Shown in pieces: positions 1-46,490 of a DNA stretch of 46,490 nt. The notes below the pieces were generated by a model that was given only the letters and a program-made list of their open reading frames with translations, did no database searches and was not told the origin of the DNA. Position numbers and translations under genes: made by a program. The DNA is from an uncultured Clostridia bacterium (lineage in GTDB: Bacteria > Bacillota > Clostridia > Oscillospirales > Acutalibacteraceae), in the NCBI GenBank assembly GCA_947623505.1, contig CANQGT010000015.1, positions 1-46,490 on the forward strand. The letters run 5' to 3'. Numbering within the stretch: the first letter of the stretch is position 1; every line of letters starts with the position of its first letter.

Positions 1-27
1 CTCTCTTTCTTATCCCCAAAATACGAC

Positions 28-109
28 AAAACCCCTGCTTTTACCTAATCTAAACAGGGGTTCTTTGACAGACTGAAGAGACGTTTTTCTTATTCGGAAA
101 AACGTCTCT
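28..109 (-). terminator. hairpins downstream of rpsI
   Basis: Two inverted repeats follow the rpsI stop on the minus strand. The one at 77-109 has a perfect 12-bp stem (AGAGACGTTTTT) and 9-nt loop but no T-run. The one at 30-62 has an 8-bp stem (AACCCCTG/CAGGGGTT) and, read on the minus strand, is followed by TTTT and more T-rich sequence, so it is the better rho-independent terminator. A looser GCCGCC/GGCGGC pair spans about 127-171. No gene is visible in 1-221. Confidence 0.6.
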
Positions 110-221
110 TATACATATAAATCCGCCGCCTAAAGCGCGAAAAACCGTTATTTTCATTCCGTTTGGCGGCTTCAAAAATCCCGCGAGTAAGGGCTCTGAG
201 CCGACGCGCGAATACCGAAAA

Positions 222-620
222 TTATCTCTTGCTGAACTGAGGAGCGCGACGTGCGGCTTTGAGGCCGTACTTCTTTCTCTCCTTCATACGGGGATCTCTC
301 GTAAGGAATCCCGCCTTTTTGAGCGTCGGGCGGAGCTCTTCGTCATACTGGAGCAGAGCTCTTGAGATACCGTGGCGTATAGCGCCGGCCTGGCCGGTAA
401 CGCCGCCGCCGTTTACACGGCAGACGATATCGAACTTCTCGGCGGTATCCGTAAGATTTAAGGGCTGGCGAACGATGAGCTTGAGAGTTTCAAGGCCGAA
501 ATAATCGTCTATATCCCTTTCGTTTATGGTTATTTTACCCGTGCCGGCGTAAACGCGCACGCGGGCGACGGAGCTCTTTCTTCTGCCCGTGCCGTAGAAA
601 TAAGGATTAGTTTCATACAT
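222..620 (-). CDS. rpsI: 30S ribosomal protein S9 (uS9)
   Basis: The 132-residue product is a full-length S9 of the small ribosomal subunit. The N-terminal [13 protein letters not shown] block, the central [19 protein letters not shown] block and the C-terminal RRAPQFSKR tail that reaches toward the P-site tRNA are all present. The ATG is preceded by AAAGGAGG at 9 nt. It lies 15 bp downstream of rplM, the conserved bacterial pair, and is presumably transcribed from the rplM promoter. Nothing is unusual in length or sequence. Confidence 0.98.
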
Positions 621-635
621 TGTTCATAACCTCCT

Positions 636-1064
636 TTACATTTCCCAAGCTTCAGGCTTCTGAGCCTCGTGCTTGTGTTCCTCGCCCTTATAGATATGGC
701 ATCTTGTAAGCTGCTTTCTGCCCTGAGTGGTATCCGGTATCATACCCTTTACCGCAAGCCGCATCGCGAAATCGCTCTTTTCTTTAACAAGGGTGCCGTA
801 CTTAACCTCTTTGAGGTTGCCGATGTAGCCCGTGGAATGCTGATAGAGCTTTTTATTGAGCTTATCGCCCGTGAAAACAGCCTTATCGGTGTTTACGATA
901 ATAACGAAATCGCCGCAATCAACGCCGGGTGTGAAAATCGGCTTGTGCTTGCCGCGAAGAAGAACGGCGGCTTCGGCCGCAACTCTGCCGAAGGGCTTGC
1001 CCTGCGCGTCAATAACATACCATTTGCGTTCAACTTCGTCTGCTTTTGGCATAAATGTTGACAT
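636..1064 (-). CDS. rplM: 50S ribosomal protein L13 (uL13)
   Basis: L13 is an early-assembly protein of the large subunit. The frame is open further upstream (to 1124), but the ATG at 1064 is the start: it gives 142 residues, the usual L13 length, and has GGAGG 10 nt upstream. The upstream extension is lysine-rich and overlaps the promoter/leader. Diagnostic L13 stretches are the RKWYVIDAQGKPFGRVA N-terminus, the LRGKHKP block and the C-terminal KGMIPDTTQGR block. First gene of the rplM-rpsI operon. Confidence 0.97.
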   Translation of the reverse strand: MSTFMPKADEVERKWYVIDAQGKPFGRVAAEAAVLLRGKHKPIFTPGVDCGDFVIIVNTDKAVFTGDKLNKKLYQHSTGYIGNLKEVKYGTLVKEKSDFAMRLAVKGMIPDTTQGRKQLTRCHIYKGEEHKHEAQKPEAWEM

Positions 1065-1112
1065 TTTCTTTTTCCTCCGTGAAAATTTATTTACTTTTTT
1101 TAATGCTGTATT

Positions 1113-1141
1113 ATAATAACACAAGATATTTTGCCAGTCAA
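1113..1141 (-). promoter_or_regulatory. sigma-A promoter of rplM-rpsI
   Basis: On the minus strand, TTGACT (1136-1141) and TATTAT (1113-1118) are separated by exactly 17 bp. The predicted start is about 40 nt upstream of the rplM ATG. That leader is short and I could not fold a clear L13 autoregulatory leader in it. Confidence 0.75.
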
Positions 1142-1294
1142 CACCGAATTTAAAATAATCGGGAATATCTCTTTTTTTCTAATCTATTCTTTATTTTTTA
1201 TCGGTTTTTCTTACTTTTAATTTATGAAATACACGAAAAATCAAAGCAAAAATTTTTCGTTTGGCGCCTGCCTGCGCGCGGTTAATCTATTGAA

Positions 1295-1323
1295 TTTACG
1301 GCGCGAATTTGCTAAACTATAAT
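1295..1323 (+). promoter_or_regulatory. promoter of metF-metH operon
   Basis: TTTACG (1295-1300), 17-bp spacer, perfect TATAAT (1318-1323). Transcription would start about 20 nt before the GTG of metF, leaving no room for an S-box/SAM riboswitch, so any control by methionine status would act at this promoter or elsewhere. Confidence 0.7.
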
Positions 1324-1351
1324 CCTACGCAGGGCAAAGGAGGCAGTAGCC

Positions 1352-2218
1352 GTGAAAATATCCGATATTCTTAAAAATAATAAGGTTACCGTTTCGTTTG
1401 AAGTCTTTCCCCCAAAGGAATGGGCAAAAATAGATAACACGCGCAAAGTGGTGCGCGAAATAGCGAAATTAAAGCCGTCGTTTATGAGCGTTACATATGG
1501 CGCCGCGGGCACCAAATCCGGCTTTACTACGGAAATAGCAAACGAAATAAAAAGCTGCGGTATAACGCCGCTTTCTCATCTCACCTGCCTCACCTCAACG
1601 AAGGACAAGGTGACGCAGGTCATAGACGAGTTTAAGGAAAACGGCATTGAAAACATACTCGCGCTGAGAGGCGATATTCCGAACGGTTTCGTTTTCCCGG
1701 ACAAGCGGCATTTCAGCCACGCCTGCGAGCTTGTTGAAATAATTAAGGAACGCGGGGATTTCTGCGTCGGCGGCGCGTGCTATCCCGAAACGCACCCCGA
1801 AAGCAAAAACCGCGTTGAGGATTTGCAATATCTGAAAGAAAAGGTTGATTGCGGGCTCGATTTCATTACAACACAGATGTTTTTCGACAACGGCGTTTTT
1901 TACGATTTTAGGGAAATGTGCGCAATAAAGGGCATAAACGTGCCGATAATCGCAGGGATAATGCCGATAACAAGCGCGAGCTTCATAAAACGCAGCGTGG
2001 AGCTTTCGGGCTGCCGCTTTCCGGAAAAATTCAAAAAGATAATCGAGCGCTTCGGAGGCAGACCGGAGGCGATGAAGCAGGCCGGCATAATCTATGCCGC
2101 CGAGCAGATAATAGACCTTGTGGCAAACGGCCAGAATCATATTCATATTTATGCTATGAACAAGCCCGACGTTGCGAGTTTAATAATGAAGGGACTGTCA
2201 GACATAATAGATGAATAA
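1352..2218 (+). CDS. metF: methylenetetrahydrofolate reductase
   Basis: MetF reduces 5,10-methylene-THF to 5-methyl-THF, the methyl donor for methionine synthase. The 288-residue protein is a standard (beta/alpha)8 bacterial MetF: VSFEVFPPKE with the catalytic Glu near residue 17, a TYGAAG strand, the NILALRGD motif, ACYPETHPES (the flavin/folate loop) and ITTQMFFDN. It starts with GTG, chosen because AAAGGAGG lies 8 nt upstream and the family N-terminus begins there. It overlaps the next gene by 8 bp and leads a complete methyl-transfer operon with metH. Confidence 0.96.
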   Translation: MKISDILKNNKVTVSFEVFPPKEWAKIDNTRKVVREIAKLKPSFMSVTYGAAGTKSGFTTEIANEIKSCGITPLSHLTCLTSTKDKVTQVIDEFKENGIENILALRGDIPNGFVFPDKRHFSHACELVEIIKERGDFCVGGACYPETHPESKNRVEDLQYLKEKVDCGLDFITTQMFFDNGVFYDFREMCAIKGINVPIIAGIMPITSASFIKRSVELSGCRFPEKFKKIIERFGGRPEAMKQAGIIYAAEQIIDLVANGQNHIHIYAMNKPDVASLIMKGLSDIIDE

Positions 2219-2771
2219 AGAGGAAATCCTGCGCTATATGCGTGCCGGGAGCAGACTTGACGACAAAGCGGTTTCGGCTCTTGTGGACGAGACCGTTGAG
2301 CTGATAGAGAAAACCGTTCGGCCGAAAAGCCTTTTCAGGGTGTTTGACTGCGCCGTAACGGAAAACGAGCTGATAATCGGCGGCGTTATATTCAAAAGCG
2401 CCCGCCTCGCGGAAAATTTGGCGGGCTGCGAAAAGGTCGCCGTGCTTGCCGCGACTCTCGGCACGGAGGGAGACAGGCTGCTTAGAGCCTGCTCCGGAGA
2501 AAGCGCCCGCCTCGCGGCAATGCAGGCGGCTCTCGCCGCGAAGACGGAGGAAATCTGCGACGCGGCGCAGCGCGCGATTGAGAAAAATTACGGAGTTAAA
2601 ACAAGAAGCAGATTTTCACCCGGTTATTACGACCTTGATATTTCGGAGCAGAAAAAGCTGTTTTCCCTTGTTGACATAACGAAAAGATGCGGTATTACTC
2701 TTACGGATACGTTTCAGATGATACCTACCAAATCCGTTACCGCTTTTGTGGGGATTGAAAATGAGAATTGA
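2211..2771 (+). CDS. methionine synthase reactivation-domain protein (stand-alone)
   Basis: The 186-residue protein corresponds to the C-terminal AdoMet-binding reactivation domain that in E. coli is fused to MetH. The signature is in its second half: RSRFSPGYYDLDISEQKKLF (compare the RxxPGYxxxPDH block) followed by GITLTDTFQMIPTKSVTAFVG (compare the GIxLTESxAMxPxxSVSG block). The N-terminal half is helical. By family knowledge it would reductively methylate cob(II)alamin on MetH. It overlaps metF by 8 bp and metH by 11 bp, so translation is probably coupled, which fits a partner needed in stoichiometric amounts. Confidence 0.85.
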   Translation: MNKEEILRYMRAGSRLDDKAVSALVDETVELIEKTVRPKSLFRVFDCAVTENELIIGGVIFKSARLAENLAGCEKVAVLAATLGTEGDRLLRACSGESARLAAMQAALAAKTEEICDAAQRAIEKNYGVKTRSRFSPGYYDLDISEQKKLFSLVDITKRCGITLTDTFQMIPTKSVTAFVGIENEN

Positions 2772-5079
2772 GTTTTTTGACGGGAGCATGGGAACTATGC
2801 TCCAATCGGCTGGGCTGAAGGCGGGAGAACTGCCGGAGCTTCTCAATATTACAGACGAAGAAAAGGTGCTTGCCGTTCACAGGGCATACGCCGCGCTCGG
2901 CTGCGACTTTATAACAACAAACACCTTCGGCGCGAACAGTCTTAAAATGAGCAACTGTGACGAAGTAATAAGAAAAGGCGTTGAACTCGCGGGGCGTATG
3001 GGAAAAAAGGTTGCGCTCGACATAGGTCCCACGGGAAAACTGCTTAAACCGATGGGCGATCTTGATTTTGAAGAGGCTGTTGAAATTTTTTCGCAGGTGA
3101 TAAGGGCGGGAAAAGACGGCTCCGACATTGTGCTTATTGAGACGATGGGCGACGTTTACGAAATAAAAGCCGCCGTGCTCGCGGCAAAGGAAAATTGCGA
3201 TCTTCCCGTTTTCGTTACAATGATTTTCGACGAAAACGGCAGACTTCTCACGGGCGCGGACGTAAAAACGGCGGTGACCGTGCTTGAGGGTCTCGGCGTT
3301 GACGCGATAGGCTTTAACTGCGGGCTCGGCCCGAAACAGATGATTCCGCTTGTTGAGGAAATGCGCAGGTGGACAAGCCTGCCGATCATCGTTCAGCCAA
3401 ACGCCGGCTTGCCCGAAAGCGTTGACGGAAACACGGTTTACAATGTTTCGCCCGATGAATTTGCCGAATGTATTGAAAAAATAGCCCGCCTCGGCGTTTC
3501 GTTTCTCGGCGGCTGCTGCGGCACAACGCCGGAGCATATTGAAAAGATGATTTCCGCCTGCTCCGATATTCCTGCCGATATTCCGCCGAAAAAAAGTTTT
3601 AGCCTTGTTTCGTCCTACAGCGAAACTGTTGAGCTCGGAAAGAAGCCCGTTATGATAGGCGAAAGAATAAATCCCACCGGAAAAAAGCTGCTTAAAGAGG
3701 CGCTTCGCAGAAACGACATTGACTTTATCGTGAGAGAGGGCGTTGCCCAAAGGGACGCCGGCGCGCATATTCTTGACGTAAACTGCGGCCTCCCCGAAAT
3801 CAACGAGGAAAAAATGCTTAAACGCGCCGTATTCTCGCTTCAGAGCGTGCTGCCGACTCCGCTTCAGATAGACACCTCCGATACCGCCGCGCTTGAGGGG
3901 GCCGTGCGTATTTACAACGGCAAGCCGATGATAAACTCGGTAAACGGCAAAGAGGAGAATATGCGGGCGGTTTTCCCGATTGCCAAAAAATACGGGGCGG
4001 TTACCGTGTGCCTTTGCCTTGATGAAAACGGAATACCGGAAACGGCGCAAGGCAGAATAGAGATCGCCGAAAAAATAATCAACACCGCCGCCCGATACGG
4101 CATAGAGAAAAAAGACCTTATTGTAGACGCTCTGACAATGACGGTGAGCACCGATAAAAACAACGCGGCAAAAACGCTGGAGGCCGTAAAATACATTCGC
4201 GAAACGCTCGGTGTAAACACCGTTCTCGGCGTTTCAAACGTTTCGTTCGGCCTGCCGGAGAGAGACGCCGTAAACTCCGCGTTTTTCACCCTCGCTCTTC
4301 AAAACGGGCTTTCGGCGGGGATAATAAATCCGCTGTCAAAATCAATGACAAACGCCTATCTCGCTTATAACGCGCTGGCGGGGCTTGACGATAACTGCGC
4401 GGAATATATAGCCGGAGTTTCCGCATTCGAGCAGGCCGCCGTGCGGGAAACGGACGTTTCGCTTCGCACGGCTGTAATAAAAGGAATGAAAGACGGCGCG
4501 GCCGCCTGCGCGCGCAAACTGCTTGAAACAAGCGAACCCCTTGACGTGATAAACGGGCATATCGTTCCCGCGCTTGACTTTGTCGGCGCGGAATTTGAAG
4601 CAAACAGGCTTTTTCTTCCCCAGCTTCTTATGAGCGCCGACGCGGCAAAAGCGGCGTTTGACGTGATAAGAGAAAAGCTGATTCTTTCGGGCTCCGATGA
4701 AAAGAGCGAAAATAAAATAATACTCGCCACCGTTCACGGCGACATTCACGATATAGGAAAAAATATCGTAAAGGCTCTGCTTTCAAATTACGGCTTTGAC
4801 GTAATAGACCTCGGAAAAGACGTGCCCGAGGAAAGCGTTGTAAACGCCGTTAAAGAAACGGGAGCGAAATTGGTGGGGCTTTCCGCTCTTATGACCACCA
4901 CCGTGCCCGCGATGGAGCGCACAATCAAACTGCTGCACGAGCAGACGGACGCGGCCGTTTTTGTCGGCGGGGCGGTGCTTACAAAAACTTACGCCGATAT
5001 GATAGGAGCCGACAAATATACCAAAGACGCGATGGAAAGCGTAAGATTCGCCAAAGAATTTTTCTCGCAAAACAAATAA
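2761..5079 (+). CDS. metH: cobalamin-dependent methionine synthase lacking the reactivation domain
   Basis: Transfers a methyl group from 5-methyl-THF to homocysteine via methylcobalamin. In the 772-residue form the modules are: homocysteine/zinc barrel (1-280; Zn ligands C187 in FNCGLG and C252/C253 in GGCCGTT), pterin barrel (about 295-560), B12 cap helices (about 580-655) and the B12 Rossmann domain (about 656-772) with the DxHxxG motif D661-H663-G666 supplying the lower-axial His. The reactivation domain is absent and is encoded by the preceding gene. A GTG at 2746 would add five residues, but the ATG at 2761 gives the canonical start (IEFFDGSMGTML) with GGGG 7-8 nt upstream. Confidence 0.95.
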   Translation: MRIEFFDGSMGTMLQSAGLKAGELPELLNITDEEKVLAVHRAYAALGCDFITTNTFGANSLKMSNCDEVIRKGVELAGRMGKKVALDIGPTGKLLKPMGDLDFEEAVEIFSQVIRAGKDGSDIVLIETMGDVYEIKAAVLAAKENCDLPVFVTMIFDENGRLLTGADVKTAVTVLEGLGVDAIGFNCGLGPKQMIPLVEEMRRWTSLPIIVQPNAGLPESVDGNTVYNVSPDEFAECIEKIARLGVSFLGGCCGTTPEHIEKMISACSDIPADIPPKKSFSLVSSYSETVELGKKPVMIGERINPTGKKLLKEALRRNDIDFIVREGVAQRDAGAHILDVNCGLPEINEEKMLKRAVFSLQSVLPTPLQIDTSDTAALEGAVRIYNGKPMINSVNGKEENMRAVFPIAKKYGAVTVCLCLDENGIPETAQGRIEIAEKIINTAARYGIEKKDLIVDALTMTVSTDKNNAAKTLEAVKYIRETLGVNTVLGVSNVSFGLPERDAVNSAFFTLALQNGLSAGIINPLSKSMTNAYLAYNALAGLDDNCAEYIAGVSAFEQAAVRETDVSLRTAVIKGMKDGAAACARKLLETSEPLDVINGHIVPALDFVGAEFEANRLFLPQLLMSADAAKAAFDVIREKLILSGSDEKSENKIILATVHGDIHDIGKNIVKALLSNYGFDVIDLGKDVPEESVVNAVKETGAKLVGLSALMTTTVPAMERTIKLLHEQTDAAVFVGGAVLTKTYADMIGADKYTKDAMESVRFAKEFFSQNK

Positions 5080-5114
5080 AACGGTTATCTCGGACGACGA
5101 CCGCGAACATAAGC

Positions 5115-5147
5115 AAAACCTCCACGATACAAATCGCGGAGGTTTTT
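5115..5147 (+). terminator. rho-independent terminator of metF-metH operon
   Basis: AAAACCTCC (5115-5123) pairs with GGAGGTTTT (5138-5146), with CGA/TCG pairing extending the stem inward, followed by a T-run. It lies 36 bp after the metH stop. Confidence 0.85.
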
Positions 5148-5152
5148 TCATT

Positions 5153-5433
5153 TATAGCTGAGGAGAGTCGAACCCGATAAGTCCCACGGCGGTTCTTTTT
5201 GGTTATTTTTCCCCTTTTCTTCTTGGCGGGCGCCAGCCCGCCTGCACCGAAAAAAGCAAAAATCCCTCAAAAACTCCTCGCCGTGGGATTCTAAGCAGTT
5301 TTTGCGGTGAGGATTTTTGCAAAGACAATGAAAACACCGAAGTCAATACTTGCGTATTGACAAGGGGTTTGAAGCAGTATTTGCGTAAATAAGCCCGCAA
5401 AAACCTTATTGTGTTCGACTCCCCTCAGCTATA
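5153..5433. mobile_element. 281-bp MITE-like element with 21-bp terminal inverted repeats
   Basis: 5153-5173 and 5413-5433 are inverted repeats of each other at 20 of 21 positions, starting TATAGCTGAGG and ending GTCGAAC. Both ends begin with TA, as expected for a TA target duplication of Tc1/IS630-type transposases. The inside is rich in secondary structure: TCCCACGGCG (5182-5191) pairs with CGCCGTGGGA (5279-5288), GGCGGGC/GCCCGCC forms a tight hairpin at about 5225-5242, and TCAATAC/GTATTGA another near 5342-5359. AAGCAGTTTTTGCG and AAGCAGTATTTGCG are internal direct repeats. No transposase is encoded; a 65-codon minus frame (5203-5400) is an incidental reading of the element. It occupies most of the 413-bp gap between metH and the next gene. 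Confidence 0.7.
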
Positions 5434-5492
5434 GTTTTGCTTACACAAACCGCCCGAAAGCGGGCGCAAGCCTTTGTCAACAGATAAGCGTA

Positions 5493-6791
5493 TTATTCCT
5501 CGGTGCTTTCGCCGTCGGCGTTACCGCCGTCCTGCGGCTGAGCATCGGGAGCATTGCTTTCTCCGTCGGGCTGCGGAGATGTAGGCGGAGTGTAATATTC
5601 ATCCGCCGGTTCGTCGGAAGGCGCGGCGCTCGGCTGAGCATCGGGAGCGTTGTTTTCTGCGTCGGTCTGCGGAGATGCAGGCGGTGTGTAATATTCACCC
5701 GCCGGTTCGTCGGAAGGCGCGGCGTCCGGCTGAGCGGCATACGGCGTGTAAGTCTGCCCGTAAGGCCGCGTCGCGTCGGCATTTTCGGGGCGGTAAAACG
5801 CTTCGTCAACAGGTCTTTGAACGGGAGTCCACGCCGGTTCGTTTTCCTGACGGCTCTCGCCCTCGAAATTAGGATCCACTTTATTCGGAACTCCGTTAGC
5901 ATGCGCGTATTTCGCTAATCTCTGCGCGTCCGAAAGGAAATCGTCCTCGGTAACTCTGCCCTGCTGAATGGCGCGCAGGCGGAAGTTTTCGTAATACAGC
6001 GCGTTTGTCAGCTCGAAATACGGGGTTACATAAATTATCGGGAAAATGAAAATGCAAAGAAACGCCCATGGAATAAAGCTGAGGTTCATCAAAAACAGCT
6101 CAAAACGGTTTCCTTTTATTATCTTCTTGCTGAGTTTTATTGATTCCCACGCCGAAAGCTCTGGATAATCGCACATTATCTGATAGGCGAAATACGCGCT
6201 GTAGGAAAAGATTATTCCGGGAATTATAAACAAAAGCGAAAGGAGGCCGGTGATAAGCCCCATAAGGAAAACGAGCCAAACCTTTTTGAGATAATTTACC
6301 TTAAATGCTTCTTTGAAAACAGTTTTGACGCCGCCGTCCAGCTCAAACCTTTTGCCCCTTATATAGAGAACGAAAAATCCCGCGAGAGCAACGTTCAGCG
6401 GAGCCAAAAATATGGAGGCAATGTAAACTAAGTCTGAAAGAAAACTCATAGCGGCACTGCCGATTATCACGGTTGAGGCTCCCGATGCCGAAGGCGAAAG
6501 GCTTTGAGTTTCAAGGGAAGTATTTATTTTCCCGAAATTGAAAAACGCTTCTCCGTCATCATCAAAATAGAAATCCTCAAAAGGATCTTCGTCAAAATTT
6601 TCGCCGCCGCCGTAATTTCCTACGGTGTTTTTTAACATTTCGGCATAATTTTTTAAGGTTATCCCGCTCACAAGCGACGCGGCCGCGCCCGAGACTATAG
6701 AAACGACCAGCCCGATTATAAAGAGCTTAAAGACGTTTCCTTTAAGAATTTCCTTGGCCTGCTTTTTAATAAGCGATCTTTTTAGATACAT
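5493..6791 (-). CDS. DUF975-type multi-pass membrane protein with disordered repeat tail
   Basis: The 432-residue protein begins MYLKRSLIKKQAKEILKGN, typical of the DUF975 family, followed by hydrophobic segments near residues 20-45, 105-150, 170-205 and 230-265. After about residue 290 it becomes a hydrophilic Pro/Asp/Glu-rich tail. Within the tail a block of about 35 residues containing SAAPSDEPA-EYYTPP-SPQ is repeated almost exactly twice. The function of this family is not established. It starts 17 bp after the glyQS stop on the same strand with GGAGGG at the right distance, so it is probably cotranscribed with glyQS. Confidence 0.75.
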   Translation of the reverse strand: MYLKRSLIKKQAKEILKGNVFKLFIIGLVVSIVSGAAASLVSGITLKNYAEMLKNTVGNYGGGENFDEDPFEDFYFDDDGEAFFNFGKINTSLETQSLSPSASGASTVIIGSAAMSFLSDLVYIASIFLAPLNVALAGFFVLYIRGKRFELDGGVKTVFKEAFKVNYLKKVWLVFLMGLITGLLSLLFIIPGIIFSYSAYFAYQIMCDYPELSAWESIKLSKKIIKGNRFELFLMNLSFIPWAFLCIFIFPIIYVTPYFELTNALYYENFRLRAIQQGRVTEDDFLSDAQRLAKYAHANGVPNKVDPNFEGESRQENEPAWTPVQRPVDEAFYRPENADATRPYGQTYTPYAAQPDAAPSDEPAGEYYTPPASPQTDAENNAPDAQPSAAPSDEPADEYYTPPTSPQPDGESNAPDAQPQDGGNADGESTEE

Positions 6792-6808
6792 AACAATCCC
6801 TCCGTAAA

Positions 6809-8191
6809 TTAAAATTCAAGTTTGTTTTCTATAAACGATTCAAGCTCGGCTATCGGTATCCTAACCTGCTCCATTGTGTCCCTGTCTCTTACGGTTACGC
6901 AGTTGTCCTCTGCGGAATCGAAATCATACGTTATGCAATACGGCGTTCCTATCTCGTCCTGACGGCGGTAACGCTTGCCTATCGAGCCGGCGTCGTCGTA
7001 ATCCACATTGAATTTTTTGGAAAGCCCGTCGAATATCTCCGCCGCCTGCTCGCCGAGTTTTTTGGAAAGGGGAAGCACCGCCGCCTTGAACGGGGCGAGA
7101 GCGGGGTGGAAGTGCATAACTATGCGGCTGTCGTTCTTCGCCTCGTCGATAACCTCCTCGTCATACGCCTCGGTTATTACCGCGAGGAAAAGCCTTTCCA
7201 CACCGAGAGACGGTTCAATTACATACGGAACGTATTTTTCGTTTTTCTCCTGATCGAAATACTCAAGATTTTTGCCGCTCGTCTTGATATGCCGGGTGAG
7301 GTCGTAATCCGTTCTGTCCGCAACGCCCCAAAGCTCGCCCCAGCCGAACGGAAACAGATATTCAAAATCCGTGGTGGCCTTTGAATAGAAGCAGAGCTCC
7401 TCGGGAGAATGATCCCTCAGCCTGAGGTTTTCGGGACTGATATTGAGTGAATAAAGCCAATCGCGGCAGAAAGAACGCCAATAATCGAACCATTCAAGAT
7501 CGGTGCCGGGCTTGCAGAAAAACTCAAGCTCCATCTGCTCAAATTCCCTGACCCGGAAAATAAATTTACCCGGCGTTATTTCGTTGCGGAAGGATTTGCC
7601 GATCTGAGCCACGCCGAAAGGTATCTTTTTTCTCGTTGTTCTCTGAACGTTCGCGAAGTTCACGAAAATGCCCTGAGCCGTTTCGGGGCGGAGATATATC
7701 TCGTCTTTACTGTCTTCCGTAACGCCCTGAAACGTTTTAAACATAAGATTAAACTGCCTTATATCGGTAAAATTGCAGGCTCCGCAGTTCGGGCAAGGAA
7801 TATTATGCTCTCTTATATATGCCGCCATTTCCTCGTTTGACCAGCCCGAAACGTTTGTGCCGTCGAAATTTTCGATAAGATCGTCGGCTCTGTGGCGCGT
7901 TTTGCATTCGCAGCAATCCATAAGCGGATCGGAAAAACCGCCCAGATGGCCGGAGGCAACCCAGGTTTGAGGATTCATCAGAATGGCGGAATCCAAGCCT
8001 ACGTTATACTTGTTTTCCTGAATGAATTTTTTTCGCCACGCTCTTTTGATATTCTCCTTGAGCTCAACACCGAGAGGGCCGTAATCCCAGGTGTTCGCGA
8101 GGCCGCCGTAAATTTCCGAACCCGCGTAAACAAACCCCCGGCCTTTGCAAAGAGCCACAAGAGCGTCAAGTGATTTTTCCGTGTTCTTCAT
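6809..8191 (-). CDS. glyQS: glycine--tRNA ligase, homodimeric type
   Basis: The 460-residue class II synthetase charges tRNA-Gly. The N-terminal [23 protein letters not shown] block and the motif 2 region ([21 protein letters not shown]) identify the single-chain, archaeal/eukaryotic-like homodimer rather than the alpha/beta tetramer. A Cys-rich insertion (CCECKTRH ... CPNCGACNF) probably binds zinc. Motif 3 is [13 protein letters not shown], and the C-terminal anticodon-binding domain ends near the stop. The ATG has GGAGG 8 nt upstream. Its own promoter lies immediately upstream. Confidence 0.97.
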
Positions 8192-8227
8192 AAAATTTCC
8201 TCCGCGTTTATTATAAAAATATATTAT

Positions 8228-8256
8228 ATCTTACCATATTATAGTGAAAAGGTCAA
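8228..8256 (-). promoter_or_regulatory. promoter of glyQS
   Basis: Minus strand: TTGACC (8251-8256), 17 bp, TAAGAT (8228-8233). The 5' UTR would be about 30 nt, so there is no T-box leader. Confidence 0.6.
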
Positions 8257-8268
8257 CACAACCGCGTT

Positions 8269-8300
8269 GCGGATTTTCATCGAAAAAAGATAAAATCCGC
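8269..8300 (-). terminator. hairpin downstream of GH25 gene
   Basis: A 12-13 bp near-perfect stem (GCGGATTTTCATC / GATAAAATCCGC) lies 11 bp after the GH25 stop. There is no T-run on the minus side, so it may stabilise the 3' end rather than terminate on its own. Confidence 0.45.
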
Positions 8301-8310
8301 CGCGCGGCGC

Positions 8311-9078
8311 TCAGGATATGTACCAGCGGTCCCTGTCGGTATATTTGCTGACGACTCCGTCGCATTTCCCCTTATTCGTATATTGCCGCAAATCGTATTT
8401 TCCGAAATAGGACATTTTTTTATTGTAATCCGCCGCCCAAATATAAATGTCATCGGCAAGATCGGATACCTTTATTTCAAAATTGAGCACCGACGACGAA
8501 GCGTAAACCCCGGCGTAATATCCCGCATCCTTAACCGCGTCGCAAAAGGAATTTATAATCTTTGCGGACTCTTTTCCCGTAAGATTTGCCTCGGAAAGTC
8601 TGCCTATGCGCTTATTGCCGTTTTCAACCGCGTATTCAAAATCAATAAAAACAGGCAGTTCTATCTTATACGGCGCTATCCTTTCCAAAACAAATTCGGC
8701 CTCTTCCCTCGCCTCATCCGGGGTTACCGCCTGCGAATAAAAATACACCCCCACCGGTATGCCTGCCTTGTTGGCGTTTTCAAGGTTAAAGGCGTAATTT
8801 CCGTCCTCATTCACAAGACCGGTGCCGTATCCCCGGTAGCCCGCCCTTATTATGGCGAAATCGACCGCTCCGGCAACCTTTTCCCAATCAATTTTGCCGT
8901 TGTGCTTCGATACGTCTATACCCTCGGCGTACTCGGCGTTTATATCGAAAAACCTGTGCTTTTCCGGCGGAGCGAAAACCGCGGCCGCCATTACCGCGGC
9001 AATTATCAGAACCGCGCATACCGCGGCGATCGCCGCCGTTTTCCTATTCGGTTTTATAAGTCTGAAAGATATTTGCAT
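8311..9078 (-). CDS. GH25-family muramidase (lysozyme), membrane anchored
   Basis: Hydrolyses the MurNAc-GlcNAc bond of peptidoglycan. The 255-residue protein has an N-terminal uncleaved-type transmembrane anchor (about 13-36, after a Lys/Arg-containing start) and one GH25 barrel: GIDVSKHNG (D55), FAIIRAGYRG, VGVYFYSQA, FIDFEYAVENG with the catalytic D146-x-E148 pair, WAADYN, and a terminal LRQYTNKGKCDGV...DRDRW strand. There is no extra cell-wall-binding repeat. It is monocistronic between birA and glyQS; a housekeeping wall-remodelling role is inferred. Confidence 0.9.
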   Translation of the reverse strand: MQISFRLIKPNRKTAAIAAVCAVLIIAAVMAAAVFAPPEKHRFFDINAEYAEGIDVSKHNGKIDWEKVAGAVDFAIIRAGYRGYGTGLVNEDGNYAFNLENANKAGIPVGVYFYSQAVTPDEAREEAEFVLERIAPYKIELPVFIDFEYAVENGNKRIGRLSEANLTGKESAKIINSFCDAVKDAGYYAGVYASSSVLNFEIKVSDLADDIYIWAADYNKKMSYFGKYDLRQYTNKGKCDGVVSKYTDRDRWYIS

Positions 9079-9209
9079 AATATTCCCCTTTGAGAAGATA
9101 TTATCAAAAAACGTCGCATTTTTCCATTGCCCCGAAAATATTTTACCGTTTTTTTACCTTGTCTTTATAATTGCCGCGTTGTTGAACCGCGGTTCAGGCG
9201 CGTTCGGTC

Positions 9210-10157
9210 TTACTCCTGCCACCTTACGGTTATCTCGCCGCTGCGAAGAGTTTTTTCGTTTCCGTCGCCGTCTTTTATAACGAGACCTCCGCGATCGTCT
9301 ATGGCTACGGCCGTGGCCTCGGCCACCCTGCCGTTTTCCGTAAATCTTATTCTTTTTCCGAGTATCATACTGCGGCTTCTGTAATAATCTATAAATTCGG
9401 CGCTGCCTCCGTCAAGCAGATCGAGCAGCTCGTCCGCCACCGCGCCTATAAGCTCGGCGCGCTCTACCGGTGAAGCCAGCGAGCCGGCATTCCCCGCTTC
9501 CTCGGGGAAATCCTTTGTTCTTATGTTTATCCCTATCCCCACGATAACGCTTGAGGCCACTCCGGATTCAAAATCCGTTATCGCCTCGGTCAGTATTCCG
9601 CATATTTTGTTTTTGCCGCAATAAACGTCGTTTACCCATTTTATAAGCGGTTTCTTATCCGTGAGCCTTTCAACGGCTTTGCAAACGGCGACTGCCGCGG
9701 CGGTGGTGGCGGTTACAGCGTTTTGCAAAAGCGCGTTCGGGTGAACGGCCAGCGTCATATACGCTCCGGTAAGAGCGGGAGAATAAAAGCTCTTGCCCTG
9801 CCGCCCCCTGCCCGCCGTCTGCTTTTCCGCCGTAACAAGAAAGACGCTGCGCTCTCCGGCGCTTATAAGCCTTTTCGCCTCGTTGTTGGTGGAATCCGTT
9901 TCGGAAAGGCAGAATATTTTTATTCCGTGCCTCATAGCGCGGCGTATCCTGCTTTCGTTCAGAATATCGTTATCCGAAACGAGGCGGTAGCCTTTGTTTG
10001 TAACGGCCTCTATAACGTATCCTTCCTTTTTCAGCGAATTTACCGCTTTCCAGACAGCCGCGCGGCTTTTTCCCGCCGCCCGCGCGAGCGCTTCGCCGCT
10101 CACATATTCTCCTTCGTTAAGTTTAAGGCGGTCGATTATATTTCGTTTTAGCGACAT
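9210..10157 (-). CDS. birA: bifunctional biotin--protein ligase / biotin-operon repressor
   Basis: Attaches biotin to carboxylase carrier lysines and, as biotinoyl-AMP-bound dimer, represses transcription. The 315 residues comprise an N-terminal winged helix (about 1-60: SGEALARAAGKSRAAVWKAVNSLKKEGY ... NKGYRL), the ligase core with GRGRQGK (116-122), KWVNDVY and GILTEA, and a C-terminal SH3-like domain (about 265-315). The DNA-binding domain makes this the regulatory class of ligase. A BirA-like operator overlaps its own start region. Confidence 0.95.
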   Translation of the reverse strand: MSLKRNIIDRLKLNEGEYVSGEALARAAGKSRAAVWKAVNSLKKEGYVIEAVTNKGYRLVSDNDILNESRIRRAMRHGIKIFCLSETDSTNNEAKRLISAGERSVFLVTAEKQTAGRGRQGKSFYSPALTGAYMTLAVHPNALLQNAVTATTAAAVAVCKAVERLTDKKPLIKWVNDVYCGKNKICGILTEAITDFESGVASSVIVGIGINIRTKDFPEEAGNAGSLASPVERAELIGAVADELLDLLDGGSAEFIDYYRSRSMILGKRIRFTENGRVAEATAVAIDDRGGLVIKDGDGNEKTLRSGEITVRWQE

Positions 10158-10188
10158 AGTAAACCTCCGAAATCCAAACAGTTTACAA
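10158..10188 (-). promoter_or_regulatory. BirA-like operator over birA translation start
   Basis: On the minus strand, TTGTAAAC (10181-10188) and GTTTACTA (10157-10164) form an inverted repeat, with 16 bp between the GTAAAC and GTTTAC cores. E. coli BirA binds TTGTAAACC/GGTTTACAA arms with a spacer of this order. The downstream arm abuts the ATG, and the spacer contains the GGAGG Shine-Dalgarno. Autorepression of birA is inferred from position and sequence only. Confidence 0.55.
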
Positions 10189-10198
10189 TTATTTCCCG

Positions 10199-10224
10199 AA
10201 AAAAGGCGGCGCTCGCGACCGCCC
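10199..10224 (-). terminator. terminator of degV gene
   Basis: Read on the minus strand, GGCGG/CCGCC arms (10219-10223 and 10205-10209) with a GC-rich loop are followed by TTTTTT (10199-10204). A second hairpin, GGGCAG/CTGCCC, lies at about 10240-10258 just after the degV stop. Confidence 0.75.
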
Positions 10225-10265
10225 TTTCAAAAAACTCAACGGGCAGTTGAAGCTGCCCGCCGAAA

Positions 10266-11114
10266 TCAGTTATCCATAAAAAACACGGCGAAGGTTTTCG
10301 GCCCGCAATGGGAAGAAATCGTGCATCCGGCGTCGGCTATAATAACCTCTTTAAAGCCTTTGCCCTCAGCCACGCCCCTCGCGTAAGCGATAATATCCCC
10401 GCTTACGCCGCCCGAGTTTGCTATGGCGATTCTCGTTTTATCCGCTCTGCCGGCGGCGTTCATACAGTCGTTTATATACTGCTTGTAAACGGCCTCGATT
10501 TTGCCGCGGTATTTCTTTGAAACGTCCAGCCTGCCTGTTTCGGGGCTTACGGCGATGGATATTTTCAGCCCAAGCACGTTCGCGCCGAAGCGCTCTACGC
10601 CGCTGCATCTGCCGCCCTTGTGAAGATATTCCAAGCTGTCCAGCACAAAGGTGGTGTGCAGCTTTTGAGCCATTCCCTTTAATCGGTTGGCTATCTTTTT
10701 AGCGTCGAAATTTTTTTCTCTCAAATCGCACGCCTTCAGCACCAAAAGCCCCATTGCCGTGCAAAGGCTTTTGGAATCCACACAATATACATTGTCAAAT
10801 TCCGAAGCGGCGACAAGCGAATTTTGATGGCTTGAGGAAATGGCGGAGGAAAGGCTTATGTGAACTACCGCTTTGCCCTCGTCCGTCAGTTTTTTGAACA
10901 CGTCGTAATAGTCGGCGGGCGGAACGGCAGCCGTTTTGGGGAGCGCTCCCGTTTTTTTAACGTGCTCGTAAATATCGGAGGCGTGAATCTCCACCCCGTC
11001 AAGATACGAATTTTCACCGAAAAGTATCGAAAGCGGAAAAATGATGATATTCTGCTCATCAATGATATTCTTAGGCAGATCGCAGGTTGAATCCGCCGTT
11101 ATCACGATTTCCAT
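10266..11114 (-). CDS. DegV family fatty-acid-binding protein
   Basis: DegV/FakB-type proteins hold a fatty acid for phosphorylation by FakA; no kinase gene is in the window, so the role is inferred from the family. The 282-residue protein shows ITADSTCDLP at the N-terminus, PLSILFGENSYLDG, the PKTAAVPPADYY loop, HISLSSAISSSHQN, and a C-terminal GCTISSHCGPKTFAVFF containing the conserved SxHxGP motif. The frame also permits a TTG one codon earlier; the ATG at 11114 is preferred, with AGGA 9 nt upstream. Confidence 0.92.
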   Translation of the reverse strand: MEIVITADSTCDLPKNIIDEQNIIIFPLSILFGENSYLDGVEIHASDIYEHVKKTGALPKTAAVPPADYYDVFKKLTDEGKAVVHISLSSAISSSHQNSLVAASEFDNVYCVDSKSLCTAMGLLVLKACDLREKNFDAKKIANRLKGMAQKLHTTFVLDSLEYLHKGGRCSGVERFGANVLGLKISIAVSPETGRLDVSKKYRGKIEAVYKQYINDCMNAAGRADKTRIAIANSGGVSGDIIAYARGVAEGKGFKEVIIADAGCTISSHCGPKTFAVFFMDN

Positions 11115-11145
11115 CAAAAGCAGTCCTCTCTTGCGAATTTACGTA

Positions 11146-11174
11146 ATTTTATCACTTTCGCCGTTTAGTATCAA
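11146..11174 (-). promoter_or_regulatory. promoter of degV gene
   Basis: Minus strand: TTGATA (11169-11174), 17 bp, TAAAAT (11146-11151), about 30 nt upstream of the ATG. Confidence 0.65.
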
Positions 11175-11212
11175 CCGAAATAAAAGCGCGAAACGCAACA
11201 TTTTATAAATAT

Positions 11213-11821
11213 TTAAGAATTAGCGGAGCCGACCTTTGATTCTCCGTATTTTTCATTAAAATCGAAAGGCTCCGGCACGCTATTATTGACGTGATAACAC
11301 TGCCCGTGGGCAAGGGAAAAAATCGGCCTGTCGTGCGTGAAGGAATCGGAATAAACGTCGATAACGCGCGCGTCGGGATATATCTCCCTGAAACGGCGCA
11401 CCTTTTCGTCGCCGCGGCAGTTTTCACCTATTATCACACCGGTTTTTCTGTTGTGTCTGGTGCAGAGGAGGCGATTTATCGAAGTTCTTTCGGCAATCTC
11501 CTCCAAAAGAAAATCGGGGGAAGCGCTTATAACAACGCAATCCCTTTTTCGATTTAAGAACCAGGAATGAATCTCTTTTTCGTGCTTATCCCAAAACTTT
11601 TTCACCGCCTTGTCGAGCGGTATAAGTGGCACGTACATAAAGCAGGTTTTTTTGAAATTCGTGAAACTGATAATGCCGAGGCTCATCAAAACGAATCCTA
11701 TCGCTATCGGAAGCAGGCATACAATAGTCCACGGATAGCGGAAAAGGCAGTAAAAGGAGAAAAGCGAGCCGCTGTCAAACGGAACGATCGTTTTGTCGAA
11801 ATCATAAATATCAAGTTCCAT
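11213..11821 (-). CDS. HAD-superfamily phosphatase (HAD-IB-like), membrane associated
   Basis: The 202-residue protein starts with the HAD nucleophile motif DFDKT (D7, D9), then a hydrophobic stretch at about 30-53 that could be a membrane hairpin, motif II VISASPDFLLEEIAE, and the GDEKVRRFREIYPDA / DVYSDSFTHD region for motifs III-IV. It resembles the phosphoserine-phosphatase-like HAD-IB group; the substrate is unknown. It starts 4 bp after the dCMP deaminase stop, is the last gene of the lexA-led cluster, and is preceded by AAGGAAG. Confidence 0.8.
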   Translation of the reverse strand: MELDIYDFDKTIVPFDSGSLFSFYCLFRYPWTIVCLLPIAIGFVLMSLGIISFTNFKKTCFMYVPLIPLDKAVKKFWDKHEKEIHSWFLNRKRDCVVISASPDFLLEEIAERTSINRLLCTRHNRKTGVIIGENCRGDEKVRRFREIYPDARVIDVYSDSFTHDRPIFSLAHGQCYHVNNSVPEPFDFNEKYGESKVGSANS

Positions 11822-11825
11822 AAGT

Positions 11826-12323
11826 TTAAACTTCCTTTTTACCGAAATCTATTTCGATTTTCCTTCCGCTCACAAACTGAGTCAGTTTAACGCCTGCCGC
11901 CGCGAGCATTTTTTTGCTTGCTTTGTTGTTGTCGGTATCGGCGTATTTATCGCTTATGTATATAACCTCTGTTATTCCCGCCTGAATTATCGCTTTCGCG
12001 CATTCGCTGCAAGGGAAAAGCGCCACATATATGCGCGCCCCCCTCATATCCCTGCCGTAAGCGTTGAGTATAGCGTTCAGCTCCGCGTGGCAGACGAAAG
12101 GATATTTTGTATCGTTCGGATTTTCCGCCGATCTTTCCCATGGAAATTCCTCGTCCGAGCAGCCGCGCGGAAAGCCGTTGTACCCCACGCTGACTATGCG
12201 GTTGTCGGCGTTTACTATGCAGGCGCCCACCTGAGTGTTGGGATCCTTGCTTCGCATCGCGGAAAGCATCGCGAGTCCCATAAAATATTCGTCCCATGAG
12301 ATATAATCTTCTCTTTTTGCCAT
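11826..12323 (-). CDS. comEB: deoxycytidylate (dCMP) deaminase
   Basis: Deaminates dCMP to dUMP, feeding thymidylate synthesis. The 165-residue zinc enzyme has the HAE motif (H79-A80-E81) and PCSEC (P104, C105, C108), plus the allosteric-site-type GYNGFPRGC loop and NTQVGACIV. The length fits the ComEB/Dctd family. The ATG is preceded by AAGGAGAGG. Placed between mrp and the HAD phosphatase in a tight same-strand run, so likely cotranscribed with lexA. Confidence 0.93.
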
Positions 12324-12339
12324 ATTTTTGCCTCTCCTT

Positions 12340-13158
12340 TTATTTCAGCGCGTCTATAAAATCGCGAAGCTCGGGGCACTCAGCGTCCTCTATCCTGCCG
12401 CTGTCCTCAAGCGCGCACAGCTTAGGATCGACGGGCAGTTTTGCCAATACGGGCAGCCCCGCCTCCGCCGCCGTTTCCTCGATTTTCGATTTTCCGAATA
12501 TATCGTGGCACGCTCCGCATTCGGGGCATTTGTAAAAACTCATATTTTCTATAATGCCCAGCACGGGAATATTCATAAGCCTTGCCATATTGATAGCCTT
12601 GTTTACTATCATCTTAACAAGCTCCTGAGGAGTGGAAACGATTACTATTCCGTCAACGGGAAGGCTTTGGAAAACCGTGAGCGCGACGTCGCCCGTTCCC
12701 GGAGGCATATCCACAAAGAGATAATCGAGCTCGCCCCAGCGCACGTCCGTCCAAAACTGCTGAACCACTCCGCTTATAACGGGGCCGCGCCAAACGACGG
12801 GCGAATTTTCATCCTCAAGCAGAAGATTTACGCTCATAATTTTTATGCCGCCGTCCGTTATGTTGGGCAAAAGAAATTCCTCATCCTGCATAGCCCTTTG
12901 GGAAACGCCGAACGCCTTCGGAACGGACGGCCCTGTTATATCGGCGTCCAAAACACCTGCTTTAAGCCCCGCCTTGGCGCATTCGGACGCCAAAAGGCAC
13001 GCTACCGTGCTTTTCCCTACGCCGCCCTTGCCGCTGACGATTCCTATTACCTTTTTAATTTTGGAGCCGGCGTTCATCGGCTTTAAAAAACTCTTTGGAT
13101 CGTTCGCGTCGGCGCAATTTTGAGAACAGTTTGAGCAATCGTGATTGCATTCGCTCAT
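12340..13158 (-). CDS. Mrp/NBP35-family Fe-S cluster carrier ATPase
   Basis: Predicted to assemble or deliver iron-sulfur clusters. In the 272-residue form, four Cys (C4, C8, C11, C15) form a clostridial-type N-terminal cysteine cluster. The deviant Walker A is [10 protein letters not shown] (42-51), followed by [27 protein letters not shown] (switch/Walker B) and a C-terminal CPECGAC that supplies the bridging-cluster CxxC. The frame allows an ATG 21 nt upstream, but only the ATG at 13158 has a ribosome-binding site (GGGG at 8 nt) and the family-like MSECNHDC start. Confidence 0.92.
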
Positions 13159-13200
13159 TTCAATACCCCGTTTCTTCATAAAATGATTAATTTAAGCATA

Positions 13201-13788
13201 TCAATAGTTTCTGATAACCGCCGCAACCCTGCCGAGAAGAGTGAGCTCTTCGGTTATTATCGGCTTATAAGCGTCGTTTTCGGGCTGGAGCCTGAAACGC
13301 CCGTCTTCTCTGTAAAACCGCTTTACCGTTGCCTCGTCACCGATAAGCGCCACAACAATATCGCCGTTTTCGGCCGTTTCGGTCTGCTCCGCCACAACAA
13401 TATCGCCGTCCAAAATATGGGCGTTTATCATCGAATCGCCCCTGACGTGAAGGGCAAAAAAACTTCCGTCTCTGTTGAGCGCGACGGGAACGTATTCCTC
13501 TATCTGCTCATCGGCGAATATCGGCGTGCCCGCCGCCACCGTTCCGAGCAGCGGCACAAAAACCGCTTTTGAGCCGAAGCCGGAAAGGCGTATCGTGCGC
13601 TTTAAATTCGGATCACGCACTATGTAGCCCGCCATTTCAAGCGCGTTTAGGTTATACTGCACCGTTGAGGTGGATTTAAGACCGACCGCGGCGCCTATCT
13701 CGCGAACCGATGGCGCGATGCCTTTTTCCGATATTACCCGTTTAATGTATTCAAAAACCTTTTTCTGAGTTTCGTTTATCTTTTCCAT
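13201..13788 (-). CDS. lexA: LexA SOS repressor
   Basis: Represses DNA-damage genes and self-cleaves when RecA filaments form. The 195-residue protein has a winged helix (28-48: VREIGAAVGLKSTSTVQYNLNAL), the A86-G87 scissile bond within GTVAAGTPI, and the Ser/Lys dyad S119 (RGDSMINA) and K156 (EATVKRF). It heads the lexA-mrp-dCMP deaminase-HAD run, with a 42-bp gap to mrp. A LexA-like box lies over its -35 element. Confidence 0.96.
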   Translation of the reverse strand: MEKINETQKKVFEYIKRVISEKGIAPSVREIGAAVGLKSTSTVQYNLNALEMAGYIVRDPNLKRTIRLSGFGSKAVFVPLLGTVAAGTPIFADEQIEEYVPVALNRDGSFFALHVRGDSMINAHILDGDIVVAEQTETAENGDIVVALIGDEATVKRFYREDGRFRLQPENDAYKPIITEELTLLGRVAAVIRNY

Positions 13789-13855
13789 AGATGCTCACCG
13801 CCGGCGTTTCGTTAAACATAGCAACACATTATTTTTATATGGTTTTCAGATATTT

Positions 13856-13897
13856 ATTATACTATCACAAGGGCGGCTCTATGTCAAACATTTGTGT
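13856..13897 (-). promoter_or_regulatory. lexA promoter with overlapping LexA-like box
   Basis: Minus strand: TTGACA at 13882-13887, with two possible -10s: TAGTAT (13859-13864, 17 bp) or TATAAT (13856-13861, 20 bp). The imperfect palindrome AAACATTTGTGT (13886-13897) matches the Firmicute LexA box GAACATATGTTC at 8 of 12 positions, including the AACAT-TGT core, and overlaps the -35. The promoter is well supported; the operator is a proposal. Confidence 0.55.
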
Positions 13898-13983
13898 CGT
13901 TCGTTTTTTCCGATTTGCGAAGCCCGTTTTTCGTGCCCGAAATCATATTTTTTCAAAGTTTGGCCTTCGGCGGAAAAAAGGTG

Positions 13984-14012
13984 TTGACAAACCTTTTTTT
14001 ATATAATATAAT
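13984..14012 (+). promoter_or_regulatory. consensus promoter of the tRNA pair
   Basis: TTGACA (13984-13989), 17 bp, TATAAT (14007-14012): a perfect sigma-A promoter ending 29 bp before tRNA-Met, as expected for a strongly expressed stable-RNA unit. Confidence 0.9.
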
Positions 14013-14041
14013 TTTTCTTGCTTGAAAAAAGCCATTAACAC

Positions 14042-14118
14042 GGCTTTATAGCTCAGTTGGTCAGAGCATTCGGTTCATACCCGAAGTGTCACTGGTTCGA
14101 ATCCAGTTAAAGCCACCA
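14042..14118 (+). tRNA. tRNA-Met (CAU)
   Basis: A full cloverleaf: acceptor GGCTTTA/TAAAGCC, D-stem GCTC/GAGC, anticodon stem TTCGG/CCGAA with CAT at 14076-14078, T-stem ACTGG/CCAGT, and encoded ACCA. The paired first base argues against initiator tRNA. Elongator Met is most likely, but a CAU tRNA could also be the lysidine-modified Ile isoacceptor. Confidence 0.93.
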
Positions 14119-14120
14119 AC

Positions 14121-14195
14121 GGCCCGGTGGTCAAGCGGTTAAGACACCGCCCTTTCACGGCGGTAACACGGGTTCAATTCCCGTCCGGGTCACCA
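14121..14195 (+). tRNA. tRNA-Glu (UUC), integration target of the ICE
   Basis: Acceptor GGCCCGG/CCGGGTC, anticodon stem CCGCC/GGCGG with TTC at 14154-14156, T-arm with TTCAATTC, discriminator A and CCA. Its last 26 bp through the first C of CCA (14168-14193) recur at 36045-36070, marking the ends of the integrated element. The final CA of the CCA lies outside the repeat, so it comes from the mobile element; the chromosomal side at 36068 reads CACTAG. Confidence 0.95.
14168..14193 (+). repeat. attL of the ICE (26-bp core)
   Basis: Identical to 36045-36070; begins ACGGGTTCAATTCCCG and ends GGGTCAC. It covers the T-arm, 3' acceptor strand and discriminator of tRNA-Glu, the usual target of tyrosine integrases. 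Confidence 0.95.
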
Positions 14196-14542
14196 TTATT
14201 TGGCTGGCAATGAAAAGCGAGCATACCAGGTAAGACGATAGGCATTTCTATTGTCTTATTTGCTATATTAGAAAGCGGGTAAAGCAGCCCCAAAGGCTGT
14301 TTGCTTAATACGCGGCTGAGAGCAGGGCGCAGGATAACGATATTTGGAGGGATGAATCCGGCAATCTGATTTAAGCCGCAAAATGACAGAAAATCAATAT
14401 ATTTCATTTAGTTAAAGGATTTCACTATTGTGACATCCTTTTTTTGTTGCAAAACCTCACAAAAGTGCGCTAATACTTGAAAAGAAAAAGTTTTACCAAT
14501 AAAATATTTACGTTACTAAAATTAAGGAAAAGGAGAATAAAA
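14196..14542 (+). other. ICE left-end non-coding region
   Basis: No gene is supported here. A minus-strand 77-codon frame (14174-14407) runs into the tRNA, has no ribosome-binding site and resembles nothing. The stretch holds a CAGCC/GGCTG hairpin near 14284-14301 and a strong hairpin at 14414-14441 (AAAGGATTTCAC paired with GTGACATCCTTT, loop TATT) followed by T7. That hairpin can terminate tRNA-operon read-through before the integrase, replacing the terminator displaced to 36079. Integrase arm sites and an excisionase would be expected here, but none was recognised. Confidence 0.5.
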
Positions 14543-15454
14543 TTGATAATTAAATTCTGTAATTTCCAAACTTTTGATAAACACAGCTTTGTCGATATAG
14601 CCGACCAATGGGCAGAAGAAGCATTTGAACAACTTGCTTATAGAACGTTAAGCTGTTATACTGCACCACTTAAAACTGTTAAAGAATATTTTAATGATTG
14701 CTATATAGAAGATATAAATCACAAACAAATTAAAGACTATTTTGATTTTTTAGTTCAAAAAGGCTTTAGCAAAAAAACGATTCAAAATTATCGCATAGTA
14801 TTGTGTCTCATTTTTAAATCGGCGGTATTAAAAGATATATGCCCTCACAATACAGCCGCGGACGTTCCGATACCTAAGGGCTTAAAATCTTCAAGACGAG
14901 TTCTTCCCTCTTTGGTCGATATTGAAAAAATCAAATCAAATGTCAATGCCGAATTTGGACTGTTCTATTTTTTGATATTGTATACCGGTATCAGACGCGG
15001 TGAAGCGCTTGCGCTGGCATATGAGGACATTGATTTTAACAATAATACAATTAAAATTGAGAAATCAGTATATCATAAACACAATAGACCGGTTTTAAAA
15101 AGTCCTAAAACCGAAAGTGGAATAAGAACAATTCCGTTGCTTGATCCTCTTAAAAAAGTACTTGATCAGACTAAAAAAGGCATTATATTTTCTGACGAAA
15201 AGGGTAATTATTTAACAAGATATCAGGTTGAATCAGGAATAAGTAATTATCGTGAGCTTACCGGAATTGAATGCACGCCTCACCAGTTGAGGCACGAATT
15301 CGCCACCATTTTGCACGAAGCAGATATTGATGATAAAGAAATACAGGAGCTGCTCGGACATTCGGATATATCCACAACAAAAAATATTTATATGCACATC
15401 ACGCCGAGGCAGTTCAGAGCTACTGCTGAAAAATTAAATAAATATCTTTCGTAA
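14543..15454 (+). CDS. tyrosine recombinase / ICE integrase
   Basis: Catalyses integration and excision at the tRNA-Glu 3' end. The TTG at 14543 is chosen as the start because AAGGAG lies 7 nt upstream; a TTG at 14477 lacks one. The 303-residue protein has an N-terminal SAM-like core-binding domain (about 20-110) and a catalytic domain with R in YTGIRRGEAL, K in SPKTESGIRTIPL, HQLRH, LGHSD and the nucleophile Tyr in TTKNIYMHI, so the full R-K-H-R-H-Y set is intact. It reads away from attL and is followed by a hairpin terminator carrying motif copy 1 (15463). Confidence 0.95.
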   Translation: MIIKFCNFQTFDKHSFVDIADQWAEEAFEQLAYRTLSCYTAPLKTVKEYFNDCYIEDINHKQIKDYFDFLVQKGFSKKTIQNYRIVLCLIFKSAVLKDICPHNTAADVPIPKGLKSSRRVLPSLVDIEKIKSNVNAEFGLFYFLILYTGIRRGEALALAYEDIDFNNNTIKIEKSVYHKHNRPVLKSPKTESGIRTIPLLDPLKKVLDQTKKGIIFSDEKGNYLTRYQVESGISNYRELTGIECTPHQLRHEFATILHEADIDDKEIQELLGHSDISTTKNIYMHITPRQFRATAEKLNKYLS

Positions 15455-15462
15455 ATTTAAGT

Positions 15463-15477
15463 GTGCACTCGGTGCGC
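15463..15477 (+). repeat. GTGCAC-N3-GTGCAC motif, copy 1 (int terminator)
   Basis: GTGCAC-TCG-GTGCGC. With flanking bases it forms AAGTGTGCAC/GTGCGCACTT followed by T7, so here the motif also serves as a rho-independent terminator 9 nt after the integrase stop. It is the most divergent half-site of the six. Confidence 0.75.
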
Positions 15478-15515
15478 ACTTTTTTTATATAGGTTAAATG
15501 CCGAAAGGCTTTAAC

Positions 15516-15580
15516 AGCATAGACGGGATAGCTTCCCGATAGCGGCAGGTTCTAAGTGTTCTCCCTGCCGCTTCTATGCT
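15516..15580 (+). other. perfect three-way-junction secondary structure
   Basis: AGCATAGA (15516-15523) pairs with TCTATGCT (15573-15580). Inside lie CGGGA/TCCCG (15524-15528, 15534-15538; loop TAGCT) and AGCGGCAGG/CCTGCCGCT (15541-15549, 15564-15572). The three stems are perfect and almost unspaced, with only AT between the two inner arms. A further TTAAA-TGCC-GAAA-GGC-TTTAA hairpin precedes it at about 15494-15514. It belongs to the outer ICE, between the integrase and the nested element. It could be a small structured RNA, a single-strand origin or an oriT-like site; no known family was recognised. Confidence 0.6.
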
Positions 15581-15598
15581 TCATAGAGAAAAAAGAAC

Positions 15599-15624
15599 AC
15601 AAATAACACTTCTAAGGTTATCAC
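15599..15624 (+). repeat. nested element left att: 8-bp core plus inverted arm
   Basis: ACAAATAA (15599-15606), 3 nt, then TTCTAAGGTTATCAC (15610-15624). The arm is repeated inverted at the right end, with AAAG following in both copies apart from one base. Confidence 0.8.
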
Positions 15625-15625
15625 A

Positions 15626-15655
15626 AAAGAAAGCCGCCCAATACGGACGGCTTTT
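15626..15655 (-). terminator. terminator of the serine recombinase gene
   Basis: Minus strand: AGCCG-TCC/GG-GCGGCT stem with a short ATT-containing loop, followed by a T-rich tail (TTTCTTTT), directly after the recombinase stop. Confidence 0.7.
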
Positions 15656-15656
15656 C

Positions 15657-17246
15657 TTATTCACCGAAAGAGGGCGGCAGCTTCGGAAAGAGGGTAAGCT
15701 CGAAATTATCAAACGGGCCATTCCTGCCGGAGCGGCGGAGCTTCGTGTAGGAGACCTTTTCCAGCACCTCTTTGAGCATTTCATTCTTGGCCTGCGCAGA
15801 GGGAAGCTCGGCGTAGACTTCGAGGAGCTTTTCAACCTTTGGCACAATGTTCCTGCGGCTGGCGGCACGTTTTTCGTCCTCCACCAGCTCGGCGGAGAGG
15901 GAAGCAATATCAGCCTCGGTTGACGCAATACGCTCATTGAGAGACCGGGAACGGGAGAGAAAAGTGTCGGTATCGTAGACACCCTGCTCCAACAGGTCGT
16001 GAGTGCGGTCAAGCTGGCGGCGCAGAGTTTCCAGCTCGGTCTCGGCCTTGCGGAGGGATTTACTCTTGAGGTCGATAAGGGCCTGTTCGTCAGCAGGGAG
16101 CTTGTCAGACCATTCGAGCCGATAATCCGCCAGCCACGACGCAAGAGCCTGCAGCAGACGTTCCTCGACAATATCATACTTCGAGCCTACGTTGTCGCAG
16201 GCACGGTTAGGACAGCCGAGCATACCACAGGAAGCATTCGGGCGCAGGACAATGGAATGACCGCATTTACCGCAGCGGAGAAGCCCGGCGAGGGGATTTT
16301 TCACGACATCTTTTTTCGGGACTGGCGGAGGGCCGGAGCGTCCCATAAGCTCTTGAGCCTTTTGGAAAACAGCCTCGTCCACGATAGCAGGGTGCAGGCC
16401 GTCAACGAGGACAACATCTTCGGGAGAGGCTTTGTAATACTCAACCTCGACGGCATTGTTGATAATCCGCTTTTTGGACTTATTGACATTCCAGCGGATT
16501 TTCCCGATATAGACGGGATTTTGGAGCATAGCCTGTATGGTACGGTCATTCCAGCAGGAAGCAGACCGGGGAGGAGCGATACCCATTTCATCAAGCCGGA
16601 GGGCGAGAGAATACGTCCCGACTTTTCGGATTGAGCCGTCGTCTCCCTCCTCACCGGAGGTATAGAGACGGAACAGGAAGCGGACAATATCGGCCTCCTC
16701 CTCGACAGGGCGGAGCGTCCAGCCTTTATCGCCGGAGATACGGACACGCTCATAACCGTAGGGAGCAACGCCGGAGACCCATTTCCCCTCTTTGGCAGAG
16801 GCGAGGCGGCCACGGACTAAACGGCGGTTTATAGTTTTGTACTCACGCCGGGACATAAAGAGGCCAAACTCGAAATACTCCTCGTCAAACTCGTCCGCAG
16901 GATTATAGACCTTGAGCGGCGTGATAATTTTGGTGTTGGAATACTTGAAAGCCTGCGCCATAACGCCTTGGTCTATGGTATCACCACGGGCAAGACGCTC
17001 GACCTCGACGACGAGAACGCCCTCCCACTTACCGTCCTCGACCTCTTGGAGCAGGTGTTGGACGACGGGACGGGAGGCAATGGTCTCGCCGGAGACGATT
17101 TCACGATAGATTTGCGTTATCGAGTAGTGGTCTCGTTTGGCAAGCTCAAGCAGGATTTTTTCGTGCCGGGCAAGAGTTTCGCCCTCGCCGTGGGCTTCGG
17201 CCTCCATATCGGCACGGGATTTACGCAGGTACAGGCAGTACGGCAT
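15657..17246 (-). CDS. large serine recombinase (integrase of nested element)
   Basis: Site-specific recombinase of the phage TP901/phiC31 class. The 529-residue protein has an N-terminal resolvase domain (YLRKSRADME with the likely nucleophile Ser at 10, then VVEVERLARGD and the ETIASRP loop), a recombinase domain (about 155-290, GVAPYGYERV ... RTIQAMLQNPVYIG), a zinc ribbon (LRCGKCGHS ... CPNRACDN) and a coiled-coil near 380-450. The TTG five codons upstream overlaps the GGAGG; the ATG at 17246 has that site 8 nt away and is the real start. It is transcribed toward the left end of its element, next to the att site. Confidence 0.95.
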   Translation of the reverse strand: MPYCLYLRKSRADMEAEAHGEGETLARHEKILLELAKRDHYSITQIYREIVSGETIASRPVVQHLLQEVEDGKWEGVLVVEVERLARGDTIDQGVMAQAFKYSNTKIITPLKVYNPADEFDEEYFEFGLFMSRREYKTINRRLVRGRLASAKEGKWVSGVAPYGYERVRISGDKGWTLRPVEEEADIVRFLFRLYTSGEEGDDGSIRKVGTYSLALRLDEMGIAPPRSASCWNDRTIQAMLQNPVYIGKIRWNVNKSKKRIINNAVEVEYYKASPEDVVLVDGLHPAIVDEAVFQKAQELMGRSGPPPVPKKDVVKNPLAGLLRCGKCGHSIVLRPNASCGMLGCPNRACDNVGSKYDIVEERLLQALASWLADYRLEWSDKLPADEQALIDLKSKSLRKAETELETLRRQLDRTHDLLEQGVYDTDTFLSRSRSLNERIASTEADIASLSAELVEDEKRAASRRNIVPKVEKLLEVYAELPSAQAKNEMLKEVLEKVSYTKLRRSGRNGPFDNFELTLFPKLPPSFGE

Positions 17247-17302
17247 AGTTATCACCTCCAAAAAGAAAGCCCCTCACTCGGAGGGGCGGAAATCGACGTA
17301 AA

Positions 17303-17905
17303 TTACATTGCCGACTTGTTTGATAACTCGCCAATGCCTTTTTTCACATCAAAGGCGACCTCCATATCGGCCTGCATAAGTTCGTCCAGCACGGCGGAAA
17401 CATTGTTCTTCAATTCGCTTTGCAGGGACATAAGCTCGGAAAGAGCAGCAGCGTCGGAGACTTGACCGCCGGACGCTTCAATACGCTTGCGGACTTCCGC
17501 CCGGAGGGATTGAACCGTGGAGAACAGTTTACGGTAGAGGAGCAGGCGCTCCGGCCGGGAGAGCTGCATATCACGGGACAGCAGCAGGTAGAAGCTGTCG
17601 AACGTCTGCGACACGACAGGGCGCAGGTCGGGAGGCAGAGCCTCGAAATGCTTTTTGAAATTCACGTTATCGTTGAAAAAGACCGTTTCCGTGTGTGTTC
17701 GGTAATTCGAGATACCGAGGAGGTAATCGGACGAGACACCGAAATACTCCGCCAGCAGGCAGACTGTTTCAAGGTCAGGCTCTTTGCCCTCCGCCTCGTA
17801 GCCGGACACGGTAGAACGCTTTTTCTGAATGACTTTTGCCAAATCCTCCTGCGTGAGGCCACGCTCTTTCCGCAGGTCGATAAGGCGGTTGGAAAACCTT
17901 TGCAT
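17303..17905 (-). CDS. XRE-family (CI-like) repressor of the nested element
   Basis: A 200-residue protein with an N-terminal XRE helix-turn-helix (about 5-62: LRKERGLTQEDLAKVIQKKRSTVSGYEAEGKEPDLETV, then YFGVSSDYLLG) and a helical C-terminal half of about 130 residues without the LexA/CI protease dyad. It is divergent from a small Cro-like gene across a shared operator region, so it is probably the element's lysogeny-type repressor. It starts with ATG after GGAGG. How it is relieved is not evident, since no cleavage motif is visible. Confidence 0.88.
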   Translation of the reverse strand: MQRFSNRLIDLRKERGLTQEDLAKVIQKKRSTVSGYEAEGKEPDLETVCLLAEYFGVSSDYLLGISNYRTHTETVFFNDNVNFKKHFEALPPDLRPVVSQTFDSFYLLLSRDMQLSRPERLLLYRKLFSTVQSLRAEVRKRIEASGGQVSDAAALSELMSLQSELKNNVSAVLDELMQADMEVAFDVKKGIGELSNKSAM

Positions 17906-17925
17906 AATAGCACCTCCAAAAATTT

Positions 17926-18060
17926 ATTATACTTGATTTGCCCCGTTTTGTGTAGTGTTTGCCCCTAAAATCGGCAAAAGAAAAAATATTTTTTCAAAAT
18001 GGGTTGACAATGCCCCAAAAGGGGGCTATAATAGAGTTACGATAGCCCAAATGGGGACAT
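17926..18060. promoter_or_regulatory. divergent CI/Cro-type switch region with GCCCC operators
   Basis: Rightward promoter: TTGACA (18004-18009), 17 bp, TATAAT (18027-18032). Leftward promoter for the repressor: TACACA (17949-17954), 17 bp, TATAAT (17926-17931). A palindrome TGCCCC-AAAA-GGGGGC (18011-18026) fills the rightward spacer. A relative, AGCCC-AAAT-GGGGACA, lies at 18044-18059, and TTGCCCC half-sites occur at about 17938-17944 and 17959-17965. These look like repressor/Cro binding sites of one family. Confidence 0.75.
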
Positions 18061-18080
18061 CATCAGAAAGGAGACAGCCA

Positions 18081-18302
18081 ATGAGAGCGAGATTGCAGCA
18101 GCTCCGTGAGGCATACGGCTTCACGCAGCAGACATTCAGCGAAGCGGTGGGGACAAGCCGCTCGCACTACTCCCAAATCGAAACAGGGGAGAAGTACCCA
18201 AGCCTGCGACTGGCAATGAGAATTAAGCAGGTGTTGGCGTACACGGACGACGACCTCTTTGAGAACACCACAGTGCCAATACCGCTCAAAAAGGGAAAAT
18301 AA
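18081..18302 (+). CDS. small XRE-family (Cro-like) regulator
   Basis: The 73-residue protein is a single HTH domain: ARLQQLREAYGFTQQTFSEAVGTSRSHYSQIETGEKYPSLRLAMRIKQVL. The frame is open to 17955, but that extension overlaps the promoter; the ATG at 18081 has AAGGAGA 7 nt upstream and sits about 40 nt after the predicted transcription start. Its position opposite the larger repressor makes it the Cro-like partner. A further operator-like palindrome follows its stop. Confidence 0.88.
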   Translation: MRARLQQLREAYGFTQQTFSEAVGTSRSHYSQIETGEKYPSLRLAMRIKQVLAYTDDDLFENTTVPIPLKKGK

Positions 18303-18318
18303 ATTTTTTTGCCCTAAA

Positions 18319-18336
18319 ATGCCCCGAAACGGGACA
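18319..18336. promoter_or_regulatory. third operator-like palindrome
   Basis: TGCCCC-GAAA-CGGGACA at 18320-18336 matches the two sites of the switch region (same TGCCCC arm and 4-bp centre), 18 nt after the Cro-like gene. Confidence 0.5.
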
Positions 18337-18429
18337 CGGCGGATATAAGGCGACGTGGAATTGCTGCGGATAGCGTCAATCCCTTGTTTCAGCCTAAAAT
18401 AATTTTACCGCAGGAGGAGGCGAAAATAA

Positions 18430-18510
18430 ATGTCGAGACAAGCTACAAAAGCGGTGGGCAATAGGTATTACGAAGAATATCTACTATGGCAGACGTTAAG
18501 AAAGATTTGA
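18430..18510 (+). pseudogene. 5' remnant of a phage HTH regulator
   Basis: A good ribosome-binding site (GGAGGAGG) precedes ATG and 26 codons, MSRQATKAVGNRYYEEYLLW, then a stop. The first 15 residues match the N-terminus of a small HTH protein I recall from clostridial prophages (MSRQATKAVGNxYYEAR), after which the sequence diverges. I infer a deletion that joined this 5' end to the downstream tail gene. Confidence 0.55.
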
Positions 18511-18668
18511 AATATTTTATGCGCAACACAGAGCCGGAAATCGTGACCGCACCCGGCCCGGACAGCTTTAAGGACGAGGACGGCAAGCTCTTATACATTG
18601 CGTCGGAGCTTGAGGAGGACAGGCAACCTGTTAGGAGAGACACCATAAAGAAAGGGGGCGGTATTTAA
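18486..18668 (+). pseudogene. phage tail-assembly chaperone-like fragment
   Basis: Sixty codons in another frame, overlapping the HTH remnant and ending on the A of the tape-measure ATG. The sequence around DLKYFMRNTEPEIVTAPGPDSFKDEDGK is faintly like XkdN-type tail chaperones, which normally precede the tape measure, but it is far shorter than the family. There is no clear ribosome-binding site. Probably part of the same deletion scar. Confidence 0.4.
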
Positions 18669-20277
18669 TGGCTGACTTACTGGCGAGATTTAAGCTGGTA
18701 GATGAAATGTCTGATAAGCTCGGAAACATGGCAGAGAGCGGTCAGAACATGATTTCACAGTGGGAGCAGGCAGGCGAGGCGGTCAATACCGCCTTTGAGG
18801 GCGTTGCAAGCGCAGTATCGACGGCAGCGACAACGGCGGACGGCGTGGCGACCTCCATAGACGGAATACAGGGGGCGGCGGACAGTGCCGCCTCCTCTGC
18901 TAATTCCCTTACGGACAGTTTGGACGGGTACGGGGCGGCGGCAGGAGAAGCAGCGTCGCAGACGGATTTTTGGACGGACGCTGTCGGCAACTACGACAAG
19001 AGCGCACTCGAAGCAGTTTATTCCACCGAGGAGCTGGTGGAAATGGGATTGAAGTCTGCGCAGGCGTTGGAGGAGCAGGAGCGAATGCTCGAATTGTGCG
19101 ACCAATCGGCAGGCAGTTTAAGCAGGAGCATAGAGGCGACGGCGGACATAGAGGCGGAGCTGTCAAGGACGGTTGAGGAAGCCTCGGCAGCTATGGACGA
19201 GCTGAACAACAACGAAAAGGTCTCCGCCGAAACAAAGGCAGAGCTGGCGAGAGCGAGTGTCGAAGCGTCGGAGGCCATGAGCGAACTGGCACGGGCGCAG
19301 GACGAAGCGCAGGCGGCTATGGAGGCTTACGACGCTGTAATGACTTCCGGCACTACGGATTTGGGAGAGCTGGAAGCGGCAGCAGAGAGAGCCGGACACG
19401 CAGCGGAGGCACTGGCAGAGGCGAACGGCAAAGCGAGCGACGCCTCCGAGGAGCTTTCCAAAGCTACGCAGAAAGCCACGGAGGAGGCAGAAAACAGCGG
19501 CAAAAAAGGCGTAGAGGCGGTTGAGGGCGTTGCAAGCGCACTGGCGGCGGCAGGCATAACCGCAATGGTAAAAGAGATAGCGGAGGCCGTCTACGAGCTT
19601 GCCACGGCGTTTTCGGAGGCCGAGAGTACCGTCGTTAAGGCGACGGGAGCGACCGGGGAAGCGTTGGACGGGCTGACTACAAGCATGATGGACGCTTATG
19701 CGGCCAGCAAGAGCGGCAGCCTCGACGACACAGCCGGAGCAATAGGCGAGATTAACACCCGTATGGGGCTGACAGGAGACAAGCTCACGGAGGTAACGGG
19801 GCTTTTCCTCGATTACGCAGACATTACGGGGACGAACGTAGTCGGCTCGGTGCAGAACGTCACAAAGGTTATGAACCAATGGGGCGTAGAGGCGGACGAC
19901 GTAGAGAGTGTTCTCGACAAGCTGGCATACGCCGGGCAGATTTCGGGAGCCTCGGTAGACAATTTGAGCAGTACCCTTATTACGGGCGCAGCTTCATTCC
20001 AGCAGGCAGGGCTATCACTCGACAGCACAATTCAGATGTTGGCTGATTTTGAACTTGCAGGAATAAGCAGCACGACAGCTATTACGGCTATGCGTACAGC
20101 CGTCAATCATTTCTCCGACGAGGGACTGGACGCAGAGGAGGCATTGCAGAGCGTCATAAACGAGATTGCCAACATGGAGAACGCAGCAGACGCTACGGCT
20201 CTTGCGGTTGACACGTTCGGCAGCAGGGCAGGCCAGCAGCTTGCGGCGGCGATAAGGAACGGGACAGTATACCCGGT
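18668..20277 (+). pseudogene. phage tail tape-measure protein, 3'-truncated
   Basis: The first roughly 535 codons are tape-measure-like: long Ala/Glu/Ser-rich coiled coil (about 20-300), then the conserved TMP core (AFSEAESTVVKATGATGEALDGLTTSMMDAYAA, GLFLDYADITGTNVVGSVQNVTKVMNQWGV, SFQQAGLSLDSTIQMLADFELAG, DTFGSRAGQQLAAAIRNG). The hydrophobic C-terminal part and the rest of a full-length TMP are missing. Around 20,270-20,285 the frame enters unrelated sequence and stays open by chance into the next gene (to 20635). In the shifted frame the joined sequence reads LPYHGNCKCKDWTKREESK and stops at about 20355, apparently the 3' end of yet another gene. Confidence 0.75.
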
Positions 20278-20338
20278 TATCTGCCGTATCACGGCAACTG
20301 TAAATGCAAGGACTGGACGAAAAGAGAGGAGAGCAAAA

Positions 20339-20635
20339 ATGCAGAAAATTGACAGGACTACATACAGCCAGCGAGACACAGAGAGAATACCCCGGATTTT
20401 GGAATACAAGCCGGAGGCAGGAGGCGTAAGCTACAAGGTACACAGACACCTCGACAATCCCGATACTTGGTTTTTGACGTGCAGGGGATTTTGCGATATG
20501 GTAGACCTCCATACGGACGACTTCGCAGAGGCAGAGAAGAAAGCAGCCAGCTATATGAGAAAGCTGGCGAAAAGAAAGATACAGGAGTTTGTCACCCTCA
20601 TTGAGGACATTGAAAAAAGTTTCGAGATTTCCTAA
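20339..20635 (+). CDS. small conserved-looking protein of the nested element
   Basis: The ATG at 20339, preceded by GAGAGGAGAGCAAAA, starts a 98-residue protein beginning MQKIDRTTYSQRDTERIPRI. It has a two-half look: a beta-rich part (VSYKVHRHLDNPDTWFLTCRGF) and a C-terminal helix (AEKKAASYMRKLAKRKIQEFVTLIEDIEKSFEIS). The residue composition looks like a real phage/ICE accessory protein; function unknown. It is in frame with the truncated tape measure, so both independent translation and a fused 655-residue product are possible. Confidence 0.6.
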   Translation: MQKIDRTTYSQRDTERIPRILEYKPEAGGVSYKVHRHLDNPDTWFLTCRGFCDMVDLHTDDFAEAEKKAASYMRKLAKRKIQEFVTLIEDIEKSFEIS

Positions 20636-20653
20636 AAAATTTTCTGAAATGCC

Positions 20654-20682
20654 TTGACTTTTGAGTTCCAAAAGTTTATAAT
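20654..20682 (+). promoter_or_regulatory. promoter with palindromic operator
   Basis: TTGACT (20654-20659), 17 bp, TATAAT (20677-20682). ACTTTTG-AGTTC-CAAAAGT (20657-20675) is a perfect 7-bp inverted repeat filling the spacer, so a repressor bound there would block RNA polymerase. It drives the small genes that follow, one of which encodes a ribbon-helix-helix candidate. Confidence 0.75.
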
Positions 20683-20745
20683 TAAATTACAGTTAAGGCG
20701 AGAGCCAAAACGAGTAAGGTGGCAGGTGCCGGAAAGGAGACCGAA

Positions 20746-20886
20746 ATGGACGACGAGATGAACGTAGGCGAAATCCTTGTAGAGAAAGCCGAGGAAAATC
20801 AAACTCGGAAAATCCTTGAAATCCTCAACGAGTGCGAGACACTTGAGGAAGCAAAGGAAAAGGTAAAAGCCCTGCTCAATAAATAA
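20746..20886 (+). CDS. 46-residue acidic helical protein
   Basis: MDDEMNVGEILVEKAEENQT followed by a predicted helical RKILEILNECETLEEAKEKVKALLNK. A good ribosome-binding site (AAAGGAGA) lies 6 nt upstream, and it is the first gene after the palindrome-controlled promoter. Function not recognised; the size and charge are compatible with a small regulator or antitoxin-like partner. Confidence 0.6.
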   Translation: MDDEMNVGEILVEKAEENQTRKILEILNECETLEEAKEKVKALLNK

Positions 20887-20996
20887 GCAAGGCTTCGAGA
20901 GACCAACGAGGGAGCGGTACTTGCCGCCGCTCTCCTCAATGGTATATCAATTATAGCACACCCGAACGAAAAAGGCAAGAGGAGGAGGCTGGTACA

Positions 20997-21191
20997 GTGA
21001 AGAAAATGGGTAGGCCGCTAAAGGAGGCGACCAACCTGTCCCATGATGTCAAAGTGCGCCTTGATGATGAAACATTTGCAAGACTGTGCCTGTACTGCGA
21101 CAGCACGGGCAAGGAACGAGCCGCCGTCCTGCGAGAGGGACTACGGGAATATCTCGACGGAAAAGAACAGGAGGAACACGGAAATGTATAG
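20997..21191 (+). CDS. ribbon-helix-helix-type DNA-binding protein
   Basis: A 64-residue protein starting at GTG (GGAGG 8 nt upstream). The sequence SHDVKVRLDDETFARLCLYCDSTGKERAAVLREGLREYL has the beta-strand/helix/turn/helix pattern of CopG/Arc-like proteins, preceded by MGRPLKE, an N-terminal tag common in this group. A candidate autorepressor for the palindrome at 20657-20675. It overlaps the following lipoprotein gene by 8 bp. Confidence 0.75.
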   Translation: MKKMGRPLKEATNLSHDVKVRLDDETFARLCLYCDSTGKERAAVLREGLREYLDGKEQEEHGNV

Positions 21192-21792
21192 GAAAATCGA
21201 ACGAATTTTCGGGGGGGTACAGCGTAACCTAACCGCTCGAAAGAGGCTTTTCAGCCTGCTTATGTGCGCCGGACTTGCGCTCTCCCTTTTCGGCTGCGGA
21301 GCAGCCGGAGGCGAGGACGCAGAAAGCAAAGCCCCGACGGACTACGAGACGCAGGAGGCAATCAAAAAGCAGATAGAGGACACGCCGATACCCAAAGGCT
21401 ACGCCACGCTGCTTGATGATGTGGACGAATGGGTGACAGTCCTTTGCAAAGACGGGGAAGCCACGGTATCTGTTAGGGCTTTTATGGATTATACCATACC
21501 CTACACGGCGGAGCTGTACCTGCCGATTGCGCAGGAGGCAGCAGAGGCCGCAGGCGTTACGCTGGCCCGTTTCGACGTAAACAGCTACAACACGAACAAA
21601 GACGGAATTGTTGCGGAGACATGGGCGAGCTGGCAGACGGAGGACGGCAGCAAAGGGACATTCACGGACAAGGCAGGCGGCGAGACAGTTGTAAAGCCGG
21701 GCTGGACGCTTGAGGAAGTCTACGAATACTTCTCTGATTACGACGGTATTGTGAAAGACATGATTACCGAGGCAGGAGGCAGCTATGAGTAG
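21184..21792 (+). CDS. lipoprotein of the nested element
   Basis: The 202-residue form (ATG at 21184, GGAGG 9 nt upstream) has a basic start, a hydrophobic segment and the lipobox LSLFGC at about residue 38, so it is predicted to be lipidated and held on the outer face of the membrane. The mature part is acidic, ending in a region rich in aromatic and Glu residues (GWTLEEVYEYFSDYDGIV). No family was recognised. An earlier in-frame ATG at 21043 is out of place inside the RHH gene. It sits in a four-gene coupled run, so it may be a superinfection- or exclusion-type protein, which is speculation. Confidence 0.7.
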   Translation: MYRKIERIFGGVQRNLTARKRLFSLLMCAGLALSLFGCGAAGGEDAESKAPTDYETQEAIKKQIEDTPIPKGYATLLDDVDEWVTVLCKDGEATVSVRAFMDYTIPYTAELYLPIAQEAAEAAGVTLARFDVNSYNTNKDGIVAETWASWQTEDGSKGTFTDKAGGETVVKPGWTLEEVYEYFSDYDGIVKDMITEAGGSYE

Positions 21793-22120
21793 ACCGACGA
21801 AAGAAGAAACAGAGGCAGCATTACGCACGGCGCTCGACATGATAGGCAGAGGCTTCATTGACGGCCTCAAGACGGAGGCGGAGAGGGAAGCACTCGACAG
21901 GAATGTTGACAGCTTGACCGAGGAGGATTTCAGCCGCCTGCTGGCGGAGCGAATGAGCGTACTTGACGAGGACGAACGCACAGAGGCAGCAAAGGCAATC
22001 GCCCGGAAGATAGCCTGCTGGCGTGGAGGAGACGACGAGCCGCTGTCGCTTCGGGAGGAGATTTTACTCGACCTGCAGAGCATGATAAGACGGCACAACT
22101 ATTACGCAGGCAAGGCGTAA
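21785..22120 (+). CDS. hypothetical protein, 111 residues
   Basis: Starts at ATG overlapping the lipoprotein stop by 8 bp, so it is translationally coupled. Mostly helical and charged (TKEETEAALRTALDMIGRGF ... LTEEDFSRLLAERMSVLDEDE ... LREEILLDLQSMIRRHNYY). No domain recognised. It is the last gene before the right end of the nested element; a TTTTCGGG/CCCCGAAA hairpin at about 22125-22159 may terminate the run. Confidence 0.6.
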   Translation: MSRPTKEETEAALRTALDMIGRGFIDGLKTEAEREALDRNVDSLTEEDFSRLLAERMSVLDEDERTEAAKAIARKIACWRGGDDEPLSLREEILLDLQSMIRRHNYYAGKA

Positions 22121-22262
22121 ATCATTTTCGGGAGTTTCCGACACGAAAATCCCCGAAATAGTCAGCCGGAAAGATTTCATACGCCTATGAAATTCTCGGT
22201 TTTTGCGCCGGACATTTTTCGCAGGATAGCAGGAGTAGGGCGGCATTTTTTTGAGCCTTTTA

Positions 22263-22290
22263 GTGATAACCTTAGAACAGTTACAAATAA
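22263..22290 (-). repeat. nested element right att: inverted arm plus 8-bp core
   Basis: GTGATAACCTTAGAA (22263-22277), 5 nt, then ACAAATAA (22283-22290), mirroring the left end. The original ICE sequence resumes with TTTTAAAG and motif copy 2. Confidence 0.8.
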
Positions 22291-22297
22291 TTTTAAA

Positions 22298-22312
22298 GTG
22301 CACTGAGTGCAC
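22298..22312 (+). repeat. GTGCAC-N3-GTGCAC motif, copy 2 (upstream of parA)
   Basis: GTGCAC-TGA-GTGCAC, both halves perfect, ending 17 nt before the parA ATG and just upstream of its AAAGGA site. Confidence 0.8.
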
Positions 22313-22329
22313 AGAAAGGATAAAAAATT

Positions 22330-23118
22330 ATGGAGAACACGACAAAAATTATTTCGATAGCCAACCAAAAAGGCGGCGTCGGAAAAACAACAACCGCGCT
22401 GAATTTTGCCGCAGCGCTTAAAGAAAAAGGCAAAAAAGTATTATTGGTAGATCTCGATCCGCAATCAAACCTCAGTGAATATCTTGGATATGAACAGCAG
22501 TCACACAGCAAACCGACATTGAGCTCACTGATGAGCGCTGCTGCCAACGGTACGTTAGTATCTGTATCAGACGCTATATATTCTAATTCAGAAGGATTAG
22601 ATTACATCGCGTCGGATATTCAACTCTCAAGCGCAGAAATATTCCTTATAAACGCGTTAAGCCGAGAAACGGTACTTAAACGAATTTTAAAAAATGACGA
22701 ATTAAATCTCTATGATTATATTATCATTGACTGTCTCCCCTCTCTCGGTATTTTAATGGTAAACGCACTCGCGGCAAGTGACAGCGTAATTGTTCCCGTC
22801 CAAGCTCAAAAATTCGCGCTCGACGGGATTTCTCTTTTTCTTAACGCTTTCCAAATGGTAAAAAATAACCTTAACCCAAAATTACAGCTTGAAGGCGTCC
22901 TTATTACAATGTTCGATAATACCAATATGGCTAAAGCGGTAATGGAAGCGTTGTCATACCAATTTAAAGAGCTGCTTTATAAAACGGTGATTTCAAAAAG
23001 TGTTGAGGCAACTAATTCAACTTATAAAAGAAAATCGCTTGTATCCTGCAAGAGCAGCAGACTCGGCAAACAGTATATAAGCTTTACCGAAGAATTTTTA
23101 AGGAGGTTTGAAAAATGA
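22330..23118 (+). CDS. parA: ParA-family partition ATPase
   Basis: Walker-type cytomotive ATPase that works with ParB to maintain the element. The 262 residues show the deviant Walker A IANQKGGVGKTTTALNFA near the N-terminus, VLLVDLDPQSNLSEYLG (A'), YIIIDCLPSLG (Walker B) and VPVQAQKFALDG. There is no N-terminal HTH, so it is the short Soj-like form. The ATG has AAAGGA upstream. It overlaps parB by 4 bp and heads the first module after the nested element, with motif copy 2 just upstream. Confidence 0.93.
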   Translation: MENTTKIISIANQKGGVGKTTTALNFAAALKEKGKKVLLVDLDPQSNLSEYLGYEQQSHSKPTLSSLMSAAANGTLVSVSDAIYSNSEGLDYIASDIQLSSAEIFLINALSRETVLKRILKNDELNLYDYIIIDCLPSLGILMVNALAASDSVIVPVQAQKFALDGISLFLNAFQMVKNNLNPKLQLEGVLITMFDNTNMAKAVMEALSYQFKELLYKTVISKSVEATNSTYKRKSLVSCKSSRLGKQYISFTEEFLRRFEK

Positions 23119-24059
23119 AAATTGAAGCGGGTAAATTAACACATAACGCTGCGAACAGTTCTTTTGAGGCTTTAATGGGCGGCAAAAATAACAGAATTGT
23201 TGATATTCCGATTGACGATCTTGTCGCCACTGAAAATCAGCCCTTTAGAGTTGTCAACGATGAACGTATGAAGATTCTTGTTGATGATATTAAAATCAAC
23301 GGCGTCTTAGAGCCCATACTTGTAATTGCGGAAAACGGTAAGTACAGGATCCTTGCCGGGCATCGCCGAACGGCAGCGAGCCGACTCGCAGGAAAAGAAA
23401 CAGTACCGGCCATAATCCAAAATGGCAAAAAGAACGAAAAGTTAATAATTGTAAATACTAATTTGCCGCAGCGCGAGAATTTTTTGCCGTCCGAGCTTGC
23501 AAAGGCTTATAAGCTACAGCAAGAAGGCTATAAGGAAGAAAACAAATCTCTTGACCAAATGGCAAGTGATACCGGTTCGTCTAAAAGGATGATACAGTAT
23601 TACATAAAACTTAATAACCTTATTGAGCAACTGCTTGAGCTTGTTGATCAAAAAATAATTACTGTTAAAGCCGGCGCAAAACTTTCTATACTTGACAATG
23701 CCTCACAAAAAACGGTTTTCGATTTTATCATAAAAAACAAAATTAAAAAAATTGATGAAATTGAGGCCGACAATATTGCAGCAAATAATCGTTATGTAGG
23801 CTATACATCAGATGCCTATTTATGTGCCCTGTTCTTGAAGGGTAAAGGGAAAAAAGAAGATAACTACAAATATGATTCCTATATCATAGGAACAAAAGAG
23901 GTAGCCGACATTAAATCCGGCATCTCAGACATCTGTTCTTGCCGGCGGCTTATTGACAGTACAGTATTGACAAAAACTGAATACATTAAATTCACGAAAG
24001 CTAAAGAGATGATTGAGAAGCAGCTTAAAGCTATTCAGAAGATACTTGATAAAAAATAA
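23115..24059 (+). CDS. parB: ParB/RepB/Spo0J-family DNA-binding protein
   Basis: The 314-residue protein has the ParB N-terminal CTPase/Srx-like fold (IPIDDLVATENQPFRVVNDERM ... GVLEPILVI ... YRILAGHRRTAASRLAG) with the GHRRTAAS arginine patch, a central helix-turn-helix (about 155-215, LDQMASDTGSSKRMIQYYIKLNNL) and a C-terminal coiled segment. The ATG follows AGGAGG and overlaps parA. Some plasmid relatives (KorB) bind dispersed operators and also repress transcription, which makes this the first candidate reader of the GTGCAC motifs. Confidence 0.9.
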   Translation: MKIEAGKLTHNAANSSFEALMGGKNNRIVDIPIDDLVATENQPFRVVNDERMKILVDDIKINGVLEPILVIAENGKYRILAGHRRTAASRLAGKETVPAIIQNGKKNEKLIIVNTNLPQRENFLPSELAKAYKLQQEGYKEENKSLDQMASDTGSSKRMIQYYIKLNNLIEQLLELVDQKIITVKAGAKLSILDNASQKTVFDFIIKNKIKKIDEIEADNIAANNRYVGYTSDAYLCALFLKGKGKKEDNYKYDSYIIGTKEVADIKSGISDICSCRRLIDSTVLTKTEYIKFTKAKEMIEKQLKAIQKILDKK

Positions 24060-24086
24060 AGGTGCACTTTTTGTTTTTTGAGTAAA

Positions 24087-24101
24087 GTGCACTCGGTGCA
24101 T
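24087..24101 (+). repeat. GTGCAC-N3-GTGCAC motif, copy 3 (upstream of 24127)
   Basis: GTGCAC-TCG-GTGCAT, 25 nt before the next ATG. An extra single GTGCAC lies at 24062-24067, directly after the parB stop and followed by T-runs. Confidence 0.8.
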
Positions 24102-24126
24102 CGTATTTTTAAGAGGTGATTTTTAT

Positions 24127-24318
24127 ATGGAAAAATTAAATGAAAAAATTTTTGATTTTCTAAATGAGTATATTGAGTTTGGGTATTCTCGTGAAGATCT
24201 GAAACAAGCAGCAGAGTTGTTGCTTAAAGCGAATGTTTTTAGCTCTCCACAAGATATGCGAATTCAAGCGGCTTGCGATTATGAAATCATATTACCCGAA
24301 TGGCTTTTTGAAGATTAG
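24127..24318 (+). CDS. small acidic hypothetical protein
   Basis: 63 residues, starting MEKLNEKIFDFLNEYIEFGY, with AGAGGTG upstream. Predicted two or three helices, net acidic. No family recognised. It is first in the run leading to the pilus genes and directly follows motif copy 3. Confidence 0.6.
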   Translation: MEKLNEKIFDFLNEYIEFGYSREDLKQAAELLLKANVFSSPQDMRIQAACDYEIILPEWLFED

Positions 24319-24330
24319 AAAGGAGCAAAA

Positions 24331-24564
24331 ATGCAAAAAAGATACAAAATCATAGGCTTCGGGACGCTGACAAAATGTTCCGAATGCGGAAAGGAAGTAA
24401 ATATACCTGATCCGTCGCAGTGGGTATATCGCATAGGATCACAATATTTTTGCACTTATACTTGTTTTCGCAAGAAACAAAAAACGATTGAAAAAACGAA
24501 AAAACATTCTAATCGAAGCTACGAGGATCAACGAACCGATTTTAGGCAGTATAACAGTCCATAA
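24331..24564 (+). CDS. small Cys4 zinc-finger-like protein
   Basis: 77 residues with good ribosome-binding site (AAAGGAG). CSECGKEV (two Cys) and FCTYTCFRKKQ (two Cys) form a plausible zinc-binding pair separated by about 25 residues, with a basic C-terminus. The last 25 or so codons overlap the 5'-truncated pilin frame and look unlike a folded protein, so the original 3' end may have been lost in the same deletion. Confidence 0.55.
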   Translation: MQKRYKIIGFGTLTKCSECGKEVNIPDPSQWVYRIGSQYFCTYTCFRKKQKTIEKTKKHSNRSYEDQRTDFRQYNSP

Positions 24565-25051
24565 GGCGAACGAAAACGGCAACGCCCTTGCGGGAGCCGT
24601 TTTTTTGTGCGAGTGGTCAACGGACGGTAAAACATTTAGCCCGATCAGAGATCGAGGCATTTTTGCCAATATGGCAGCCGTCGGCACCTGCACTAATAAA
24701 GGAATTAAAGACGGTACGCTCACTGTCGGCAGCGACGGAGTAGTTAAATTTGAAGGTCTGCGAATTTATGACGCAGACGGAAAGGACGTGATATACCGCA
24801 TAACAGAAATAAAAGCGCCCAAAGGATACCAGCTTCTAAAAGAACCGGCATTCGAGGGCAAAATCAACGCTGACGGCAGCGGCGAGGAAGCCGAATTTAC
24901 TGTTGTAAATTCACACATATATGATTTGCCCGCCGCCGGTACGGTTGGCATAATTTATGCCGGATGCGGCGCAGCAGCGCTATTGGCGCTTTCGGCTGCC
25001 GCAGTGATTATATTTATCAAGCGCAAAAACAAAAAATCCAAAAAAAATTAA
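24488..25051 (+). pseudogene. SpaA-type pilus subunit, 5'-truncated
   Basis: The open frame has no signal peptide and no proper start (the first candidate is a TTG inside the previous gene). From GSITVHKANENGNALAGAVF onward it is a SpaA/prealbumin-like domain, including the E-box-like YRITEIKAPKGYQLL. Then come LPAAG, a hydrophobic helix of about 22 residues and a KRKNKKSKK tail, a sortase-type anchor with an atypical motif. It looks like the C-terminal part of a tip or basal pilin whose N-terminus was deleted. Confidence 0.7.
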
Positions 25052-25072
25052 ATTAGAAAAGGAGTAAAAAGA

Positions 25073-26986
25073 ATGAAAAAATTTAAAAAGATCTTAGCAA
25101 TCGCTCTTGCATTCATCATATGCCTGAGCATTACCTCTGCGGCATATGCCGCCACTTCAACCACGGCGCTGATCGATACGAGTGCCAAAGCAAGTCTTAA
25201 CTTGTATAAGTATGATTTCACTTCCGCCAGTGAGGACGGAGTTCTCACCGGCGAAAGCTATGTATCCAACGGCAGCAGAGACACGGCCGCCGAAAGTGCT
25301 CTTGCCAAATATGCGATCAAGGGCGTTGAGTTCACCTACAAGAAAGTAGCCGATATATCCACATATTCGGCGCTGGAGAGCAAAGGATATACGGATATGG
25401 TACTTTATTACTTCTCAGCGAATAACGCCGCTACGACCGAATTCTTGAACGCTCTCGGTCTTACCGACAAGGACGCATATATTAAGAGCACAACGGCGCT
25501 CAGATTCAAGAGCGATACGCTGATTGACGCGCTCGCACAGAAATTGGAAGATAATTCATCTATTCTCAAGAATAATCTTGAGCAGTTCGTCGCAACAGGC
25601 GGAACGGCAATGCCGGAAACCGACGCAAACGGTCATTCATCTGTTTCTAACCTTGATTTAGGTCTTTACATTCTCGTTGAGACGAGAGTTCCCGAAAATG
25701 TTAAGTCAACGACCGCCCCGTTCCTTGTAAGTCTTCCTATGACAACTTCAGACGGCGAGGAATGGAATTACGATGTTACCGTATATCCGAAAAACGAAAC
25801 AGATTCACCGAATCTTGATAAAACACTTAGAGAGAGCAAAGCCGATACAGGAATCCACAACGGTTCCACCAACGATATTAAAGACGGCTATGCCGACACC
25901 GCCACAGGTAGCGACGGCGATATAGTCGATTATCAGGTAATATCTACTCTGCCGCAAATAACCTCCAATGCAACGGCACTCACCAAATATACATTTGTTG
26001 ATACGCTTTCAAAGGGTATTGAGTATAACAAGAAAGATGTTAAGATCGAGTGGTTTAAGGATGCAGCGTGCAAGGATCTCATTACCACTTGGAACGAAGA
26101 TAGCGGTAAATTCAGCGTTACATACGGCAACGCCGCAGATTCGGCAACGACAATGACGATTGCGATGACCGCCGCCGGTCTGAATGAGATAAATAACTCG
26201 ACGGCAGTATATAGCGGAGCAGATACGCTGTTCAGAGGATATTCGAGCTGCACTATTCGCATAACATATGCCTGCACGGTAAACTCTAATGCGGAAGTAG
26301 TTTACGGCGACAAAGGAAATCCGAACGAAGTAACGCTTACTTGGAGCAGAACAAACACAAAATACGAAGATACGCTCAGAGATCATTGTCATTTCTACAC
26401 ATACGCCATTGACCTTACAAAGGAATTTTCCGACGAGCTTGGAAACTTTGCAAAAGTATCATTTTTGATTTACAACGATACAGACAACTATTGGGTAACC
26501 GCTGAGCTCAACGAGTCTGAAGGCGTATATTATGTAACCGATCACGAAGCGGCCGAAAAGGACGCGACGGCGTTTGTTCCTGTAACTTCCGGCGACGATG
26601 ACGGCAAGGTAATCGTTAAAGGCCTTGAAGATGACGCGTATATCGTTACCGAAACGACGACCGACAGCGGCTATTCGCTCCTTAAGGACGATATTGATAT
26701 AGTTATAACCTCCGTTGATACGGAAGCTGTGTGCAATGAGCCGGGAACGGTGCACCACCTTAAAACGGCGATTGCGACCGTAAACGGTGATACCGTTGCA
26801 ATGACGCAAGACAACAGCTCTGCGCACGCCATAGTACCGCTAACCGTTGTCAATACACGCGTTCCGTTAATACCGAAGACCGGTGTTGACAGCGCGTGGA
26901 TCTACGGGACGATTATTATTCTTGCTACAGCGGGAGTGATTATGTTTGCAGTCTACAAGAGAAAAAAAGCAAATGAAGCGGAGTAA
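25073..26986 (+). CDS. isopeptide-forming major pilin, sortase substrate
   Basis: The 637-residue precursor has a signal peptide (1-26, cut after AYA), then SpaH/EbpC-like D1/D2 repeats. A pilin motif YPKN at 238-241 has K240 as the likely cross-link lysine. A late Cna-B-type domain carries an E-box-like YIVTETTT, and the sorting signal is IPKTG (600-604), a 20-residue membrane helix and a KRKK tail. Sortase C would join the Thr of IPKTG to K240 of the next subunit, building a covalent fibre. The ATG follows AAAGGAG and the stop overlaps the sortase gene. Confidence 0.9.
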   Translation: MKKFKKILAIALAFIICLSITSAAYAATSTTALIDTSAKASLNLYKYDFTSASEDGVLTGESYVSNGSRDTAAESALAKYAIKGVEFTYKKVADISTYSALESKGYTDMVLYYFSANNAATTEFLNALGLTDKDAYIKSTTALRFKSDTLIDALAQKLEDNSSILKNNLEQFVATGGTAMPETDANGHSSVSNLDLGLYILVETRVPENVKSTTAPFLVSLPMTTSDGEEWNYDVTVYPKNETDSPNLDKTLRESKADTGIHNGSTNDIKDGYADTATGSDGDIVDYQVISTLPQITSNATALTKYTFVDTLSKGIEYNKKDVKIEWFKDAACKDLITTWNEDSGKFSVTYGNAADSATTMTIAMTAAGLNEINNSTAVYSGADTLFRGYSSCTIRITYACTVNSNAEVVYGDKGNPNEVTLTWSRTNTKYEDTLRDHCHFYTYAIDLTKEFSDELGNFAKVSFLIYNDTDNYWVTAELNESEGVYYVTDHEAAEKDATAFVPVTSGDDDGKVIVKGLEDDAYIVTETTTDSGYSLLKDDIDIVITSVDTEAVCNEPGTVHHLKTAIATVNGDTVAMTQDNSSAHAIVPLTVVNTRVPLIPKTGVDSAWIYGTIIILATAGVIMFAVYKRKKANEAE

Positions 26987-27671
26987 GAAAGATATATTTT
27001 CTAAAATTGTTCTGATTTTTGCAATAATATCATTTATCGCGGCGGCGGCAATCCCCGCCGCGATTGCTATTCGGTCGTATCTCAATGATAATTACCGCTC
27101 TGAGGTGCAGGCTGCCTATACAAGTACGGTAGAGGAATTAGAAAGCGAAGAAATACTCAAAATGTTTGAGGCAGCGAGGAAGTATAACGAGGCGCTGTTG
27201 CCTATTCATTTTGAACAAAACCTCGCCTTCGCGCGGGAGAATTACAACAATCTTCTTAATCTCAACGGCGACGGAATAATGGGTTATGTTGAGATTCCAA
27301 AAATTAACGTCAATCTTCCGATATATCACGGCACTTCGGACGAAGTGTTAATGAAAGGAGTCGGTCATTTGATCGGCTCCTCTTTGCCTATTGGCGGAGC
27401 ATCAACGCACGCCGTAATAGCTGGTCATACCGGTATGGCAGCTAACCGATTTTTTACGGATCTTCCAAAAATGGAAGTAGGCGATCTGTTCTATATCACG
27501 GTACTCACCCGAAAACTAACATACCGCGTTACCGAAATTCACACGGTTGCGCCGAGCGAGTCATCGTATCTTGCAATTCAAAGCGGTAAAGACCGCTGTA
27601 CTCTGATAACCTGCACACCGCTTGGCTCTAACTCTTACCGCCTTCTTGTGCAGGGCGACAGAGTGGATTAA
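26973..27671 (+). CDS. class C (pilus-assembly) sortase
   Basis: The 232-residue transpeptidase has an N-terminal membrane helix (about 10-34), the sortase barrel with H152 in VIAGHTG, the nucleophile C214 in TLITCTP and R223 in SYRLLV. The C-terminal second membrane helix typical of many class C enzymes is absent. The ATG at 26973 lies inside the pilin 3' end (14-bp overlap), so translation is coupled. An upstream in-frame TTG has no support. Polymerises the adjacent pilin. Confidence 0.92.
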   Translation: MKRSKKDIFSKIVLIFAIISFIAAAAIPAAIAIRSYLNDNYRSEVQAAYTSTVEELESEEILKMFEAARKYNEALLPIHFEQNLAFARENYNNLLNLNGDGIMGYVEIPKINVNLPIYHGTSDEVLMKGVGHLIGSSLPIGGASTHAVIAGHTGMAANRFFTDLPKMEVGDLFYITVLTRKLTYRVTEIHTVAPSESSYLAIQSGKDRCTLITCTPLGSNSYRLLVQGDRVD

Positions 27672-27695
27672 ATCATTTACAAGGAGGTTACAACG

Positions 27696-27935
27696 GTGGC
27701 AAGTGTAGTCAAAGAAAAACGAAATGCATTAGGTCAAGTTACGTTTTGTAAATATCACAAATATTGGGTAAGATTTGAATACGATGAGCGCGGCAATAAA
27801 ACATATTACGAAAACAGTGATGGCGAATGGGCAAAGTGGGAATACGATGCGAACGGCATAGAAACATATTATGAAAACAGTCACGGAGTAATATATGATA
27901 AACGAGGGCAGACAAAGACCGATGCACGCTCTTAA
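27696..27935 (+). CDS. YD/RHS-repeat mini-protein
   Basis: A GTG start with AAGGAGG gives 79 residues built of two near-copies of a YD-type repeat: EYDERGNKTYYENSDGEWAKW and EYDANGIETYYENSHGVIY. RHS proteins carry many such repeats; this is a free-standing pair. Function unknown. It follows the sortase by 24 bp and precedes motif copy 4, closing the pilus module. Confidence 0.65.
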   Translation: MASVVKEKRNALGQVTFCKYHKYWVRFEYDERGNKTYYENSDGEWAKWEYDANGIETYYENSHGVIYDKRGQTKTDARS

Positions 27936-27974
27936 CTTGTACTCCGCTTAATGGATTAAACTTTTTATTACAAG

Positions 27975-27989
27975 GTGCACTCAGTGCAC
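27975..27989 (+). repeat. GTGCAC-N3-GTGCAC motif, copy 4 (upstream of TOPRIM gene)
   Basis: GTGCAC-TCA-GTGCAC, both halves perfect, followed by T5 and pyrimidine-rich sequence, 28 nt before the next ATG. Confidence 0.8.
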
Positions 27990-28017
27990 TTTTTCTTTTC
28001 TAAGAAGGTGAAGATTT

Positions 28018-29031
28018 ATGGCTAAAAGCAGCAGAGCCGTTGAAAGAATTTTAAAAGAAATAGACTTAATTGAGTATATGCGAAATTGCGGATATACCCC
28101 CTACCCTATGGGTAACGGACGATATTATGGTCTCAAGGAATATAACAGCGTAAGAATATATCCTGATACCAATACCTATTTTCATCCGGGTTCCGGCAAC
28201 GGCGATCCGCGTCGGCTTAATGTTATTAACTTTGCCGAATGGCATTTCGGTATATCAAACAATGAGGCTATCAATATGCTTGTAAAAGGTTTGCGTGACA
28301 AGCCTGAATATCTGACAAGCAAAGTTAAACGAGAGACGCCTACAGTAGAAAAACAAGAGTTTGTGCTGCCCGAAAAAACAACGGGCAATTACAAGCATAT
28401 TTACGCTTACTTGATAAAAACCCGCTGCATATCGAAGACAGTAATTACCGATATGATAAAGCGCGGCTATTTATACGAGGATATCAGAGGTAATTCAACA
28501 TTCGTTGGATTTAACAATGATGACAAGGCGTGTTTTTGCTTCCAGCGAGGATCAAGCGACAAGATACCCGAAGGGCACAATCGTGCGTTTACTAAGATTA
28601 TCACAGGCAGCGATTTCGATTTTGCTTGGAGCGTATGTAATAACAGCAACAAACTATTTGTTACCGAGGCGTGCATTGATTCGATGTCGGCAATGACATT
28701 GTTTGAGCTGCACAATCGAAATCCTAATGACTGTGATTATCTCGCCACCTGCGGTCCATCGTTGAGACCGCTTGTGAATTATCTTGATAATCACCCGAAT
28801 ATCAATCGCATATATCTCGGCTTTGATAACGATGCCGTTGGTGATAAATACCGTCTTAGGGCTGCACAAATACTCAAGGACAAGGGATATAAAGGTGACA
28901 TTGTAAACAAACCACCTCTGACAAAAGATTTTAATGAGGATTTAAAAGCTGTATCGCAGCACAACGGGGTTATATCCCCCGAAAACAATATATCAAAAAC
29001 AATAAATATAGAAAGGACAATACAATTATGA
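28018..29031 (+). CDS. DUF3991/TOPRIM primase-like protein
   Basis: The 337-residue protein starts like mobile-element primases (ILKEIDLIEYMRNCGYTPYPMGNGRYYGLKEYNSVRIYPDTNTYFHPGSGNG, a DUF3991-type zinc-less primase N-domain). It continues with a TOPRIM-like region: KLFVTEACIDSMSAMTL (the conserved Glu) and RIYLGFDNDAVGDKYR (the DxD pair). It may prime DNA synthesis on transferred single strands. There is no helicase domain. The ATG follows AAGGTG and the stop overlaps the next gene by 4 bp, starting the T4SS run. Confidence 0.85.
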   Translation: MAKSSRAVERILKEIDLIEYMRNCGYTPYPMGNGRYYGLKEYNSVRIYPDTNTYFHPGSGNGDPRRLNVINFAEWHFGISNNEAINMLVKGLRDKPEYLTSKVKRETPTVEKQEFVLPEKTTGNYKHIYAYLIKTRCISKTVITDMIKRGYLYEDIRGNSTFVGFNNDDKACFCFQRGSSDKIPEGHNRAFTKIITGSDFDFAWSVCNNSNKLFVTEACIDSMSAMTLFELHNRNPNDCDYLATCGPSLRPLVNYLDNHPNINRIYLGFDNDAVGDKYRLRAAQILKDKGYKGDIVNKPPLTKDFNEDLKAVSQHNGVISPENNISKTINIERTIQL

Positions 29032-29342
29032 ATATTCTTAATAGTATTTTAACGACTGCAAAACCGTTAATTACAAGCTTTATTTTGCTTGATATTAAAT
29101 CGGGACTTACAAGTGCAAAAGATCAAGTAATCGATCTTGTAAAATTTGCCGTAAACAATATAGGAATACCTATCATTGATACCGTGTTAATCGGTGTTTT
29201 GATTTTCTCGATCGTGGGATTGATCAAACTTAAAAGGCAAGGCGAAGACTACAGCGGCAAGATTGCTGCTGTAGTTGTCATCGTTATAGTTATCCTGCTA
29301 ATCTCAACAGCTCCACTATGGATTTGGGATCTTATAGCGTAA
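29028..29342 (+). CDS. small membrane protein, VirB2/pilin-like candidate
   Basis: 104 residues with two clear hydrophobic helices (about 49-68 and 80-100) and a possible short one at the N-terminus, a basic loop (KLKRQGEDYSGK) between the two, and no cleavable signal obvious. The place directly ahead of VirB6- and VirB3-like genes is where T4SS pilin or TrbC-like subunits are found in Gram-positive ICEs. Assignment is by position and topology only. Confidence 0.55.
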   Translation: MNILNSILTTAKPLITSFILLDIKSGLTSAKDQVIDLVKFAVNNIGIPIIDTVLIGVLIFSIVGLIKLKRQGEDYSGKIAAVVVIVIVILLISTAPLWIWDLIA

Positions 29343-29343
29343 T

Positions 29344-30159
29344 ATGATTAACAGTTTAGGCGCTGCCTTTATGGATTCTGTTCTTGATTGGGTTAACGAG
29401 CAGTTAGTACATTTAGCGGTATTAATAGTCAATTTTATCAATAATTATGTAGCAGACTTCTTTGAATTGCCGGAAATAACGGCGTTCCTGAATTTTTCTT
29501 CTTGGATAAACATATTGGTATTTTCGATTGCGTTTATTGCCGTACTTGTTGATTTAGCGGAAGAAAAAACTTCCGAAAAGCCGATCTATCCCGGTATTGC
29601 TTTTCTTAACATTGTGAAAGCGTTGGCTTTTGCTTTGTTGGCGCGGTGGCTGGCAGAGTGGAGTATGGAGCTCTCCAATCTTTTAACAACCGGCTTTGGG
29701 ATAGAACTTAATTCGGCAACAATCCAATCGCATATAGACAGCATATGGCAGCATTTGGTGGGTAGCCAACTTAATGTATCATTTGATATTTTAATGATAC
29801 TTATTGTAATAATCGCCACGCTTGTGTTTACAGTTTCTGCGCTTAAAAGATTTGGTACGATGTTCATTCACATTTTATCTTCTGCGCTGTATATACCGGA
29901 TATAATGCGCGGGGATACCACCAAAATGGGTGAATGGCTAAGACAGATGATTTCCATTGTTTTAACATATACATTTATCTATTTTCTGTTCTTCCTCGGC
30001 GCCGCATTTTTTAATAAGAATAACGGCCTTATGTGCATAGCCTGTTGGATCGCTATGCCAATGGTTTCTAAAGTACTTAATAAATTCGGTTGGAGCAGCG
30101 GAAGCCAAGGCTCTTTTGGGGCAGTAGCTATTCAAACCGGCGCAATGCTAATAAGATAA
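29344..30159 (+). CDS. VirB6/TrbL-like T4SS membrane protein
   Basis: 271 residues with about six hydrophobic segments, an amphipathic N-terminus (DSVLDWVNEQLVHLAVLIVNFINNYVADFF) and a conserved-looking RGDTTKMGEWLRQMISIVLTYTFIYFLFF segment. This pattern is typical of the polytopic channel subunit in clostridial conjugative elements. It begins 1 bp after the previous stop and precedes the PrgI-like gene. Confidence 0.75.
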   Translation: MINSLGAAFMDSVLDWVNEQLVHLAVLIVNFINNYVADFFELPEITAFLNFSSWINILVFSIAFIAVLVDLAEEKTSEKPIYPGIAFLNIVKALAFALLARWLAEWSMELSNLLTTGFGIELNSATIQSHIDSIWQHLVGSQLNVSFDILMILIVIIATLVFTVSALKRFGTMFIHILSSALYIPDIMRGDTTKMGEWLRQMISIVLTYTFIYFLFFLGAAFFNKNNGLMCIACWIAMPMVSKVLNKFGWSSGSQGSFGAVAIQTGAMLIR

Positions 30160-30172
30160 AGGAGGATAAGAA

Positions 30173-30433
30173 ATGGATAAATATTTAGTGCCGCCGCGAC
30201 TCACGAAAAAGCTGATATATTACGGATTGACATTCACGGAAATGCTCTTTATCGCTGTAACTTTTGTTTTTGCATTTGTTGCAAAACTCTATTTTTTGGT
30301 TTTCGTACCGGCGGTGATTTTTGTTTTGTCTGTTCGCATTGTGGACGGAGAAATGAACATCTTGACTTATGGTAAAAAAGTATATAATTACTTTTTCAAA
30401 ACCCAATCTTTTAGTTCCTTAGGAGATGATTGA
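30173..30433 (+). CDS. VirB3/PrgI-like T4SS protein
   Basis: 86 residues: a short hydrophilic start (YLVPPRLTKKLIYYGLT), two adjacent hydrophobic helices (about 22-55) and a cytoplasmic tail (NILTYGKKVYNYFFKTQSF). This is the PrgI topology, always next to VirB4. AAAGGAGG lies upstream. The stop is 1 bp before the preferred start of the VirB4 chimera. Confidence 0.82.
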   Translation: MDKYLVPPRLTKKLIYYGLTFTEMLFIAVTFVFAFVAKLYFLVFVPAVIFVLSVRIVDGEMNILTYGKKVYNYFFKTQSFSSLGDD

Positions 30434-30434
30434 T

Positions 30435-32276
30435 ATGGCAAAAAAAACAGAAAACATAAACAGTTTGATTTCATTTTCTATCAAAGATAAGTATGTAGAG
30501 ATCGGCGATATAAAAATCTTTTTTTATAGGTTTTATCCGCCAAATATATCAATACTTACCGATGCAGAGTTAGAAAATGAAATATCATCTTTCGGAGGCT
30601 TTATCGAAGCCGCCGGAATACCTATACAAATATTCGCTATGGATAAGGTGGAAGATCTCAGCGGAAACAAAGCTTTTTTTGAAAGTCTTTCGGATAAGTA
30701 TTCTGAATATACCGAAAAAATTGTTGAGCAGATCTCATCACACGATACAACAAACGGCAAAACAAATTCCGTACAAAGAGCGTATTATTTTGTAGTTCGT
30801 ATTAAAGCGGAAGCGGAAAATCAAACTTTTGTTGACGCATTGAGAAATCAGAATTTGAAATTTGCAACGGTTGAACGCGATGAGCTTGTGACGATCTTCA
30901 GGAATTACTTTTTAAGGGAGTTTTCGTCTTTTGATCTTTATACTTTTGACAAAGATACAAATAGCGAATATGCTGCGACGAAGAAAAAATCAATCAAGAA
31001 AATGGGACTTGAAGCATATGCCGATTTCAATCTGCGGCAACGACTTACGCCGCAGCGTATTGATTTTTTACCGCGCTATATTTTACAGAACGATTTTTAT
31101 CGTAAAGTAATTATGATTAAAAACTTTCCAAGCAGCATATCTGCTCCACATATTTTATCTTCTCTTTCTAAGATAAAATCGACAACATTTTCTGCGCGGC
31201 TGGAGCAAATGAGCGAATCTAAAGCCTCGACTCTTATTAACAATCAGTTCAATAATCAGTCGTCGAAGCGCAAAAGTTCTAAAAGAGTAACTGAAAAAAT
31301 AGACGCAGAAATTGATGAGCAAAACATTGAAGATTTTTATCGAGGACTTCAAGAGAGTAACAACAAGATATTTTTAACAAATATCTTCATTGAATTTTAC
31401 GCAGAAGATGAAAAATCACTCAATGCGCTTGAAAGAAAGATAAAAAATGTTCTTGCCGGCAATAAAATTACTTACGAAAGTCTGCGATTCGAGCAGAAGG
31501 AAGGTTTTAAGAGCGTAAACCCTCTTGGCAAAGATGAGACGCTGCATTTCAATTCTGAACTCATTAACGATCTTTTGCTTATGCTGCGCGACGCCTATGA
31601 CGGATCTCTCGGATATATTCTTAACGGCACTACCAACATTAGCAACAGCTCTATTATTGATTTTGACATCAATTCTTTGCTTATGGGCTCTAAAAACAGA
31701 ATGCAGGCCGTAATATTCAATATTATGACCTATGTATGGAATAGAATCGCCCAAAGGAAAGACAAAATATTATTTGCAGTAGATGAGCTTTCCTTTACTG
31801 TAACTGAAGAAGATCTAACTTCAATCTCTCTTAAGGGATATTACAACCGCGCCGATGATACTATTCATCTATCAAATAAATTAAACGACAGTGCGCGACT
31901 TGAAGTTATGTGTCACGAGCTCGCCCACGGAGTATTACATAAGACTTCCACGCAGCCAACTGAGATTAAGGAGTTTGAAGCCGAGTGCTTCGCTGCAATG
32001 CTTAAGCGAAAAATGGGTTATCCCGTTTCTGAAGAAAGTAAGCGATATATCAGTTCATATTACAAGAAAGCAATCGCCAAAAATCCGAAATTCGAGTGCA
32101 ACGCGACTCTTGACCGCCTTTCCAAGGCTTTTAAACACATATCCACCGGAATAGACGAAACTATAGCACAAGCCGGCTATGGTCTTGACAGGGAGCAATC
32201 GATTAACTTACAACAGGCGCAGAGCAAAGCGGTCGATGTGTCTAATATCAGCCAAAATTTTATGCAGGCTCTGTAA
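30435..32276 (+). pseudogene. VirB4 remnant fused in frame to a zincin-type peptidase
   Basis: The single open frame (613 residues from the ATG at 30435; the ATG at 30426 is too close to its ribosome-binding site) is a chimera. Numbering from the ATG at 30426: residues 1-370 are VirB4 N-domain. About 380-456 is a late piece of the VirB4 ATPase (YILNGTTNISNSSIIDFDIN, then Walker B ILFAVDELS). The Walker A part between them, normally about 200 residues, is missing. From about 457 the sequence changes to the C-terminal peptidase of ArdC/ImmA-like proteins, with HELAH (497-501) and a downstream EFEAE. As an ATPase it should be dead; the peptidase motif is intact. Confidence 0.8.
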
Positions 32277-32288
32277 AGCAGCCGTCTA

Positions 32289-34211
32289 TTGACTCTACTG
32301 TTTTATCAGAGCGCAAATTCAAATTTAAGAGTAAAAGGAGTGAGAAAAATTAAAAAGCCGTCATCAGGAAGAATAATATTAGCTGCTTTCGTAACGCTTA
32401 TTTTATTTCTTTTTCTAAATTTTCTGTTTTCCTCGCCTGAAATAATCAGTAACGGTCTGACCGCATATATTGTTGCAATTCCAAAGCTGCTTTGGCTTAA
32501 GCTTTTAATAAGCGTGCTTTTCGGTTTTCTTGTTGCAGTTGCCGGAAAACAAAACAGACTTGATTATATAGAAAACAAGGAAGTGGGTAATAAGCAGCAC
32601 GGTTCGGCACGGTTTATGACCGAACAAGAAATGCACGATAATTACACTTATGTTAAGCAAGGAAAAGAAAAACTGTCGGGCTTTGTTGTTGGCCGAGATA
32701 GTAACACCTGGATAACCGAAACGACAGATAAAACATTATGCCTTATCGCTCCGCCCGGCGGCGGTAAAACAAAAAGCGTTTTCATTCCTACAATTTATTA
32801 TAATGCTGCGGTTAATAAAAACACCAAAGGGGCAGGCGCGAGCTTGCTCCTTTTGGACGCAAAAAGCGAAAATTTAGCGACAACCGGAAAGCTTCTTGAG
32901 AATAGCGGATATGATGTTTTTTACCTCGACTTTCGCAAGCCGCTTGAAAGTTATCAATTCAATCTTATGAATGGTGTAAATCGCGAGATTGACGATTATT
33001 TCAAATCGAATTCAAAATCAGATCAGTTAATACATTACGCTAAAGCGGAAAGGTATGCTAAGCAGGTTTCGACAAGCATTATAAAGAACATTATGGGCGA
33101 GACTAAAGACAGCGCTTCTGACTTCTTTAACAACACAGCGCAAGGACTCATAACAGGTCTTATTCTATTGGTTTCACAGTATGGCAGCGAACAGGAAAGG
33201 CATATTATTTCTGTTTTCAAACTTATCGTCGAATTGAACGGTCTTATTGATAACAGCAATATTGAGACCGGACAACAACGATCCAAGCTTACAGACCTTT
33301 TGCAGTATATTGATGACAAAAGGATCACCGACTATGTTGGAGCAAGCGTAAACGCTGATGTCCGTACCTCGATGAATGTATTTTCATCGGCACTTGCAAA
33401 ACTGCTTGAATTCATCGATGCAGAGTTAGAACAAATGATATGCAGTCACAGCCCGGAGATCAACGCAGAAGATTTCATTAAAAAGCCGACTGCAATTTTT
33501 TTAGTCTGCCCCGATGAGGATTCTTCACGGCATTTTTTTGCAAGCCTTTTTATCCGCTATTTTACAACGCAGCTTATTGACCTTGCGGAACACAGTAAAA
33601 ATATGATATTGCAAAGGCAAGTTCTTTGCCTATGGGACGAGTTCGGAAATATGCCGGCAGTCAAAGATGTTGACGCTTTATTTACGGCGGCAAGGTCAAG
33701 AGGCATTAGATTTCTATATAGCATACAATCGTTTTCTCAACTTAAAAAAAGTTATAACAAAACTTATGAGGAAATTATACTTGACGCCTCGCAGATCTTA
33801 ATGTTCACTTATCTTGCACCCGCTGCATATGAAACAGCTAAACGCTTGTCTGATATACTCGGCTCACAAACCGTGTTATCAGGAACCGTTTCGCGGCGAA
33901 CTAATACTCTTGAAATCATATCTCACGACAGCACAAACACCTATCAAATGATGAAGCGCCCGCTAATGTTCCCCGACGAAATAATGTCATTGCCGATCGG
34001 CACCTACGTAGTTGTGCGCACGGGAGGAACGAGCTCACAGGCAGCAATGAAAACACACTTGCCATTGTTTACGGATTATTGCCGTATCTATCCACCATTT
34101 GAAAACAACAAAAAAATAAAATTTACCGAAATAAGCTACCTCAACGGTGACAAAATACGCCTTTTAGGTGCGCGTCAAAAAAACAAACTTACCATAGGTA
34201 TGTTTGACTAA
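32289..34211 (+). CDS. virD4: VirD4/TraG-type coupling protein
   Basis: The 640-residue ATPase recruits the DNA-relaxase complex to the T4SS. It has two N-terminal membrane helices (about 28-48 and 65-86), then Walker A APPGGGKTKS (154-163), DAKSEN, Walker B LCLWDEFGNMP, and the LFTAARSRGIRFLYSIQSFSQL and EEIILDASQILMF blocks of TraG/VirD4. The start is uncertain: TTG at 32289 lacks a site, whereas AAAGGAG at 32334-32340 would serve a start near 32340-32349 where only GTG (32340) or ATT is available. The 5' end may have been altered when the upstream chimera formed. The ATPase core is intact. Confidence 0.9.
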   Translation: MTLLFYQSANSNLRVKGVRKIKKPSSGRIILAAFVTLILFLFLNFLFSSPEIISNGLTAYIVAIPKLLWLKLLISVLFGFLVAVAGKQNRLDYIENKEVGNKQHGSARFMTEQEMHDNYTYVKQGKEKLSGFVVGRDSNTWITETTDKTLCLIAPPGGGKTKSVFIPTIYYNAAVNKNTKGAGASLLLLDAKSENLATTGKLLENSGYDVFYLDFRKPLESYQFNLMNGVNREIDDYFKSNSKSDQLIHYAKAERYAKQVSTSIIKNIMGETKDSASDFFNNTAQGLITGLILLVSQYGSEQERHIISVFKLIVELNGLIDNSNIETGQQRSKLTDLLQYIDDKRITDYVGASVNADVRTSMNVFSSALAKLLEFIDAELEQMICSHSPEINAEDFIKKPTAIFLVCPDEDSSRHFFASLFIRYFTTQLIDLAEHSKNMILQRQVLCLWDEFGNMPAVKDVDALFTAARSRGIRFLYSIQSFSQLKKSYNKTYEEIILDASQILMFTYLAPAAYETAKRLSDILGSQTVLSGTVSRRTNTLEIISHDSTNTYQMMKRPLMFPDEIMSLPIGTYVVVRTGGTSSQAAMKTHLPLFTDYCRIYPPFENNKKIKFTEISYLNGDKIRLLGARQKNKLTIGMFD

Positions 34212-34221
34212 ATAAAAAAAG

Positions 34222-34258
34222 CAACGGCTCAGGTGCACCGAGTGCATCAGAGCCGTTG
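34222..34258. repeat. hairpin carrying GTGCAC-N3-GTGCAC motif, copy 5
   Basis: CAACGGCTC (34222-34230) pairs with GAGCCGTTG (34250-34258), and the motif GTGCAC-CGA-GTGCAT (34233-34247) forms the apex of the stem. It lies between virD4 and the two-HTH gene, 27 nt before that ATG. An A7 run precedes the hairpin (T-run on the minus strand), so it is not a canonical plus-strand terminator. Confidence 0.8.
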
Positions 34259-34285
34259 AATTTAGAACACTTTAAGGAGAACACT

Positions 34286-35047
34286 ATGAAAAGATTTATT
34301 AAATTGCCGATCAGAGTCTTCGAGCTTGATCTCTCCCCTGCCCAGCTATTGGTTTATGCAGCCATTATTTCGCTTAAATCAAAAAATAACTTTACCATTG
34401 CATCAGCAAAAACAATATCAAGGCGTTGCGGAATGAGTGTCAACAGCGTTTATACTGCCGTAAACGCCCTTGTATCGGTTGGTTTGGTAAACAAGACAAA
34501 CTACATTAAAAACGGTAAAAAAGCCTCAAACGGCTATTCTATGCTTAATATCGGCGGAAAATTTGTCAAAATAGAATATGAGATTTTTAAAAAGGATCTT
34601 AAGCCTTCTGAATTCGCCGCCTACGTAGCAATAAAAAGCAAATGCAACAAATCAAACCGCGCTTATCCGTCACTTAAACAAATATCGAGGATAGCACATA
34701 TATGTATTGATACCGTGATAACCGCAGTTCGTGAGTTGTGCGTTAAAGGCTTTCTTGTTTTCAAACATTATATCCGCAAGTGTGGTTGCTATGGTCATAA
34801 CAATTATATTCTGTTTGATGAAACAACAGTAAAAGTGAAGCATATCGAAGAAAAAGTATCTCAAAAAAAGGCTTTTTCTTTTTTTAATAATTATAGGTAC
34901 TCGAAATTTTGGGCAACGTTATTAGAACCATTTAAAAACATCGTTAGAAATAAGATAAACACCTTAAGTAAAGTTATACATTCCGTAAACTTACATATAA
35001 AAGATCAGCTGACATCATCTTCAGATCGCAGATTGAAATTCTATTAA
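34286..35047 (+). CDS. two-HTH (replication-initiator-like) protein
   Basis: The ATG at 34286 (AAGGAG 7 nt upstream) gives 253 residues. Two winged-helix units follow each other: LSPAQLLVYAAIISL ... AKTISRRCGMSVNSVYTAVNALVSVGLV (about 15-70) and LKPSEFAAYVAIKSK ... LKQISRIAHICIDTVITAVRELCVKGFL (about 105-155). The C-terminal 100 residues are basic and unassigned. Such tandem HTH_36-type proteins resemble plasmid RepA/DnaD-like factors; it could start replication of the excised circle or regulate transfer. Family assignment is tentative. Confidence 0.65.
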   Translation: MKRFIKLPIRVFELDLSPAQLLVYAAIISLKSKNNFTIASAKTISRRCGMSVNSVYTAVNALVSVGLVNKTNYIKNGKKASNGYSMLNIGGKFVKIEYEIFKKDLKPSEFAAYVAIKSKCNKSNRAYPSLKQISRIAHICIDTVITAVRELCVKGFLVFKHYIRKCGCYGHNNYILFDETTVKVKHIEEKVSQKKAFSFFNNYRYSKFWATLLEPFKNIVRNKINTLSKVIHSVNLHIKDQLTSSSDRRLKFY

Positions 35048-35118
35048 AATATACATATGGGATTATTGCGCCTGTTTGTAATTAAAAATCCGCGTTTTTC
35101 TTTTTCTAAAAATAGATA

Positions 35119-35147
35119 TTGACGCACCCTATATTATAGGGTATAAT
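35119..35147 (+). promoter_or_regulatory. toxin-antitoxin promoter with perfect palindrome
   Basis: TTGACG (35119-35124), 17 bp, TATAAT (35142-35147). ACCCTATA-T-TATAGGGT (35126-35142) is a perfect 17-bp palindrome occupying the spacer, the expected autorepression site of the downstream pair. Confidence 0.85.
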
Positions 35148-35166
35148 GATAAAAAGAGGTGTTAGA

Positions 35167-35514
35167 TTGGAAAGAGAGTTTATTATGCTTCCCGAATTTG
35201 ACAGGAAGTGGAAGGAAATCGGTCTTACCGATTCAGAGTTGAGAACTTTGCAGGAGGAGCTTACCGTCAACCCCGCAAAGGGAGCCATTATACAAGGCAC
35301 CGGAGGTTTGCGTAAAATTAGAGTTGCCTTTGAAGGCAGAGGAAAGAGCTCAAGCGCACGCGTATGTTATGTGGACTTCGCAATTTTTGAAAAAATTTAT
35401 TTAATTACGGCATATACTAAGAATGAAAAAGACAATCTGACAAAAGAAGAAAGAAACGAAGTAAAAAAGCTGATAGAAATTCTGAAAAAGACGCAAAAAG
35501 GAGAATTGTTATGA
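35167..35514 (+). CDS. RelE/HigB-type toxin
   Basis: Predicted ribosome-dependent mRNA interferase. The ATG at 35146 overlaps the -10 box and cannot be used. TTG at 35167, with GAGGTG upstream and about 12 nt from the predicted transcript start, gives the family-like N-terminus MEREFIMLPEFDRKWKEIGL and 115 residues. KIRVAFEGRGKSSSARVCYVDF and YLITAYTKNEKDNLTKEERNE are typical of the HigB/RelE subgroup that precedes its antitoxin. The stop overlaps the antitoxin by 4 bp. Confidence 0.85.
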   Translation: MEREFIMLPEFDRKWKEIGLTDSELRTLQEELTVNPAKGAIIQGTGGLRKIRVAFEGRGKSSSARVCYVDFAIFEKIYLITAYTKNEKDNLTKEERNEVKKLIEILKKTQKGELL

Positions 35515-35822
35515 GTGTATATGAAAGCATATTGAATGGACTTAACGAAGCAATAGAATACGAAAACGGGCGCGGCACTGCACGTGTCGCCAAATGCACA
35601 GTGAATCCTGTTCCTGATTTTAATGCCACGGAAATTAAGGAAGTAAGAAACTCTTTAGGTATGACTCAGGCTACTTTTGCCCAGGTAATGGGCGTTTCGC
35701 AGAAAACAGTCGAAGCCTGGGAAGCCGGAACTAATAAACCCGTAGGCTCGGCAAGAAGATTTTTAAGTGTAGTAAAAAAGGATCCTACCCTGCTTACAAA
35801 GTGGAATATAATTTCAGCATAA
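35511..35822 (+). CDS. HigA-type HTH antitoxin
   Basis: The 103-residue protein has an extended N-terminus (about 1-38, the likely toxin-wrapping part) and an XRE HTH (EIKEVRNSLGMTQATFAQVMGVSQKTVEAWEAGTNKPVGSARRFL). It overlaps the toxin gene by 4 bp and has AAGGAG upstream. The HTH is expected to bind the 17-bp palindrome at 35126. The pair sits at the right end of the ICE, consistent with a stabilising role. Confidence 0.88.
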   Translation: MSVYESILNGLNEAIEYENGRGTARVAKCTVNPVPDFNATEIKEVRNSLGMTQATFAQVMGVSQKTVEAWEAGTNKPVGSARRFLSVVKKDPTLLTKWNIISA

Positions 35823-35829
35823 ATAAAAA

Positions 35830-35844
35830 GTGCACCGAGTGCAC
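35830..35844 (+). repeat. GTGCAC-N3-GTGCAC motif, copy 6 (after antitoxin)
   Basis: GTGCAC-CGA-GTGCAC, both halves perfect, 7 nt after the antitoxin stop and followed by a T-rich stretch. It is the last copy before the ICE right end. Confidence 0.8.
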
Positions 35845-35874
35845 CATTGTTTTATTATTTTTTTATTTCAAACC

Positions 35875-35913
35875 TTGACAAAGGATAATTATTCCATTAC
35901 AATATAATGGAAT
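35875..35913 (+). promoter_or_regulatory. outward promoter with palindrome at the ICE right end
   Basis: TTGACA (35875-35880), 17 bp, TACAAT (35898-35903), overlapped by the inverted repeat ATTCCATT (35891-35898)/AATGGAAT (35906-35913). Downstream are only a CTCACAG/CTGTGAG hairpin at about 35928-35956 and attR; no ORF with a ribosome-binding site was found up to 36045. In the excised circle this promoter would point through attP toward the integrase. Confidence 0.55.
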
Positions 35914-36044
35914 ACAAAAGAAACCCTCACAGTTTGTTTGTATTCGGCTGTGAGCTTCTATTCAGAACCTTGAAAAGGGAATAGGCATCCACAAAAAAAC
36001 ATACAATGTTTTCTAAAACAGTATGCCATAACCTTTTTATAGGT

Positions 36045-36070
36045 ACGGGTTCAATTCCCGTCCGGGTCAC
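36045..36070 (+). repeat. attR of the ICE (26-bp core)
   Basis: Perfect copy of 14168-14193. The flank on the right (TAGATATT, then the tRNA terminator) is chromosomal. Confidence 0.95.
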
Positions 36071-36078
36071 TAGATATT

Positions 36079-36106
36079 CCGGCAGCTTTTATCGCTGCCG
36101 GTTTTT
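36079..36106 (+). terminator. original terminator of the tRNA operon, displaced by the ICE
   Basis: CCGGCAGC (36079-36086) / GCTGCCGG (36094-36101) and T5. Before ICE insertion it would have lain about 10 nt beyond tRNA-Glu. Confidence 0.88.
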
Positions 36107-36158
36107 CTTTTTTGCGGCCGCGACCGCGCTTTATCGGCCCGTTCGCGCCGTTTTGCTA

Positions 36159-36187
36159 TTGACAGGAAACGATAATGATATTAAAAT
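36159..36187 (+). promoter_or_regulatory. promoter of small membrane protein gene
   Basis: TTGACA (36159-36164), 17 bp, TAAAAT (36182-36187), about 60 bp before the ATG at 36251. Confidence 0.7.
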
Positions 36188-36250
36188 GTTTTTAGCGGCG
36201 GCTGATTATGACCGGCTTTGCCGCGTACCTTACTGAGAAGGAGATTTTTT

Positions 36251-36805
36251 ATGAAAAAGGCGCTTCATTTTTTAACTTTGCCGCTTACGCAAGTCGTTGT
36301 AATCGGCTTGTGCGCGATTTGCCTGTTTTGCTTTGAAAGCGTACCGGGCTCGCGCTTGATCTTAGCTGTCATGAGTTCCGTCGCCTTTGTTTTTTATACC
36401 GCGGCGGGTTTCCTTTACTCAAAGGAAAGCAGTAAGGCGATTCGTATATCCTCCGTAGTATTCACCGTTTTACTGTTGTGGGGCGTTGCCTTCGGCTCCT
36501 ATGCCCTTTCGGAAGTCATCGGCGGCAACTGGCCCTATATTTTGGTTTTCTGCAACCCCGTTGTCTCCGATATAGTTAGCAGTTTCGTAAATCTGAACGA
36601 AATCAGCGTTTCTGTTTACTCAATAATCCTCAGCGCTCTCGCGCCTTTGGCCGTTGTTCCCACCGTTGTTTGCGGCAAAGCCTTTGAAACAAAAAACAAA
36701 ACCTTAAAAATCGTGCTGTTTGCGGTTTTGGCCGCCGTATTCATAACGCTGCTTGTTCTTGATATATTTGACGCGACCGCCTTTTTGAAAGCATTGAACG
36801 CTTGA
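36251..36805 (+). CDS. polytopic membrane protein of unknown function
   Basis: The ATG at 36251 follows GAAGGAGA and gives 184 residues; the 11 upstream in-frame codons lack support. Hydrophobic helices are predicted near 8-28, 36-55, 65-88, 125-147 and 155-172. Charged residues are few and no enzymatic motif is seen. Monocistronic between its own promoter and a strong terminator, immediately outside the ICE right end. Confidence 0.65.
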   Translation: MKKALHFLTLPLTQVVVIGLCAICLFCFESVPGSRLILAVMSSVAFVFYTAAGFLYSKESSKAIRISSVVFTVLLLWGVAFGSYALSEVIGGNWPYILVFCNPVVSDIVSSFVNLNEISVSVYSIILSALAPLAVVPTVVCGKAFETKNKTLKIVLFAVLAAVFITLLVLDIFDATAFLKALNA

Positions 36806-36834
36806 CCTTTTTGACACACAAAAAACAAATTTTT

Positions 36835-36861
36835 GCCCCGAAAAAACTTCGGGGCTTTTTT
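36835..36861 (+). terminator. rho-independent terminator
   Basis: GCCCCGAA (36835-36842) / TTCGGGGC (36848-36855) with T6, 30 bp after the membrane-protein stop. Confidence 0.9.
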
Positions 36862-37505
36862 GCGCTCGCGTATATTACATATTTGTAATTTAAACAGTCA
36901 CCGAAACGTCATTCGTAATCCGTAAGATAACGAGTGTATTATAAAATTCTCAATTTTTAAGAAAAAAATCACTTTTTGAAAAATTATGCCGAAAAGGTAT
37001 TGACAAACACATATATTTAAACTATATTTATTCCAAGGAACTGTACTATGTATTGTAGGATAGTTTGCCGACTAAATAAAAACGAGCCGATTTTCTACTA
37101 TTTGTAAAGTAATATTTCCGCTTTTATATGATTATATTTATTTCGCCGCAGCCGCCGTTTTCGCGGTTTTTTTGACCTTGTGGCGGCCACGACTTTTGTT
37201 TTTTGCTATTTCTTTATTTATATAAATAATTTATTAAATATTCCGCATCTATATATGAAAAGCCGTTAAAATCATTGACTGCTTATTGTCGGGCTTTTAT
37301 AATATACTTACTGCGCGTATGAAATTACGGCGCCGAAAATATACCGTTTGTATATATTTTTAGTCCGATCTGTACTAACTTGCTTTGTCGGCCGGGCGGC
37401 AAAAGCCCGTTTATTTTACCGGATTTTTATTTTTGGCGGGCAGAATCTTAATTTTTGCGTTTTAGCATAAAATCAGCGGTTCGATTCGGACAGGAGGCGG
37501 AGCCC
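36862..37505 (+). other. long A+T-rich intergenic leader upstream of the dlt-like operon
   Basis: No gene is supported in these 644 bp. A sigma-A-like promoter, TTGACA (37000-37005), 17 bp, TATATT (37023-37028), is followed by a terminator-like CCGC-CGTTTTC-GCGG with T7 near 37151-37172. A second promoter lies at 37275. The 37,030-37,175 segment could therefore be a short non-coding or attenuated transcript. No known riboswitch was recognised. Confidence 0.45.
37275..37303 (+). promoter_or_regulatory. promoter of the dlt-like operon
   Basis: TTGACT (37275-37280), 17 bp, TATAAT (37298-37303). The leader to the TTG start is about 195 nt. Confidence 0.7.
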
Positions 37506-39035
37506 TTGAAAAATGTTTTGGAATTTTTGGAGAAGACGGCTGAAAAGTTCCCCAGCAGACTCGCCGTTACGGACGAATATCAAAGCATAACATACGGCGA
37601 GCTGCTTGAAAGGAGCCGCCGCATAGGCAGCGCGCTTGCGGGAAAAATAACGCCGAAAGCCCCCGTCGCGGTGTTCGGCGAAAAAAGTATCGACACTCTT
37701 TGCGCTTTTTTCGGCACGGTTTACGGCGGAGGTTTTTATTCTCTGATAAATCCAATGCTTCCCGCCGAAAGACTTAAACAGATAAATTCCGTGCTTATGC
37801 CTGAAACCGTTATAACGAATCGGGAGGACGCGGAGCTCGCGGGCAGTGTTTTTGACGGGGCGGAGATCCTGCTCATCGACAGGCTTTTGCTTTCGGAAGA
37901 AAACACACGGCTTCTTGCTAAGATACGCGAATCCTCCGTTGACACGGATCCGCTTTACGCCAATTTCACATCGGGCTCCACGGGCGTTCCCAAAGGCGTG
38001 CTTGTGGGCCACCGCAGCGTTATGGATTTTATCGATAATTTCACGGAGCTGTTTTCGATAAGCGAAAACGACGTTATCGGAAATCAGGCGCCGTTTGACT
38101 TTGACGTTTCTGTAAAGGATATTTATTCGGCGATAAAAACCGGCGCTTCGCTTGTTATAATTCCGAAAAGGCTGTTTTCAAACCCAACGCAGCTGCTTGA
38201 CTTTATATGCGATCACGAAATAACGACTATGATATGGGCCGTTTCCGCCCTTTGCCTTATAAGCACGTTTCACGGGCTTGATTACAGAGTGCCGGAAAAG
38301 GTGAACAAGGTGCTTTTCAGCGGCGAGGTAATGCCGAAAAAGCATCTTGACATATGGATGAGCAGCCTGCCCGACGCCCGTTTCGTAAATCTTTACGGCC
38401 CCACCGAGATAACCTGCAACTGCACGTATCATATAATTGACAGGAGCAGAGTTTACGAAAACGGGATCCCGATAGGCAAGCCCTTTCCCAACAAGAACGT
38501 TTTCCTGCTCTCCGACAGCGGCGGCAGGATAACGGAATCGGGAGTATCCGGCGAAATATGCGTCGGAGGAACGGCGCTCGCTCTCGGATATTACAACGCC
38601 CCCGAGCAGACGGCGAAGGCGTTCGTTCAAAATCCTATGAACCGGAACTATCCCGAAATAATCTATAAGACGGGCGACTACGGAGAATACGACGGCGACG
38701 GCGAAATCATATTCTGCGGCCGCAGGGATTTTCAGATAAAGCATATGGGGCACCGCATAGAGCTTGAGGAAATCGAAAGGGCGATAAGCAATATAAACGG
38801 CATTGAAAGATGCTGCTGCCTGTTTGACGCGGAGAAGAGCAAGCTTTACGGATTTTATGTGGGCCCGCTCGAAAAAAGAGAGCTTCACACGGCGCTGAAG
38901 GAGAGCCTGCCCGAATTTATGATACCGGGCGCATTGAGAAAGCTTGAAAAAATGCCGCTTACCCCCAACGGAAAGATAGACAGAAAAGAATTGATGGGCA
39001 TGGTGAAAAGCAAAAATGGAAAAAAAGCCGATTGA
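37506..39035 (+). CDS. amino-acid-adenylating ligase, DltA-like
   Basis: Activates a carboxylic or amino acid with ATP and loads it on a carrier protein. TTG at 37506 is the start: AGGAGG lies 8 nt upstream and the N-terminus NVLEFLEKTAEKFPSRLAVT then aligns with DltA; the upstream extension is spurious. In the 509-residue form: P-loop TSGSTGVPKG (155-164), NQAPFDFDVS, SGEVMP, YGPTE (297-301), TGD (389-391), GRRDFQIK (405-412) and NGKIDRK with K490. The binding-pocket segment IWAVSALCLIS differs from the TSTPSFVQMC of D-alanine-specific DltA, so another substrate is likely. It overlaps the next gene by 20 bp. Confidence 0.88.
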   Translation: MKNVLEFLEKTAEKFPSRLAVTDEYQSITYGELLERSRRIGSALAGKITPKAPVAVFGEKSIDTLCAFFGTVYGGGFYSLINPMLPAERLKQINSVLMPETVITNREDAELAGSVFDGAEILLIDRLLLSEENTRLLAKIRESSVDTDPLYANFTSGSTGVPKGVLVGHRSVMDFIDNFTELFSISENDVIGNQAPFDFDVSVKDIYSAIKTGASLVIIPKRLFSNPTQLLDFICDHEITTMIWAVSALCLISTFHGLDYRVPEKVNKVLFSGEVMPKKHLDIWMSSLPDARFVNLYGPTEITCNCTYHIIDRSRVYENGIPIGKPFPNKNVFLLSDSGGRITESGVSGEICVGGTALALGYYNAPEQTAKAFVQNPMNRNYPEIIYKTGDYGEYDGDGEIIFCGRRDFQIKHMGHRIELEEIERAISNINGIERCCCLFDAEKSKLYGFYVGPLEKRELHTALKESLPEFMIPGALRKLEKMPLTPNGKIDRKELMGMVKSKNGKKAD

Positions 39036-40209
39036 AAACGTTTTGTCTGAATACAAAACCCCGTTTTATGTGTTTGACATAGGCGAGCTGCACCGCAGAG
39101 TGGAGCATATCAGGGAAAAAATACCGAAAGGCGTTTCCCTTTGCTATGCCATTAAGGCAAACACTTTTATCGTTAAGGAAATATGCGATAAGGTCGATAA
39201 ATTCGAGGTGTGTTCGCCCGGTGAGCTGAGCATTTGCCTGCGGCAGGGGATACCGCCCGAAAAGCTTGTTATTTCGGGAGTTTACAAAACGCCTGAGCTT
39301 TTCGACGAGATTTTCAAACGGCGTTTGCCGATAGGCTGTTTCACGGCGGAGTCCGCGGAGCAGTTTCGTATGCTTTCCGACCTCGCGCTGAAATACGGGC
39401 ACGAGGCAAAAATTATGCTGAGGCTCACAAGCGGGAACCAGTTCGGAATGGACGAAAGCGAAGTCAAAAGAATAATTTCGGAGCGTTTCGACAATAAATA
39501 TATCAGTATAGTCGGAATACAGTATTTTTCGGGTACCCAAAAAACCTCGGTAAAGCGGCTGAAGCCCGAAACGGAATATCTTGACGGCTTTATGGCGGAG
39601 CTTACGGAAAAATACGGATTCACCGTTGACGAGCTTGAGTTCGGAACGGGATTCCCCGTGAATTATTTCAACGGCGAAGAGTTTGACGAGGCGGCTTTGT
39701 TCAACGGATTCTCAGAGCTTATCGGAGCGATGAAATACAAGGCAAAAATTTCAATCGAGCTCGGCAGAAGCATCGCCGCGAGCTGCGGCAGCTACTTTAC
39801 GACGATAGTTGATAAAAAAACGAATAAGGGGCAAAACTACGCCATCGTTGACGGAGGTATGCACCAGCTCGTTTATTTCGGCCAGTTTATGGCTATGAAA
39901 AGGCCTTTTCTTGAGGTAATACCCGAAAGAAATACGGGAGAAGAGCGGGAATGGAATTTGTGCGGCTCGCTATGCACGTCAAACGACATTCTTGTTAAGC
40001 AGCTTCCTGTAAGAGATTTGCGGATAGGCGACACGGTGATGTTCAAAAACACCGGAGCCTACTGCCCCACGGAGGGTATCTCTTTGTTTTTGAGCAGGGA
40101 TCTGCCGCGAGTTCTTTTATTGGGCGATGACGGAAAAGTTATTTCCGTGAGAGAGCCCGTTGACACATACAAATTTAATTTATCGAAATACGAAAGGAAA
40201 GAAAACTGA
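39016..40209 (+). CDS. fold-type III PLP-dependent decarboxylase (LysA/BtrK-like)
   Basis: The 397-residue protein has an alanine-racemase-type barrel with the PLP lysine K47 in CYAIKAN and the phosphate-binding ELGR at 248-251. The C-terminal beta domain has the catalytic Cys C320 in GSLCTSND and Y349 in GAYCPTEG. The usual HxGSQ loop is replaced by QYFSGTQ. Relatives decarboxylate diaminopimelate or ornithine, or, in butirosin biosynthesis (BtrK), glutamate held on a carrier protein. Its place between a ligase and a carrier-protein gene favours the last type; free amino acids remain possible. Overlaps the ligase by 20 bp. Confidence 0.85.
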   Translation: MEKKPIENVLSEYKTPFYVFDIGELHRRVEHIREKIPKGVSLCYAIKANTFIVKEICDKVDKFEVCSPGELSICLRQGIPPEKLVISGVYKTPELFDEIFKRRLPIGCFTAESAEQFRMLSDLALKYGHEAKIMLRLTSGNQFGMDESEVKRIISERFDNKYISIVGIQYFSGTQKTSVKRLKPETEYLDGFMAELTEKYGFTVDELEFGTGFPVNYFNGEEFDEAALFNGFSELIGAMKYKAKISIELGRSIAASCGSYFTTIVDKKTNKGQNYAIVDGGMHQLVYFGQFMAMKRPFLEVIPERNTGEEREWNLCGSLCTSNDILVKQLPVRDLRIGDTVMFKNTGAYCPTEGISLFLSRDLPRVLLLGDDGKVISVREPVDTYKFNLSKYERKEN

Positions 40210-40439
40210 TGGAAAGACTTATTGAAATTCTTGAGGACATTCAGCCCGACGCGGATTATGAGACCTGCACAACGCTTATTGACGACCATATTCTCAATTC
40301 CCTCGCGGTCATCGCCCTTGTTGCGGAAATAGAGGACGAATACGATATTACCGTTCCCGCGGTGGAAATAATTCCCGAAAACTTTAATTCCGCGCAAAAG
40401 CTTTACGAGCTTATAGAACGCCTTCAAGAGGAAGGCTGA
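40209..40439 (+). CDS. acyl/aminoacyl carrier protein (DltC-like)
   Basis: A 76-residue acidic four-helix carrier protein. The phosphopantetheine serine is S31 in HILNSLAVIALVAEIEDEYDI; NSL replaces the common DSL. The end (ENFNSAQKLYELIERL) resembles DltC. It starts on the last base of the decarboxylase stop and ends 1 bp before the MBOAT gene, so the ligase-decarboxylase-carrier-transferase order is fixed by tight coupling. Confidence 0.88.
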   Translation: MERLIEILEDIQPDADYETCTTLIDDHILNSLAVIALVAEIEDEYDITVPAVEIIPENFNSAQKLYELIERLQEEG

Positions 40440-40440
40440 T

Positions 40441-42039
40441 ATGCTCGTAACTTCATATTGCTCCGTAATATTCCTTGGGATTTTTCTGCCCTTATCGGTC
40501 TTTTTGTATATAATTGCGCCGAAAAAAGCGCGTCCGTATATTCTGCTGGTTGAAAGCTACGCGCTTTTCGCGCTGATGAGCGGACTGCTGATAATTTATC
40601 CGGCCGTAACGGCGCTTACAGTCTACGGCACCGGAATATGGCTTTCGTCGGTTCAGCGGAAAAGGAACGCTCTGCTCAGGGAATGCGAAAAAGAACGGAA
40701 AAAAGCGATCAGAGCACAATACATAAATAAGCAGCGAATGATAGTCGCGCTTGCGCTCGTGCTTAATATAGGCGCGCTCGTCTTGTTGAAATACACAAAA
40801 TTTCTCACCGTAAACGCAAACGACGTACTTTCGCTTTTAAATGCCTCTTTTGAGTTTAAAATACCCAAATTCGCAGCGCCGATGGGTATTTCCTTTTACA
40901 CTCTTATGGCGGCTTCATATGTACTCGACGTTTACCATGAAAAAATATCGGCGGACAGAAATTTTTGGCGCGTGGCTCTTTATCTGAGCTTTTTCCCGCA
41001 GATAATGGAGGGGCCGATCTGCCGCTATTCCGACACGGCGGCTCAATTATGGTCGGGAGAACGCGTAAGATTTAAAAATCTTACGTTCGGCCTCCAGCGC
41101 GTCGCATTCGGCGTTATGAAAAAGATAGTTATCGCCGACAGGCTCAATTCATTCGTTGAAACGGTATATTTGGGCTTTTCGGATTTCGACGGCGGCATAA
41201 CCGCGCTTGCCGCGATACTTTACACCTGCCAGCTTTATATGGAATTTTCCGGCACTATGGATATAGTTATAGGTTGCGGCGAAATATTCGGCGTTACGAT
41301 AACCGAAAATTTCAGGCGGCCGTTCTTTTCAAAAACAATATCGGAATTTTGGCAGCGCTGGCACATAACGCTCGGCACATGGTTTAAGGATTATATATAT
41401 TATCCCGTCTCAATGTCAAAGCCGATGAAGCGCCTAACCTCAAATATGCGCAAAAAACTCGGCGTTTACTACGGCCCGATGCTCGCGAGCACGATAGCCC
41501 TTTTCTGCGTGTGGCTTTGCAACGGCCTTTGGCACGGCGCCGGATGGCGTTTCATTTTCTTCGGTATGTATCACTTCGTTCTTATCACCTGCGGAAATCT
41601 TATTGCCCAACCCGCTATGAAATTAAACAAAAGGCTGGGTATCAACAACGCCTCAAAGCCTTACAGAGCGATGCAGATATTAAGAACGACGCTGCTCGTG
41701 TGCATAGGCGAAATGTTCTTCCGTGCCGACGGACTGCGCGCCGGATTCGTTATGTTCGGCAAAATATTTACCGATTTTTCTTTAAAATCTTTCGGCAACG
41801 GCACTGTTCTGAAACTTGGAATGGACGGGCTCGACTTTATCGTGATCGGCGTTGCCGTGCTGATAGTATTTGTTATCAGCGTTCTTAACGAGCGCGGCGT
41901 TTCCGTTCGCGAGGAGCTCTCAAAAAAGCACCTGATAATAAGGTGGTTAATTATTTACGCCCTGATAATGTTCACCGTTATCTTCGGCGCTTACGGCCCC
42001 GGCTACGATCCCGTTCCGCCGATATACGCGGATTTCTGA
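40441..42039 (+). CDS. MBOAT-family O-acyltransferase (DltB/AlgI-like)
   Basis: The 532-residue polytopic enzyme has about eleven hydrophobic helices. H308 in WQRWHITLGTWFKDYIYYP and the invariant H365 in CNGLWHGAGW identify the membrane-bound O-acyltransferase family. DltB takes D-alanine from DltC across the membrane and AlgI acetylates alginate. Here, with a dedicated carrier protein, the donor should be the carrier-bound aminoacyl group. It is followed after 28 bp by an SGNH gene, matching the DltB-DltD arrangement. Confidence 0.92.
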   Translation: MLVTSYCSVIFLGIFLPLSVFLYIIAPKKARPYILLVESYALFALMSGLLIIYPAVTALTVYGTGIWLSSVQRKRNALLRECEKERKKAIRAQYINKQRMIVALALVLNIGALVLLKYTKFLTVNANDVLSLLNASFEFKIPKFAAPMGISFYTLMAASYVLDVYHEKISADRNFWRVALYLSFFPQIMEGPICRYSDTAAQLWSGERVRFKNLTFGLQRVAFGVMKKIVIADRLNSFVETVYLGFSDFDGGITALAAILYTCQLYMEFSGTMDIVIGCGEIFGVTITENFRRPFFSKTISEFWQRWHITLGTWFKDYIYYPVSMSKPMKRLTSNMRKKLGVYYGPMLASTIALFCVWLCNGLWHGAGWRFIFFGMYHFVLITCGNLIAQPAMKLNKRLGINNASKPYRAMQILRTTLLVCIGEMFFRADGLRAGFVMFGKIFTDFSLKSFGNGTVLKLGMDGLDFIVIGVAVLIVFVISVLNERGVSVREELSKKHLIIRWLIIYALIMFTVIFGAYGPGYDPVPPIYADF

Positions 42040-42067
42040 TAAATGAAAAAAGGAAGGAATTGTCTTA

Positions 42068-43081
42068 ATGAAAAAGATGTCAAAAAAAATCGCGGCGTGC
42101 GCGGCATTTGTTGTCATTCTTGCAATTATTTTGATGATTTTCTCTTTCCTTTTATCCCCCGTAAATCTCGGAAAAAATTATTTTGACAAGGTTGACACCA
42201 TCAGCAGAATATGCGAAGAACCCGATAATTCAATAGACGTTCTTTTTATAGGAGACAGCGTTGCTTATTCCTCGATTTCCCCGATGGAGATGTGGAAAAA
42301 CAACGGCATAACCTCTTACGTTTGCGCCAGCAGCGGTCAGATCCTCCCCGTATCGGAAGGCTATATTGAGGAGGCGTTTGAAAATCAAAAGCCTAAGGTG
42401 GTTGTTTTTGAGGCAAACGCGATTTACCGCAAAAACAAAAAGGCGGCTAATAGTTCCGCAAAATTTGAATCCCTGTTTTCGGTTTTCGCGTTTCACAATC
42501 ACTGGAAAAATCTCGCTAATCTTGTTGTTCCCAAAACGCTTTCCGGTTCTCTTACGGATAATTTAAAGGGATTTGTATTTCGCACCGCGCAGAAGCCTCT
42601 TGTTAAAACGAATTATATGCGCCGCACGGAGAAATGCAAGCCTCTGCCCGACGGAAACGAGGAAATTTTTGAGCGCATTGTGGATCTATGCAGGCAAAAC
42701 GGCGCCGAAATACTGCTTGTAAATTCCCCGAACGCCGCTCATTGGAACTACGAAAAGCACAACGGAATACAAAAGCTGGCCGACAAATTCGGCATAACAT
42801 ATCTTGATATGAATCTTATGAAAAAGCAGGTTCCCATAGATTGGGAAAAAGACACGAGAGACAAGGGCGACCATCTCAATTATTACGGCGCCAAAAAGGT
42901 TTGCGCCTTTTTAGGTAATTATCTTATTGAGAATTACGGCCTTTCCGACCACCGCGGGGACGAATCTTTTAACAAGTGGAACGAAGACCTCGAAACTTAT
43001 ATGATATTTGCCGGCTCGGCCGACGCGCGTTACGACAATCTTGACGGCGAATTAAAAACCAAACGCACTTTTGAAATTTAG
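42068..43081 (+). CDS. membrane-anchored SGNH/DltD-like protein, copy 1
   Basis: The 337-residue protein has an N-terminal membrane anchor (about 8-30), then an extracellular SGNH fold: block I FIGDSVAYS with S64, a middle VVFEANAIYR strand, and block V KGDHLNYYGA with the Asp/His pair. These are the Ser-His-Asp residues used by DltD and AlgX-like proteins. It could pass the acyl group from the MBOAT protein to the surface polymer. AAGGAA lies upstream of the ATG. Paralogous to the next gene. Confidence 0.82.
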   Translation: MKKMSKKIAACAAFVVILAIILMIFSFLLSPVNLGKNYFDKVDTISRICEEPDNSIDVLFIGDSVAYSSISPMEMWKNNGITSYVCASSGQILPVSEGYIEEAFENQKPKVVVFEANAIYRKNKKAANSSAKFESLFSVFAFHNHWKNLANLVVPKTLSGSLTDNLKGFVFRTAQKPLVKTNYMRRTEKCKPLPDGNEEIFERIVDLCRQNGAEILLVNSPNAAHWNYEKHNGIQKLADKFGITYLDMNLMKKQVPIDWEKDTRDKGDHLNYYGAKKVCAFLGNYLIENYGLSDHRGDESFNKWNEDLETYMIFAGSADARYDNLDGELKTKRTFEI

Positions 43082-43092
43082 GAGATGAATCC

Positions 43093-44037
43093 GTGGGTAA
43101 AACAATAAAAAAAATCGCACTTTGCACGGCTTTTGTTCTGATACTTGCGTCTATCCTTATCGTTTCCTCAATGCTTGCCACTCCCGACAGCGCGCATTCA
43201 TTCAACAGCGCCGCGGCAAACGCGATTCTTGACGAACCCGATAATTCAATAGACGTCCTGTTTCTCGGAGACAGCGGAACTTACGCCGCCGTATCCCCTA
43301 TGGAAATGTATAAAAATTACGGCATAACCTCTTACGTTTGCGCCTCAAACGCTCAGTATCTCAGTATGTCCGAAATGTTTTTAAAGCAGGCTTTTGAAAA
43401 GCAAAAGCCGAAAATCGTGATACTTGAGGCATATTCCGTTCAAAGAAAAATGAGATTCAACGTTTCACTTACAAGCCGTGTTGAAAATCTTTTTTCCGTG
43501 TTTAAATTTCACAACAGATGGAAGAAAATAGGCGATTATCCATCGTTTGATTTTCTGAAAAGCACCATCACGGACGACAATAAGGGCTACCGCTATTTTA
43601 CCGCCAGCGTGCCCGTTCTGAATCCGAACAATTACGATGTTCCCACCGACAGCACGGAGAGCGTACCCGCCGCCAACGAAAAGGTTTTCGCCTCCATATT
43701 GGAATACTGCCGCGAAAACGGCGCGGAGCTGATTCTTTTCAACGTTCCGAATATGAGATGGTGGAATTACGAAAAGCACAACGGCATTAGTGAACTTGCG
43801 GAGAAATACGGCGTTACATATGTTGATATGAACATTATGGACGACGACGTGGGCATAGACTGGTCAAAAGAGACGATAGATATGGGCGATCATCTCAATT
43901 ATTCGGGAGCCGTTAAAACCTCGGTTTACATAGGTAAATATCTGAAAACGAATTATTATCTTGACGATCACAGAAAAGACGGAAATTATTCGCAATGGAA
44001 TGAAGCGCTTGAAAGATATCTTTATTCAGTCACCTGA
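43093..44037 (+). CDS. membrane-anchored SGNH/DltD-like protein, copy 2
   Basis: 314 residues from a GTG start with AGGAG upstream. Same layout as the preceding gene: anchor (about 7-28), EPDNSIDVLFLGDS with S61, SPMEMYKNYGITSYVCAS, and MGDHLNYSGA with the Asp/His pair. The two proteins share long identical stretches (EPDNSIDVLF, NGITSYVCAS-like, NYEKHNGI), so they arose by tandem duplication. Perhaps each acts on a different acceptor or they form a heteromer. Confidence 0.82.
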   Translation: MGKTIKKIALCTAFVLILASILIVSSMLATPDSAHSFNSAAANAILDEPDNSIDVLFLGDSGTYAAVSPMEMYKNYGITSYVCASNAQYLSMSEMFLKQAFEKQKPKIVILEAYSVQRKMRFNVSLTSRVENLFSVFKFHNRWKKIGDYPSFDFLKSTITDDNKGYRYFTASVPVLNPNNYDVPTDSTESVPAANEKVFASILEYCRENGAELILFNVPNMRWWNYEKHNGISELAEKYGVTYVDMNIMDDDVGIDWSKETIDMGDHLNYSGAVKTSVYIGKYLKTNYYLDDHRKDGNYSQWNEALERYLYSVT

Positions 44038-44060
44038 TTTTCCGGAAACACCGTCAAAAA

Positions 44061-44088
44061 AGCGGAAAGCATTTGCTTGCTTTCCGCT
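44061..44088 (+). terminator. hairpin ending the dlt-like operon
   Basis: A perfect 10-bp stem, AGCGGAAAGC/GCTTTCCGCT, with an 8-nt loop, 24 nt after the last stop; the tail (TCTATTT) is a weak T-run. Confidence 0.7.
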
Positions 44089-44101
44089 TCTATTTATCAT
44101 A

Positions 44102-44130
44102 TTGACTTCGGAGTTGTTTTGAAATATCAT
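44102..44130 (+). promoter_or_regulatory. promoter of the GH43 gene
   Basis: TTGACT (44102-44107), 17 bp, TATCAT (44125-44130), about 50 bp before the ATG. Confidence 0.6.
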
Positions 44131-44180
44131 AAAAGCGGAGACACTTATTCAAACCTTATAATCTTTCGGAGGATAAATCT

Positions 44181-45221
44181 ATGAACAGACGTTTTCCGCT
44201 TATATTTGTTTTTCTGCCGATAATAATAACCGCTTTGGCGATGACTCTTGCGGCCTGCTCGGATAATTCCGATAATACCGTTCCCGTTCATACGGGCGCC
44301 ATAGCTTTCGACAACAAGCTCGGCGACAGCGGCAGCGATCCGTGGATAATTCTGAAAGACGGAGTTTACTACTATTGCTATTCCGCGGAAGGCGGCGTAT
44401 GCGTTGCGAAATCAGAAAGCCTCGGTGAAATCGGGCACGTCGGCGGAGTGAAGGTATGGTCGCCGGACGATCCCGAATACTCAAGCGATATTTGGGCGCC
44501 CGAGCTCCATTACATCAACGGTAAATGGTATATTTACGTGGCGGCGGACGACGGCGACAACGCAAATCACCGCATGCTCTGCCTTGAGGGCACGGCGGAC
44601 GACCCGACAAAGCCTTTTGTTACAAAATCCGTTATGCGCGCGCAGACCGACCGCTGGGCAATAGACGGCTCCGTTATGGAATACGGCGAAAAGCTATATT
44701 TCATTTGGTCGGGCTGGGAAGGAACGGAAAACGTTGACCAGAGGATCTATATAGCGCTCCTTGAAAACCCGTGGACAATTTCGGGCGACAGAGTTGAGAT
44801 AAGCAAACCCGAGTACGGCTGGGAAAGAAAAGGCGGCAAGCCCAAAATTAACGAAGGCCCCACCGCGCTGGAGCTCAACGGAACGCGGCACATAGTGTAT
44901 TCCGCCTCGGGAAGCTGGTGCGACGATTACTGCCTCGGCCTGCTTACCCTTACGGGAAACGACCCGATGGAACCTCAGAACTGGGAAAAATCACGCAAAC
45001 CCGTTTTTAAAAAGACAGACAGCGTATTCGGCCCCGGCCACGCCTCTTTCACGACTTCAAAGGACGGAAAGCGCCGTTATATTGTTTACCACGCCAACGA
45101 GGAAAAAGGCTCCGGCTGGAGCGGCAGAGCGCTTTGGGCTCAGGAATTTACCGTTGACGAAAATAACTTCCCCGTTTTCGGCAAGCCACTTCCCGCCGGC
45201 AGCACGCAGTATACGGACTGA
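44181..45221 (+). CDS. GH43-family lipoprotein glycosidase
   Basis: The 346-residue protein has a lipobox (LAAC, C26), so it should be anchored on the outer membrane leaflet. The mature part is a five-bladed propeller of the arabinanase/xylosidase type: GDSGSDPWIILKDGVYYYCYS (catalytic base Asp near residue 53), DIWAPELHYINGKWYIYVAADDG, WAIDGSV (the modulating Asp) and INEGPTALE (general-acid Glu). No carbohydrate-binding module is present. Probably trims arabinose- or xylose-containing side chains. It has its own promoter and terminator, so it is not part of the dlt-like operon. Confidence 0.88.
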   Translation: MNRRFPLIFVFLPIIITALAMTLAACSDNSDNTVPVHTGAIAFDNKLGDSGSDPWIILKDGVYYYCYSAEGGVCVAKSESLGEIGHVGGVKVWSPDDPEYSSDIWAPELHYINGKWYIYVAADDGDNANHRMLCLEGTADDPTKPFVTKSVMRAQTDRWAIDGSVMEYGEKLYFIWSGWEGTENVDQRIYIALLENPWTISGDRVEISKPEYGWERKGGKPKINEGPTALELNGTRHIVYSASGSWCDDYCLGLLTLTGNDPMEPQNWEKSRKPVFKKTDSVFGPGHASFTTSKDGKRRYIVYHANEEKGSGWSGRALWAQEFTVDENNFPVFGKPLPAGSTQYTD

Positions 45222-45282
45222 TAAACCGCTTAGACAGGATTTTCAATATTGATTCCGATAGGCGAGAAAGCTTAATAAATTA

Positions 45283-45317
45283 AAAATCCGGCAGATTTTT
45301 TGTCTGCCGGATTTTTT
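45283..45317. terminator. bidirectional terminator between convergent genes
   Basis: AAAATCCGGCAGA (45283-45295) pairs perfectly with TCTGCCGGATTTT (45303-45315), with T-runs on both strands, between the GH43 gene (plus) and the surface-protein gene (minus). Confidence 0.88.
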
Positions 45318-45377
45318 TAATTGTACTTCGCGCAAGAGGCATAACCTCAAGCGGATATTAAATATATTTCACCTTAT

Positions 45378-45390
45378 TATAGCTGAGGGG
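45378..45390. repeat. solo copy of the MITE end sequence
   Basis: TATAGCTGAGGGG is identical to the first 13 bases of the right terminal repeat of the 5153-5433 element (read inward). No second end or element body was seen nearby; it may be a relic or a chance match, 2 bp from the stop codon of the surface-protein gene. Confidence 0.35.
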
Positions 45391-45392
45391 CA

Positions 45393-46490
45393 TTATTTCT
45401 TTGAATGCTTACCTTCTTCGCCGACAAGCTGACTTTCCCCGAAAAGATGAGCAGACGTGACCATCATACCTGCCACGGAGAAGAACATCATAACAATCCA
45501 AAATACAAGACTGCTGTCGGCTCCGGTATTGGGACTGCTGCCATGCGGATTGTCAAACGGCTTGTCGGGCAGTTCGGTTTCCTTATCATCGTTACGGTTG
45601 GTGAAATCGGCCTGAGCGGTTCCGTCTTCGGGAATTACGCCGTTTTCGCCCGTAGACGTGGTTTTGTAACCGTCAAGGTTCGCTTCCTCCTCCGTCACTG
45701 TGTAGGTGATTCCGGCAGGCAGATCCTTGGCTGTGGCGCTCTCTCCGCTCTTGAGAACAAACTCGGCTACGCCGTCAACGAAATCCATCTCGCCGAATAA
45801 GCCGTTTACGCTCCTGTCGCTCAATTCAACACGGAAGTGCCACTCTTTGCTTAAATCTCCCGCCTCGCCCGTGACCGTCTTTGTAACGGTGAGGTTTCCG
45901 TAATGCTTTTCGGGCGGAGGCGGCGGATCCTTATGATTCAGGAAATCTGCCTGAGCGGTTCCGTCTTCGGGAATTACGCCATTTTCGCCCGTAGACGTGG
46001 TTTCGTAACCGTCAAGGTTCGCTTCCTCCTCTGTCACCGTATAGGTGATTCCGGCAGGAAGATCCTTGGCCGCGGCGCTCTCGCCGCTCTTGAGAACAAA
46101 CTCGGCTACGCCGTCAACGAAATCCATTTCGCCGAACGTACCGTTTACGCTCGTGTCGCTCAATTCAACACGGAAGTGCCACTCTTTGCTTAAATCTCCC
46201 GCCTCGCCCGTGACCGTCTTTGTAACGGTGAGGTTTCCGTAATGTTTTTCCGGCGGCGGCGGATCCTTATGATTCAGGAAATCTGCCTGAGCGGTTCCAT
46301 CCTCGGGAATTACGCCGTTTTCGCCCGTGGACGTTGTTTCGTAACCGTCAAGGTTCGCTTCTTCCTCCGTTACCGTGTAGGTGATTTCGGCTAGCAGATC
46401 CTTGGCTGTGGCACTCTCGCCGCTCTTGAGAACAAACTCGGCTACGCCGTCAACGAAATCCATTTCGCCGAACGTACCGTTTACGCTCTT
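45393..46490 (-). CDS. repeat-rich cell-wall surface protein (5' end outside window)
   Basis: The frame is open to the window edge, so the N-terminus is missing. The visible 365 residues contain three copies (the first partial) of a unit of 112-113 residues with beta-sandwich look: NLTVTKTVTGEAGDLSKEWHF, GEMDFVDGVAEFVLKSGES, GITYTVTEEEANLDGY (an E-box-like block), ending in a proline spacer PPPPEKHYG. Copies are nearly identical at the DNA level, with periods of 339 and 336 bp. The C-terminus has an SPNTG sorting-type motif, a hydrophobic helix and a short hydrophilic tail ending HSKK. A sortase-anchored stalk protein is inferred. Confidence 0.85.
   Translation of the reverse strand, partial: KSVNGTFGEMDFVDGVAEFVLKSGESATAKDLLAEITYTVTEEEANLDGYETTSTGENGVIPEDGTAQADFLNHKDPPPPEKHYGNLTVTKTVTGEAGDLSKEWHFRVELSDTSVNGTFGEMDFVDGVAEFVLKSGESAAAKDLPAGITYTVTEEEANLDGYETTSTGENGVIPEDGTAQADFLNHKDPPPPPEKHYGNLTVTKTVTGEAGDLSKEWHFRVELSDRSVNGLFGEMDFVDGVAEFVLKSGESATAKDLPAGITYTVTEEEANLDGYKTTSTGENGVIPEDGTAQADFTNRNDDKETELPDKPFDNPHGSSPNTGADSSLVFWIVMMFFSVAGMMVTSAHLFGESQLVGEEGKHSKK

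Follow-up and report, generated by a model that had tools for sequence, protein, structure and literature searches.

The window analyzed here (46,490 nucleotides, contig CANQGT010000015.1 of an uncultured Clostridia bacterium) harbors six genes in one tight block on the + strand (37506-44037), as an earlier note on this DNA had proposed. The first codes for a dlt-like amino-acid adenylating ligase (37506..39035, +; PF00501, E 1.9e-63), for which the TTG at 37506 is a sensible start codon because AGGAGG lies at 37492-37497, within an open frame that reaches back to 37455. The ligase gene overlaps by 20 bases (39016-39035) with the gene of a fold-III PLP decarboxylase of the BtrK/VinO type (39016..40209, +; PF02784/PF00278), the stop codon of which has one base (40209) in common with the ATG of a phosphopantetheine carrier protein gene (40209..40439, +; PF00550); the overlap and the abutment described in the earlier note are thus visible in the coordinates. 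After the carrier stop, a single base intervenes before the start of an MBOAT acyltransferase gene (40441..42039, +; PF03062), which ends in a putative acyl-shuttle motif, PIYADF (residues 527-532; 42019..42036, +), with the conserved tyrosine Y529. Two genes for SGNH proteins follow: protein 1, with an N-terminal helix, was assigned through a fold match of its AlphaFold model (42068..43081, +), and protein 2 is its paralogue, with 49% identity in the alignment (43093..44037, +). Pfam support within the block comprises AMP-binding, Orn_Arg_deC_N/Orn_DAP_Arg_deC, PP-binding and MBOAT. A consensus scan places a promoter-like site (TTGACT, 17 nt, TATAAT; 11/12) at 37275..37303 (+), with weak support, as the region has 18 such sites where 12.9 (sd 3.7) would be expected, and a terminator-like hairpin with a 12-pair stem at the operon end (44060..44089, +), one of 24 such sites against 11.9 (sd 3.3) expected. 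A 901-base stretch surrounding the leader showed no Rfam match, even with E values of up to 1 allowed.

This cassette is carried by many gut and anaerobic bacteria, recurring across Clostridia, in some Erysipelotrichaceae and in a single strain of Streptococcus suis. Three or more gene arrangements are represented (lig-dec-acp-mboat-sgnh, mboat-sgnh-lig-dec-acp and dec-acp-lig-mboat). The search yielded 131 decarboxylase relatives, 80 loci of which were kept, and among 95 distinct decarboxylase-anchored loci (L036 and L037 being left out as copies of L054 and L055) the ligase adjoins the decarboxylase in 94, 93 of them counted directly and one, L078, with overlapping frames. The gene set is therefore found together far beyond chance, and the linkage suggested by the earlier note holds across Clostridia and beyond. 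The remaining locus, L126, starts at a contig edge and has neither carrier nor MBOAT within 6 kb downstream, while no MBOAT was found near the decarboxylase in L083 and L109. Sister cassettes carry a GNAT in place of the decarboxylase, or tandem ligases; the number of GNAT cassettes is a minimum, as the genes following the ligase were read in 12 of 81 loci. A search of titles and abstract openings, mostly outside subscription journals, where the cassette may be described, found no description of it.

The ligase reaches 333.8 bits against TIGR01733 and 295.7 bits against the DltA model, well below the cut-off of the latter (559.85), and the S. suis genome has a true DltA (745.1 bits) alongside a cassette ligase (287 bits). 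Its pocket code, D V K I L S L C N K, was read by placing its residues at the GrsA pocket positions with the help of alignments. Residues D217, V218, K221, S289, C321 and N322 (numbered in the 526-aa frame from 37455) are identical in all 94 readable rows, the window included, two further rows being gapped at the pocket. The departure from DltA that the earlier note had seen is evident in DVK..S.CNK versus the DLMTYDAVAK of S. suis DltA. Since loci found via the decarboxylase are uninformative on ligases occurring alone, a ligase-anchored sample was also analyzed, comprising 90 ligase frames obtained by ligase similarity from 391 genomes. DVK..S.CNK is present in 14/14 ligases for which a decarboxylase lies no more than about 1.5 kb away (one at a greater distance would escape this count) and in 1/76 without, the exception being cut by a contig end (Fisher p 1.7e-15, kinship among genomes not corrected), and a separate decarboxylase search of the 391 genomes recovered the same 14 genomes. 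In this sample, the pocket code hence marks the presence of the decarboxylase. The earlier note had seen its reading as endangered by a D-alanine-specific ligase with the decarboxylase absent from homologous loci; the DltA score points the opposite way, and where homologous loci have this pocket, the decarboxylase is there too.

What the pocket binds is harder to read from its code. A passage of PMC10548584 assigns the surfactin A1 code DAKDLGVV to Glu/Asp, and K221 (position 239) was considered as proof of a carboxylate-bearing substrate. This argument was dropped because the decarboxylase-free sister class, with the pocket DAKCAGLGMK, has the same lysine. Position 331 is an arginine in VinN-like and exosortase-A ligases but an asparagine in the cassette ligase family, and the recognition used by the former is therefore not simply common to the latter.

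The earlier designation of the decarboxylase as BtrK-type is supported by its best matches and its motif. BtrK is its best PDB match by sequence (2j66/7ru7), and its model likewise matches BtrK best (7ru7, E 8.4e-33, TM 0.87), with diaminopimelate (DAP) decarboxylases close behind. The PLP lysine K47 and the catalytic cysteine C320 are present in 96/96 rows, and C320 forms part of a CT..D motif (T321 in 90/96, with S in 6; D324 in 96/96) that reads CTSND in the window. The same motif occurs in VinO-like and exosortase-A-associated proteins and in two relatives with carrier genes nearby, whereas the LysA rows of related genomes have CESGD (11/11), the glutamate of which contacts DAP. The score against the lysA model (174.3 bits) is below its cut-off (297.9), and the best NCBIfam match is TIGR03099. 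The window genome has a separate lysA-like gene (G000:C7; 268.8 bits, also below the lysA cut-off) with CENCD rather than CESGD; together with the linkage and the motif, it leads us to reject the notion of an ordinary lysA that merely happens to lie here. We had considered a short loop before QFG as a feature in common with VinO and BtrK, but both have a long loop, as do the other carrier-linked relatives and LysA. Among the rows compared, the short loop is a feature of the cassette family alone as judged from the alignment, and the cassette decarboxylases are therefore no close copies of BtrK/VinO relatives or LysA. In the decarboxylase tree, which does not include BtrK and in which the VinO-like row is named from its gene neighbors, ties to the VinO and exosortase relatives are weak (83/79 and 79/76).

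The carrier, which scores below the DltC cut-off, has its modification residue, Ser31, in 91/91 rows. The MBOAT scores 147.8 bits against the DltB model (cut-off 375) and retains His308 and His365 in all 94 readable rows and Y529 in all 93, with a Y..F C-terminal end in 88 of 95 MBOATs. By its sequence, the MBOAT appears to bear its own C-terminal acyl-shuttle tyrosine tail, as PatA does; DltX and PatA fall in the same tail motif class, and tyrosine acylation has been shown for PatA, according to passages of PMC12148441. A scan of 36800-44300 of the window for small, separate DltX-like frames that end in the motif was negative, whereas in S. suis it detects one ahead of dltA; over the 95 cassette loci it gives two matches, neither resembling DltX. 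In S. suis, which has an ordinary dlt operon as well as the cassette, the ordinary DltB lacks such a tail, whereas the cassette MBOAT ends in PIYANF. The AlphaFold model of SGNH protein 1 (mean pLDDT 86.7) matches SGNH/GDSL hydrolases, DltD being absent among the matches listed, and in 94 aligned rows G62, D63, S64, D265 and H269 are found in 93, 81, 91, 89 and 89, respectively. The translation of SGNH protein 2 has G-D-S and DHLN motifs. Pfam and NCBIfam name neither protein, DUF362 falling below cut-off. The SGNH-like gene is divergent in six loci, three of which have G-S-S, while none has the D..H.N pattern. The features expected of an MBOAT-SGNH acyltransferase (MBOAT His, C-terminal Tyr motif, and an SGNH partner with Ser and His) thus all seem to be present.

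From the gene content and linkage, the association of pocket and decarboxylase, the catalytic and shuttle residues and the folds of the decarboxylase and SGNH protein 1, we infer the chemistry, substrate, acyl group and polymer of what is probably (at roughly 0.6) a self-contained cassette for aminoacylation of the envelope. The ligase would adenylate a dicarboxylic amino acid, probably via its side-chain carboxylate, and load it onto the carrier, where the decarboxylase would strip the alpha-carboxylate to give an omega-aminoacyl thioester. For this group we favor beta-alanyl from aspartate, followed by gamma-aminobutyryl from glutamate. The MBOAT would then take the group through the membrane to its own tail tyrosine, from which an SGNH protein would transfer it, as an ester, to a hydroxyl group on a surface polymer that is most likely of the glycerol-phosphate (teichoic-acid-like) kind, leaving a free primary amine and therefore a positive charge. 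The earlier interpretation as a whole is in this way partly supported.

The order of loading and decarboxylation has precedents. Passages of the sources on the Vin, Bol and Btr modules (among them PMC7756342, PMC11284099 and PMC7857480) place decarboxylation after loading in VinN/VinO/VinL and, as a proposal not shown in vitro, in BolO/BolN/BolC, report that feeding beta-alanine does not rescue a bolN mutant, and have BtrK removing the alpha-carboxylate. These precedents argue against a decarboxylase that takes a free amino acid as its substrate and so provides the monomer for the ligase (beta-alanine, GABA or lysine), with the other proteins working like dlt. The fold-III family does include many free-amino-acid decarboxylases, and DAP decarboxylases are near BtrK in sequence and structure scores; yet the CESGD glutamate of LysA is replaced, CT..D is common to carrier-linked relatives and the genome has its own lysA-like gene, so that we deem a free-monomer role improbable.

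The proposed transfer to a wall polymer is harder to address from the neighborhood. Glycerophosphate or CDP-glycerol transferase-like genes occur in the vicinity of only 2 of the 95 loci, the flanks of which are often short, and as a rule the polymer can therefore not be read from the neighborhood. That most cassettes do not adjoin the polymer genes looked for would also suit an acyl group destined for a lipid or a secreted small molecule. Against this stand the Merdibacter cassette, which sits inside a CDP-glycerol polymer (teichoic-type) cluster, and the tail-bearing MBOAT/SGNH pairs, which act as polymer acylation machinery in the examples given in passages of PMC12148441, making such a destination quite unlikely. 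In the window genome, which is 96.67% complete, three matches to CDP-glycerol transferases were found, and the cassette MBOAT is the only match to PF03062.

It is also conceivable, at long odds, that the ligase loads meso-diaminopimelate and that the decarboxylase converts it on the carrier to a lysyl group, which, being basic, would likewise give a positive charge; the decarboxylase is kin to lysA, but CT..D stands in place of CESGD and lysine could be loaded directly. Least credible is that the ligase activates the alpha-carboxylate of aspartate, which D217 (position 235), also the normal alpha-amino anchor, and the general pocket would fit, and that the PLP enzyme then removes the beta-carboxylate, with or without epimerization, to leave an alanyl thioester: fold III includes alanine racemase (PF01168, which the decarboxylase matches at 31.1 bits, above the cut-off of 24.1), but we know of no fold-III beta-decarboxylase, and BtrK, the nearest characterized relative, acts on the alpha-carboxylate in the passages cited above.

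Carrier-bound decarboxylation followed by export would combine features of several known systems. As the earlier note had argued, the cassette has the logic of dltXABCD (adenylating ligase, carrier, MBOAT, SGNH protein and a tyrosine shuttle) with a decarboxylase added; it differs further in that the predicted shuttle tyrosine is fused to the MBOAT rather than residing in a separate DltX. With the Vin, Bol and BtrK/BtrI modules it would share an acidic amino acid on a free-standing carrier and its PLP-dependent decarboxylation, but their products enter a polyketide, peptide or aminoglycoside, whereas here MBOAT and SGNH export genes follow. PatA/PatB and similar systems resemble it in pairing an MBOAT with a conserved His and a C-terminal Tyr motif with an SGNH partner, although PatA uses acetyl-CoA and the cassette, like dlt, has its own ligase and carrier. 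An AMP ligase also adjoins a fold-III decarboxylase in the exosortase-A pair TIGR03098/TIGR03099, located among glycosyltransferase genes, for which to our knowledge no function is known; the cassette proteins score far below those models (199.9 vs 592.35 and 187.3 vs 478.45 bits), and the single S. meliloti stretch inspected has no annotated MBOAT.

D-alanylation is the standard Gram-positive route to positive surface charge. The cassette probably attaches another, self-made amino acid, such as beta-alanine, to a surface polymer and, if so, could explain how Clostridia without a recognizable dlt operon adjust their surface charge, through omega-aminoacyl esters with what amine chemistry suggests would be a more basic amine, and would link secondary-metabolite carrier chemistry to cell-envelope biology. 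More tentatively, at somewhat short of even odds, envelope aminoacylation in Clostridia may be modular, a dlt-like ligase/carrier/MBOAT/SGNH core being combined with interchangeable enzymes that remodel the carrier-bound group (the PLP decarboxylase here, a GNAT acyltransferase or tandem ligases in the sisters) to place non-standard aminoacyl groups such as beta-alanyl on surface polymers, by a logic resembling that of nonribosomal synthetases. With regard to regulation, members of a response-regulator cluster occur in 28/95 loci and members of a kinase cluster in 27/95, of which 18 and 19, respectively, lie directly upstream on the same strand; three loci were checked with Pfam.

The earlier note's description of a block of ligase, fold-III PLP decarboxylase, carrier, MBOAT and two SGNH genes at 37506-44037 of the forward strand is borne out, and the same gene set is found together well beyond the window. 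The ligase adjoins the decarboxylase in 94 of 95 distinct loci, the remaining one beginning at a contig edge, and automatic counts over these loci placed a carrier in 90, an MBOAT in 89 and an SGNH gene in 81; a carrier is also visible in L084 and L101, beyond the automatic count. When ten of the 14 loci in which no SGNH gene had been scored were read again, six had a divergent SGNH-like gene (with G-S-S in three and the D..H.N pattern in none), and none was seen in L083, L109, L126 and L129. In the other four of the 14 (L076, L108, L113 and L127), and in L129, the sequence stops at most 1.4 kb past the decarboxylase. The real exceptions are L126, which lacks a carrier or MBOAT in the 6 kb downstream, and L083 and L109, without an MBOAT in the vicinity. 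The order ligase-decarboxylase-carrier-MBOAT-SGNH is kept exactly in 61 of the 95 loci, whereas seven show MBOAT-SGNH-ligase-decarboxylase-carrier and five contain two MBOAT/SGNH pairs. A further order, decarboxylase-carrier-ligase-MBOAT, is seen in L272 and L273. Because linkage survives such reordering, it argues for a shared task of the cassette genes.

Ligase pocket and decarboxylase occur together. Residues D217, V218, K221, S289, C321 and N322 (numbered on the 526-residue frame from 37455) are invariant in all 94 readable rows. Since those loci had been picked by their decarboxylase, a second sample was chosen by the ligase (E ≤ 1e-90; 79 of 391 genomes), yielding 90 readable ligase frames from 81 loci. 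The code DVK..S.CNK occurs in 14/14 ligases with a decarboxylase within about 1.5 kb, which come from the same 14 genomes as those recovered with the decarboxylase, and other codes in 75 of the 76 ligases without one. The sole exception, L294, is truncated by a contig end, at the flank that bears the decarboxylase in L272 and L273. The association (p = 1.7e-15, a value that overstates independence, the members being related by descent) suggests that ligase specificity shifts together with decarboxylase presence, as expected if the decarboxylase works on the acyl group loaded by this ligase. The commonest decarboxylase-free class, DAKCAGLGMK, mostly has carrier and MBOAT directly after the ligase. 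In four further dlt-like ligases (L164, L241, L255 and L276; SMLY.ALDIK), Ser replaces Asp at pocket position 235, the equivalent of D217, and their substrate may be something other than an ordinary amino acid.

Among solved structures, BtrK was the best match of the decarboxylase both by sequence (117 bits; the top DAP decarboxylase reached 101) and by predicted model (7ru7, TM 0.87; DAP decarboxylases about 0.8 to 0.85), but with DAP decarboxylases so close behind, rank alone decides little. The motifs are more telling: all 11 LysA rows from related genomes carry CESGD and the window genome's own lysA-like gene CENCD, whereas CT..D is the motif of the cassette family and recurs in a VinO-like row, in one associated with exosortase A, and in two relatives that have carrier genes close by. 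In the alignment, LCTPED and QFGMDES of BtrK correspond to LCTSND and QFGMDES of the cassette enzyme. Judged by motifs, the decarboxylase is thus probably of the carrier-acting kind. In the tree, the cassette clade (100/100) stands apart from the LysA rows (100/98), with weakly supported nearest neighbours, and its loop before QFG is short, whereas that of BtrK, the VinO-like, exosortase-A and carrier-linked relatives and LysA is long, which speaks against close identity with any of them.

According to PMC11284099, VinN charges VinL with 3-methylaspartate, which VinO decarboxylates on VinL; the decarboxylated product supplied in free form does not enter the pathway product. For bolagladin, PMC7756342 proposes that BolO, BolC and BolN handle aspartate alike to give a beta-alanyl-carrier, and reports that feeding beta-alanine did not rescue a bolN deletion. 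By analogy, the cassette substrate would be a dicarboxylic amino acid activated at its side chain, since one carboxylate must stay for the thioester while another, beside the amine, is lost. Aspartate, giving a beta-alanyl group on the carrier, would be the favoured pair, since a gamma-aminobutyryl ester would be prone to lactam closure and no protecting enzyme like that of butirosin is visible in the cassette. VinN-like ligases have an arginine at position 331 that the cassette ligase lacks, so recognition must differ.

Two histidines of the cassette MBOAT are kept in 94/94 readable rows and tyrosine 529 in 93/93, and the C-terminal end reads Y..F in 88 of 95 members. In dlt the acyl shuttle is the DltX tyrosine; PatA, itself an MBOAT, uses its own tail, and acetylation of the tail tyrosine has been demonstrated (PMC12148441). 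The Y..F tail is accordingly predicted, by analogy, to be the cassette's shuttle. One Streptococcus suis strain, the only one of 17 cassette-bearing genomes with a ligase above the DltA cut-off, serves as an internal control, for it holds both systems: an ordinary DltB (414 residues) without the Y..F tail, a 47-residue frame ending FIYNEF before dltA, and a cassette MBOAT (533 residues) ending PIYANF. The scan that detects this frame found no small DltX-like frame in the window block. A phage-type integrase gene about 2.5 kb upstream suggests that the S. suis cassette is mobile.

Related cassettes dispense with the decarboxylase. Behind no fewer than nine of the 90 ligases (L234, L261, L269, L279, L281, L284, L291, L297 and L299) a GNAT-family gene takes its place before the carrier, with the ligase code D.K..(A/G/S)L(V/C)DK in six of the nine; in L294 ligase, GNAT gene and MBOAT follow one another. 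Seven genomes of one family (L282, L285-L290) have two ligases per locus, differing in pocket code and tandem in both layouts inspected, and a single carrier and a single MBOAT were detected there. The Y..F tail was present in 4/4 decarboxylase-free cassettes whose MBOAT end was inspected. The window cassette appears to be one arm of a modular system that shares ligase, carrier and MBOAT as its core. L280, from a different family, has three dlt-like ligases. As to the earlier proposal of a dlt-like cassette whose decarboxylase acts on a carrier-bound group to yield an omega-aminoacyl envelope modification, linkage, pocket and motifs lend its gene logic good support; the cassette would be a distinct form of MBOAT-SGNH envelope acylation that depends on a carrier, predicted to work like dlt yet not a member of it.

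In Merdibacter massiliensis, an ABC exporter, a cytidylyltransferase, three CDP-glycerol transferase genes and an acyltransferase-3 gene precede the cassette, and three CDP-glycerol transferase matches occur in the window genome, whose only MBOAT match is that of the cassette; together these point to a glycerol-phosphate polymer as acceptor, although such polymer genes lie near only 2/95 loci.

With the decarboxylase as query, a scan of 84,980 species (one genome each) returned 131 relatives. The 80 loci retained include those of Lacrimispora, Anaerocolumna, Claveliimonas, Coprococcus catus, Merdibacter and the S. suis strain. Counting the window genome, the decarboxylase occurs in 14/391 genomes of an even draw of the class (E ≤ 1e-60) and, at 46% identity or more, in 18/198 nearer relatives, where 11 further matches at 26-30% identity have the LysA motif; it is therefore patchy and accessory, within the genus too.

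Directly upstream of the ligase, roughly one in five of the 95 loci (L074 and others) have a response regulator (18 members) and a histidine kinase (19), which would suit an envelope-stress-regulated system. In the window, a leader of about 200 bases (37304-37505) runs from a promoter-like site to the ligase start; it contains, at 37393-37409, a GC hairpin with a T-rich stretch after it, and has no Rfam match. Conjugative-transfer genes (TrbL, type IV coupling protein), a Toprim/DUF3991 gene, an M78-type gene and a RelE/HTH toxin-antitoxin-like pair at 28018-35822 suggest an integrated element just upstream. A pilin-backbone-like protein (25073-26986) and a DUF7601/SpaA-type repeat protein (45393-46463) flank the region, and a family-43 glycoside hydrolase (44181-45221) comes straight after the cassette's terminator-like hairpin.
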